Assembly (NCBI GenBank): GCA_027326105.1
Contig: DAHWFB010000007.1
Coordinates: 1-40,572, forward strand
Length of the DNA: 40,572 nucleotides
Source of the DNA: Acetobacteraceae bacterium
GTDB lineage: Bacteria; Pseudomonadota; Alphaproteobacteria; Acetobacterales; Acetobacteraceae
Reading direction: 5' to 3'
Shown: positions 1 to 40,572 of the stretch, piece after piece
Numbering within the stretch: position 1 is the stretch's first letter
Layout: each line of letters begins with the position of its first letter
Notes under the pieces: generated by a model
The model's input: the letters and a program-made list of their open reading frames with translations, nothing else
The model's database searches: none
What the model was told of the DNA's origin: nothing
Made by a program: the position numbers and the translations under genes

Positions 1-235
1 TCAACATACTCCACCAGAGCATATCAATAGCACCCCCCACCCCAAGACCTCACAGCCCTAAGTAAAGAAACGCCACCGACATACCCCTTCCTCTCCATCA
101 ATCTCTCACACAACAGATTCACAAAGAAAAAGAACAAAACCCTCTCTCCCGAATCCGGGCGGGGCCGCCGAGCCGAAGAAGGTACCAGAGCCCGAGGATT
201 TCCGCAAGCGGAACTCCTCCGGGGCGACCGGGGGT
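1..235. other. gene-free left end, compositionally odd
   Basis: No convincing gene is visible. The first 150 bases or so are rich in A and C and very poor in G, unlike the GC-rich rest of the window. From about 150 the sequence returns to GC-rich composition and runs into the 3' end of the epimerase gene. A short minus-strand frame crosses this stretch but lacks any recognisable domain. The region may be the ragged end of a contig or a genuine intergenic spacer. Confidence 0.5.
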
Positions 236-1261
236 TTAAGCGCCTCGACGGGGCGCGTCAACCCCCCCGTCTCGGCGCGCGTCGCCGCTCCCGCCACCGG
301 CCATGTGCCACTCGCGGAACCAGGCAGCGAAGCGGGCGATTCCCCGATCGAGCGGGGTCTCCGGAGAAAACCCGACCAGCCCGCGCAGCCGCTCCACGTC
401 GGCACAGGTCTCCGCCACGTCAGCTGCGGGGCGCGGAGTATCGACAATCACCGCCCGCCGGCCAAGCTCCGCCTCGAGCAATGCAATCAGCGCCGACACC
501 GGCTCGCTGCGGTGATTGCCGATGTTGACGACCCGCGGCGGGCCCGCAGGTGGCAACGCCGCGAGTGCGAGCACCGCCTGCACCGCATCCTCGATGAAGG
601 TGAAATCCCGCCGCACCTTCCCCCCATCGTACACGGTGATCGGCCGCCCCGACAGGATCGCCTCGGCGAAGCTGTAATAGGCCATGTCCGGCCGCCCCCA
701 GGGCCCGTAGACCGTGAAGAAGCGCAGTCCGGTCTGCGGCAACCCGAACAGATGGGCGTAGGCGTGGGCGAAGAGTTCATCGGCGCGCTTGGTCGCGGCG
801 TAGAGCGAAAGCGGCGTGTCGGCGCGGTCCCGCTCGCCGAAGGGAAGCGATTCGCTGCCGCCGTAGACCGAGGAGGAACTGGCATAGACGAGATGGCGCA
901 GCCCCTTCATCCGCCGCGCCGCCTCCAGCACCACCAGATGGCCCATGACGTTCGAGGTGACATAGGCGTGGGGATCGACCATCGAGTAGCGCACCCCGGC
1001 TTGGGCTGCGAGATGGATCAGCGTGGTCACTTCCGGGTTGGCCGCAGCCAGCGCAGGGAAGGCCTCGCGGTCGGCGAGATCCAGCCGGGCGAAGCGGAAT
1101 CCGCGGCGTGGCGTGAGTCGGGCCAGCCGCGCCTCCTTCAGCGCCACGTCGTAATAGCTATTGACGACGTCGACGCCGATCACCTCCTCGCCGCGGTCGA
1201 GCAGCGCCATGGCCACGTGATAGCCGATGAACCCGGCGGCGCCGGTGACAACGATGCTCAC
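236..1261 (-). CDS. NAD-dependent epimerase, UDP-glucuronate 4-epimerase type
   Basis: This 341-residue extended-SDR sugar-nucleotide epimerase probably interconverts UDP-glucuronate and UDP-galacturonate in the cytoplasm for surface polysaccharide. Its N-terminus carries the NAD-binding motif GAAGFIG (residues 7-13). The active site is seen as the SSSSVYGG segment and the YAATK catalytic Tyr/Lys pair. The NSYYD segment near residue 35 is typical of the LpsL/CapI group of UDP-glucuronate epimerases. The start is GTG, preceded by a strong GGGAGGTG ribosome-binding site. The last 20 or so residues are Gly/Arg-rich and probably disordered. It lies downstream of bdhA on the same strand, 141 bp away, so it may be in a separate unit. 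Substrate choice within the epimerase family is the uncertain part. Confidence 0.85.
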   Translation of the reverse strand: MSIVVTGAAGFIGYHVAMALLDRGEEVIGVDVVNSYYDVALKEARLARLTPRRGFRFARLDLADREAFPALAAANPEVTTLIHLAAQAGVRYSMVDPHAYVTSNVMGHLVVLEAARRMKGLRHLVYASSSSVYGGSESLPFGERDRADTPLSLYAATKRADELFAHAYAHLFGLPQTGLRFFTVYGPWGRPDMAYYSFAEAILSGRPITVYDGGKVRRDFTFIEDAVQAVLALAALPPAGPPRVVNIGNHRSEPVSALIALLEAELGRRAVIVDTPRPAADVAETCADVERLRGLVGFSPETPLDRGIARFAAWFREWHMAGGGSGDARRDGGVDAPRRGA

Positions 1262-1402
1262 GAACCCACCTCCCCATCCGGCCGCGCGACGTTGGCTCCG
1301 GGCCGGTCCAGTTAGAGCGGATTCAGCCGGAAGGGAACCGCACCATTGTCAAAAGCGCCAGCAATTTCATCACTCTGGCGCAGCGCCCTGACGCAGGTGC
1401 AC

Positions 1403-2188
1403 TCAATGCGCCACCCAGCCGCCGTCGATCGAAAGCGGTGCGCCGGTGATCGTCCTGGCCGCGTCCGAACACAGGAACACCGCGAGCGCGCCGATCTCCT
1501 CGGGGGACGAGAACTGGTGCATCGGCTGGGTCTCGGCCAGCATCGCCTTCTTCTCGGCGTCGACCGACGTGCCGTCGTGCGCTGCGCGGTCCTCGAGCTG
1601 CTTCTGGACCAGCGGCGTGAGCACCCAGCCCGGGCAGATGGCGTTGGCGGTGATGCCGAAATTGGCAGTCTCGATGGCGGTTACCTTGGTGAGGCCGACG
1701 AGGCCATGCTTGGCCGCCACATAGGCGGCCTTCTGCACACTCGCTACCAGCCCGTGGGCGGAGGCGGTGTTGATGATCCGCCCGAACCCGCGCTTCTTCA
1801 TGCCCGGCACCGCGGCGGCGGTGGCGTGGAAGGCGGCGGAAAGATTGATGGCGATGATCGCGTCCCACTTCTCGCTCGGGAAGTCCTCGATATTGGCGGT
1901 GAACTGGATACCGGCGTTGTTGACCAGGATGTCGAGGCTGCCATACTTGGTCTCGGTCTCCGCGATCATGCGGCGGATGTCAGCCGCCTTGCTCATGTCC
2001 GCCCCGTCGTAGCCTACCCGGACCGGAAACTCGGCCGCGAGGCCCGCCCGCACCTGCTCGATCGCGGCAGGATCGCCAAAACCGTTCAGCACGATGTCCG
2101 CGCCTTCGGCGGCCAGCGCGCGGGCGATGCCGAGGCCGATCCCGCTGGTCGACCCGGTGACCAGCGCCACTCTGCCCTTGAGTGCCAT
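1403..2188 (-). CDS. bdhA: 3-hydroxybutyrate dehydrogenase
   Basis: This 261-residue classical short-chain dehydrogenase oxidises (R)-3-hydroxybutyrate to acetoacetate with NAD+, the step that uses monomers released from polyhydroxybutyrate. The cofactor motif TGSTSGIGLG, the NNAG motif, the catalytic serine in NTASAHG and the YVAAK Tyr/Lys pair are all present. The C-terminal segment SIDGGWVAH at the protein end matches the bacterial 3-hydroxybutyrate dehydrogenase subfamily. A longer frame extends upstream, but the ATG at 2188 is chosen because GAAGGAGAA sits at the right distance before it and the family begins there (MALKGRVALVTG). It lies 93 bp downstream of the fnr gene on the same strand and close to phaC, which supports the PHB assignment. 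Confidence 0.9.
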   Translation of the reverse strand: MALKGRVALVTGSTSGIGLGIARALAAEGADIVLNGFGDPAAIEQVRAGLAAEFPVRVGYDGADMSKAADIRRMIAETETKYGSLDILVNNAGIQFTANIEDFPSEKWDAIIAINLSAAFHATAAAVPGMKKRGFGRIINTASAHGLVASVQKAAYVAAKHGLVGLTKVTAIETANFGITANAICPGWVLTPLVQKQLEDRAAHDGTSVDAEKKAMLAETQPMHQFSSPEEIGALAVFLCSDAARTITGAPLSIDGGWVAH

Positions 2189-2281
2189 CTCGTGTTCTCC
2201 TTCTGATGGAAATGACTGCCCCGCGCGCAGCACGATGCCGGTATCAGCGGCTCCGCCGCGGCCGCGTCGGGAATGTCCGCT

Positions 2282-3022
2282 TCAGCCCCCCTCGCCGGCG
2301 AGCGAGCGCAGCCGGTCGAGGCTGAGGATCTCGATATTCGCCGCCTCATGCCGCACGATGGCGCCGTCACCTGTCAAGCGGGTGAAAGAACGGCTGACGG
2401 TCTCGATGGTAAGCCCGAGATAATCCGCGATGTCTTCCCGCCCCATGGCGAGATGGATGACGCGAGGCGAGCCGCCACGCAGGCCACCATGGGCCATCTG
2501 GCCGAGCAGGAAGGAGGCCACGCGCTCGACCGCGGTCTTCCGTCCGAGCAGCAGCATCTGTTCCTGGGCGGCAACGAGCTCGTTGGAGGCGACATCGAGC
2601 AGGCGGCGCTCCATCGCCGGGTAGTCGTCGAGCAGCCGGCGCAGGCGTGGCCGGGAGAACCGGCAGAGCCGCACCCGGTCCACTGCCTCGGCGCTGAAGG
2701 AATAGCGGTTGCGGGCGGCGAGTCCCAGAAAATGGCCGATCTGCGCGAAACCCGTAATCTGTCGCCGCCCGTCCGCCAGCATCTTGAAGAGCTTGGCGGT
2801 GCCCGCGGTGATATTGAAGAAATCGTCGGCCGGGTCACCCTCGGTGATGAACTCGCGCCCCGGCTCGACCGCCTCGACATGGGTCAGCGAAGCGAGACGG
2901 CAGAGATCCTTGTCCTCGATGACGCTGCATACGCTCAGCGCCCGCGCGTCGCAGCCCCGGCACGGCTCCGCCGCGTTGCCGGGAGTGACGACCATCAACC
3001 GTGGCGTCGGACGCAGATGCAC
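2282..3022 (-). CDS. fnr: FNR-type oxygen-sensing transcription regulator
   Basis: This 246-residue Crp/Fnr-family regulator binds a [4Fe-4S] cluster and dimerises to bind DNA when oxygen is low. Four cysteines at 21, 24, 32 and 120 correspond to the cluster ligands of E. coli FNR (20, 23, 29, 122). A cyclic-nucleotide-type beta-roll follows (about residues 40-125), then a dimer helix and a winged helix-turn-helix. The recognition helix reads GLTIETVSRSF, with the Glu, Ser and Arg that read TTGAT-type half sites. The start is GTG, with GGAGAG upstream. A matching FNR box lies 137 bp upstream in the divergent intergenic region, so autoregulation is possible. Which FNR subtype name (FnrL, FnrN, Anr) fits best cannot be settled from the sequence alone. 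Confidence 0.92.
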   Translation of the reverse strand: MHLRPTPRLMVVTPGNAAEPCRGCDARALSVCSVIEDKDLCRLASLTHVEAVEPGREFITEGDPADDFFNITAGTAKLFKMLADGRRQITGFAQIGHFLGLAARNRYSFSAEAVDRVRLCRFSRPRLRRLLDDYPAMERRLLDVASNELVAAQEQMLLLGRKTAVERVASFLLGQMAHGGLRGGSPRVIHLAMGREDIADYLGLTIETVSRSFTRLTGDGAIVRHEAANIEILSLDRLRSLAGEGG

Positions 3023-3158
3023 GGGTTCCGCTCTCCAAACACCCCCGGGCGGGCCGGGACTCCCCCGGGGGGTGAACCAACGCTACTCGCGATCCCACCG
3101 TGAGGAAAGAGCGTTGGCCGAAAACGCGCCGGGCGCGGCGGGCCGGTGCCATGCGGTC

Positions 3159-3172
3159 TTGACATGGATCAA
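3159..3172. promoter_or_regulatory. FNR box TTGAC-ATGG-ATCAA
   Basis: This near-perfect FNR/ANR palindrome has half sites TTGAC and ATCAA with a 4-bp spacer. It lies between the divergent fnr gene and the small gene starting at 3209. A weak -10 element, TAGATT at 3195-3200, would place transcription start near 3207, putting the box centre at about -41.5, the usual position of FNR-activated class II promoters. The palindrome is directly visible; its use is inferred. Confidence 0.8.
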
Positions 3173-3208
3173 GGTCGCGCTTCGCCCACGACGATAGATT
3201 TCCCCCGC

Positions 3209-3679
3209 ATGCTCGCGCCACACGACCCTGCTGCGGAATTCGTGGTTACCCCGCTTGCGGTGGTGGCCGCCGGGGCAGCCTATCCGCTGATGCGCGAAGC
3301 GGTGCCGGGGCTCGACCTGCGCGCCTGGCGTCGGTTCGTTCGCCGCGCCGCCAGCCCGCGCCAGGCCGGACGCCTCGGGATACTGACCGCCTCCCGGCCA
3401 GCACGACGTTTTCCCTGCGGATTGCTCTGCTATCACCGCATCGCCGACCCCAGCCTCGGGGACATGATCGTCGCCAGCCACTTCGCAGCCCTCGACCCGC
3501 TGGGATGCGGGCCGGTCTTCCACGCGCTCGAGGAAGCGCTCGCGGAGATCGCGCGCGCCAGCGGCTGCCAAGCGATCCGCGCCTTCGTACCACCCGGGGA
3601 AAGCGGACTGATCGCCGATCTCCTCGCCTCGGGGCACTTGCGAGAAGGCGAAGCGTTCCTGCGCAAGGTTGGAGGGTGA
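3209..3679 (+). CDS. small GNAT-like protein, probably FNR-regulated
   Basis: This predicted cytoplasmic protein has 156 residues. The middle and C-terminal part resembles the GNAT acetyltransferase fold: a strand near FPCGLLCYHRIADP, then LGDMIVASHFAALDP, a helix EALAEIARASGC, and a final GHLREGEAFLRKV segment. No clear acetyl-CoA pyrophosphate loop can be pointed to, so the enzymatic assignment is weak. A longer frame begins at 3146 but would run through the FNR box, so the ATG at 3209 is preferred. That ATG lies close to the predicted transcription start and lacks a clear ribosome-binding site, so the mRNA may be leaderless. The gene is convergent with phaC, 10 bp away. Its position under an FNR box suggests a role in low-oxygen growth; the exact function is unknown. 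Confidence 0.6.
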   Translation: MLAPHDPAAEFVVTPLAVVAAGAAYPLMREAVPGLDLRAWRRFVRRAASPRQAGRLGILTASRPARRFPCGLLCYHRIADPSLGDMIVASHFAALDPLGCGPVFHALEEALAEIARASGCQAIRAFVPPGESGLIADLLASGHLREGEAFLRKVGG

Positions 3680-3689
3680 GGCGGAGCTT

Positions 3690-5462
3690 TCAGGTCTCGA
3701 AAACGTAGGAGCCGGGCGCCGGCCCGAGCGTGGGCAGTCCGCTCGCGGGCGCGCCCATCGCCGGCGGCTTGGCGGGCGGGCCGGAGCGTTCGGCCAGCCA
3801 GCCCGCCCATTCCGGCCACCAGGACCCTTCCCGCACCTCGGCGCGATGCTGCCAGAGCATGGGCGCCTCGTAGGGGTCGCCATGGCGGCGGGTGTGGCGG
3901 CGGTAATGCCGGTGCGGGTGGCCCGGTTCGGAGACGATACCGGCGTTATGCCCTCCGGAGGTGAGCACGAACGTCAGGTCGTTGTCGTTGAGCAGGTGCA
4001 GCTTGAAGACCGAGCGCCAAGGGGCGACATGATCGGTCTCTGTGCCGACGACAAAGAACGGCCCCCGCATATCGCCCACGGCCACCGGCCGGCCGTCCAC
4101 CGGAAAGCGGCCCTCGGCGAGGTCGTTGCCAAGGAAGAGGCGGCGCAGATATTCGGCGTGCATGCGCCAAGGCATGCGGGTGGCGTCCGCGTTCCACGCC
4201 ATCAGATCGCTCGGGTGCTCGCGCTGGCCAAGAAGATAGCTCTTCACCGCGCGCGACCAGACGAGATCGTTCGAGCGCAGCAACTCGAAGGCGCCGGCCA
4301 TCTGGCGGCTGCCGAGATAGCCCTGCGCCCACATGACGTCATCGAGAAACGCGAGCTGGCTCTCGTTGATGAAGAGCTGCAACTCGCCCGCCTCCGAGAA
4401 ATCGGTCTGGGCGGCGAGCAGGGAGATGGTCGCGAGCCTGCCATCACCGTCGCGCGCCATGGCAGCGGCGGCGATGGCGAGCAGCGTCCCGCCGAGACAG
4501 TAGCCGCAGGCGTGGATGCGCGCAGCGCCGGTGATCCGCTCCACCGCATCGACCGCGGCCAGCACACCGAGGCGGCGATAGTCGTCGAGCGTGGTCTGCG
4601 CCATCTCCGACCCGGGGTTGCGCCAGGAGATGCAGAAGACGGTGAACCCCTGCGCGACCAGCCAGGCGATCAGCGAGTTCCGCGGCGAGAGGTCGAGAAT
4701 GTAGTATTTCATGATCCAGGCGGGCACGATCAGCACCGGCTCGGGCCGCACCGCGGCCGTCGCCGGGGCGTACTGGATCAGCTCCATCAACTCGTTGCGC
4801 AGGACGACCTTGCCCGGCGTGACGGCGAGATCACGCCCGACCCGGAAGCCGCCATCCGCGCCCCGCCCGGTCAACCCCTGGCGCAGATCGGTGGCGAGGT
4901 TGGCGAGCCCCTCGCGCAGATTGGCCCCGCCGCTCTCCACCGTGGCCTCGATCACCTCAGGGTTGAGCCACGGCACGTTGGAGGGCGAGAGCATGTCGAG
5001 CATCTGGCGGACGGTGAAGGCGACGATGCGTTCATGGCTGCGCGAGACGCCGGGCAGACCGGTCGTCGCCCAACCCCACCATTCCTGGCCGAGCAGGAAA
5101 GCCTGTTCGAACAGGGAAAACGGGCCCTGCTGCCAAGCCGGCGCCGAAAACCGATGATCCTCCGGCGGCGGCGCGATCGCCGGACCTTCGCTCTGCCCCG
5201 CCGCGGCGGCGAAGAACCGGTGCCACTGCTCGGCCGCGAGGCGGGCGAGATCGGCGCGCCGGTAGGGAGAATTGGCGAGGTGGATGCCCCAGTCGGTGAA
5301 GGAAAGCCACAGCGCGGCCAGGGAAAGCCCGGCGGTGAGCCTGCCCTGGGCCGCGTGCAGCCTGCGGTCGAGGTCCGAAAGGGTCCATGTCCCGCGCTCG
5401 ATACCCGGTGCCGCTAGGGGGGGGTGCGGCATTGAAATTCCGGGTCCGATATTGCCTTCCAT
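3690..5462 (-). CDS. phaC: class I polyhydroxyalkanoate synthase
   Basis: PhaC polymerises (R)-3-hydroxyacyl-CoA into polyester at the surface of storage granules. The product is about 590 residues, the usual class I length. The lipase-like box GYCLGG places the catalytic cysteine near residue 321. The partner aspartate is in TETDHVAPW (about 477) and the histidine in SGGHNAG (about 505), which is close to the spacing in the Ralstonia enzyme. An N-terminal PhaC domain with the conserved NPEVIEATVESGG region precedes the alpha/beta hydrolase. The most upstream ATG (5513) would overlap an FNR box, so the ATG at 5462, preceded by GAGG, is chosen; ATGs at 5480 and 5432 are alternatives. The divergent neighbour is an acyl-CoA synthetase. 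No phaA, phaB or phasin gene lies in the window. Confidence 0.93.
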   Translation of the reverse strand: MEGNIGPGISMPHPPLAAPGIERGTWTLSDLDRRLHAAQGRLTAGLSLAALWLSFTDWGIHLANSPYRRADLARLAAEQWHRFFAAAAGQSEGPAIAPPPEDHRFSAPAWQQGPFSLFEQAFLLGQEWWGWATTGLPGVSRSHERIVAFTVRQMLDMLSPSNVPWLNPEVIEATVESGGANLREGLANLATDLRQGLTGRGADGGFRVGRDLAVTPGKVVLRNELMELIQYAPATAAVRPEPVLIVPAWIMKYYILDLSPRNSLIAWLVAQGFTVFCISWRNPGSEMAQTTLDDYRRLGVLAAVDAVERITGAARIHACGYCLGGTLLAIAAAAMARDGDGRLATISLLAAQTDFSEAGELQLFINESQLAFLDDVMWAQGYLGSRQMAGAFELLRSNDLVWSRAVKSYLLGQREHPSDLMAWNADATRMPWRMHAEYLRRLFLGNDLAEGRFPVDGRPVAVGDMRGPFFVVGTETDHVAPWRSVFKLHLLNDNDLTFVLTSGGHNAGIVSEPGHPHRHYRRHTRRHGDPYEAPMLWQHRAEVREGSWWPEWAGWLAERSGPPAKPPAMGAPASGLPTLGPAPGSYVFET

Positions 5463-5512
5463 GGTCTGCCTCGTCCGCATCGCGTTTCTGCCCTGCGCGC
5501 CGCCGGGCAGCA

Positions 5513-5526
5513 TTGATTTGAATCAA
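5513..5526. promoter_or_regulatory. perfect FNR box TTGAT-TTGA-ATCAA
   Basis: This exact consensus FNR palindrome lies in the 157-bp region between phaC (minus strand) and the acyl-CoA synthetase gene (plus strand). Its centre is about 58 bp upstream of the chosen phaC start and 100 bp upstream of the synthetase start. It can serve phaC most directly. With the FNR gene only 2.5 kb away, control of PHA synthesis by oxygen is a reasonable inference. Confidence 0.85.
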
Positions 5527-5619
5527 CGGCGCGGGCGATGGCGGATTTCTCCGGCGCCGCTTCCGGCCTATGTTGCGGCCGGGCGCCGGCGGGTCCGGTC
5601 CACATCCCGAGGAATCGCC

Positions 5620-7269
5620 ATGGACAACTCGCCGTTCGATCTTCATCTCGGTCGCACCCCGGCTAATTTCCAGCCCCTCACTCCCCTCCGCTTCCTCGCC
5701 CGCAGCGCCGCCGTCCACCCCGACCATGTCGCGGTGATCCACGGCCCGCTGCGCCGCAGCTATGCCGAACTTGACGCCCGCTGCCGACGGCTCGCCAGCG
5801 CCCTCGCCCGACGTGGCATCGGGCGCGGCCAGGCGGTCTCGGCGCTGCTGCCCAACACCCCGGAAATGATCGAAGCCCACCACGGCGTGCCGCTCGCGGG
5901 CGCAGTGCTGAACGCCATCAACACCAGGCTCGACGCCCGCGTCGTCGCCTTCATCCTCGACCATGCCGAATCCCGCGCCCTCCTGGTCGATCGCGAATTC
6001 GCCCCCCTCGCCCGCGCGGCACTCGCGCTCGCCCGCACCCGCCCGCTGGTGATCGAGGTGGACGATGCCGCGTTCACCGGCGACGGTGAACCACTCGGAG
6101 AACTCGGCTACGAGGCGTTCCTCGCCGAGGGCGAACCGACATTCGCCGGCGTCCCTCCCGCCGACGAGTGGGACGCGATCAGCCTCAACTACACCTCCGG
6201 CACCACCGGCGACCCCAAGGGCGTGGTCTACCACCATCGCGGCGCCGCGCTGCTCGCCATGGGCAACGCCTTCACCGCCTCCATGGTCAAGCACCCGGTC
6301 TATCTCTGGACGTTGCCGATGTTTCACTGCAACGGCTGGTGCTTTCCCTGGACAGTGCCGCTCATGGCCGGCACCCAGGTCTGCCTGCGCCAGGTCCGGG
6401 CCGGCGCGATCTACGCCGCGCTCGCCACCCATCGGGTGACCCATCTCTGCGGGGCGCCGATCGTGATGAGCGCGTTGCTCGGCGCACCGGCGGCCGAGAA
6501 GCGGTTGCTCGAACAGCCGGTGGAGTTCATGACCGCCGCCGCCCCGCCGCCCGAAACGGTGCTCGCCGCCATGGCCGCCGCGGGTTTCCGCGTCACCCAT
6601 CTCTATGGCCTGACCGAGACCTACGGTCCGGCGGTGGTGAACGACTGGCACGCCGAATGGGACGCTCTGCCGATGGCGGAGCAGGCGGCCCGTAAGGCCC
6701 GCCAGGGCGTGCGCTACGTCCCGCTCGACGATCTCGAAGTGATGGACCCCGCCACCATGCGCCCGGTGCCCCGCGACGGGAAATCGCTCGGCGAGGTGAT
6801 GTTCCGCGGCAACGTGGTGGCCAAGGGCTATTTCAGGAATCCCGAGGCGACCGCCAAGGCCTTCGCGGGCGGCTGGTTCCACTCCGGCGACCTCGCGGTG
6901 ATGCACCCGGACGGGTATCTGCAAATCAAGGACCGTGCCAAGGACATCATCATCTCGGGCGGCGAGAACATCTCCTCGATCGAGGTCGAGGACGCGCTCT
7001 ACGCCCACCCGGCGGTGCAGATGGCCGCGGTGGTCGCAGCACCCGATGAGAAATGGGGCGAGACCCCCTGTGCCTTCGTCGAACTGCGCGCGGGGGCGGC
7101 GGCGACAGAAGCGGAGCTGATCGCCTGGTGCCGGGCGCATCTCGCCCACTACAAATGCCCGAGCCGGATCCTGTTCACGGAGATCCCCAAGACCTCGACC
7201 GGCAAGATCCAGAAATTCGTGCTCCGCGCGCGGGCCAGGGAGCAGGCCGGTGGGACGGCGCCGGGGTAA
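5620..7269 (+). CDS. fatty-acyl-CoA synthetase (AMP-forming)
   Basis: This 549-residue member of the ANL superfamily activates a carboxylic acid, probably medium or long chain, to its CoA thioester through an acyl-adenylate. Adenylation motifs appear in order: YTSGTTGDPKGVV (P-loop), YGLTETYG, GWFHSGDLAV, the hinge and core DRAKDIIISGGEN, and the C-terminal catalytic lysine in TSTGKIQK. The start ATG at 5620 has CGAGGA seven bases upstream. It is divergent from phaC across an FNR box and convergent with the next gene, so it is a one-gene unit. It may supply acyl-CoA for PHA or beta-oxidation, or activate substrates for the acyl-CoA module at 10.5-13.8 kb. Chain-length preference cannot be read from the sequence. 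Confidence 0.9.
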   Translation: MDNSPFDLHLGRTPANFQPLTPLRFLARSAAVHPDHVAVIHGPLRRSYAELDARCRRLASALARRGIGRGQAVSALLPNTPEMIEAHHGVPLAGAVLNAINTRLDARVVAFILDHAESRALLVDREFAPLARAALALARTRPLVIEVDDAAFTGDGEPLGELGYEAFLAEGEPTFAGVPPADEWDAISLNYTSGTTGDPKGVVYHHRGAALLAMGNAFTASMVKHPVYLWTLPMFHCNGWCFPWTVPLMAGTQVCLRQVRAGAIYAALATHRVTHLCGAPIVMSALLGAPAAEKRLLEQPVEFMTAAAPPPETVLAAMAAAGFRVTHLYGLTETYGPAVVNDWHAEWDALPMAEQAARKARQGVRYVPLDDLEVMDPATMRPVPRDGKSLGEVMFRGNVVAKGYFRNPEATAKAFAGGWFHSGDLAVMHPDGYLQIKDRAKDIIISGGENISSIEVEDALYAHPAVQMAAVVAAPDEKWGETPCAFVELRAGAAATEAELIAWCRAHLAHYKCPSRILFTEIPKTSTGKIQKFVLRARAREQAGGTAPG

Positions 7270-7288
7270 GACCGGCGCCCCGAGGCGC

Positions 7289-7873
7289 TCAGCTCCGGTT
7301 CTGGGAAAACTGGCTGGCAAGGCGGGCGCGGAGACGGCGGAACCTTCGGCCGATGCTCCCCATCGGCAGCCGCGCCTGGAACCGCCGCCAGGCCTCGTGC
7401 AAGGCGGCACGCAGCGGGGCAACACGGATCATCAGCCAGTCCCGCGCCCGCAGAGTCGCGCCATGGAGGCGGGCGAACCAGCGCACGCGCAGCAAGGTCG
7501 GCTCACAGGCCTGGTAGATCGCGACCGCGATCAGGATAGCCCCGCCCTTGACGAACACGGCGACAATGGTGGCGCTGACGAGATGGCCGCGCACCAGCAG
7601 AATGGTCGCCCAGAACCCGCCGAGATGGTCGAAGAACTCGGGAATGAGAAACAGCGGCAGCGCTGCCCAGGCCGGCAGCCGCTCGACCCACCCGCGCAGC
7701 CGCGCCAGGGCGGGCAGGCGCCCGAGGGCTTCGAGAAGACGGCGCGCACTCCTCCAGAAGACCTGCTCGATGAGCACCAGCAGCAACGCCGGAACCAAGA
7801 GGAGCCCGTCGCCGATCCGGCGAACAAGGCGGGAGCGCAAGGCGGACGGGCTGGTAGGGGTCTGGTTCACCAC
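7289..7873 (-). CDS. small membrane protein of unknown function
   Basis: I do not recognise a family. About 194 residues can be seen, with a hydrophobic segment near the N-terminus (GLLLVPALLLVLIEQVFW), another around LPLFLIPEFF, and a third in the middle (ATIVAVFVKGGAILIAVAI). A basic, arginine-rich C-terminal 60 residues (RRFRRLRARLASQ) probably stays in the cytoplasm. The start is uncertain: no ATG is available, and GTG codons at 7873 and 7870 or a TTG at 7909 are possible, none with a good ribosome-binding site. It follows the FecR-like gene on the same strand and may be co-transcribed with it. Codon use looks like that of its neighbours. Confidence 0.6.
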   Translation of the reverse strand: MVNQTPTSPSALRSRLVRRIGDGLLLVPALLLVLIEQVFWRSARRLLEALGRLPALARLRGWVERLPAWAALPLFLIPEFFDHLGGFWATILLVRGHLVSATIVAVFVKGGAILIAVAIYQACEPTLLRVRWFARLHGATLRARDWLMIRVAPLRAALHEAWRRFQARLPMGSIGRRFRRLRARLASQFSQNRS

Positions 7874-7954
7874 GCGCGGGAATGTGATGCGGCGTGGCTG
7901 GCTTGGCAAGGCGGAGGGGGCTGCGCCACCGGAGGGGAGCGCAGCCCCGCCCGG

Positions 7955-10003
7955 TCAGGGGTTGGGCGCCCCCGGCGGCAGCTTCTTCGGGGGCGGCGGC
8001 GCCGGATGGGGAGCCGGCGGATGATAGGCAGGGACCGGTGGGTGGTAGACCGGAGCCGGCGGGTGATAGGCGGGTGCCGGCGGATGATAGACCGGAGCCG
8101 GCGGATGATAAGCGGGTGCCGGCGGGTGATAGACCGGAGCCGGCGGGTGATAAGCGGGAGCCGGCGGGTGATAGACCGGCGCGGGCTTGGGCGCGACCGG
8201 GGCCGGCGGATGATAGATCGGCGCGGGCTTGGGCGCGACCGGAACCGGCGGATGATAGGGCGCCGGCTTCGGCACCCCCGGCAGCGGCGCCGGCTTCACC
8301 AGCGGAACCGACTTGGGCGCGACCGGAACCGGCGGATGATAGATCGGCGCCAGCTTCGGCGCAGGCAGAACCGGGCGCAACGCCGGCCGCGGCGGCGGCG
8401 GGTGGGCAACGCCCGGCGCCCGGGGCGGGACAACCGGGCGCGCCACGATGCGCGGGCCGGGTGCCACTGGCCGCAGCGGCAGCGGCCGCCCGGCGGGAAC
8501 GATATGCAACTGCTGCGCCACATGCGGGGTCACCCCCAGTGTCGCGACGGTCGGGCGCAGCGGGGCTTGGCCGATTACCGGGCGCGCCGCGCCCAGAAGC
8601 TGCGCCCGGGGGAGGTGCTGCACCGCCGGCGCGATGGGCTGCGATGCGACCATCACCCGCGCCGGCACAACCGTCACCGCGCGGCGATTCACGAAGTTGT
8701 TGATGGTGACGTTTCTCTGCACGATCACCGTGCGGTTGATATTGACGATCCGGGTCACCTGCGGGGCGTTGAAGATATTGACTTGGCGCACATAGGCAGG
8801 TGTCACCCGATAGGGCGGGTAGTAGATCTCCCGCGGGCCGAGCGGCACCCAGCCGATCGCGCCGGCGGCGATCCCTCCGGCGGTGATGCCCACCGCGACG
8901 CCGCCGAGATTGATCCCGATATGGAAGAAGCTCACCAGCGCCGGAGCATAGACCGGGCGGGCATAGAGCGGCGGCGCATAGGCCGGGCCCGCGGCCACCA
9001 CCGGCACCCACGCCCAGCGCGGCCCGACCATCACCCACCGCCCGTAGTGGAAGGGCGCGAAGCCCCAAGGGGCGGCGTCGATCCAGGTCCAGCCCCAGGG
9101 TGCGACGTAGGCCCAATGCCCTTCACGATACGGAACCCAGCCGGGCGAGACCGGGGGATACCAGACCGCCCCATACTCCGGCGAACTGCTCCAGGTGCCG
9201 ATCACAGCGAGATCCGCCCCACCCGTCATCTGTGCGACGACCGGCGGCGGAGCCGCGCCGAACGGCCCGCCCGGCACGCCCTCGCCCGCCGCCGGCGCGG
9301 GTGGCAGGGGTGGGCGCTCGCGGGCAAGCTGGGCGGCGAAGAAAGGGTCGGGAATCAGAGTGGAGATGCTGCCGGTGAAGCTGTCCTGGCCGCTGATGGT
9401 CGCGGTCTGCCCGCCGCCGAGGGCGAGGTCTACCCCCGGCCCGGTCACCTGCGCTTGGCCGTCCAGCACCGAGACCAGTGTCGGATTCTGGGTGTCGCCG
9501 GCCGCGATCTCGTAGCGGCCCGAAGACAACAGTTGCACCGTGCCGCGCGGGGTGGTGATCACCATCGTCTGCCCCTGGGGCAGGTTGCGCAGATGGATGT
9601 ACGCCTCGCCCTGCGGCTGGATCGCCTGCAGCGTCGATTCGTCGAGCGCGGTGATGTCGAACTCGGTGCCGCCGTTCATGGCGATGCGGGCGTTGTCGAG
9701 CTCGATCGCCGCCTGTGAACCGGGCTGGGTCCAAAAGGCATTGCCCGCGGTGACCGGGTAGTTGAGGACCGCCGGCTGCCACTGGTCCTCGCTCTCGGTG
9801 TGGAAGGAAACCTGGCCGGCGACCTGCGCCAACCGCCCGACGCGGGCGGGCGGGTTGACGGGCGCCTGGGCGTCGGGTGAAACCGTGGCCGGCGCCTGCT
9901 GGGCCAACGCCGGAACCGGCAGCAGCGGTGCGGCGAGCAGCCCGAGCGCTGCCGCGGCGGCAGGGGCGAAAGTCCACAGCGGTCGTGAGCCATGCCGAGA
10001 CAT
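7955..10003 (-). CDS. secreted FecR/DUF6600-like protein with Pro-rich repeat tail
   Basis: This 682-residue exported protein has a signal peptide (residues 1-34, cleavage after PALA in front of QQ). A FecR-like beta-rich region follows (about 55-200): a Trp/Gln-rich segment, the strands AIELDNARIAMNGGTEFDI, and the TPRGTVQLLSSGRYEI strand pair. A tryptophan- and tyrosine-rich section (about 285-350) with WVPYREGHW, WGWTWID and HYGRW resembles the DUF6600 domain found in such proteins. The last 110 residues are low-complexity, built on YHPPAP repeats. It has no obvious transmembrane anchor after the signal, so it is probably periplasmic or surface-exposed. The start has GGAGA eight bases upstream. 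The molecular role is unknown; FecR proteins normally partner ECF sigma factors, but none is nearby. Confidence 0.8.
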   Translation of the reverse strand: MSRHGSRPLWTFAPAAAAALGLLAAPLLPVPALAQQAPATVSPDAQAPVNPPARVGRLAQVAGQVSFHTESEDQWQPAVLNYPVTAGNAFWTQPGSQAAIELDNARIAMNGGTEFDITALDESTLQAIQPQGEAYIHLRNLPQGQTMVITTPRGTVQLLSSGRYEIAAGDTQNPTLVSVLDGQAQVTGPGVDLALGGGQTATISGQDSFTGSISTLIPDPFFAAQLARERPPLPPAPAAGEGVPGGPFGAAPPPVVAQMTGGADLAVIGTWSSSPEYGAVWYPPVSPGWVPYREGHWAYVAPWGWTWIDAAPWGFAPFHYGRWVMVGPRWAWVPVVAAGPAYAPPLYARPVYAPALVSFFHIGINLGGVAVGITAGGIAAGAIGWVPLGPREIYYPPYRVTPAYVRQVNIFNAPQVTRIVNINRTVIVQRNVTINNFVNRRAVTVVPARVMVASQPIAPAVQHLPRAQLLGAARPVIGQAPLRPTVATLGVTPHVAQQLHIVPAGRPLPLRPVAPGPRIVARPVVPPRAPGVAHPPPPRPALRPVLPAPKLAPIYHPPVPVAPKSVPLVKPAPLPGVPKPAPYHPPVPVAPKPAPIYHPPAPVAPKPAPVYHPPAPAYHPPAPVYHPPAPAYHPPAPVYHPPAPAYHPPAPVYHPPVPAYHPPAPHPAPPPPKKLPPGAPNP
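8009..8351 (-). repeat. in-gene tandem repeat encoding YHPP(A/V)P units
   Basis: The 3' end of the FecR-like gene holds eleven copies of a YHPP-containing unit. The central copies are 7-residue (21-bp) units that alternate YHPPAPV and YHPPAPA. The outer copies are longer, spaced by VAPKPAP. The alternation suggests a 42-bp unit that expanded by slippage or unequal crossing-over. Reading frame is kept throughout. Confidence 0.85.
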
Positions 10004-10257
10004 GGGTTGGTCTCCTCGATCCCCGGCCGGCCGCTGAAGCGCGGACGGCCCGTTTCAACCACCGTTTAAGCGGCGGATTGCGGCGGAATTGGCACCCTTC
10101 CCATTGCGGAATGTCACGCCCCGTATCCAAGTGCAAGGCAGGACGGGGGCTCCATGGAATTGCCGCAAACCGCGCCCAACTGTCTCCGCAGCGCACGCCA
10201 CGGGGCGGAATGCGCGCCGGTTGGAAGGTCCGCGCAACGCGGCGAGGAGAGAACAGG

Positions 10258-10452
10258 ATGAATAGGATCGCGCGATTTGGCCGCCTCGGCCGGCGGCTGG
10301 TGTTGCCGCTGGCGCTGCTCGCAGCCGGTGTCGGGCTGTCGGGCTGCGCCGTCTACCCGGCCTACCCGGCCTATGCCGGACCGGCCTATTACGGCCCCTA
10401 CGCCTATCCCAACGTCGCGGTGCGCGGGGTCTTCGTCTGGCACGGCCGCTGA
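10258..10452 (+). CDS. small lipoprotein
   Basis: This 64-residue protein has a basic N-terminus (MNRIARFGRLGRR), a hydrophobic stretch, and the lipobox LSGC with the lipidated cysteine near residue 30. The mature part is only about 35 residues, rich in Tyr, Pro and Ala (YPAYPAYAGPAYYGPYAY), and ends in VWHGR. A strong ribosome-binding site, GAGGAGA, sits 7 bases before the ATG. It is divergent from the FecR-like protein, and both are Tyr/Pro-rich envelope proteins, so a shared envelope role is possible. Similar tiny lipoproteins of unknown function occur in many alphaproteobacteria. Confidence 0.75.
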   Translation: MNRIARFGRLGRRLVLPLALLAAGVGLSGCAVYPAYPAYAGPAYYGPYAYPNVAVRGVFVWHGR

Positions 10453-10459
10453 GCGGCCG
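10443..10459. terminator. hairpin shared by two convergent genes
   Basis: CGGCCGC and GCGGCCG form a perfect 7-bp stem with a TGA loop, and that TGA is the stop codon of the lipoprotein gene. It lies between convergent genes ending at 10452 and 10462 and could act on both strands. There is no T tract, so intrinsic termination is only a possibility. Confidence 0.4.
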
Positions 10460-10461
10460 AC

Positions 10462-10854
10462 CTACCCGGGCCTGGTGAGATAGCGCGGGTTGGCGAGCGC
10501 CAGCCGCGCGGCCAACTGGTGGTCGAACAGCCGCCCGAGCGGGGCGTCTGCCGCGGGGCCGAAGCGGCGGGCGCGCAAATCCGCGGCCAGCCTGCGCTCG
10601 AGATCGGCAAGCGGCTGCTCGGGGCGCGGCGGCGGGCCGGCGGCGGGATCGGCGGCATAGACCGCGCCGATCAAGGCGCGCAGTTCGCCCACCGCGGCGC
10701 CATCGTCGGCCAGCTCCCGCGCGGCGATCGCCATCGCGTTGGCGATCATCCGCGCGAGATAGTGATGCTCGGGCGCGAGCGCGGGCACGACGGTGGCGAG
10801 CAGTTCGGCGCGCGCGATCGCGAGCAGCACCCTCCCGTCCGCCCCGTCACGCAT
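10462..10854 (-). CDS. DUF6285 protein, LvaB-like partner of the kinase
   Basis: This 130-residue soluble, helical protein begins RVLLAIARAELLATVVPAL and contains HHYLARMIANAMAIAARE, features of DUF6285 proteins that are encoded beside APH-type kinases and acyl-CoA dehydrogenases. It is the last gene of a four-gene operon; its ATG overlaps the 3' end of the kinase gene by 8 bp, indicating translational coupling. By analogy with LvaB of the Pseudomonas putida levulinate pathway, it is probably an accessory subunit required for kinase activity. The analogy rests on gene order and size; the sequence relationship should be tested. Confidence 0.7.
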   Translation of the reverse strand: MRDGADGRVLLAIARAELLATVVPALAPEHHYLARMIANAMAIAARELADDGAAVGELRALIGAVYAADPAAGPPPRPEQPLADLERRLAADLRARRFGPAADAPLGRLFDHQLAARLALANPRYLTRPG

Positions 10855-11866
10855 CCGCCGTCTCCAGCGCGCGGACCAGGCCGAGCGCTTGGTGGGCGAT
10901 CTGCGGCGCCATTCGCCCGGTCAGCGCGGCTTCCAGCACCGGTGACCTCTCGCTCCGGTGGCGCTCGCCCTGCAGCAGCGCGATGATCGCCCAGCGCACG
11001 GTGGCGAATGCCTCCCAGAAGCCGACCCGCTCGGCCGGAACCGGCGCGCCGGCGACCTCTGCGTAGCCGGCATAGAAGGCAGCACGCGCGCCGATCCCGC
11101 CCGCCTCCCGCTCGGGGGCCAGGAACCGCCAGCAGGGCGCGCAGAACCAGCCGACATCCTCAAGCGGGTCACCCCAGGCGGCGAATTCCCAATCGAGCAC
11201 GGCGGCGATCCACCCGCCCTCGGCGATCATCAGATTGCCGGTGCGATAGTCGCCGTGCAGCAGCACGGCGGGCAGCGGCGGCGGCGCCAGCGCGGCCAGG
11301 CGGACCAGCATCCATTCCAGCACCGGCTGCGGCGCGGGCAAGGCGTCGAGCAGGGCGGCGAGATGGGCAAGCCGTGCCGCGACCGGCGGCTCGCCCGACG
11401 GCGGCAGGAAGCCGAGACCGGCCCGCGGCGGGGGGATGGAGTGGATGCGGGCGAGTTCGCGCCCGAGATCTCTGGCCAGCGCGTCGGCGTCGGCGATCGG
11501 CGCATCGGAGCCGGTCAGCCGGCGCGGGTCGGTGATGCCCTGGACCCGGCGGGCAAGACTGAAGGGCCCACCGAGCACCGCGGGGTCCGTGCAGAGCCCG
11601 AGCGGTTCGGCAACCCTCACACCGGCGGCGAAGGCGGCCTCGATCACCCGGTATTCGCCCGCCCGGTCGAGGCTGGCGGGCAGCCGCGCGGCGGCGTCGC
11701 GGCGCAGCACCAGGGCGAGCCGCGTGCCGCCGGGCAATTCGAGACCGAGCCCCCAGTTCTCCTGGATCGCCCCGCCGCCGAGCGGGGCGAGGGCGGCGAT
11801 GCGCACGCCGACGCCGAAACGCCCCCCGAGCCAGGCGGCGAGCCGGGCGCGTTCCGCCCCCGTCAT
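10847..11866 (-). CDS. APH-family phosphotransferase, LvaA/ACAD10-11-type
   Basis: This 339-residue kinase has the aminoglycoside-phosphotransferase fold. The ATP-binding N-lobe includes PLGGGAIQENW. The catalytic loop is LLHGDYRTGNL (aspartate near residue 205) and the metal-binding motif is VLDWEFAAWGDPLEDVGW. In the bacterial and eukaryotic ACAD10/11-type systems this kinase domain phosphorylates the 4-hydroxyl of a 4-hydroxyacyl-CoA, which the adjacent dehydrogenase-like enzyme then removes. The gene is sandwiched between such a dehydrogenase (4-bp ATGA overlap) and a DUF6285 protein, which supports that role over antibiotic resistance. The exact acyl substrate is unknown. Confidence 0.85.
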   Translation of the reverse strand: MTGAERARLAAWLGGRFGVGVRIAALAPLGGGAIQENWGLGLELPGGTRLALVLRRDAAARLPASLDRAGEYRVIEAAFAAGVRVAEPLGLCTDPAVLGGPFSLARRVQGITDPRRLTGSDAPIADADALARDLGRELARIHSIPPPRAGLGFLPPSGEPPVAARLAHLAALLDALPAPQPVLEWMLVRLAALAPPPLPAVLLHGDYRTGNLMIAEGGWIAAVLDWEFAAWGDPLEDVGWFCAPCWRFLAPEREAGGIGARAAFYAGYAEVAGAPVPAERVGFWEAFATVRWAIIALLQGERHRSERSPVLEAALTGRMAPQIAHQALGLVRALETADA

Positions 11867-13062
11867 CCGCCCCAGCGCCAGAAACCGTCGCCCTCTTTGA
11901 GGCAGCCGCGGGCGAGCACCATGCGGTGGACTTCAGAGGCGCCGTCCACCAGCCGCGCCTGGCGGGCGTAGCGGTAGATCCATTCGAGCCGGGTGTCTTT
12001 GGAATAACCCCGCGCACCGCAGAGCTGGATCGCGGTATCGACGGCGCGGGAGAGCGTGTCGGCAACCGCGATCTTGGCCATCGAAACCGCCGCTCGCGCG
12101 TCGGCCCCCTGGTCCAGCAGCCAGGCCGCCTTCATCACCAGAAGCCGCCCGACCTCGATCGCCATCGCCACCTCGCCAAGCATCCATTGCACCCCTTCGT
12201 GACCCGCGAGCGTGGCGCCGAAACTCTGTCGTTCGCGCAGGTAGGGGGCGGCGATCTCGAGCGCGCGGCGGGCAAGGCCGAGCCAGCGCATGCAATGGGT
12301 GAGGCGGGCGGGGTTGAGGCGGATCTGGGTCACGCGCAACCCGTCCCCCACCTCCATCAGCCGGTTTTCGTCGGGAATGGCCAAGCCGTCGAATTCGAGT
12401 TCGCAATGGCCGCCGTGCTCTTCCGGCCCCATGATCGGAATACGGCGGAGGATGCGCCAGCCGGGATCGTCACGATGGAAGAGAAAGGCGGTGAGGCCGC
12501 GGCGGGTGTCGGCGGAAGTGCGGGCAACCAGGATGAAGTGGGCCGCGATGGCGGCGCCGGTGATGAACCATTTGCGCCCGCGCACGATCCAAAACTCCCC
12601 CTCGCGCGCCGCCGTGGTCAGCATCGCGGCGGGGTCGGAGCCGGCGCCGGGGGCAGGCTCGGTCATCGCGAAGGCGGAGCGCACCTCGCCGGCGGCGATC
12701 GGGGCGAGCCAGCGGGCGCGCTGCGCCTCGGTCGCGACGCGGGAGAGCAGCATCATGTTGCCGTCGTCGGGAGCGGCCGCATTGAACACCACCGGGCCGA
12801 ACAGCGAGCGGTTCATCTCCTCGTACGCCGCCGCCATGGCGACAAAGCCGGCGCCCATGCCGCCGTCGCGCGGCGGCAACTGGAGATTCCACAGGCCGGC
12901 GGCGCGGGCCGCGCCGCGCAGCGCCTCCAGTCGATCGAGCCGGATGTTCTCATGGTCGTCGAAACTGTCGGGATCGGCCTCGACGGGCATGATCCGCTCC
13001 GCGACGAAGCCCTGGATGCGCCGGCGCAACGCCTCGGCCTCCGGTGAAAGGGCAAATTCCAT
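11863..13062 (-). CDS. acyl-CoA dehydrogenase family protein, LvaC/ACAD11-like
   Basis: This 399-residue FAD enzyme has the full acyl-CoA dehydrogenase fold: an N-terminal helical domain, the FAD-binding segment FAMTEPAPGAGSDP, the strand motif KWFITGA, and a C-terminal helical domain ending in the LDQGADARAAVSMAK and CGARGYSKDTRLEWIYRYAR segments. The C-terminal half resembles the ACAD10/11 group rather than short-chain dehydrogenases. In the lva pathway the equivalent protein turns 4-phosphoacyl-CoA into an enoyl-CoA. A longer frame exists upstream, but the ATG at 13062 overlaps the stop codon of the SDR gene (TGATG), and the family begins with MEFALSPEAEAL. It is the second gene of the operon. 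Confidence 0.88.
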   Translation of the reverse strand: MEFALSPEAEALRRRIQGFVAERIMPVEADPDSFDDHENIRLDRLEALRGAARAAGLWNLQLPPRDGGMGAGFVAMAAAYEEMNRSLFGPVVFNAAAPDDGNMMLLSRVATEAQRARWLAPIAAGEVRSAFAMTEPAPGAGSDPAAMLTTAAREGEFWIVRGRKWFITGAAIAAHFILVARTSADTRRGLTAFLFHRDDPGWRILRRIPIMGPEEHGGHCELEFDGLAIPDENRLMEVGDGLRVTQIRLNPARLTHCMRWLGLARRALEIAAPYLRERQSFGATLAGHEGVQWMLGEVAMAIEVGRLLVMKAAWLLDQGADARAAVSMAKIAVADTLSRAVDTAIQLCGARGYSKDTRLEWIYRYARQARLVDGASEVHRMVLARGCLKEGDGFWRWGG

Positions 13063-13832
13063 CAGAGGCCGCTCACCAGATGCCCGCCGTCCACCGCGAG
13101 CACCGCGCCGGTGATGTAGCCGGCCTCGGGCGAGAGCAGCAGGCGCAAGGCCGCGTCGAGATCCTCGGGGCGGCCGAGGCGGCGGGCGGGAATACGGCGG
13201 ATCATGGCCTGGCCCTCCGGGCTCGCGAAGAAGGCGCGGTTGAGTGGGGTTTCGATGTAGCCGGGGGCGAGCGCGTTGACGCGGATCCCGTGCCGCGCCC
13301 ACTCCAGCGCCATCTCCCTGGTCAACTGGATCAGCCCGGCCTTGGCGGTGGCGTAGGCGCCGACCCCTCCCGCCTGGCGCAGCCCGAGGATGGAGGCGAT
13401 GTTGACGATCGCGCCACCTCCCGCCCGCGCCATGCCCTTCGCCACCGCGCGAGCGACCAGGAAGGCTCCGCGCAGGTTGGTGGCGAGGACGCGGTCCCAG
13501 GCGGCGATATCCTGATCGAGGAGCGGCGCGCTTTCGTTGATCCCGGCATTGTTGACCAGCCCCCCGAGCGGCCCGAAGGATGCGGCAGCGGCGGCGACGG
13601 TTGCATCCACCGCCGCCGCGTCGGTCACGTCGAGGGCGAAGGTCGCGGCACGTCCGCCGGCGGCGGCGATCTCGGCGGCCAGCGTGGCGAGTTCCGGCGC
13701 CCGCCGCGCGGCGGCGAGGATGGGGTGGCCGGCCGCTGCCAGCATGCGGGCGAAGTGCCGGCCGAGGCCGGAGGAAGCGCCGGTGACCAGGATCGGCGGG
13801 CGCGCACGGCCCGGGCTGGGAGGGTCGGCCAT
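13062..13832 (-). CDS. short-chain dehydrogenase/reductase, LvaD-like
   Basis: This 256-residue SDR has the cofactor motif TGASSGLGRH, the NNAG motif (LVNNAGINES), a catalytic serine in NIASILG, the YATAK Tyr/Lys pair, and a C-terminal VDGGH segment. It is the first gene of the SDR, acyl-CoA dehydrogenase, kinase, DUF6285 operon. In the levulinate pathway the equivalent enzyme reduces a 4-ketoacyl-CoA to a 4-hydroxyacyl-CoA, so that role is inferred. The ATG at 13832 is chosen because the cofactor motif follows at the usual distance. A TATAGT -10 element ends six bases before it and there is no ribosome-binding site, so the transcript is probably leaderless. Upstream start codons at 13970 lie inside the promoter region. 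Confidence 0.82.
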   Translation of the reverse strand: MADPPSPGRARPPILVTGASSGLGRHFARMLAAAGHPILAAARRAPELATLAAEIAAAGGRAATFALDVTDAAAVDATVAAAAASFGPLGGLVNNAGINESAPLLDQDIAAWDRVLATNLRGAFLVARAVAKGMARAGGGAIVNIASILGLRQAGGVGAYATAKAGLIQLTREMALEWARHGIRVNALAPGYIETPLNRAFFASPEGQAMIRRIPARRLGRPEDLDAALRLLLSPEAGYITGAVLAVDGGHLVSGL

Positions 13833-13838
13833 AGCGGG

Positions 13839-13866
13839 ACTATAGGCGGGCTGGCCGGCCCGGCAA
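13839..13866 (-). promoter_or_regulatory. promoter of the SDR operon, leaderless
   Basis: On the minus strand, TTGCCG (13861-13866) is followed by a 16-bp spacer and TATAGT (13839-13844). Predicted transcription start falls on or next to the A of the SDR start codon at 13832. The -35 element is also one arm of a 7-bp inverted repeat (GGCAAGG at 13862-13868, CCTTGCC at 13902-13908), a possible regulator site shared with the divergent transporter. Confidence 0.55.
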
Positions 13867-13984
13867 GGACGCGGCGGGAATGCACTCGGGCAGAGCGTTT
13901 CCCTTGCCAAGCGGGGCGAAACTCCACCACAGTGCCGCCCAGGCTCCGACAGGATCGGTTCGGCAACCACACAGGGGATACGCC

Positions 13985-15229
13985 ATGAGAATATCGCGCC
14001 GTTCGGCCAACCAGATCATCCTCGCTTCCGCCGCGGCGATGGCGGGCGGCCTGCGCATCGAAGCGGCGGCAGCCGCCGGCAAGGTGATCGAGATTGGCAT
14101 CGCCCTTCCGCTCACCGGCGCGGACGCCGATTCCGCCCACCGCATCCTCAACGGCGCCCTGCTCGCCATCAAGCAGGCCAACGATTCCGGCGAGGTGAAG
14201 GGCTACACCCTCAAGCCGTTGATCCTCGACAATGCGACGCCGACCGCCGGCCAGTACGACCCCGCCCAGGCGGCGACGAACGCGCGCAAGATGGTCTCCA
14301 ACCCCGCCGTGATGGCGGCGGTGGGACCGGAAATGAGCGGCTCGGGCAAGGCGATGGCACCGATCCTCTCGGAAGGCGATCTCGCCACCATCACCCCCTC
14401 CTCGACCAGCCCGGATCTGACCAACCCGCAGTTCGCCGCCCAGTTCCGCCCCGCCGGCAAGGCGATCTATTTCCGCACCGTGACGACCGATGCGTTCCAG
14501 GGCCCCAACATGGCCAATTTCTACGCCGAGACCCTGAAGGCGAAGTCGGTCTATGTGCTCGACGACAGCGGCGCCTACGGCGTCGGCCTCGCCAATGCGT
14601 TCATCGGGCAAGCCAAGAAGAAGGGGATCCATGTCCTCGGGCACGACCGGCTGGACCCCAAAGCGGCAGACTACACCACAGCTCTGACCAAGATCAAAGC
14701 TCTCAACGCGGACTCGATCTATTACGGCGGCGTGATGCAGGCCGGGGCGAAGCTCGCCAAGCAGGCGTATGACATCGTGCCCAAGATGATCAAGGGCGGC
14801 GGAGACGGGATCTACGCCCCCGAGATGCTTACCGCGGTGGGATTTCCCGCCGCCGAAGGGTGGTATGCCACCATCGCCTCCCCCCACGTGACCGACAATC
14901 CCAAGGTGCAGGCCTGGGTCAAGCTCTACGCCGCGACCTACCACACCCAGCCGGATGACTACGCCATCACCGCCTACGACGCGGGCCTCGTCATCGTCGA
15001 TGCGCTGAGGCGCATCGTCGCCGCCGGCAAGCCCATCACCCGCGCTCTGGTGCGCGACTATATCCAAAGCTCGAAGACGCCGACACTGCAGGGTGTGGTC
15101 TCGTTCGACGCCAACGGCGACATCACCAACCGCGTCGTCAGCGTATTCCAGGTGGTCAAGAACCCGAAGTACCCGCTGAATGACATGCTGAAGCAGTTCA
15201 AGTATGTCGGCGTAGCCCCGCAGACCTGA
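13985..15229 (+). CDS. ABC transporter substrate-binding protein, Leu/Ile/Val type
   Basis: This 414-residue periplasmic solute-binding protein belongs to the type I branched-chain amino-acid/amide family. The N-terminus has paired arginines (ISRRSANQ) followed by a short hydrophobic segment ending in AAAAAGK, so it is exported by Sec or possibly Tat. The mature protein opens with IEIGIALPLTG, the usual start of the first lobe, and contains GPEMSGSGKAMAPI and ITPSSTSPDLT, typical ligand-pocket loops. The ATG at 13985 has GGGGAT eight bases upstream; a longer frame begins at 13880. It heads a transporter operon and faces the SDR-ACAD-kinase operon. Substrate may be an organic acid rather than an amino acid; this cannot be read from sequence. 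Confidence 0.88.
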   Translation: MRISRRSANQIILASAAAMAGGLRIEAAAAAGKVIEIGIALPLTGADADSAHRILNGALLAIKQANDSGEVKGYTLKPLILDNATPTAGQYDPAQAATNARKMVSNPAVMAAVGPEMSGSGKAMAPILSEGDLATITPSSTSPDLTNPQFAAQFRPAGKAIYFRTVTTDAFQGPNMANFYAETLKAKSVYVLDDSGAYGVGLANAFIGQAKKKGIHVLGHDRLDPKAADYTTALTKIKALNADSIYYGGVMQAGAKLAKQAYDIVPKMIKGGGDGIYAPEMLTAVGFPAAEGWYATIASPHVTDNPKVQAWVKLYAATYHTQPDDYAITAYDAGLVIVDALRRIVAAGKPITRALVRDYIQSSKTPTLQGVVSFDANGDITNRVVSVFQVVKNPKYPLNDMLKQFKYVGVAPQT

Positions 15230-15248
15230 TCCGGCAGAGTCCGCGGCG

Positions 15249-16178
15249 ATGACGCCGTCCGCCCTGTTCCTGCAGCAGGTGATCAACGGGCTGAGTCTGG
15301 GGGCGATGTATTCGCTGCTCGCGCTGGGGTTCACGCTCGTTTACGGCATCCTCGAACTCATCAACTTCTCGCACTTCAATGTATTCATGGTGGGCTCGTT
15401 CATCGCCATGTGGGTGCTGCAGTTCTTCGGGCTGTCCGGCCAGCAGGTGATCCTCACCGGCTGGCCGCTGCTCGGCGTGCTCGGGGCGGCGCTGCTGATC
15501 ACCATGCTGGCGACCGGCCTCCTCGGCGTCGGCATCGAGCGCTTCTCGCTGCGCCCGCTACGCAACGTGCCGGGGCCGGTGGCGATGATCACCACCATCG
15601 GCATCTCCTACATCCTCTTCAACGTCATTCTGCTGACGGTGGGTGCGGAGACCAAGAATTTTCCTAACCCGCTTCCGATGGTGAAATGGCACGTCGGCGG
15701 GGCGGTGGTGGAGTTGCGTGAGGTGCTGATCTGGGCGATCTCGCTCGTGCTCATGTTGCTCTTGCAGTTCTTCGTGCAGCGTTCGCGCCTGGGCAAGGCG
15801 ATGCGGGCGACCGCGCAGGACCCGGAGGCGGCGCGAATGATGGGGGTGGAGGTCGACCGGGTGGTGATCACCGCCTTCTTCCTGGGCTCGGCACTCGCCG
15901 GGGCGGGTGGGATGTTCTTCGGCCTATACTACAATTTCACCAGCTTCCTCATCGGCTACACGGCGGGCCTGCGCGCCTTCACCGCCGCTGTCCTGGGCGG
16001 CATCGGCAGCGTGCCGGGTGCTATGGTGGGCGGGGTAATGATCGGGCTGATCGAATCGCTCTCCGGGCAATATATCGCGGTCCGCTGGAGCGACGTGATC
16101 ATCTTCTCCATCCTGGTGCTGATCCTGGTGTTCCGCCCGGCCGGCCTGTTCGGCCGGCTCGCGCCAACCAAGTCCTGA
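15249..16178 (+). CDS. livH: branched-chain-type ABC transporter permease LivH
   Basis: This 309-residue inner-membrane permease has about eight transmembrane segments. LivH landmarks are the opening segment LFLQQVINGLSLGAMYSLLALGF (first helix), the GIERFSLRPLRN loop, the cytoplasmic EAARMMGVEVDRV coupling helix that contacts the ATPases, and the AFTAAVLGGIGSVPGAMVGG segment. It starts 19 bp after the binding-protein gene and is followed 3 bp later by the LivM-LivG fusion gene, so all are co-transcribed. The translocated compound is unknown. Confidence 0.92.
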   Translation: MTPSALFLQQVINGLSLGAMYSLLALGFTLVYGILELINFSHFNVFMVGSFIAMWVLQFFGLSGQQVILTGWPLLGVLGAALLITMLATGLLGVGIERFSLRPLRNVPGPVAMITTIGISYILFNVILLTVGAETKNFPNPLPMVKWHVGGAVVELREVLIWAISLVLMLLLQFFVQRSRLGKAMRATAQDPEAARMMGVEVDRVVITAFFLGSALAGAGGMFFGLYYNFTSFLIGYTAGLRAFTAAVLGGIGSVPGAMVGGVMIGLIESLSGQYIAVRWSDVIIFSILVLILVFRPAGLFGRLAPTKS

Positions 16179-16181
16179 GCC

Positions 16182-18191
16182 ATGGACACACTCGCCGAGC
16201 CACGCCAGACCGATACCCCGCCGCCCGGCTCCAGCTCGCGCCGGCGCGCTGCGGAAGCGGCGGGAACGGTCGCGGTGTTCGCCTTCGCCATGCTCTTTCC
16301 GGTGCTGATCCAGAACCAGGCGGACATCGATTCCGCTGCCAACGCCCTGTCCTACGCGCTGCTCGCGCTGGGGCTGAACATCGTGGTGGGGTTCGCGGGC
16401 CTGCTCGATCTCGGCTACGCGGCCTTCTTCGCGATCGGCGCCTATGCCTACGGCATCCTCTCCTCCTGGCAATTGACCCCGCCATGGAGCGCCTCCTGGC
16501 AACCGCTCGCCAGCCTCGGCCTGGTCGCCCGCGTGATGCAGGGCAACGCGGCCGTGGTGCATTTCACCTTCTCCTTCTGGCTGATGCTGCCGCTCTCGGG
16601 GCTCATCGCCGCGGGGTTCGGGGTGCTCTTCGGCGCACCCACCCTGCGGCTGAAGGGTGACTATCTCGCCATCGTCACGCTCGGCTTCGGCGAGATCGTG
16701 CCGATCGTGGTGCGCAACTGGAGCTCGCTCACCAATGGTGCCGCTGGCCTTAACGGCGTCGCCGCGCCGATGCTGTTCGGGCACAGTTTCGGCATCGACG
16801 CGACCCCCTATTACTACGTCGGTGTCGGGCTCACCGTATTGCTCATCTTCGTCAGCATCCGGCTACGGGATTCGCGCATCGGCCGGGCCTGGATGGCGAT
16901 CCGCGAGGACGAGGTGGCGGCCCACGCCATGGGGATCGACCGCACCCGCACCAAGCTGCTCGCCTTCGCGGTCGGCGCCGGATTCGCCGGCATGACCGGC
17001 ACGTACTACGTCGCCAAGCTGCAGACCGCGACACCGGACATGTTCAACTTCAACGTCTCGGTAATGATCCTGGTCATGGTGGTGCTCGGCGGACTGGGCA
17101 GCGTCTGGGGCGTGGTGGTCGGGGCCATGCTGCTGCAACTGCTGCAATCGTGGTTCCTGCCGGATCTGACCGGCTGGATCCATGCGCTCGGCCGCGCGGT
17201 GGGGAGCGCCGGCCTGCAGAGCGTGCAACTCGCGCAGGCGAGCGAACTGATCTTCGGTATCATCCTGGTCACCATGATGCTCTACCGCCGGGACGGGCTG
17301 ATCCCGGCCCGACGGCGCACGCCCGCGCTCAGCCTCGCCCAGCAGCACGCCGAGGTGAGGCGCGGCGGCATCACCGGGCTCGGTGCCCTTGGCGCGGCGG
17401 CTGCGGTGCCGGGTGGACCACTACTGGAAATCCACGGTATCACCAAGCGCTTCGGCGGCCTCGTCGCGCTGAAGTCGGTCGATCTCGCGCTGACCGAGGG
17501 CGACATTCTCGCCGTCATCGGCCCCAACGGCTCGGGCAAATCGACGCTGTTCAACGTCATCACCGGGCTCAGCAAGCCGGACGACGGCGGCATCGTTTTC
17601 GCTGGCCGCGACATCACCGGCCTCGCCGCCCATCTCGTCACCCGCGCGGGAGTCGCGCGCACCTTCCAGAACATCCGGCTCTTCCCCGAACTCACCGTGC
17701 TGGAGAACGTTCTGGTCGGCGAGCATTGCCGGCTGCGCACCGGGCCCTTGCGCGCGGTCCTGCGCACGCCGGGCACGCGGCGCGAGGAGCGGGAAGCGCG
17801 GGAGTGGGCGGCTGAGGTGCTCGGCATCTTCGGCAACCGGCTGCTGCCGCGCCTGTCTCAGCCGGTGCGTGAACTTTCCTACGCCAACCGCCGCCGGGTC
17901 GAGATCGCCCGCGCGATCGCCTCGCGGCCAAGGCTGCTCCTGCTCGACGAACCGACGGCGGGCATGAACCCGGCCGAGACGCTGGAACTCGCCGAGCAGA
18001 TCGGCAGCCTCAACCGGCTCGGCCTCTCCATCCTGCTCATCGAGCACAAGCTCGACGTGGTGACGCAGCTCGCCGGCAAGGTGGTGGTGCTCGACCATGG
18101 CGAGAAGATCGCCGAGGGTAGCCCGCGGGAGGTGCGCCAGAACGAGCAGGTACTGCGTGCCTATCTCGGCAGGAGCACCCAAGTTGCTTGA
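16182..18191 (+). CDS. fused LivM permease and LivG ATPase
   Basis: This 669-residue single polypeptide combines two subunits that are usually separate. Residues 1 to about 370 form a LivM-type permease with an N-terminal tail, the helix LSYALLALGLNIVVGFAGLL, the coupling helix DEVAAHAMGIDRTRTK and the GGLGSVWGVVVGAML segment. A linker of about 40 residues rich in Arg, Ala and Gly follows. From about 412 there is a LivG ATPase: Walker A IGPNGSGKST (about 446), a Q-loop in ARTFQNIRLF, signature LSYANRRRVEIARA (about 565) in place of the usual LSGGQ, and Walker B LLLLDEPTAG. The reading frame is continuous, so a sequencing frameshift is not needed to explain it. It overlaps livF by 8 bp. Permease-ATPase fusion of this kind is known in some alphaproteobacteria and fixes subunit stoichiometry. 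Confidence 0.88.
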   Translation: MDTLAEPRQTDTPPPGSSSRRRAAEAAGTVAVFAFAMLFPVLIQNQADIDSAANALSYALLALGLNIVVGFAGLLDLGYAAFFAIGAYAYGILSSWQLTPPWSASWQPLASLGLVARVMQGNAAVVHFTFSFWLMLPLSGLIAAGFGVLFGAPTLRLKGDYLAIVTLGFGEIVPIVVRNWSSLTNGAAGLNGVAAPMLFGHSFGIDATPYYYVGVGLTVLLIFVSIRLRDSRIGRAWMAIREDEVAAHAMGIDRTRTKLLAFAVGAGFAGMTGTYYVAKLQTATPDMFNFNVSVMILVMVVLGGLGSVWGVVVGAMLLQLLQSWFLPDLTGWIHALGRAVGSAGLQSVQLAQASELIFGIILVTMMLYRRDGLIPARRRTPALSLAQQHAEVRRGGITGLGALGAAAAVPGGPLLEIHGITKRFGGLVALKSVDLALTEGDILAVIGPNGSGKSTLFNVITGLSKPDDGGIVFAGRDITGLAAHLVTRAGVARTFQNIRLFPELTVLENVLVGEHCRLRTGPLRAVLRTPGTRREEREAREWAAEVLGIFGNRLLPRLSQPVRELSYANRRRVEIARAIASRPRLLLLDEPTAGMNPAETLELAEQIGSLNRLGLSILLIEHKLDVVTQLAGKVVVLDHGEKIAEGSPREVRQNEQVLRAYLGRSTQVA

Positions 18192-18900
18192 GTTCCGCGA
18201 CATCGACACGCACTACGGCGATCTCCACGTGCTCAAGAAGGTGAACTACACCATCGGCAAAGGGGAGATCGTCTGCCTGCTTGGCGGGAACGCCAGTGGC
18301 AAATCGACCACCATGAAAACCATCATGGGCGTCGTGCGGCCGACCGCAGGCTCGGTGGTCTTCGAGGGTGAGGCGATCGAGCGGTTGCCGACGGCGGAGC
18401 GGGTGCGCCGCGGAATCGCCCCGGTGCTCGAAGCGAGGCGGCTCTTTCCGCGCATGACCGTCTATGAAAACCTCGAGATGGGCGCCTACACCCGCACCCT
18501 CGGACCCGGCTTTCAGGAGGATCTCGAACGCGCCTACCAGCTGTTCCCGCGGGTGAAGGAACGGCGCAACCAGATCGCCGGCACGCTTTCGGGCGGTGAG
18601 CAGCAGATGGTGGCGATCGCCCGCGCGCTGATGGCGCGGCCGCGCCTGATCTGCATGGACGAACCGTCGATGGGCCTGAGCCCGCGCTTCGTCGAGCAGG
18701 TATTCGACATCATCCAGATGATCAACCGCCAGGGCACTGCGATCTTCGTGGTCGAGCAGAACGCCAACATGGCGCTCTCCATCGCGCACCGGGCCTATGT
18801 GCTGCAGACCGGCCAGGTGGTGCTTTCCGGCAGTGCCGAGGAGCTGCGCCACAACCCGCAAATCCGCGAAGCCTACCTCGGCGAATTGTTGATCACGTAG
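18184..18900 (+). CDS. livF: branched-chain-type ABC transporter ATPase LivF
   Basis: This 238-residue ATPase carries Walker A GGNASGKSTT, signature LSGGEQQMVAIARAL, Walker B LICMDEPSMG and the switch histidine in the VVEQNANMA region. The frame stays open upstream to 18097, but the family begins MLEFRDIDTHYG, so the start is a TTG at 18184 with AGGAG 7 bases upstream. It overlaps the end of the LivM-LivG fusion gene by 8 bp, so translation is coupled. It is the last gene of the transporter operon, followed by a hairpin. Confidence 0.9.
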   Translation: MLEFRDIDTHYGDLHVLKKVNYTIGKGEIVCLLGGNASGKSTTMKTIMGVVRPTAGSVVFEGEAIERLPTAERVRRGIAPVLEARRLFPRMTVYENLEMGAYTRTLGPGFQEDLERAYQLFPRVKERRNQIAGTLSGGEQQMVAIARALMARPRLICMDEPSMGLSPRFVEQVFDIIQMINRQGTAIFVVEQNANMALSIAHRAYVLQTGQVVLSGSAEELRHNPQIREAYLGELLIT

Positions 18901-18904
18901 GGTA

Positions 18905-18928
18905 GGGTGCGGCGTCGACAGCGCACCC
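18905..18928. terminator. hairpin after livF, between convergent genes
   Basis: GGGTGCG (18905-18911) and CGCACCC (18922-18928) form a 7-bp perfect stem with a 10-base loop, followed by TT. It sits 5 bases after the livF stop and upstream of the convergent moaA end at 19019. It is a plausible terminator for the transporter operon, with a weak T tract. Confidence 0.5.
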
Positions 18929-19018
18929 TTCCGGCCGGAGAACCCGATCGAATCCTCGCCGACAGGGGGAACAAGACGCACGGCTTTCTGGAGGTTGTAG
19001 CCGCGGTGTCGCGACCGC

Positions 19019-20005
19019 TCACCCCCCGGTGACACTCATATGTCGTGTCAACGCCGGCGCACTGTGGCGACGGTCGATGACGAAATCGTGCCCGCGCGGC
19101 TTGCGCGCGAGCGCCTCGGCGATGGCAGCCTGCAATTCCGCCTCATCAGCGCCGGCGCGCAGCAAGGGGCGGAATTCAGCGGCGTCCTCCTGGCCGAGAC
19201 ACATGTAGAGCGTGCCGGTGCAGGTCAGCCGCACGCGATTGCAGCTTTCGCAGAAATTGTGGGTAAGCGGCGTGATGAAGCCGATCCGCCGGCCGGTTTC
19301 GGCGATGTCGAAATAGCGCGCCGGGCCGCCGGTGCGGTAGTCGGTCTCGGAAAGCGTCCAGCCTCGCCGCAGCCGCGCCCGCACTAGCGACAGCGGCAGA
19401 TAGTGCTCGGAGCGGTCGGCGCCGATATCGCCCATCGGCATGGTCTCGATCAGGCATAGATCGAACCCCCACCGCCCGCACCATGCAATTAGCGCGTCGA
19501 ATTCATCCTCGTTCCCCCCGCGCAGCGCCACCGTGTTGATCTTCACCGCCAGGCCCGCCGCCCGCGCCGCCATGATCCCGTCGATCGTCTTCTCGATCTT
19601 GCCCCAGCGGGTGAGCGTGGTGAATTTCGCAGCATCCAACGTATCGAGGCTGACGTTTATCCGCTGCACCCCCGCCGCCGCGAGGTCCCCGGCAAAACGG
19701 GCAAGCTGGGTCCCGTTGGACGTCAGGGTCAATTCCTCGAGCCCCGCGCCGAGCCGCGTCCCCAGGGCGTGAACCAGCGTCATCACCCCGCGCCGCACCA
19801 GCGGCTCGCCGCCGGTGAGCCGGATCTTGCGCACGCCGGAGCGGATGAAGGCGCCGCAGAGCCGGTCCAGCTCCTCCAGGGTCAGGATCTCCGCCTTGGG
19901 CAGGAAGCTCATGTCCTCGGCCATGCAGTAGGCGCAGCGCAGGTCGCAGCGATCGGTAACCGATACGCGGAGATAGGTGATGTTGCGCCCGAACGGGTCG
20001 ATCAT
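19019..20005 (-). CDS. moaA: GTP 3',8-cyclase MoaA
   Basis: This 328-residue radical-SAM enzyme converts GTP to 3',8-cyclo-GTP, the first step of molybdopterin synthesis, together with MoaC. The N-terminal [4Fe-4S] motif is C20-x3-C24-x2-C27 (CDLRCAYC), followed by the SAM motif [11 protein letters not shown]. The second cluster that binds GTP is visible as [11 protein letters not shown] near residue 252. The protein ends in a Gly-Gly tail (MSVTGG), which is required in the family. The ATG at 20005 has a perfect AGGAGGT ten bases upstream. It follows the DUF3553 gene by 24 bp and is probably co-transcribed. No other molybdenum cofactor gene is in the window. Confidence 0.95.
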
Positions 20006-20029
20006 GGCAAACAGGACCTCCTGGGTCCG

Positions 20030-20245
20030 TTATGTCTCATCGCCGGCGGCGGGTTCAAGCCCCGGCCCGTCGAGCAGTTCGAGTGGCACCACTGCGACGT
20101 TGACCAGAAGCTTGCCGGTCTCGGTGAAATTCACCGTCACCCGCTCTCCTATGGCGGATTGCACCTGGCCCACGCCCCATTCCGGGCGGGCAGGGTTGCG
20201 CACCCACATGCCGGGCTCGAAGGCAGGGCGGTCAGTGCTGCTCAT
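20030..20245 (-). CDS. DUF3553 family small protein
   Basis: This 71-residue soluble protein has the sequence pattern of DUF3553: GMWVRNPARPEWGVGQVQS, then a strand-rich RVTVNFTETGKLLVN segment and a VVPLELL end. The small beta-barrel look resembles the CarD/TRCF interaction fold, but this is only a resemblance. A longer frame reaches 20365, which would overlap the chpT start; the ATG at 20245 gives a family-length product. It has no clear ribosome-binding site. It is upstream of moaA on the same strand and divergent from chpT. The cellular role is not known. Confidence 0.7.
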   Translation of the reverse strand: MSSTDRPAFEPGMWVRNPARPEWGVGQVQSAIGERVTVNFTETGKLLVNVAVVPLELLDGPGLEPAAGDET

Positions 20246-20329
20246 GGGCGCGCTGTTGGCATCACTCCAACCATGGCAGAGCACATCCTGGAAATCGAGC
20301 AGGCTGAGAAATTCCCTACCGGGATCGGC

Positions 20330-20357
20330 TCGACAGACGACGCGGCTTCGGCATAAT
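20330..20357 (+). promoter_or_regulatory. promoter of chpT, leaderless
   Basis: TCGACA (20330-20335) and CATAAT (20352-20357) each match the sigma70 consensus at five of six positions and are spaced by 16 bp. The start codon at 20365 lies 7 bases after the -10 element and there is no ribosome-binding site, so the transcript would begin at or very near the ATG. Confidence 0.55.
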
Positions 20358-20364
20358 TCCCGCA

Positions 20365-21006
20365 ATGGACGACCCCCTGCGGCTTGCGGATCTGGTCTGC
20401 GCCCGTCTGTGCCATGATCTCAGCGGCCCGCTGGGAACCATCATGGGCTCGGCCGAGCTTGCCAGCGAAAATCCCGCTCTCGCGGCGGAGGCTCTGGCCC
20501 TGCTCACCGACGCCGCAGGCGAACTCACCCGCCGACTCGCCCTGTTCCGCGCCGCCTGGTCCGCCGGCGCCGGACCGCTGGGGACGGAGCAGATCGAATC
20601 CCTCGCCAGCGGGCTGCCGTCGGGGCGGAAACTGCGGGTCGATCTTTCCGAACTGAACCGCGGCGTTATCTTTCCTGCCCCGGTCGCGCGGGTGCTCCTC
20701 AACCTCCTGCTGCTCGCCCAGGACGCGGCCCCGCGCGGCGGGGTGGTCAGCCTCGAGGGCGGACGCTCGGGCGAGGTGATGATGGAGATCGCCGGGCGAG
20801 ATGCGATGTGGCCGGCTGCCTTCGCCCGCGCGTTGGCGAACCCGGAGGAGACGCTCGCCACGATCGGCGGGCCGCGCGAGATCCTCGCGCCGTTGACGGT
20901 ATGGCTGGCCCGGGAGGCCGGCATCACCCTCTCCTTCCTGCTCAGCAGCAACCCGGCCGCGACGGCACCCCCGCCGCTGCGCATCCAGTTCCAACAGCCG
21001 CGCTAG
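20365..21006 (+). CDS. chpT: histidine phosphotransferase, ChpT-like
   Basis: This 213-residue protein passes phosphate from the kinase CckA to the cell-cycle regulators CtrA and CpdR in alphaproteobacteria. The phospho-accepting histidine is H17 in ARLCHDLSGPLG, in the first helix of the dimerisation domain. A degenerate ATPase-like domain fills the rest (APVARVLLNLLLLAQDAA, and GGPREILAPLTVWLA near the end), as expected for ChpT, which resembles a histidine kinase but does not bind ATP. The C-terminal 40 residues are Pro/Ala-rich. It is followed 9 bp later by recX. CtrA and CckA genes are not in the window, so function is by family. Confidence 0.8.
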   Translation: MDDPLRLADLVCARLCHDLSGPLGTIMGSAELASENPALAAEALALLTDAAGELTRRLALFRAAWSAGAGPLGTEQIESLASGLPSGRKLRVDLSELNRGVIFPAPVARVLLNLLLLAQDAAPRGGVVSLEGGRSGEVMMEIAGRDAMWPAAFARALANPEETLATIGGPREILAPLTVWLAREAGITLSFLLSSNPAATAPPPLRIQFQQPR

Positions 21007-21015
21007 AGAGGGCTG

Positions 21016-21597
21016 TTGACGCGCACCGGTCGCCCCGCTCCGCCGCCCGACGAGGCCAGCCTGCACGAGGCGGCGCTGGCCCATCTCGCCCGCTACGGCG
21101 GTAGCGAGGCCGGCTTGCGTAGAGTACTGGAGCGACGCATCGCACGTTGGGCGCGCAGCGCAGCAATCGCCGACCCCGAACGGCTGGCGCAGGCGGTTGG
21201 CGCGGCGCGGCAGGCGGCGTCCGCCGTGGTGGCGCGTCTCGCCGCGAGCGGCGCGGTCAACGACGCCGAATTCGCCACCGTACGCGCCCGCCGCCTCGCC
21301 CGTTCCGGGCGCTCGCGCCGTGCCATCCTCGCCCATCTCGGCGAGCGCGGTGTGGCAGGGGAAGTCGCCCGCGCCTCGCTGCCGGACGCCGAGGAATCCG
21401 AACTTGCCGCGGCCGTGGCGACCAGCCGCCGGCGGCGCATCGGCCCATTCCGCACCGGGGAGGTTGACCAGGAGACCCGGCGGCGCGACCTCGCGGCGCT
21501 GGCCCGTGCCGGCTTCTCCCAGGAAATCGCCCGTCGCGCGATCGCGATGCCGGTCGAGGCGGCGGAATCGCTGCTCATTCGTCTGCGGAACGGCTGA
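21016..21597 (+). CDS. recX: regulatory protein RecX
   Basis: This 193-residue, helix-rich, basic protein modulates RecA filaments. RecX-type three-helix repeats are visible: LHEAALAHLARYGGSEAGLRRVL, then AVVARLAASGAVNDAEFA, and SRRAILAHLGERGVAGEVA. The start is a TTG at 21016 with a GAGAGGG sequence just upstream; no better ATG lies nearby. It follows chpT by 9 bp, so it may share the chpT promoter. The 3' end overlaps the convergent etfB gene by 23 bp. RecA is not encoded nearby. Confidence 0.75.
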   Translation: MTRTGRPAPPPDEASLHEAALAHLARYGGSEAGLRRVLERRIARWARSAAIADPERLAQAVGAARQAASAVVARLAASGAVNDAEFATVRARRLARSGRSRRAILAHLGERGVAGEVARASLPDAEESELAAAVATSRRRRIGPFRTGEVDQETRRRDLAALARAGFSQEIARRAIAMPVEAAESLLIRLRNG

Positions 21598-22333
21598 AGC
21601 CAAGCGCGCGCAGCCAGGCAAGCAGTTCCCGTGCCGCCTCCTCGGGCGGCGGATCGACTAGCACCCGCCCGCCCCCCGCGACCTCGGTCGCCGCCCGCAA
21701 CCGTTCCGCGGCACTGCCCCCTCCGGCCACGCCGATGACCCGTGGGCGCGGACGATACGGTCGCTCCTCCGCAACGCGCGGCACCAGCGGGGCCGAACGT
21801 CCCTCCTGCTCCTCGATCCTGCCGCGCCGGGCACGGGCATAGGCGAAGGGAAGTGCCGGCGGTGCGGCCGGATGCACCGTCACCACCGCGGGGGGCGCTA
21901 CCACCAGCCGCCACCGCGCTCCCCGCGCACGCGCCTGGATCACGGCAAGACCCTCGGCTGCCGCCGCGAGCGCCACCGCGTTCGCCGCGATCGGCCAGCC
22001 CAGCGCCTCGGCGAGCAAATAGGGCAGCAGCCCAGAGTCCTCCCCACCCCGGCCACGGTTGCCGGCGAGCACCAGGTCGGGCGGATCAGCAGCGAGCGCG
22101 GCGGCAAGTGCCGCTACCGCATCGTCCGCCTCACCGATGCGCAGCACTGTTACCCGGTCCATTCCCTGCCCGAGCGCCTCGCGCACGGCAAGGTCCGGCG
22201 CGCCCGCGTGCAGCCCCGCGACGTCCGCTCCGAGCCCGCGCGCGAGAGCAATCGCCTGCATCTCCACCGGCACCGGCGCGGGCCGCGCCGACAGCGGATG
22301 CCGCCCGGCGGAAAGCAGCACCACCGCCCTCAT
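21575..22333 (-). CDS. etfB: electron transfer flavoprotein beta subunit, betaine-pathway type
   Basis: This 252-residue, divergent EtfB is probably the partner of the adjacent EtfA in carrying electrons from the dimethylglycine demethylase complex to the quinone pool. The adenine-nucleotide alpha-hydrolase-like fold is visible in the strands MRAVVLLSAG and PPDLVLAGNRGRGGEDSGLL. The latter matches the EtfB region DLVLTGRQAIDGDTGQ, which binds AMP. A long basic, Pro-rich C-terminal part (residues 165-215) is unusual for housekeeping EtfB. It overlaps etfA by 4 bp (ATGA) and is the last gene of the operon. Confidence 0.75.
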   Translation of the reverse strand: MRAVVLLSAGRHPLSARPAPVPVEMQAIALARGLGADVAGLHAGAPDLAVREALGQGMDRVTVLRIGEADDAVAALAAALAADPPDLVLAGNRGRGGEDSGLLPYLLAEALGWPIAANAVALAAAAEGLAVIQARARGARWRLVVAPPAVVTVHPAAPPALPFAYARARRGRIEEQEGRSAPLVPRVAEERPYRPRPRVIGVAGGGSAAERLRAATEVAGGGRVLVDPPPEEAARELLAWLRALGFSRSADE

Positions 22334-23505
22334 CCGCCCGCCTCCAGGAGCGCGAGCAACGCCGGCATCACCCTCCGCGCGTCTTGCACGATGGCGAGTT
22401 CGGCGCGCGCGATCATCGCCGCATGGATGTCGGTATTGACCGCCGCCACATGCTCGACCCGGCCCAGCCCCTGCAGATGCTGCGGCGCCCCGGCAATGCC
22501 GAAGGCAACATAGGCCAGCGCATCAAGCACCGTCCCCGACGCTCCCACCTGCGCCGCGCGCGGCATCGCCCCCGCATCGCACACCACCCGGCTCGCTCCC
22601 GGCGTCGCGCCAAGCGCGCTGCAAAGCCGCAGGAACCCGGCGAAATCCTTCACCCCGTTGCCGGCCGCCACCACCAGCCCGGCCTCGGCAAGCGGCACCT
22701 CCGCCGCCGTCACCGGAAGCGGCGCGGCCGTAAGGATCCCCCGGCGCACCGCGCCCGCCGCCGGCGGATCGAGCGGGGAGGCCTCGTGGGCCGGCCCGAC
22801 GTGCGGGGCCGCCCGGTCGGGGGCGAGCGAAAGGAGAAACGGTGGCGCCAGACGCAACTCCGCCCGCCGGGCGCGGCAAGGGCACACCGCCTCGCGCGCC
22901 GAAAGCGCCTCTACCCCAGCGGCGAACGGGGCGCCGAGCCGGGCCGCGAGGCGGCGCGCGAGATCCCCCCCGCCCTCGTTCTCCGCGAACAGGACATGGC
23001 GCGGGGAATATCGCGCCGCCGCCGCGGCAAGCAGCGCGGTGGCAGCCTCCAGGTCGTAGCGTTCGGCGGCAGCAAGCGACAGCAGACGGTCGGCCCCCGC
23101 CGCCCCCGCGTCCTCGGCGAGGGACGGCGCCACCAGCACCACCGCCCCGCCGCCAGGATCAGCGAGCCGCCGCGCCGCCCCCAGTACCTGCCGCTCGTGG
23201 CGCGACAGCCGCCCGCCCTCGGCTTCCGCCACCGCGAAGATGAGATACGCCGGCTCCGCAACGACCCGCCTCCGCGGAGCTGGCTCGGCGGCAACCATCG
23301 CCGCGGGAGGCACCGCCTCCACGCCCCTGCGATCGAGCCGCATCCGGGGACGTTGCCCCACCCGCACCGCCGCTCCCTCCGCCCGTGGGTCCCGGCGTTT
23401 GCGTCCCCCCGATCCGCACGTCGCCAGCGCGAAGCGAGGGCGCTGCCCTGCGCCCGCCAGCCGTCGCGCCTCCCGCTCGGCACGCGGGTTCCGCCGCCGG
23501 CGCAT
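22330..23505 (-). CDS. etfA: electron transfer flavoprotein alpha subunit, betaine-pathway type
   Basis: This 391-residue EtfA has an extra N-terminal stretch of about 80 residues, rich in Arg and with two similar motifs (RNPRAE and RRDPRAE). The standard part begins near YLIFAVAEAEGG. The FAD-binding domain is clear: VVAAGNGVKDFAGF, CDAGAMPRAAQVGASGTVL, FGIAGAPQHLQGL and VAAVNTD. The long N-terminus with repeated DPRAE is, as I recall, also present in the EtfA of pseudomonad dgc operons, so it is a subfamily trait rather than an error. A GTG at 23508 is one codon upstream of the chosen ATG at 23505, which overlaps the dgcB stop. It should transfer electrons from DgcA/DgcB to the respiratory chain. 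Confidence 0.82.
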   Translation of the reverse strand: MRRRRNPRAEREARRLAGAGQRPRFALATCGSGGRKRRDPRAEGAAVRVGQRPRMRLDRRGVEAVPPAAMVAAEPAPRRRVVAEPAYLIFAVAEAEGGRLSRHERQVLGAARRLADPGGGAVVLVAPSLAEDAGAAGADRLLSLAAAERYDLEAATALLAAAAARYSPRHVLFAENEGGGDLARRLAARLGAPFAAGVEALSAREAVCPCRARRAELRLAPPFLLSLAPDRAAPHVGPAHEASPLDPPAAGAVRRGILTAAPLPVTAAEVPLAEAGLVVAAGNGVKDFAGFLRLCSALGATPGASRVVCDAGAMPRAAQVGASGTVLDALAYVAFGIAGAPQHLQGLGRVEHVAAVNTDIHAAMIARAELAIVQDARRVMPALLALLEAGG

Positions 23506-25379
23506 CACCCCTCCCCCACCGCTTCGAGCACCAGTTCGGCGAGATCACGCACCGGCGGGCGCGGCTCGGGCACGCCCTCGAGCATGGCGGTGCAGCCCGG
23601 GCAGGCAACCGCGAGCGTTTGCGCGCCGACCTCACGCGCCTGCGCCATGCGCAGATCGGGGATGCGCCGCACCGCCTCGACATCGGAGACCGGCGCCCCG
23701 CCCCCGCCGCCGCAGCACATGGCCGAAAGCCCGTGGCGCGCCATTTCCACCCGCTCCGGCGCGATACGGTCGAGCAGCCGGCGCGGCGCCCCGGTCTCGC
23801 CGTTGTAGCGCGCGAGATAGCAGGGGTCATGGTAGACGATGCGCCCCGCAAGCCGCCGCTCCGGCGTGAGACGCCCCTCGGCCAGCAACGACTCCAGCAG
23901 GGCACTGTGATGGACAACCGTGTAGCATCCGCCGAAATCGGGATATTCGTTGCGCAGAACGTGCAGCGCGTGCGGATCGGCGGTGACGATGCGAGCGAAC
24001 CGGCGGGCATTCAGCGCGGCGATGTTCGCGCGCGCGAGGCGGGCGAATTCGACCTCGTCGCCGAGGCGGCGGGCGAGATCGCCGCAGTCGCGTTCCTCTG
24101 CCCCGAGCACCGCGAACGCCACCCCGGCGCGCCGCAGCAGCGTCACCAGCGCGCGCAGGCTTCGCCCATAGCGCAGATCGAATGCCCCCGCGCCGAGCCA
24201 GAGCAATACGTCGGTGCTCTCGCCCGCGCCGAGCACCGGAAGCTCCAGCCCGGCGGCGAAATCGCCCCGCGCGGCGAGCGGGTTGCCCTCCGGCTCGTCC
24301 GTATGGCGGATCGCCTCCAGCACGGCCGCCGCCTTCTCCGGTAGCGCCCCCTCCTCAAGCGACGCATGGCGGCGCAGATCGACCACCGCATCGACATGCT
24401 CGATGAACATCGGGCAGGCAGCGACACAAGCGCGGCACGTGGTGCAGGCCCACAGCGTGTCCGGGTGCAGCACGGCGCCGACGATCGGTCCGGCGGCGAG
24501 CGGAGGCGGCGGCGCGCCGGGGTGCGGGCTACCCTCATAGGCCGGACGCGCGCCCGGCGGCAGCGAGGCTGCGGCCAGATCCTGGATCAGCTTCTTCGGA
24601 TTCAGCCGCTGGCCGGCGGCGAACGCCGGGCAGGCAAGCTCGCACCGGCCGCACTGGATGCAGGCATCGAACCCCACCAGACGGTTCCAGGCGAAATCCT
24701 CGGCGACCGCGACGCCGAGACGGGCGGCTTCGAGGTCGAGCGGAAGCAGGGCGCTTTCCCGCCTTCCCGCGAACCGGCCCGGGCGAGGGTGCGCCACCAG
24801 ATGCACCGCCCCGGCGAGCGCATGGCGAATCGGCCCGGTGAGCAGCCCGGAAACCAGCCCCGCTCCGCCCACGGCGGCAAGCACCACAGCGGCGAAACCC
24901 AACCCCGGCGAAGCCGTGAGCACGATCGCCCCCGCCCCAGCCAGCCCACCCGCGGCGTACAGAAAGACCCAGACCGGCAGCCAAAGGAAGCCGCCAGCCG
25001 AAAGATGCGCGGGCCGTACCGGCCGGCGCCGGCGAGCGACCATCGCGCTTCCGGCCAGCGCCACTGCGAAGCTGGTCGCGACCAGCACCCAATAGACCAC
25101 ACCAGCGCGCAGCGCAGGTACCACCCCGAGGAGCAGAAGCCCAGAGCTACCGAGCAGGCCGCCCGCGGTAAGCGCGTGCATGCGCGCGGCACGGGGATCG
25201 CGCGCGACCACGCCGTGCACATCGACGAGGTAGCGTCGCGGCAGCGCCACGAGCCCCGCCCACCAATCCACTCTCGCCGCCCGCCCTCTCCGCCAGCGCA
25301 ACACCAACCGTGCTCCGGCGACGAGTACACTGGCGAGCAGTATCCAGGCGAGAAGAACAAATGCGCCCGCGGGCCCCAT
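23505..25379 (-). CDS. dgcB: dimethylglycine catabolism iron-sulfur protein DgcB
   Basis: This 624-residue, membrane-bound iron-sulfur oxidoreductase works with DgcA and the Etf pair to remove methyl groups from dimethylglycine. The N-terminal third has several hydrophobic helices (AFVLLAWILLASVLVAGA, GLLGSSGLLLLGVV, VLVATSFAVALAGSAMV). Two [4Fe-4S] ferredoxin motifs follow, CIQCGRCELACP and CTTCRACVAACP. The C-terminal part has two CCG-type motifs, seen in the HDPCYLARYNGE region, the CCGGGGGAP loop and VACPGCTAML. This layout is the known heterodisulfide-reductase-like DgcB architecture. The ATG at 25379 is 6 bp after the dgcA stop; a TTG at 25382 is an alternative. It overlaps etfA by 1 bp. 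Confidence 0.88.
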   Translation of the reverse strand: MGPAGAFVLLAWILLASVLVAGARLVLRWRRGRAARVDWWAGLVALPRRYLVDVHGVVARDPRAARMHALTAGGLLGSSGLLLLGVVPALRAGVVYWVLVATSFAVALAGSAMVARRRRPVRPAHLSAGGFLWLPVWVFLYAAGGLAGAGAIVLTASPGLGFAAVVLAAVGGAGLVSGLLTGPIRHALAGAVHLVAHPRPGRFAGRRESALLPLDLEAARLGVAVAEDFAWNRLVGFDACIQCGRCELACPAFAAGQRLNPKKLIQDLAAASLPPGARPAYEGSPHPGAPPPPLAAGPIVGAVLHPDTLWACTTCRACVAACPMFIEHVDAVVDLRRHASLEEGALPEKAAAVLEAIRHTDEPEGNPLAARGDFAAGLELPVLGAGESTDVLLWLGAGAFDLRYGRSLRALVTLLRRAGVAFAVLGAEERDCGDLARRLGDEVEFARLARANIAALNARRFARIVTADPHALHVLRNEYPDFGGCYTVVHHSALLESLLAEGRLTPERRLAGRIVYHDPCYLARYNGETGAPRRLLDRIAPERVEMARHGLSAMCCGGGGGAPVSDVEAVRRIPDLRMAQAREVGAQTLAVACPGCTAMLEGVPEPRPPVRDLAELVLEAVGEG

Positions 25380-25385
25380 CAAGTC

Positions 25386-27422
25386 TCAGAGATCCTTGCA
25401 TAGACGCAGCGCGTCATAAATCGCGGCGTGAATGTTGCGCCCAGCCAGGGCATCGCCGATGCGGTAGAGTGCAAACCCCTCCCCCTCCTCGGGCTGTGGC
25501 CGGCCCGCCACCAGCGCATGCTGGTCAATCACGCCCCGGTTGCGCGAACTCCCCTTGAGCGCGCGATAGAGACCATCCACCGGCAGCGTGCCCAATTCCA
25601 CCACAACGCGATCGACGATCCGCTCCTCCTCCGCGAGCGTCATGGTATGTCGCAGCACCGCGACCAGACGGTTGCCCTCCGGATAGATCTCGACCAACTC
25701 GAAATTGGGCGAGAACACCACACCCGCCCTGGAAAGCTCGCGCAGATGGATGGGCTGGTTGGTGGTGCCCACCTCTTCCGCGATCATGCGGTCGAGGGTC
25801 GCCATCTCGACGAGGCAACCCATCCGGGCCAGCACTTCGGCAGTGGATGCACCATTGTGCTGGCCCATGCCGTCATAGAGCAGCACCGAACCCGAGGGCA
25901 CGACACCTCCGGACAGTACCTCCCAGGTCGAAACCGCATGCTGCGCACCGGGAAACAGCCCGGGGTTGGGCAGCCCGCCGGTCGCGATCAGCACCACGTC
26001 GGGGCGCTCCGCAAGCACCATTTCTCCGTTTGCTTCAATGCCCAGACGGAGGTCGACGCCGAGTTTGCGGACTTGCTGGCCCAGCCAGCGGGGAATGCCC
26101 GAAAGCGCCTCCCGCCAGGTGGCGCGCGCAGCGAGATTGATTTGCCCGCCGAGTACCGAGTCCTTCTCGAACAGCACAACGGAATGGCCGCGTGAAGCGC
26201 ACACCCGTGCCGCCTCCAGGCCCGCCGGTCCGCCGCCTACTACCACCACTCGACGCGAACGGCTCGCGCGGGCGATGACGTGCGGCATCTTCGCCTCGCG
26301 TCCGGTCGCGGCGTTCTGGATGCAGAGCGCGTCACCTCCGACATAGATGCGGTCTATGCAATAGCCGGCCCCGACACACTGGCGGACATCGTCCTCCCGC
26401 CCCTCGGCGAGCTTGCGCATGAGGTGCGGGTCCGCGATGTGGGCGCGGGTCATCGCCACCATATCGACATGCCCCTCCGCCACTGCGCGCGCCGCGGTGG
26501 CAAGATCGGTCACGCGCTGGGCATGAAAGACCGGCACCTCGACTTCGCGCTTGATGGCACTGGCAAGATGGAGGAAGGGGGCGACGGGAAAGGACATGTT
26601 CGGCAGGATGACGGCGTGCGCGAGATGATCGCGGGCCTGCCCACCCAGCACGTTGAGGAAATCGACCAGGCCACGTCTGGCATGCTCAGCGGCAATCGCC
26701 ACGCACTCCTCGTGTGAAAGCCCCTCCGCGAGCATCTCGTCTCCCGACATGCGCATGCCGATGACGAAATCGTCACCCGCGGCCTGTCGCATCGCCTCCA
26801 GCACCTCAAATCCGAAGCGCATGCGATTCTCCAGGCTCCCGCCGTAGGAGTCCTCGCGCCCGTTCACCGAGGGGCTCCAGAACTGGTCGACCAGATGGCC
26901 GTGCGCGGCGGAAAGTTCGCAACCGTCGAGCCCGCCTTCCTTGGCACGCCGTGCGGCCTGCGCGAAATCCGCAATGACACGGGCGATATCCTCCGCCTCC
27001 ATCGCGCGCGGGATGGAGCGGCTCGCGGGTTCACGCCGCGGCGACGCAGAAAGCGTGGGAAGCCAGTTGTCGGTATCCCAGCGCGTGCGCCGCCCCATAT
27101 GAGTGAGCTGGATCATCAGCTTGGCGCCATGGGCATGGACGCGATCGGAGAATTGCCGGAACCAGGGAATGATGTCGTCGTCAGCGACCGAAATCTGGTT
27201 CCACGGAGTTGCCGGGCTATCGAGGGAAACTGAAGAGGAGCCGCCGAACATGGTGAGCCCGATGCCGCCCTTGGCCTTCTCGGCGTGATAGAGCTGATAG
27301 CGCTCCTTGGGCTTGCCGTCCTCGCCATAGCCGGGCGCATGACTGGTACTCATCACCCGGTTGCGGATGGTCAATCCGCGGATTGTCAACGGCTGGAACA
27401 ACGCTTCGGCATGGGCGATCAT
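25386..27422 (-). CDS. dgcA: dimethylglycine demethylase subunit DgcA
   Basis: This 678-residue flavoprotein of the 2,4-dienoyl-CoA reductase/trimethylamine dehydrogenase family oxidises N,N-dimethylglycine to sarcosine and formaldehyde. An FMN barrel at the N-terminus (FQPLTIRGLTIRNRVMSTSH) includes the HGHLVDQFWSP active-site region. A [4Fe-4S] segment with CVGAGYC near residue 350 and a later cysteine in LCIQNAATGRE follows. The FAD-binding GGGPAGLEAAR begins near 393. Length and the CVGAGYCIDRI signature fit DgcA better than other family members. The ATG at 27422 has GGGGGAG upstream; the frame continues upstream into gbdR and is rejected there. Stachydrine demethylase is the main alternative, but GbcAB and SoxBDAG nearby favour DgcA. 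Confidence 0.87.
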   Translation of the reverse strand: MIAHAEALFQPLTIRGLTIRNRVMSTSHAPGYGEDGKPKERYQLYHAEKAKGGIGLTMFGGSSSVSLDSPATPWNQISVADDDIIPWFRQFSDRVHAHGAKLMIQLTHMGRRTRWDTDNWLPTLSASPRREPASRSIPRAMEAEDIARVIADFAQAARRAKEGGLDGCELSAAHGHLVDQFWSPSVNGREDSYGGSLENRMRFGFEVLEAMRQAAGDDFVIGMRMSGDEMLAEGLSHEECVAIAAEHARRGLVDFLNVLGGQARDHLAHAVILPNMSFPVAPFLHLASAIKREVEVPVFHAQRVTDLATAARAVAEGHVDMVAMTRAHIADPHLMRKLAEGREDDVRQCVGAGYCIDRIYVGGDALCIQNAATGREAKMPHVIARASRSRRVVVVGGGPAGLEAARVCASRGHSVVLFEKDSVLGGQINLAARATWREALSGIPRWLGQQVRKLGVDLRLGIEANGEMVLAERPDVVLIATGGLPNPGLFPGAQHAVSTWEVLSGGVVPSGSVLLYDGMGQHNGASTAEVLARMGCLVEMATLDRMIAEEVGTTNQPIHLRELSRAGVVFSPNFELVEIYPEGNRLVAVLRHTMTLAEEERIVDRVVVELGTLPVDGLYRALKGSSRNRGVIDQHALVAGRPQPEEGEGFALYRIGDALAGRNIHAAIYDALRLCKDL

Positions 27423-27469
27423 GAACGGGCTCCCCCCCGGGATTCGCGCAACGCAAGATACAATATATT

Positions 27470-28474
27470 CTACGCTGGCGCCGCCACTCCATCCTCGGAC
27501 CGTCGATTGGCACCTAGCGTCCCGACCGCTTCCGCCGCGCGCTCGTTCCGCGGCGACCGGCCGAAGCGATGCCGATAGGCCGCAGAGAAATGCGCAGCGG
27601 AGGCGAAGCCGCAGGCAAGGCCTACCGAGGTCACCGGAAGCGCGGTCTGCCGCAGCAGGGTCTGCGCGCGTTCGAGCCGGAAGCCCTGCGCGAAGGCTGC
27701 CGGTCCGCATCCGAGATGGAGATGGAACAGCCGTTCGAGTTGCCGCGCCGAGATCCCGGCGCGGCGCGCGATATCCGCAACCGCCAGCGGCGCTTCGACA
27801 TGCGCCTCGATCAATTCGAGCGCGCGCGCAAGTGCCGGATGGGTGGAGGCGGAGCGCGGTGCCGCGTGCTGGCGCTCGGCTCCGGGGCGGATGCGCTCGA
27901 TCAGAAATTCGTTGGAAATGCGGGCTGCTAGCTCATGTCCCTCCCGGGTCTCGATCAGCGTCAGCACGAGATCGAGCGGCGCGACACCGCCGGTGCAAGT
28001 GATTCGATCGCGGTCGATGGCGAAGAGGTCATCGACGAAGGAAATCCTGGGGAACTCCTCGCGGATCGCGGCAAGATCCTCCCAATGGACGGCGCAGCGA
28101 TAGCCGTTGAGAAGTCCCGCCTCGGCCAGCGCGAAGGTTCCGGTGCAAAGTGCACCAAGCGTCAGCCGGCGCCGCGCAAGCCGCCGCAACACCACGGACA
28201 GCCGCCGCTCCACCGACCGGCGTACCGAGATGCCGCCGCAGACGAACAGGACATCGAGATCGCCCCCCTCTCCTAGCGGCTCCGTCGGCGTAAGCGTGAG
28301 CCCGTTGCTTGCGGCAACCGCGGCACCGTCGAGTGTCACCACCCGCCAGGAATAGATCGCCATGCCGCGTAGCCGGTTCGCCATGCGTAACACCTCAATC
28401 GCATTGGCGGCGGCGATCATGGAGAAATTGGGCAGCGTCAGAAACCCGAAGCGGGTCACGGTGGCAGGGTCCAT
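27470..28474 (-). CDS. gbdR: GlxA/AraC-type regulator, GbdR-like
   Basis: This 334-residue transcription activator has an N-terminal DJ-1/GATase-like domain (about 1-190) and a C-terminal AraC helix-turn-helix pair (about 235-315). The N-terminus, FGFLTLPNFSMIAAANAIEV, then LRMANRL, resembles the opening of Pseudomonas GbdR/CdhR/SouR proteins, which sense glycine betaine, dimethylglycine or related N-methyl compounds. The first DNA-reading helix is ADIARRAGISARQLERLF. A longer frame to 28570 is rejected: the ATG at 28474 lies 10 bp after gbcB. It sits inside the operon between gbcB and dgcA, an uncommon place for a regulator, and would be co-induced. The ligand is inferred. Confidence 0.82.
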   Translation of the reverse strand: MDPATVTRFGFLTLPNFSMIAAANAIEVLRMANRLRGMAIYSWRVVTLDGAAVAASNGLTLTPTEPLGEGGDLDVLFVCGGISVRRSVERRLSVVLRRLARRRLTLGALCTGTFALAEAGLLNGYRCAVHWEDLAAIREEFPRISFVDDLFAIDRDRITCTGGVAPLDLVLTLIETREGHELAARISNEFLIERIRPGAERQHAAPRSASTHPALARALELIEAHVEAPLAVADIARRAGISARQLERLFHLHLGCGPAAFAQGFRLERAQTLLRQTALPVTSVGLACGFASAAHFSAAYRHRFGRSPRNERAAEAVGTLGANRRSEDGVAAPA

Positions 28475-28484
28475 GCCGGCATTC

Positions 28485-29576
28485 TCACCGGTCGACGACC
28501 AGATCGGACAACGGCTTCGAACAACAGAGCAGTACCATTCCCTGGTCGATCTCGCGCTGGCGGATACCACCCTGGTGCTTCATCTCAACGGTACCGGAGG
28601 CCAGCTTGCTCTTGCAGGTTCCGCAAAGGCCCTTGGTGCAGGAGGAAGGCAGCCGCATGCCGGCCGCACGCGCCGCGTCGAGCACGAACACATCCGGCGG
28701 ACAGACGACGCTGCGCCCGCTCTTCGAAAAGCTCACGGTGAATCCGGCGCTCGCAACCAGAGTGGTGACCGGCTCCGGCGCCGCCGCCTGTAGCGTCAGG
28801 AAGTCGAAGCTCTCCTCGTGATAGCGTGCCATGTCGAAGCCCGCCTCGGCGAGCATCACCCGCACCGCGCCCATGTAGGGTGCAGGCCCGCAAGTGAAAA
28901 TCTCACGCTCGTCCAGATCAGGGACGCCGAGCCGCAGCATGGGAAGGCTCAAGCGGCCGCGAAATCCGGTCCAGGGCTCGCCTGTCGCATCCGCCTCGCA
29001 GATCGGAACGAAACGGAAATTCGGGCGATGGGAAGCGAAGAGCGCGAGTTCATCGCGGAATATGATGTCGGCCGGGCTGCGTGCGTTGTGGACGAAGACG
29101 ATATCGGTCTCCGCCGCGAGGTCGTCGTGATAGCGTGCCATCGACATCAGCGGCGTGATGCCGGAACCGCCGGAGAGAAACAGATATTTCGGCGCCGGAT
29201 GAGCGAGCCCGGTGAACTCCCCGAGCGGCCCGACGGCCTGCACCCGCATGCCCGGTCGCATGGTCGCGTGCAGCCACGGTGAAACGGCACCACCCGCGAC
29301 CCGCTTCACGGTGATCGAGATCAGATGGGGGCGGGTGGGCGAGGACGCAATCGTGTAGCAGCGGTTGATGCGTTGCCCGTCGATCAGGAAGTCGAAGGTC
29401 AGGAACTGGCCCGGCCGGTAGCGGAACAGCCGTGGATCGGGGGCGGAAAAGACGAACGTCTTGACGTCGTGCGTCTCCTGCCGCACCTCGCGACACACCA
29501 GCGTGTCATCGACCTCCGCATCCCAGGCCGCGCTGGTGCCCTCCGCCGCGATGCGCGCCTCGCCGATCAGGCTCAT
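28485..29576 (-). CDS. gbcB: glycine betaine monooxygenase reductase GbcB
   Basis: This 363-residue ferredoxin reductase passes electrons from NADH to the Rieske oxygenase GbcA. The flavin domain has RCYTIASSP, the NAD-binding lobe GGSGITPLMSMA and a terminal GPAPYM. A plant-type [2Fe-2S] domain forms the last 90 residues, with CTKGLCGTCKSKLASG and a later cysteine in LLCCSKP. The order flavin, NAD, [2Fe-2S] is the standard class IA-like reductase order of GbcB, VanB-type and related enzymes. The start overlaps the gbcA stop by 4 bp (ATGA), showing tight coupling with its oxygenase. Confidence 0.9.
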   Translation of the reverse strand: MSLIGEARIAAEGTSAAWDAEVDDTLVCREVRQETHDVKTFVFSAPDPRLFRYRPGQFLTFDFLIDGQRINRCYTIASSPTRPHLISITVKRVAGGAVSPWLHATMRPGMRVQAVGPLGEFTGLAHPAPKYLFLSGGSGITPLMSMARYHDDLAAETDIVFVHNARSPADIIFRDELALFASHRPNFRFVPICEADATGEPWTGFRGRLSLPMLRLGVPDLDEREIFTCGPAPYMGAVRVMLAEAGFDMARYHEESFDFLTLQAAAPEPVTTLVASAGFTVSFSKSGRSVVCPPDVFVLDAARAAGMRLPSSCTKGLCGTCKSKLASGTVEMKHQGGIRQREIDQGMVLLCCSKPLSDLVVDR

Positions 29577-30829
29577 CCGACGAGTGCGGCCATGCGGCCG
29601 ATGTACCAGTTGGAGAATTTCTCGACCAGCATCTCGGTATGCGGCGAATAGGGCCCGGGCAGGTAGCCCGGCATCTTCGCCCCGGCGTGGGCCAGGCCGA
29701 CGAGTTCACTGTCCTGACGGTTGGTCGCGTCCCACACGGCGACGAGATTGTCGACGTCGTAATCGACTCCGGCGACCGCGTCCTTGTGCACCAGCCATTT
29801 GGTGCGCAAAAGCGTATGGTCGGCGTCGATCGGCAGCACCGCGAAGGTGACGATGTGATCGCTCATGAAATGGTGCCAGGAATTCGGCTGCGTCCAGAAC
29901 GAGAGATCGCCGAGCTTGGCATCGGCCAACTGGCCGAGCAGCTTGCGCGACGCGACGCGAGTGTCGAGCGTCTGCGATTCCCCCGCCTGGTCCATCGGCA
30001 TCCGCTCGGCACGGAATCCGGTCACGCGATCGTCGAGATGGTCGATCTCGCGTGCTGGCAGCCCGGCGGCTTCCCACTTCGCATGCAGATCCTTGACCAT
30101 CCCGTCATAAGCACGGAACTGCGCGCGCTTCTGCTCGTCCATCTGTTCGGGCGCGTACCCGAAGCCATATTCGAAAATCGACGTGGTGAGCTCGGGATGG
30201 TTCATCGCACAGTGATAGCACTCGCGGTTGTTTTCCATCGTGAGCTTCCAGTTGCCCTCCTCGATGATGTCGATCTGCTTGACCAGCTTGCAGTTGGGCA
30301 GATCGTGCGGGGCGAGATAGGGTGTCATCGCCGCGGCCATGGCGTCGAAATCCGCCGGCGGCTCCTCGGCGAGGCAGACGAACAGCAACCCGGCCAGGGA
30401 ACGCACATGCACGCGCTGCAATCCGTGGCAGCCGGCATCGAAGCCATCACCCATGTGTTCGGCGTGCAGAAGCCGCCCGTCGAGCCCGTACGTCCAAGCA
30501 TGATAGCGGCAGACGAGGTTGCCGACGGTTGCCTTTTCCTCGGTGACCAGCTTGGCACCGCGATGGCGGCAAACGTTGTGCAGCGCGTGGATCGACATAT
30601 CGTCATCGCGCCCGATCAGGATCGAGTTCTCGCCGATCTGGACCACCATCACATCGCCCGGCTCGGCGATATCGGGCTCCACGCCGACAAAGATCCAATG
30701 CCGCCCGAAGATCAGGTCGAGATCGGCGCCGAAGATCTCAGGGCTGGTATAGAATGGCGCCTCCAGCGTGTAGCCCTGGCGCCGGCGGGCGAGCAGCGTG
30801 GCAAGCGGCGAACGCAGCGCATCAAGCAT
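29573..30829 (-). CDS. gbcA: glycine betaine monooxygenase oxygenase GbcA
   Basis: This 418-residue Rieske non-haem iron oxygenase demethylates glycine betaine to dimethylglycine plus formaldehyde, using O2 and electrons from GbcB. The Rieske motif is C-x-H-x17-C-x2-H, seen as CRHRGAK and CRYHAWTYG near residues 87-110. The mononuclear iron site is in ENNRECYHCAMNHPEL, near residue 200. A frame continuing to 30907 is rejected: the ATG at 30829 is preceded by AGGGGGG, and the family begins MLDALRSPL. It is the first gene of an operon with gbcB, gbdR, dgcA, dgcB, etfA and etfB. Other trimethylammonium substrates (carnitine, stachydrine) are less likely given DgcAB and Sox neighbours. Confidence 0.9.
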   Translation of the reverse strand: MLDALRSPLATLLARRRQGYTLEAPFYTSPEIFGADLDLIFGRHWIFVGVEPDIAEPGDVMVVQIGENSILIGRDDDMSIHALHNVCRHRGAKLVTEEKATVGNLVCRYHAWTYGLDGRLLHAEHMGDGFDAGCHGLQRVHVRSLAGLLFVCLAEEPPADFDAMAAAMTPYLAPHDLPNCKLVKQIDIIEEGNWKLTMENNRECYHCAMNHPELTTSIFEYGFGYAPEQMDEQKRAQFRAYDGMVKDLHAKWEAAGLPAREIDHLDDRVTGFRAERMPMDQAGESQTLDTRVASRKLLGQLADAKLGDLSFWTQPNSWHHFMSDHIVTFAVLPIDADHTLLRTKWLVHKDAVAGVDYDVDNLVAVWDATNRQDSELVGLAHAGAKMPGYLPGPYSPHTEMLVEKFSNWYIGRMAALVG

Positions 30830-30852
30830 GAAGCCATCCCCCCTGGAAAATC

Positions 30853-30932
30853 CGACGCCTGAGTTTCGCCGATCGGACATCGAAGGACTATTCTCTGTCC
30901 GACGCAATTTATCAAAAATCCGTCAGGCGTCG
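30853..30932. promoter_or_regulatory. nested inverted repeats around the gbcA promoter
   Basis: The outer perfect 10-bp inverted repeat is CGACGCCTGA (30853-30862) and TCAGGCGTCG (30923-30932). Inside it is TCGGACA (30873-30879) and TGTCCGA (30896-30902), a 7-bp perfect repeat that spans the -10 element. A direct repeat TCCGACGC occurs at 30851-30858 and 30898-30905. They look like regulator half sites arranged about the promoter, with the outer right arm upstream of the -35. Which of the nearby GlxA/AraC or DeoR proteins binds is unknown. Confidence 0.65.
30887..30915 (-). promoter_or_regulatory. sigma70-like promoter of the gbcA operon
   Basis: On the minus strand, TTGATA (30910-30915) and AATAGT (30887-30892) are separated by exactly 17 bp. 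Transcription would begin near 30880, about 50 bp upstream of the gbcA start. The -35 has five matches and the -10 four matches to consensus. It is flanked and overlapped by inverted repeats, so it is probably regulated. Confidence 0.65.
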
Positions 30933-30937
30933 CCGAC

Positions 30938-31981
30938 CTACTCGAAAACCCGCCCCCCGGCGAGCTCTCCCCCTTCACCGCGGCCGTCGCCCGCACCGGG
31001 GAGTCGGCCGAGGTTCCCGCCGACCCGCCCTCCGGACGGAGGAAACCCATGTAATTCCTTGAATTGACGAGAGAAATGAGCGCAGTCGGAAAACCCCGCG
31101 TCGAGCGCGATGTCGGTTACCGAGCGGTTGGTGTTGTCGAGCAGCCAGCGCGCATAGCGCAGCCGCAAGGTGCGGTAGAGCGCTGACGGCCGTCGCCCGA
31201 GCGCGGCATGGAACACCCGCTCGAGCTGTCGCGTGGAAAGCCCGAGCCGGGCGGCAATGCCGGCGATCGGCAGCGGATCGGCGAGATTCTGCTCCATCAG
31301 CAGGAGCGCTCGGCGTACCCTGGGGTCCGCCACGCCGTCCCCCACCGGCGGGTGCGGCTGGGCTTCCTCGCCGCCGCGGGCACTGTCGAACAGCAGTACC
31401 TGGCGGCTCTTCTGCGCGGCCGACCGGCCGATATGCCGCTCGATCAGAAAGGTCGCGAGATCCGCCGCGCCCGCCCCGCCCGCACAGGTGATGCGATCCC
31501 CGTCGGCCTCGAACAGCCGCTCCGCGCTCACTGCGTGGCCGGGAAACGCATCGAGAAAGTCCTGATAGTGCAGCCAGTTGACACAGACCCGCCGACCTTC
31601 CATCAGCCCCGCACGGCAGAGGATGAAGCTGCCCGTGCAAACCCCGATGAGGGTCACGCCCGCACGGGCCGCGGCCTGCAGATAGGTGATCGTCGCCTCG
31701 TCCACCTGCCGCCCGCCGTGCAGAATCCCGCCGATCACCGCGACATAGTCGAACTCGCGCGGATCGGGAAACCTGACCGTCTGCCCTACGCTCACCCCGC
31801 AACTCGCTCGCACCGGCTCCGGCCGGCTCGAAAGAATCGACCAGCGGCACTGGATCGGACGCGATCGGTCGCTCTCGTCGGCAGCAAGGCGGATCGGGTC
31901 GATGAACAGTGAAAATGCCGAAAGAGTGAAATTCTCGGCGAGAATGATGCCGATGGAAAGCGGCCGCCGACGCGCCATCAT
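30938..31981 (-). CDS. second GlxA/AraC-type regulator
   Basis: This 347-residue transcription factor has an N-terminal DJ-1/GATase-like domain (about 10-200, with GVCTGSFILCRAGLM holding the nucleophile-elbow-like cysteine) and two C-terminal AraC helix-turn-helix motifs: AGIAARLGLSTRQLERVF, and VTDIALDAGFSDCAHFSRQF. It ends in a Gly-rich tail. It is more distant from GbdR than the copy at 27470, so it may sense a different N-methyl or amino compound such as sarcosine or choline. Two adjacent ATGs at 31981 and 31978 fit the family start (MARRRPLSIGIILAENF) and follow a G-rich tract. It lies between the gbc and sox gene groups, in the same direction. Confidence 0.82.
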   Translation of the reverse strand: MMARRRPLSIGIILAENFTLSAFSLFIDPIRLAADESDRSRPIQCRWSILSSRPEPVRASCGVSVGQTVRFPDPREFDYVAVIGGILHGGRQVDEATITYLQAAARAGVTLIGVCTGSFILCRAGLMEGRRVCVNWLHYQDFLDAFPGHAVSAERLFEADGDRITCAGGAGAADLATFLIERHIGRSAAQKSRQVLLFDSARGGEEAQPHPPVGDGVADPRVRRALLLMEQNLADPLPIAGIAARLGLSTRQLERVFHAALGRRPSALYRTLRLRYARWLLDNTNRSVTDIALDAGFSDCAHFSRQFKELHGFPPSGGRVGGNLGRLPGAGDGRGEGGELAGGRVFE

Positions 31982-32111
31982 TCCCCCCCCGCGCGGCGGC
32001 GGAGTAGAGGAGCTATGCACATGCGGAGGAGCCATGGCGGTGAGCGAAGCTTTCTTGTTGAACTGGTCACTCTACGCCTCTGCCCCACTGGCGGAAAGCC
32101 CGCCGTCGCGT

Positions 32112-33485
32112 TCAGCACTCGGTGAAATTGACCGCGAGCCCGCCCTGCGACGTCTCCTTGTATTTGGACTGCATGTCTGCCCCGGTCTGGCGCATGGTGG
32201 CGATCACCTGATCGAGCGAAACCCGGTGCGTCCCATCGCCGCGCAACGCCAGCGAGGCGGCACTGATCGCCTTCACCGCCCCGAAGGCATTGCGCTCGAT
32301 GCAGGGAATCTGCACCAATCCCCCCACCGGGTCGCAGGTCATGCCGAGATGGTGTTCCATCCCGATCTCGGCCGCGTTCTCCACCTGCGCCGGGGTCGCG
32401 CCGAGCGCCGCGGCCAAGCCGGCGGCGGCCATCGAACAGGCCACCCCCACCTCGCCCTGGCACCCCACCTCGGCCCCCGAGATCGAAGCATTCATTTTGA
32501 ACAGACCGCCGATCGCGGTCGCGGTCAGCAGGAAGCGCTGGGTGCCCGCCGGCTCCGCGCCGGGGCAGAAGTCGCGGTAGTAGCGCAGCACCGCCGGTAC
32601 CACCCCAGCCGCGCCGTTGGTCGGCGCCGTCACCACGCGCCCGCCGACGGCGTTCTCCTCGTTCACCGCGATGGCGAAGAGGCTTACCCAATCCATCATC
32701 TCGTGGGGCGCGCGCGGCTCGTTGCGGCTCGCATCCGCCTCCAGCCGCTCGCGAATGCCAGCGGCGCGGCGGCGCACCCGCAGCCCGCCCGGCAATTCCC
32801 CCCGATCGCCCATGCCGCGGTCGATGCACGCCATCATCACCGCCTCGACCCGGCCGAGGTGAGCGAGCACCTCGGCCTCGCCCACCGCGACGCGCTCGTT
32901 CGCCAGCACCATCTCCGCGATCGAAAGCCCACTCTCGGCGGCCATACGCAGGAGATCGGCGCCGCTGCGATAGGGGTAGGGCAGCGCCGGCCCCGCCGCC
33001 GCCGACACCGTCGCCTCCTCCTCGCGCAGGATGAAGCCGCCACCAACCGAGCACCAGCGCCCTCGCGCCAGCGTCCGCCCTTCGGCGTCGAATGCTTCCA
33101 GCGCCAGCGTATTGGGGTGGCGCGGGGTCGGCGAAAGCCGGTCGAACACCAGGTCGGCGGCGGGATCGAACCCGATCTCCCGCCGTCCGCCCAGCGCCAG
33201 CCGTCGCTCCCGCCCGAGCCCTTCCATGATTCGGGCGGCGAATTCGGGATCGACACTCTCCGGCGTCTCTCCGGCCAGCCCGAGCACCACCGCGCGATCG
33301 CTGCCGTGGCCTTGGCCGGTCCAGGCGAGCGAGCCGAGCAGGACGGCCCGCACCCGCGCCACCCGCCCGAGCAGCCCGCCCGTCGCGAGATCGGCAACGA
33401 ACGCGCCCGCCGCCTTCATCGGTCCCACCGTGTGCGAGGAAGAAGGGCCGATGCCGATCTTGAACAACTCCCCCACCCCGATCAT
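32112..33485 (-). CDS. sdaA: L-serine dehydratase, iron-sulfur type
   Basis: This 457-residue single-chain L-serine ammonia-lyase makes pyruvate and ammonia using a [4Fe-4S] cluster. The N-terminus has [13 protein letters not shown], the family signature. Cluster cysteines lie in [17 protein letters not shown] and in [18 protein letters not shown] toward the C-terminus. The ATG at 33485 overlaps the soxG stop codon, so it is translationally coupled to the sarcosine oxidase operon. This makes biochemical sense: glycine and methylene-tetrahydrofolate from sarcosine can make serine by GlyA, and this enzyme would carry it on to pyruvate. A longer frame to 33626 would overlap soxG and is rejected. 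Confidence 0.92.
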
Positions 33486-34036
33486 TCCGCGAGCCCTTCC
33501 CGCAGGCCGCCATCCAGCACCTGCCAGAGATAGGGCGCGAAAGAGCGCCACACCTCGATGCGGAACCGCGCCACCCCTTGCCGCCAAAGCACGATCGGGG
33601 CCTTGGCGAAGAGGGTGCGGGTGCACATGCCGACCGGAAACGCGGCAAGGTCGAGATCAAGCGGGCAGCCGATGGCAAGCAGCGCCGCCGCCCGGGCTCC
33701 GTCAACCACCACCGCGGTCTGGCGATGGCTCGCCGTGACCAGGGAGTGCGGATGCCCGGCGAGCCCGTCTTCCAGCGCCGCGGCAACGCAACCCTCGTCC
33801 GCCGCCGGGGCGAGCAGCAGCCACTCGTCCGGTCCGAGCCAGAGCGCGGCACATGCGCCCGCGCGCTCCGCCCGGCAGGGCATGGTCGGCAGATCGACCC
33901 CGAAGGCTGAACTCGCCGCGGCCACGCCCGCCGGACGCACCCGCAACACCAAGCGCGCCTCGGGCCCGCTCGCGGCGAGCCTGGTGGCGGTGGCGAGCAG
34001 GTCTAGCGCGCCTTCGCGTTCCACGCTCTCACCCAT
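33482..34036 (-). CDS. soxG: sarcosine oxidase gamma subunit SoxG
   Basis: This 184-residue small subunit of heterotetrameric sarcosine oxidase has a GcvT-like fold. Visible segments include ALWLGPDEWLLLAP, VVVDGARAAALLAIGCPLDL, and the C-terminal FRIEVWRSFAPYLWQVLD segment typical of the family. The ATG at 34036 overlaps the soxA stop by 8 bp; an in-frame ATG at 34060 is an alternative. Gene order soxB, soxD, soxA, soxG is the classic one, here followed directly by sdaA. Confidence 0.88.
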   Translation of the reverse strand: MGESVEREGALDLLATATRLAASGPEARLVLRVRPAGVAAASSAFGVDLPTMPCRAERAGACAALWLGPDEWLLLAPAADEGCVAAALEDGLAGHPHSLVTASHRQTAVVVDGARAAALLAIGCPLDLDLAAFPVGMCTRTLFAKAPIVLWRQGVARFRIEVWRSFAPYLWQVLDGGLREGLAE

Positions 34037-37000
34037 CGAGGCGCACTCCCTCGCGGTCAAAGAACACCGGGTCGCACAAGCTGACCTTCACCACCCGCCC
34101 TGGCATCGGCACGAACAGGACCTCCCCGATGCGTGCTCGCCCGCCGCGCACCATGGCGAGCGCGATCGAGCGTTCCAACGTGGGCGAGTGATAGGCGGAA
34201 GTGACATGGCCCAGCATGGGTACCGGCGCCGGAGTTTGCGGGTTGGCCACGATTTGCGCCCCCTCCTGCAGCACCTCCCGCGGGTCCTCGGTGAGCAGCC
34301 CTACCAACTGCTTGCGGTCGGGCGCGGCCATGGCGGCACGGCGGAGCGAACGGGCGCCGACGAAATCCTTCTTGGTCCGCCCGATCAGTCCGCTGAGCCC
34401 GACATCGTCTGGCGTCGCGGTCCCGTCGGTCTCCTGGCCGACGATGATATAGCCCTTCTCGGCCCGCAGCACGTGCATCGTCTCGGTCCCGTAAGGGGTG
34501 ATGCCGAAGCCGCGTCCCGCACGCAGGATCGCCTCCCACACCGCGCGTCCGTAATCCGCCGGCACATTCACCTCGAAGCCGAGTTCGCCCGAGAAACTCA
34601 CCCGGAACAGCCGCGCTTCCACACCGGCGACACGGCAGGCCCGCACGCTCATGTGCGGGAAGGCCTCGCGACCGATGTCCGCCCCTGCCACCAACGGCGC
34701 CAGCACCTCCCGCGCCCGCGGGCCCTGCAGCGCGATCACCGCCCACTGCTCGGAGGTCGAGGTCAGCCACACGTCGAGATCGGCCCACTCGGTCTGCAGA
34801 TAGTCCTCCATGGTGGCGAGCACCCGCGCCGCACCACCGGTGGTGGTGGTGACGTGGAAGCGGTCGGGCGCCATCCTGCCCACCACCCCGTCGTCCATCA
34901 CGAACCCGTCCTCGCGCAGCATCACCCCGTAGCGGCAACGGCCCGGCGCCAGCTTCGACCAGGCATTGACATACATCCGATTGAGGAATTCTGCGGCGTC
35001 CGGCCCCACCACCTCGATCTTGCCGAGCGTCGAGCCATCGAAGATGCCCACCCCCTGCCGCACCGCCCGCACCTCGCGCCCGACCGCCTGGTGCATGTCC
35101 TCGCCTTCGCGCGGGAAATAGCGGGCGCGCCGCCACTGCCCGACCTCCTCGAACACCGCGCCGGCGGCTTCAGCCCAGGGGTCGATCGGTGTGCGCCGCA
35201 GCGGGTCGAACAATTCCCCGCGCGCGAAGCCGGCGAAGGCACCGAAACTCACCGGCGTATAGGGCATGCGGAAGGTGGTCAGCCCCACCTCGGGCAGCGG
35301 CCGCCCCAGCGCAACGGCGGCGATCGCGAGCGCGTTCATGTTGGAACTCTTGCCCTGGTCGGTCGCCATGCCGGTCGTGGTGTAGCGCTTGATGTGCTCG
35401 ATGGAGCGGAACCCTTCGCGCACCGCGAGCTTGACGTCCTTTGCCGTGACATCGTTCTGGAAATCGACGAACGCCTTGACCCGCGCCGCATCCCGCCCAT
35501 GCGGGGTCGCCCCGAGCGTCCCGCCGCGCGTGTCGATCGCGCCCGTGACCGCGAAGCCGAGCCCCGGCGCGCCGCCGCGTCCGGCCGCGGCCGATGCCGC
35601 CTCGCCGGCTGCATAGCCCTCGATCAGCGCCGCGGCGAGCCCGAATGTTCCCCGGCAGGCGCCGGCGGAGCGGCAGCGCTCCGCCGGCCGCGCGGGCAGG
35701 AACGCGGCACTCACTGGGTCGAACGCCAGCTGCCCGCGCGACTGCGAAAACAGATGAACCGAAGGAGTGAACCCCCCCGACATCAGGAGAAGATCGCACC
35801 CCACCGTCTCGCCTGCGCTCGCCCCACCACCCGCCTCGCCTTCAGCGCCGATACGCACCAGCCGCGCCGAACGTACCCGCAGCCGCCCCTTGGTCCCCGC
35901 GATGGCGGTCGCCGGGCGGATCGCGATCCCCGCCGCCCGTGCCGCTTCGACTAGCGGCCCCTCCGGGTCGGGGCGCAGATCGGCGACGGCGGCGACGGCG
36001 ACACCGGCGCGGTGGAGATCGAGCGCCGCCCGATAGGCCCCGTCATGGGCGGTCGCGACCACTGCGCGGCTTCCGGGCTTGACACCGTAGCGCCGCAGAT
36101 AGGTGCGCGCGGCATCGGCGAGCATGATCCCCGGCCGGTCGTTCTCCGGAAACACCAGCGGCCGCTCGAGCGCCCCGGTCGCCAGCACCACCTCCCGCGC
36201 CCGCACCTGCCACAGCCGCTCGCGCGGTGCCTGCGGATCGGGCTCGGCGAGATGATCGGTCAGACGCTCCGCGAGGCCCACGAAATTATGCGCGAAATAG
36301 CCGAAACCGGTGGTGCGCGGCAGGACGCGCACCCGCGGCTCCCGCGCCAGCCGGGCCAGCGCCTCGGCGAGCCAGGCCTGCGCCGCCATCCCGTCGATCG
36401 TGGCCTCGGTCTCGGCGAGCAGTGAGCCGCCAAGCTCGGCCTGCTCGTCGCAGAGGATCACCCGCGCGTGCCCCGCTGCCGCCGCCAGGGCCGCCGCGAT
36501 CCCCGCCGGTCCGCCACCCACCACCAGCACGTCGCAATGGGCGTAGGTCTGGGCGTAGCGGTCGCGGTCGGGCAGCGTAGGCGCCCGCCCCAGCCCGGCC
36601 ATGGCGCGGATGCGCGGCTCCCAGAAGCGCGCCCACGCCCGCCGCGGCCAGAGGAAGGTCTTGTAATAGAAACCGGCGGGTAGGAACGGCGCCAGGAGCC
36701 CTGCCATCGCTCCCCGGTCGAAACGCAGCGAGGGGCTGCGGTTCTGACTCTCCGCGCGGAGCCCCTCGTAGAGTTCCACCTGCGTCGCGCGCAGGTTTGG
36801 CGCGTAGGAAGCTTCGTCGCGCCAGACGCCGACGAGCGCGTTGGGTTCGTCGCTCCCGGCCGCGACGACCCCGCGCGGGCGGTGATATTTGAAGGACCGG
36901 CCAACAAGATGCACCCCGTTGGCGAGCAGCGCGGAGGCCAGTGTATCCCCGGCGAGCCCCTGGTAGCCGACGCCGTCGAAGCGGAACGAGCGCGGGCGGG

Positions 37001-37046
37001 TACGATCGATGCGGCCGCCATCTCGGGTGCGGAAGGCTTCGCTCAC
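34029..37046 (-). CDS. soxA: sarcosine oxidase alpha subunit SoxA
   Basis: This 1005-residue subunit of heterotetrameric sarcosine oxidase binds NAD and tetrahydrofolate. The N-terminus is a ferredoxin-like region (FRFDGVGYQGLAGDTLASAL). The NAD-binding Rossmann motif DVLVVGGGPAGIAAAL lies near 172. The C-terminal 400 residues are a GcvT-like aminomethyltransferase domain that captures the methyl group as methylene-tetrahydrofolate (IFDGSTLGKIEVVGPDA, and FGITPYGTETMHVLRAEKG). No ATG fits: the start is GTG at 37046, overlapping the soxD stop (GTGA), and the frame upstream to 37214 lies within soxD. The length agrees with other SoxA proteins. Oxidative demethylation of sarcosine gives glycine, hydrogen peroxide and the C1-folate. 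Confidence 0.93.
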   Translation of the reverse strand: MSEAFRTRDGGRIDRTRPRSFRFDGVGYQGLAGDTLASALLANGVHLVGRSFKYHRPRGVVAAGSDEPNALVGVWRDEASYAPNLRATQVELYEGLRAESQNRSPSLRFDRGAMAGLLAPFLPAGFYYKTFLWPRRAWARFWEPRIRAMAGLGRAPTLPDRDRYAQTYAHCDVLVVGGGPAGIAAALAAAAGHARVILCDEQAELGGSLLAETEATIDGMAAQAWLAEALARLAREPRVRVLPRTTGFGYFAHNFVGLAERLTDHLAEPDPQAPRERLWQVRAREVVLATGALERPLVFPENDRPGIMLADAARTYLRRYGVKPGSRAVVATAHDGAYRAALDLHRAGVAVAAVADLRPDPEGPLVEAARAAGIAIRPATAIAGTKGRLRVRSARLVRIGAEGEAGGGASAGETVGCDLLLMSGGFTPSVHLFSQSRGQLAFDPVSAAFLPARPAERCRSAGACRGTFGLAAALIEGYAAGEAASAAAGRGGAPGLGFAVTGAIDTRGGTLGATPHGRDAARVKAFVDFQNDVTAKDVKLAVREGFRSIEHIKRYTTTGMATDQGKSSNMNALAIAAVALGRPLPEVGLTTFRMPYTPVSFGAFAGFARGELFDPLRRTPIDPWAEAAGAVFEEVGQWRRARYFPREGEDMHQAVGREVRAVRQGVGIFDGSTLGKIEVVGPDAAEFLNRMYVNAWSKLAPGRCRYGVMLREDGFVMDDGVVGRMAPDRFHVTTTTGGAARVLATMEDYLQTEWADLDVWLTSTSEQWAVIALQGPRAREVLAPLVAGADIGREAFPHMSVRACRVAGVEARLFRVSFSGELGFEVNVPADYGRAVWEAILRAGRGFGITPYGTETMHVLRAEKGYIIVGQETDGTATPDDVGLSGLIGRTKKDFVGARSLRRAAMAAPDRKQLVGLLTEDPREVLQEGAQIVANPQTPAPVPMLGHVTSAYHSPTLERSIALAMVRGGRARIGEVLFVPMPGRVVKVSLCDPVFFDREGVRLDG

Positions 37047-37327
37047 GACTTGCCTCCCGAAGGCGGCAGCTCGCCCGGCTTGGTGGTGGTTTCGAAGAAA
37101 TCGCTCACCGTGTCGCGCACCGCGTTGAAGAAGCGCCCGCACCCGTTGGCGTGGCGCCAGCGCTCTGCATGCCGCCCCTTGGGGTTGGTTCGCAGATAGA
37201 GAAACGCACCCCATTCCTCGTCGGTGAGCGCGGCCGGATCGGCGGGCCGAGCGATATTGGCCTCACCGCCATAGGAGAACTCGATTTCCGGGCGCAGACC
37301 GCACCAGGGGCAGGGAATCAGCAGCAT
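37043..37327 (-). CDS. soxD: sarcosine oxidase delta subunit SoxD
   Basis: This 94-residue small subunit binds a structural zinc ion. Likely ligands are C6 and C9 in PCPWCG, plus H59 and C63 in the WRHANGCGRFFNAVRD segment. The pattern EIEFSYGGEANIARP and LYLRTNPKG is typical of SoxD. A longer frame reaches 37486, but it would run through the palindromic spacer; the ATG at 37327 gives the family length. It overlaps soxA by 4 bp. The distance to soxB, 159 bp, is unusually long for this operon. Confidence 0.92.
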   Translation of the reverse strand: MLLIPCPWCGLRPEIEFSYGGEANIARPADPAALTDEEWGAFLYLRTNPKGRHAERWRHANGCGRFFNAVRDTVSDFFETTTKPGELPPSGGKS

Positions 37328-37353
37328 GGCGGCATCCTCGCTGGCTTGGTCAA

Positions 37354-37394
37354 GGCCCGGGCTCCGCCCTGGACCCGCCGGGGCCGGAGGCCCC
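37354..37394. repeat. GC-rich twin palindromes in the soxB-soxD gap
   Basis: Two short hairpins are seen. GGGGCC-GGA-GGCCCC lies at 37380-37394. An imperfect one with GGGC/GCCC arms, CCAGGGC-GGA-GCCCGGG on the minus strand, lies at about 37355-37371. Both use the same 3-base loop. Such GC-rich tandem hairpins resemble dispersed REP-like elements of Acetobacteraceae-type genomes. They lie between two genes of one operon and could trim or stabilise the mRNA. Confidence 0.5.
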
Positions 37395-37486
37395 TGATAC
37401 GAATTTTCCGAAGGGATGGGGGGTTCGCCACACCCGTCGTACCGACGAACCGCCCAGTCCTGTCTGCCTCGTTCACGGCCATTCAC

Positions 37487-38740
37487 CTAATGCGCGACCG
37501 CCGCAGCGGCGGCCTCGTCGATCAGCAACCCATCACGGAAGCGCTCGATGGTGAAGGGCGCATTGATCCGGTGCGGCTCGTCCTTCGCCATCGTCCAGGC
37601 GAAAACATGCGCCGAGCCTGGCGTCGCCTTGAACCCGCCGGTCCCCCAGCCGCTATTGACGTAGAGTCCCGGCACCGACGTCTTGGCGATGATCGGCGAA
37701 CGGTCGGGCGTCACGTCGACGATCCCGCCCCAGTTGCGCAACATGCGCATGCGCCGGAACATCGGGAACAATTCGCAGATCGCCTCCAGCGTGTGCGACG
37801 AAATATGCAGCCCGCCGCGCTGACTGTAGGAAGTATACGCGTCCGTGCCTGCCCCGATCACCAACTCCCCCTTGTCGGACTGGCTGATGTAGGCATGGAT
37901 GGTGTTGGACATCACTACGCAGGGAAACACCGGCTTCACCGGCTCGGAAACCAGCGCCTGCAGCGGATAGCTCTCGAGCGGCATGCGCAATCCCGCCATC
38001 GCCATCACCACCGAGGTGTGGCCGGCAGCGACCACCCCCACCTTGGGCGCGCGGATCGTCCCCCGCGTGGTCTCGACCCCGGTAACCGCCCCCGCAGCGT
38101 CACGATGAATGGCGGTGACCGCGCAGTTCTCGATGATATCGACGCCCATCGCGTCCGCCGCCCGGGCGAAGCCCCAGGCCACCGCGTCATGCCTCGCCGT
38201 ACCGCCGCGCCGCTGCAAGGCGGCGCCGATCACCGGATAGCGCAGATGCCGCCCGATCTCGATCGGTGGACAATAGGCCTTGGCCTCCTCTGCCGAAAGC
38301 CATTCATTGTCCACCCCGTTCAAGCGGTTGGCATGGATGTGGCGCTGAAACACCTGCACATCGTGCACCGTGTGCGCGAGCATCAACACCCCGCGCGGGG
38401 AGAACATGACGTTGTAGTTCAACGTCTGGGAAAGTCCTTCCCACAGCTTCACCGCGTGGTCGTAGAGTGCCGCGCTCTCGTCGAAGAGATAGTTGGAGCG
38501 AATGATGGTGGTGTTGCGCCCGGTGTTGCCGCCGCCCAGCCAGCCCCGATCGAGCACGGCGATATTGCGCATCCCGTGTTCCCGGGCGAGATAATAGGCG
38601 GTGCCGAGCCCGTGCCCGCCGGCGCCGATGATCAGCGCGTCATAGGCCGCCTTGGGCTCTGGCGAACGCCATTGCGCGCGCCAGCCCCGGTGGCCCGAAA
38701 GCCCCTGGCGGAACAGCGACAGGGCGGAGAATCTCTGCAT
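37487..38740 (-). CDS. soxB: sarcosine oxidase beta subunit SoxB
   Basis: This 417-residue catalytic flavoprotein subunit has an FAD-binding Rossmann motif at the N-terminus (ALIIGAGGHGLGTAYYLA, near 39-56). The GGTARHDAVAWGFARAAD segment holds the histidine region that, in characterised SoxB, carries covalent FMN. The C-terminus has VDVTPDRSPIIAKT and NSGWGTGGFKATPGSAH, typical of the DAO family. The ATG at 38740 follows GGGGAT; a longer frame to 38821 lacks a family match. It is the first gene of soxBDAG-sdaA and lies 92 bp downstream of the DeoR gene. Confidence 0.94.
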   Translation of the reverse strand: MQRFSALSLFRQGLSGHRGWRAQWRSPEPKAAYDALIIGAGGHGLGTAYYLAREHGMRNIAVLDRGWLGGGNTGRNTTIIRSNYLFDESAALYDHAVKLWEGLSQTLNYNVMFSPRGVLMLAHTVHDVQVFQRHIHANRLNGVDNEWLSAEEAKAYCPPIEIGRHLRYPVIGAALQRRGGTARHDAVAWGFARAADAMGVDIIENCAVTAIHRDAAGAVTGVETTRGTIRAPKVGVVAAGHTSVVMAMAGLRMPLESYPLQALVSEPVKPVFPCVVMSNTIHAYISQSDKGELVIGAGTDAYTSYSQRGGLHISSHTLEAICELFPMFRRMRMLRNWGGIVDVTPDRSPIIAKTSVPGLYVNSGWGTGGFKATPGSAHVFAWTMAKDEPHRINAPFTIERFRDGLLIDEAAAAAVAH

Positions 38741-38832
38741 GGCATCCCCGATCGGTTGCTGACATCTTGCACCCACGCTTCGATCCGCGCGAGCACGCAC
38801 GCGGCGACCTCCTTGAACCAATGCGACGGAGC

Positions 38833-39654
38833 CTACCCGACCTCGTCCGCCGCCGCGCCCGCCACCAGCAGCACCACCCCGTATTCGGCGAAGCGCGCGG
38901 CGATGTCGGCAGGCGGCGGCGCATCCGTCACCACCAGATCAACCTCGTCGAACCCGAGCGCGCGACGAAAGCCGCGGCGGCCGAATTTGGTATGGTCGGC
39001 GACCACGATCACCCGCGCGCTCTGCCCCACCACCGCCCGGCAGAACTCGGCCTCCGCGGCCTGGAAATCCATCAGCCCGTGCTCGGGGTCGATCGCTCCG
39101 ATCGAAAGAATGGCAGTGCGCACCGCGAACTCCTGGACGAACCCGACCGCGGAGGCGCCGAGCACAGCGGCATCCTCCGCCCGCAACTGCCCACCGGCCA
39201 GAAACACCTGGTTCCCCGGCACCACCGCGAGGGTCCGCCCCACCTCGGTCGAATTGGTCACCACCAGCAGACCCTGGCGTGCCGCAAGCTCCTGTGCAAC
39301 GACGATGGTGGTCGAGCCGGTATCGATCATCAGCGACTCGCCGTCCTCGATCTGCTCGGCGACGGCCCGCGCGATGCGCTTCTTGCCTTCGAGATTCTCC
39401 AGCATCCGCCGCGGCATCGGCGGCTCTGCCGTGGCCTCGGGCAGGGCCACCGCCCCGTGCAGCTTGCGCACCATCCCCTCGGCGGAGAGCGGGCGGACGT
39501 CGCGGCGTATGCTCTCCTCGGACACTTCTAGTCGAACCGCGAGATCGGCGACCGTGAGCCGCCGATGGCTGGTGAGCAGCCGCAGGATCTGCAACTGGCG
39601 CGAGGTGAACCGGCCCGCCTGCGCATCGGTTCCGAACGGCCTGGAACCCGGCAT
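38833..39654 (-). CDS. DeoR/GlpR-family transcription repressor
   Basis: This 273-residue regulator has an N-terminal winged helix: QLQILRLLTSHRRLTVADLA, then LEVSEESIRRDVRPL, the DeoR signature. A C-terminal sugar-phosphate-isomerase-like sensor domain includes MIDTGSTTIVVAQEL and VVTNSTEVGRTLA, then ILSIGAIDPEHGLMDF. DeoR proteins usually sense phosphorylated metabolites. The start is uncertain: ATG at 39654 has a GGGGAC upstream, while one at 39705 would place the putative operator inside the gene. It is upstream of soxB on the same strand and divergent from a kinase gene, so control of either is possible. Confidence 0.82.
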   Translation of the reverse strand: MPGSRPFGTDAQAGRFTSRQLQILRLLTSHRRLTVADLAVRLEVSEESIRRDVRPLSAEGMVRKLHGAVALPEATAEPPMPRRMLENLEGKKRIARAVAEQIEDGESLMIDTGSTTIVVAQELAARQGLLVVTNSTEVGRTLAVVPGNQVFLAGGQLRAEDAAVLGASAVGFVQEFAVRTAILSIGAIDPEHGLMDFQAAEAEFCRAVVGQSARVIVVADHTKFGRRGFRRALGFDEVDLVVTDAPPPADIAARFAEYGVVLLVAGAAADEVG

Positions 39655-39680
39655 CGCTATCGTCCCCGCACGCCGATTGG

Positions 39681-39693
39681 CGATATTCGATAT
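39681..39693. promoter_or_regulatory. CGATAT direct repeat, possible DeoR operator
   Basis: CGATAT occurs twice with one base between (39681-39693). It stands out in AT content against the GC-rich surroundings, and lies 27 bp before the chosen DeoR start and about 120 bp before the divergent kinase gene. DeoR/GlpR repressors often bind tandem TTCG-type repeats, so an autoregulatory site is a reasonable guess. Confidence 0.4.
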
Positions 39694-39814
39694 ACTTCCT
39701 TCCATAGGAGGCCCGGGCGGTCAAGTGAACCGCCGCAGGGAGCGGAAAGTCCCGCCGGTCCGGTTGATTCCCACAGCCATTCGGGCAGTATCCACACCAA
39801 CCAATGGAGTTCCG

Positions 39815-40572
39815 ATGGACACGGCAGAGATGGATGCCATCGCCCACCTGCCCTGCTGGAGCGGCCGGGTGGACATCGCCCCGCTCGCCGGCGGCATCAC
39901 CAACCGCAACTACCTGGTGCACGACCCGGGCCAGGGCCGTTTCGTTGCCCGCATCGGCGCCGACCGGCCAATCCACGGCATCCTGCGCTGGAACGAGCGC
40001 GCCGCGACCCGCGCCGCCGCCGCCGCCGGCATCGCCCCGGAACTCCTCTACGCCGAAGCCGGCATCCTGGTCAGCCGCTTCGTGGAAGCCCGTACGCTCG
40101 AGGCCACGACCTTCGCCGACCCCGAAGTGCTGTTCCGCGCCGCCCGCCTGATCCGCCGCTGCCACGACGAACTGCCCAGCCATCTGAGGGGCCCGGCGCT
40201 GATGTTCTGGCCCTTCCAGGTCAACCGCAACTATCTCGCCCGCCTCGCGCAGACCGGGCACGGCTTCGGCGCGACACTCGCCCGCTTCGCCGCCGTCAAC
40301 GCGGCGCTCGAAGAGGGCCTCGGCCCGGTGCGCATCGCCTTCGCCCATAACGACCTCCTCCCCGCAAATTTCCTCGACGACGGTTCCCGCCTCTGGCTCA
40401 TCGACTGGGAATACGCAGGCTTCGACACGCCCCTCTTCGATCTCGCCAACCTCGCCGCCAACGCGGCGCTCGGCGAAGCCGCCGAAGCCACCCTGCTCGC
40501 CGCCTGGGCCGGCACCGATCCCTCGCCCGCCGAGCGCCGCGGCTTCCTCGCGCTGAAATGCGCTTCCGCCCT
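39815..40572 (+). CDS. choline-kinase-like phosphotransferase (3' end outside)
   Basis: At least 252 residues are present, with the frame open to the window end. The N-terminus has the nucleotide-binding LAGGITNRNYLV loop. The catalytic loop is FAHNDLLPANFL near residue 178, and the metal motif LIDWEYAGFDTPLFDLAN follows, the layout of choline/ethanolamine kinases. The ATG at 39815 has GGAG five bases upstream. It is divergent from the DeoR gene. It is probably a small-amino-alcohol or sugar kinase, and its presence beside betaine catabolism genes hints at choline or an N-methylated substrate. The remaining C-terminal part is missing. Confidence 0.78.
   Translation, partial: MDTAEMDAIAHLPCWSGRVDIAPLAGGITNRNYLVHDPGQGRFVARIGADRPIHGILRWNERAATRAAAAAGIAPELLYAEAGILVSRFVEARTLEATTFADPEVLFRAARLIRRCHDELPSHLRGPALMFWPFQVNRNYLARLAQTGHGFGATLARFAAVNAALEEGLGPVRIAFAHNDLLPANFLDDGSRLWLIDWEYAGFDTPLFDLANLAANAALGEAAEATLLAAWAGTDPSPAERRGFLALKCASA

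Follow-up and report, generated by a model that had tools for sequence, protein, structure and literature searches.

The window, the complete contig of 40.6 kb analysed here, belongs to a draft genome of 2.55 Mb that is 82% complete. Four genes on its minus strand run head to tail from position 13832 to 10462, with overlaps of 1, 4 and 8 bp at the successive junctions. The first gene (13062..13832, ATG start; Pfam SDR, 2.4e-59) encodes an LvaD-like short-chain dehydrogenase (SDR), a proposed 4-oxoacyl-CoA reductase, for which an upstream GTG at 13970 is a possible alternative start. It is followed by genes for an LvaC/ACAD11-like acyl-CoA dehydrogenase homologue (ACAD; 11863..13062; three Pfam ACAD domains, 6e-41, 2e-20 and 1e-15), an LvaA-like APH-fold kinase (10847..11866; Pfam APH, 4.1e-36), proposed as the catalytic subunit of a 4-hydroxyacyl-CoA kinase, and an LvaB-like DUF6285 protein (10462..10854; PF19802, 1.7e-13, above the cut-off), proposed as the non-catalytic subunit of the kinase. 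The open reading frames, the overlaps of 1–8 bp and the single four-gene operon described in the initial annotation are thus confirmed in the sequence. Scans for sigma-70 promoters and terminators across the region returned matches at chance level only.

Divergently from the SDR gene, and 152 bp from it, starts a Liv-type importer on the plus strand. It consists of a substrate-binding protein (13985..15229; Peripla_BP_6, PF13458, 4.8e-44), a LivH-like permease (15249..16178; PF02653, 1.5e-46), a fused LivM permease–LivG ATPase in a single frame of 669 amino acids (16182..18191; PF02653 and PF00005), and a LivF-like ATPase (about 18157..18900; PF00005, 1.6e-31; LivF model 1.7e-76, below the cut-off of that model). 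The binding protein, two permease domains and two ATPase domains make up a complete Liv/HAAT set. Further genes of interest are an LvaE-like acyl-CoA synthetase (5620..7269, plus strand) and a class I PHA synthase (3690..5513, minus strand; PhaC_N, 4.5e-54; PHA_synth_I, 1.6e-157, below its cut-off). Elsewhere in the window, the minus strand carries a run of genes (21575–39705) resembling a cluster for the catabolism of glycine betaine, dimethylglycine and sarcosine: two ETF-like genes, a DUF3483/CCG gene, an FMN oxidoreductase, a Rieske oxygenase and its reductase, an AraC/DJ-1 regulator, a sarcosine-oxidase-alpha-like protein of 1061 amino acids, a DAO and a DeoR gene.

As a reference for the known pathway that channels levulinate and further 4-oxo/4-hydroxy acids towards fatty-acid degradation in some bacteria, we used the lva genes on plasmid p12939-PER of Pseudomonas aeruginosa, whose order is PrpR-type regulator, kinase, annotated lvaB, ACAD, SDR, acyl-CoA synthetase, DUF485 protein and symporter; the five enzyme genes of Pseudomonas peradeniyensis are 71–92% identical to these references. 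Identities of the window proteins amount to 56.9% for the SDR (LvaD), 54.6% for the synthetase (LvaE) and 45.6% for the ACAD (LvaC). The initial annotation had assigned the gene content lvaD, lvaC, lvaA and lvaB to the operon, and homology is upheld for each protein (38–57% identity). This includes the two whose unrelatedness would have spoken against the assignment, namely the kinase (44.0% to LvaA, over 334 residues) and the DUF6285 protein (38.5% to LvaB). Its observation that the gene order differs from Pseudomonas lva also holds, the order here being SDR–ACAD–kinase–DUF6285. With LvaD as query against the window's own genome, the window SDR ranks first (57%), followed by an SDR at 39%; its sequence contains TGASSGLG, NNAG and the Ser-Tyr-Lys pattern. 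The kinase carries the motifs GGAIQENW and HGDYRTGN, and its best PDB matches are 3dxp, 9o56 and mouse ACAD11. Homologues of lvaABCD in Alphaproteobacteria have already been noted by Rand et al., as quoted in PMC6692424.

ACAD10, ACAD11 and LvaC have in common a catalytic Asp and a cluster of R626, H634 and R637, the latter two within an HCMR motif; the cluster has been modelled to bind the 4-phosphate, and changes in it stop the ACAD step while the phospho-intermediate accumulates (PMC12440821). Two segments of the window ACAD, RLNPARLTHCMR and RLVDGASEVH, align residue for residue with R626, R631, HCMR, R637 and D753 of mouse ACAD11: the catalytic residue is Asp, not Glu, and both Arg as well as HCMR are kept. 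PDB entry 8v3v has Asn at the aligned catalytic Asp, which fits the ACAD-dead mutant of PMC12440821. The signature residues are kept in every orthologue of 62–70% identity that was read across the motif, and the R-R-H-R pattern occurs in 79 of 80 loci fetched by contig search, with search patterns into which the Asp, but not HCMR, was partly built. One might still take the protein for an ordinary beta-oxidation dehydrogenase beside an unrelated kinase, since Pfam and NCBIfam return general ACAD domains only. Such a reading is scarcely credible: Asp replaces the catalytic Glu, the HCMR motif is present, 4hr3 and ACAD11 rank before all ordinary ACADs among the solved structures, and the ACAD and kinase genes overlap translationally. 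We therefore reject an ordinary beta-oxidation ACAD on its active-site residues. The prospect that the operon serves ordinary fatty acids alone is likewise not borne out, as the ACAD has an active site of the 4-phosphoacyl-CoA kind and not that of ordinary fatty-acid enzymes.

In the phylogenetic tree, the window ACAD falls into a mostly alphaproteobacterial group (support 100/99). The LvaC clade (98/93), to which Thermus belongs, and the ACAD11 clade (100/100) are separate from this group; the window ACAD is hence not a member of the LvaC clade. Because the identity to LvaC is only 46% and the clade is separate, the substrate of the window ACAD could differ from that of LvaC. Identity to human ACAD11 is 36% for the window ACAD and likewise 36%, over 359 residues, for the plasmid LvaC (L109, 9001–10173), unlike the 56–62% given for LvaC of KT2440 versus ACAD11/ACAD10 in PMC11342911.

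The gene set is more than a chance neighbourhood, as ACAD orthologues of 62–70% identity are found in 78 of 250 genomes of the same family, and 14 of the 20 same-family loci compared have an LvaA-type kinase, each time together with DUF6285 (14/14). The LvaC-like type of ACAD (about 45%) is found in 6 of the 250 genomes. An LvaD-like SDR directly adjoins the ACAD in nine of the 20 loci. The order SDR–ACAD–APH–DUF6285 recurs in Azospirillum sp. B510 (pAB510b), Paroceanicella profunda and Thermus thermophilus HB8 (pTT27), and clustering is also conserved in Marinobacter. In six of the 20 loci (L048, L049, L050, L055, L056 and L061), no kinase is recognisable up to about 10 kb away, or up to the contig end where that is nearer. 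In these six genomes the sole APH matches are distant (31–34% identical) and located elsewhere, and the class-A ACAD signature is intact. We also note a histidine-phosphatase gene in or beside several operons (L104, 11620–14960; L108, 8243–9004; L112, 9475–10128; Azospirillum, Stutzerimonas and Thermus); in Azospirillum B510 it is apparently split by an IS21 element.

The DUF6285 protein is tied by co-occurrence to one type of kinase only. Among 80 named loci it adjoins six of seven LvaA-type kinases and none of 43 kinases of the other APH type (Fisher p 4e-7). Here, each kinase was typed by its best match among ten reference kinases, a sorting by similarity rather than by phylogeny, and related loci do not count as independent observations. 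LvaB reportedly binds LvaA and is indispensable when cells grow on levulinate (PMC6692424), and the co-occurrence fits a candidate two-subunit kinase, which makes the role of LvaB testable. The predicted structure of the DUF6285 protein is all-helical (pLDDT 92). It has no convincing relatives in the PDB by sequence, and a fold search of the PDB, which returned none with E up to 0.001, gives no hint of its mechanism. NCBIfam has no match for the protein; since the reference LvaB is likewise unmatched, this result is uninformative. No literature was found under the name DUF6285.

The synthetase at 5620 is located outside the operon, and the most similar paralogue encoded by the same genome shares only 33% identity with it. 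The initial annotation had suggested that it could supply the entry step, and this role is supported because nine of 20 relatives carry an orthologue (54–60%) within the operon or immediately next to it (L045, L048, L052, L054, L055, L056, L058, L060 and L063). The same does not apply to the PHA synthase, suggested as a polymer sink: the gene is real, but a PHA synthase was never found beside the operon in the 20 relative loci, and we rejected it as a component of the system.

From the observed homology, residues, gene order and conservation we infer the reactions, their sequence and the chain length of the substrate. Very probably, the operon and the synthetase at 5620 together specify a route of the Lva type by which 4-oxo and 4-hydroxy acids are degraded; short-chain acids such as levulinate and 4-hydroxyvalerate are the likeliest substrates. 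In this route, the synthetase would convert the acid into its acyl-CoA, and the SDR would turn the 4-oxo group into a hydroxyl by reduction. This 4-hydroxyl would be phosphorylated by the LvaA-like kinase, with DUF6285/LvaB as an obligatory small subunit. Elimination of the phosphate, held meanwhile by the Arg/His/Arg cluster, would then fall to the ACAD homologue, which would use its catalytic Asp and FAD without bringing about a net oxidation. The predicted product is a 2-enoyl-CoA that would be passed to beta-oxidation.

The same chemistry might also act on longer 4-hydroxy or 4-oxo acids, or on products of gamma-lactones, as the natural substrates in place of C5 levulinate. The pocket of ACAD11 is described as accommodating much longer chains (PMC12440821), and the window ACAD forms a clade of its own. 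Against this stand the LvaE-like synthetase (55%), LvaE being reported in PMC6692424 to prefer C4–C6 acids, and the apparent lack of a second ACAD for further cycles: a search of the 82%-complete assembly found no other protein with an ACAD middle domain, the control search being positive in 9 of 14 known genomes. With the genes seen, long acyl chains would not be fully oxidisable, and if the missing 18% of the genome is also devoid of ACADs, complete degradation would be restricted to substrates that need no further dehydrogenation, e.g. C5. The absence of other ACADs from a draft of this completeness is no proof. Taken together, the lone ACAD and the LvaE-like synthetase would favour short-chain acids, and we regard longer natural substrates as a possible but rather doubtful alternative to the short-chain route.

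A further question is whether the Liv-type importer belongs to the system and takes up the 4-oxo or 4-hydroxy acid. The initial annotation had it replace the permease of the Pseudomonas pathway. The adjacency is real, and a query with LvaG returned no match in the assembly, in a search that had no positive control, but linkage to the ACAD is absent in relatives. Orthologues of the binding protein are found in 74 of 250 genomes of the family; importer and class-A ACAD co-occur in 26 genomes versus 22.6 expected (p 0.19), and among same-family genomes they are never on one contig. Orthologues of the importer match the fused LivM–LivG frame over its whole length, and in 14 inspected loci the importer forms a unit of its own with differing genes around it. 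In favour of membership, in addition to the divergent arrangement 152 bp apart, is one relative (G023; L127, 10863–11636 with 9527–10762), in which the orthologous importer likewise diverges from an LvaD-like SDR that is the closest homologue of the window SDR (62%). Both genes are present in about 20 genomes, for which chance adjacency is expected an estimated 0.01–0.02 times or so. Other transporters also adjoin related operons: TRAP in L106, TTT in L113 and Liv in L107. The genome of G023 has no class-A ACAD, and kinase and DUF6285 are absent beside its SDR. Because G023 shows the same divergence, the importer–SDR arrangement may be older than one genome; no tie to the pathway follows. As the tests of co-occurrence and position are mostly negative, we rejected the importer as a conserved partner. 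It is probably an independent neighbour; its membership in the system is unlikely, and on balance we doubt that it replaces the permease. Still less probable is the combined proposal of a Liv-type importer dedicated to 4-oxo/4-hydroxy acids and a third, alphaproteobacterial clade of phosphate-eliminating ACADs whose substrate is unlike that of LvaC.

The reading of the locus as a somewhat divergent relative of the known Lva and ACAD10/11 catabolism of 4-hydroxy acids is well supported by the protein comparisons. The phosphorylation route for 4-hydroxy acids, present in bacteria as in mammals, would thereby be extended to a separate clade of ACADs that is widespread. The clusters of Azospirillum sp. 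B510 and Paroceanicella profunda are similar, with ACADs 70% identical to that of the window; those of Azospirillum and Thermus add the histidine-phosphatase gene, and the remaining neighbours of all three clusters, Thermus included, are unlike those of the window. Homologues of LvaA–LvaE are common to the window and the Pseudomonas lva operon (lvaABCDE with lvaFG; levulinate catabolism, Rand et al. 2017, as described in PMC6692424). The window differs from this operon in that the synthetase is 3.2 kb off on the opposite strand and the ACAD is of another clade; the LvaR regulator, LvaF and LvaG are not among the identified window genes. With mammalian ACAD10 and ACAD11, which are kinase–ACAD fusions acting on 4-hydroxy acids, the locus has in common the kinase fold and the signature residues of the ACAD, whereas kinase and ACAD are separate proteins here and the DUF6285 subunit and the SDR are additional.

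Follow-up and report, generated by a model that had tools for sequence, protein, structure and literature searches.

Introduction

The ARG box bound by ArgR of Pseudomonas reads TGTCGCN6GNAA and is repeated after 5 bp (PMC10963909), and therefore has a period of 21 bp. In the site of CdhR, GGTCGC is directly repeated across a 15-bp spacer, and the site is described as very similar to those of GbdR, SouR and ArgR (PMC5806209). Here we describe the region upstream of a gbcA-like gene in a 40,572-nucleotide stretch of DNA from an Acetobacteraceae bacterium (hereafter, the window), together with the corresponding regions of its relatives. The consensus upstream of gbcA in the relatives shares with the ARG box the core, the A-rich end, the 21-bp period and the same-strand arrangement of the half-sites. 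It differs in that the ARG box stands at arginine genes, whereas the gbcA element lies upstream of glycine betaine genes; moreover, the copy in the window is degenerate (about 5-7 of the 9 fixed bases in each half-site) and is followed 25 bp further on by an extra half-site. The sites of CdhR and GbdR in Pseudomonas aeruginosa are likewise direct-repeat half-sites, for GATase-AraC regulators of betaine/carnitine catabolism, and gbcA is itself a glycine betaine gene. However, the class I site of CdhR is located further upstream and the CdhR regulator is divergent, while the gbcA site abuts its promoter, with the -10 at a fixed 37 bp, and the regulator gene is upstream on the same strand. As in AraC half-site switching, several tandem half-sites beside one promoter would allow a switch, but the third half-site of the window is unconserved among the relatives.

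Results

The gbcA locus and two nearby regulator genes

The genome that contains the window (2.55 Mb in 132 contigs, 82% complete) is the single representative of its genus in our comparison set, with all relatives at genus distance or more; the best matches within the family are apparently loci of named Acidisoma and Acidiphilium genomes. The gene order along the minus strand is DeoR-type regulator, soxB and other sarcosine oxidase genes, L-serine ammonia-lyase, GATase-AraC regulator 1, gbcA, gbcB, GATase-AraC regulator 2, dgcA-like and dgcB-like genes, the last two labels being given by position and family resemblance. The gbcA-like protein scored 428 bits against NF058607, under the cut-off of 670. 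Its ATG (30829), preceded on the 5' side by GGGGGG, is aligned with the starts in the relatives, and is separated from the stop codon of regulator 1 (30938) by about 110 bp (a 111-bp intergenic region) in which the repeats described below are located (Table 1).

Two nearby genes code for candidate regulators with DJ-1/PfpI and AraC HTH domains, as expected of a GATase-AraC operator. Against the GbdR model (NF052371; cut-off 480 bits) regulator 1 scored 193 bits and regulator 2 scored 344 bits, making regulator 2 the more GbdR-like; since neither reaches the curated cut-off, we label both, on their sequences, GbdR-like and not GbdR proper. Orthologues of regulator 1 (~61-69% identical) adjoin gbcA in many relatives. 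The two regulators, which flank gbcAB, are ~34% identical to one another, and many relatives keep both, which makes a division of labor between them (e.g., betaine vs. catabolite) likely. Elsewhere in the window (7955-10003, minus strand), we observed a protein whose long tail is rich in proline and made up of YHPPAPVYHPP-type repeats.

Table 1. Positions of genes, half-sites and repeat arms at the gbcA locus of the window
Feature	Coordinates	Strand	Remarks
Outer inverted-repeat arm	30853..30862		Close to predicted transcription start; unconserved
Outer inverted-repeat arm	30923..30932		Just past regulator 1 stop codon; unconserved
Inner inverted-repeat arm TCGGACA	30873..30879		Minus strand TGTCCGA, inside half-site C; unconserved
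Inner inverted-repeat arm TGTCCGA	30896..30902		Minus strand TCGGACA, inside half-site B; unconserved
Half-site A, distal, CTGACGGATTTTTGATAAA	30908..30926	-	5.4 bits alone vs. distal matrix
Half-site B, promoter-proximal in conserved register, GCGTCGGACAGAGAATAGT	30887..30905	-	21 bp after A, 25 bp before C
Half-site C, extra, unconserved, ATGTCCGATCGGCGAAACT	30862..30880	-	11.1 bits vs. proximal matrix
Predicted -10 hexamer GAAACT	30862..30867	-	Weak, activator-dependent; falls at model column 62
gbcA-like gene, glycine betaine monooxygenase oxygenase subunit	29573..30829	-	Rieske and Ring_hydroxyl_A domains
GATase-AraC regulator 1	30938..32035	-	DJ-1_PfpI and HTH_18; immediately upstream of gbcA, same strand
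GATase-AraC regulator 2	27470..28570	-	DJ-1/PfpI and AraC HTH domains; downstream of gbcB

The inverted repeats and their chance level

A preliminary description of the region had reported nested perfect inverted repeats that enclose a gbcA promoter. The outer repeat is indeed complementary at 10/10 positions with 60 nt between its arms, the inner one reads TCGGACA-N16-TGTCCGA, and the sequence TTGATA-N17-AATAGT is present on the minus strand (30915-30887). A direct repeat said to be enclosed, TCCGACGC, occurs at 30851-30858 and 30898-30905, but one copy begins 2 bp outside the outer arm; similarly, the inner repeat, described as covering the promoter, covers the AATAGT box but leaves TTGATA outside. 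When the 111-bp intergenic region was dinucleotide-shuffled, 0.45% of the shuffles had a perfect inverted repeat of 10 bp or more with a gap of up to 100, 12.7% had one of 7 bp or more with a gap of up to 20, and 0.25% had both types together; an exact 8-bp direct repeat was found in 9.8%. The 40.6-kb window contains 17 outer-type and 118 inner-type inverted repeats of equal quality, and a chance encounter is therefore expected when 40 kb are scanned. TTGATA-N17-AATAGT matches the promoter consensus at 9/12 positions, and a match of this kind is uncommon given the base composition of the region (0.0 ± 0.2 expected); it sits in the A-rich ends of the half-sites. When up to 2 mismatches were allowed, a genome-wide search located the inner repeat in two other places only, both of them start codons reading ATGTCCGA (gyrB on contig C78 and a second gene on contig C117), and these were discarded.

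The arms could also act in RNA, if read-through from the regulator gene formed a nested hairpin governing gbcA termination or translation. Both outer and inner arms are paired in the minimum-energy fold; however, the fold is no more stable than those of shuffles (z -1.18; 27/200 as stable), the region has no Rfam match and the arms are unconserved in the relatives, and we regard such control as highly improbable.

A tandem element with a fixed -10 is conserved upstream of gbcA

Searching 397 genomes of the family, along with 80 named genome records, yielded 96 non-redundant gbcA upstream regions. Same-strand GTCG pairs exactly 21 bp apart were present in 54 of these 96 regions, compared to a mean of 3.9 per distance, and inverted TGTCG/CGACA pairs showed no distance peak in the same set. 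A 70-column expectation-maximization model, trained with the window excluded, found an element in ~70/96 regions with the consensus ATGTCG...T.....AA....ATGTCGCTT..G.GAAAGT....................A.A.T, which comprises half-sites TGTCGC..G.AA arranged in tandem on one strand at a period of 21 bp. The final A.A.T, which emerged without being given to the model, is a -10 hexamer located 37 bp beyond the proximal T (examples in the relatives include AACAAT, GATAGT, GATACT, CAGACT and similar hexamers); NANNNT occupied model column 62 in 76% of the 70 relatives and any other scanned column in at most 11%. Expectation-maximization from other starting spacings gave similar likelihoods for several starts, and the 21-bp period therefore rests on the direct count of GTCG pairs. 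Among the 72 relatives with a half-site pair scoring at least 12 bits, the best pair was 21 bp apart in 69.

Several loci depart from this pattern. The element was absent at L047, L050-L052 and several Jiella and Aurantimonas loci, where gbcA directly follows an apparent soxG/dgcA coding sequence; L117, L118, L125, L128, L129, L132 and L133 likewise have gbcA right behind an apparent soxG/dgcA coding sequence and lack the tandem site. Such absence is what would be expected inside operons, and control of gbcA has probably shifted to the start of a longer operon. In an Acidiphilium-like group (L009, L011, L014, L017, L021), the proximal half-site is apparently kept and the distal one at 21 bp lost or diverged, with the spacing from the proximal half-site to the -10 apparently also retained in at least one locus; this suggests family members with single half-site gbcA promoters. 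The host genome itself has a second gbcA-like gene (G000:C90:1101-2459; L053, L143), ~53% identical, which adjoins a miaB-like gene and lacks a gbcB match within the 5 kb examined. Its promoter, a member of the training set, has a canonical TGTCGC-N15-TGTCGG with a GATACT -10 (19.3 nats), and its element was recovered genome-wide at E=0.001.

When the positions of the inverted repeats were aligned in 70 relatives, the outer arms formed 2.34 of 10 pairs vs. 2.68 for slid controls, and the inner arms 1.66 of 7 vs. 1.88. The conservation expected of a looping operator is thus missing from these relatives, and looping between the outer arms, which pair no better than slid controls, is unsupported. 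The same holds for inverted symmetry as a functional feature: what the relatives conserve is a tandem direct repeat and a differently placed -10. Phylogenetic footprinting, which had been proposed as a check, supports the operator region; lack of conservation, which the preliminary description had named as grounds for refutation, holds for the inverted repeats, with the relatives compared at genus distance or more. Taking the inverted repeats as operators and TTGATA-N17-AATAGT as the promoter, with the outer arms looping or binding an activator and the inner repeat binding a repressor, would account for the rarity of the outer repeat in shuffles of the region and for the promoter match. Against it stand the unconserved arms, the flat distance profile of inverted pairs in the relatives, the 17 equal outer-type repeats of the window, and the columns of AATAGT, which in the relatives are half-site columns; we consider it very unlikely.

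The window carries a degenerate copy of the element

The model matched CGCCTGACGGATTTTTGATAAATTGCGTCGGACAGAGAATAGTCCTTCGATGTCCGATCGGCGAAACTCA (30929-30860, minus strand) with 5.4 nats, the next match in the region scoring -12.6. This register, half-sites A and B plus the -10, ranked first among 81,006 window positions and was equaled by 2/5000 shuffles; the combined score of proximal half-site and -10 is likewise highest at B. Tandem half-sites with the TGTCGC core and A-rich end are hence present in the window at 21 bp in degenerate form, adjacent to the promoter and at the fixed distance from a -10, with GAAACT in the conserved column. The distance from the site to the start codon (100) falls in the range of the relatives (96-207). 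Half-sites A and B are degenerate: with the proximal matrix, B reaches just 1.2 bits, below the relatives' 5th percentile of 8.9. GAAACT fits the -10 consensus at 3/6 positions only, compared with 9/12 for the promoter match TTGATA-N17-AATAGT. A local sequence-model search of the window (sequence-only model, RNA tool) did not report the A+B register, probably since local scoring disfavors two weak half-sites. As a genome-wide finder, the sequence-only model returned just the promoter of the second gbcA-like gene and a chance match within a ligase-like gene, and it was set aside.

Superimposing the half-sites on the reported features revealed that the inner inverted repeat consists of the cores of B (GTCGGACA) and C (TGTCCGA), B including its left arm and the reported '-10' AATAGT, and C including its right arm and overlapping the predicted -10. 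Half-sites that point in the same direction appear inverted because the core GTCSGAC (GTC(G/C)GAC) is nearly its own reverse complement. The AATAGT box occupies the GAAAGT columns of the proximal half-site, and TTGATA overlaps the A-rich columns of the distal one.

Scored as half-sites alone, B+C (19.8 bits) exceeds A+B (6.6 bits). B+C, at 25 bp, is the top direct pair in 40.6 kb for spacings of 15 to 30 (next, 13.4 bits), and its score was attained by 0/3000 shuffles; A+B is also above chance (p about 0.002). The score of C alone is at a level found at about 4e-5 of window positions. However, a third half-site of C-like strength was present in 0/70 relatives, the sequence 37 bp downstream of C is GGGGGA, without -10 character, and the B+C pair would be closer to the ATG than the aligned sites of the relatives. 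We prefer A+B for activation because B+C departs from the relatives in its 25-bp spacing, its missing -10 and its proximity to the ATG.

The strength of B+C raises the possibility of a switch comparable to that of AraC, in which an uninduced dimer on B+C would cover the -10 and the start, and inducer would shift it to A+B for activation. Extra half-sites and looping have been proposed for CdhR (PMC5806209), and both pairs are above chance in the window. With the third half-site missing from all 70 relatives, each at genus distance or more, and the best pair of the relatives almost always 21 bp apart, we consider the switch unlikely. It is quite unlikely that a lineage-specific gain of C turned a two-half-site promoter into a light AraC-style switch, with one regulator repressing at B+C and activating at A+B.

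Discussion

The tandem element and its -10 are conserved in the relatives and matched in the window. The region is probably the operator-promoter of gbcA for a GbdR/CdhR/ArgR-type (GATase-1-like AraC) activator that acts as a dimer on A+B with GAAACT as the -10. Most likely, it is a GbdR-like activator operator of the ordinary sort, a degenerate case of a known type with one extra half-site that may be of interest. The preliminary description had taken the region for the gbcA promoter/operator, a prediction we share, and binding by one or the other of the local GATase-AraC (GlxA-type) regulators is plausible; the joint activator and repressor binding that it also proposed may occur, with the unconserved half-site C overlapping the predicted -10.

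We infer that the activator dimer would bind tandem half-sites of the same orientation, not inverted ones, and in the conserved register would occupy A and B across one 21-bp period, with B overlapping the -35 position. RNA polymerase would then be recruited to the weak -10, and the transcript would begin at about 30855 with a leader of ~25 nt, in which GGGGGG is the putative ribosome-binding site. The inducer is likely glycine betaine or a catabolite, for which one of the two adjacent regulators would be the sensor. As for half-site C, it would be either a product of chance or an auxiliary, possibly inhibitory, contact.

A striking but unconserved palindrome is thereby replaced with a tandem-site rule: the regulatory region had been rightly spotted and its symmetry misread. 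The case is also a caution that a near-self-complementary half-site core makes direct repeats seem inverted. For many Alphaproteobacteria, the rule is testable, namely that gbcA promoters have tandem ARG-box-like half-sites at a fixed 37 bp from the -10, and it is usable for finding betaine-regulated promoters.
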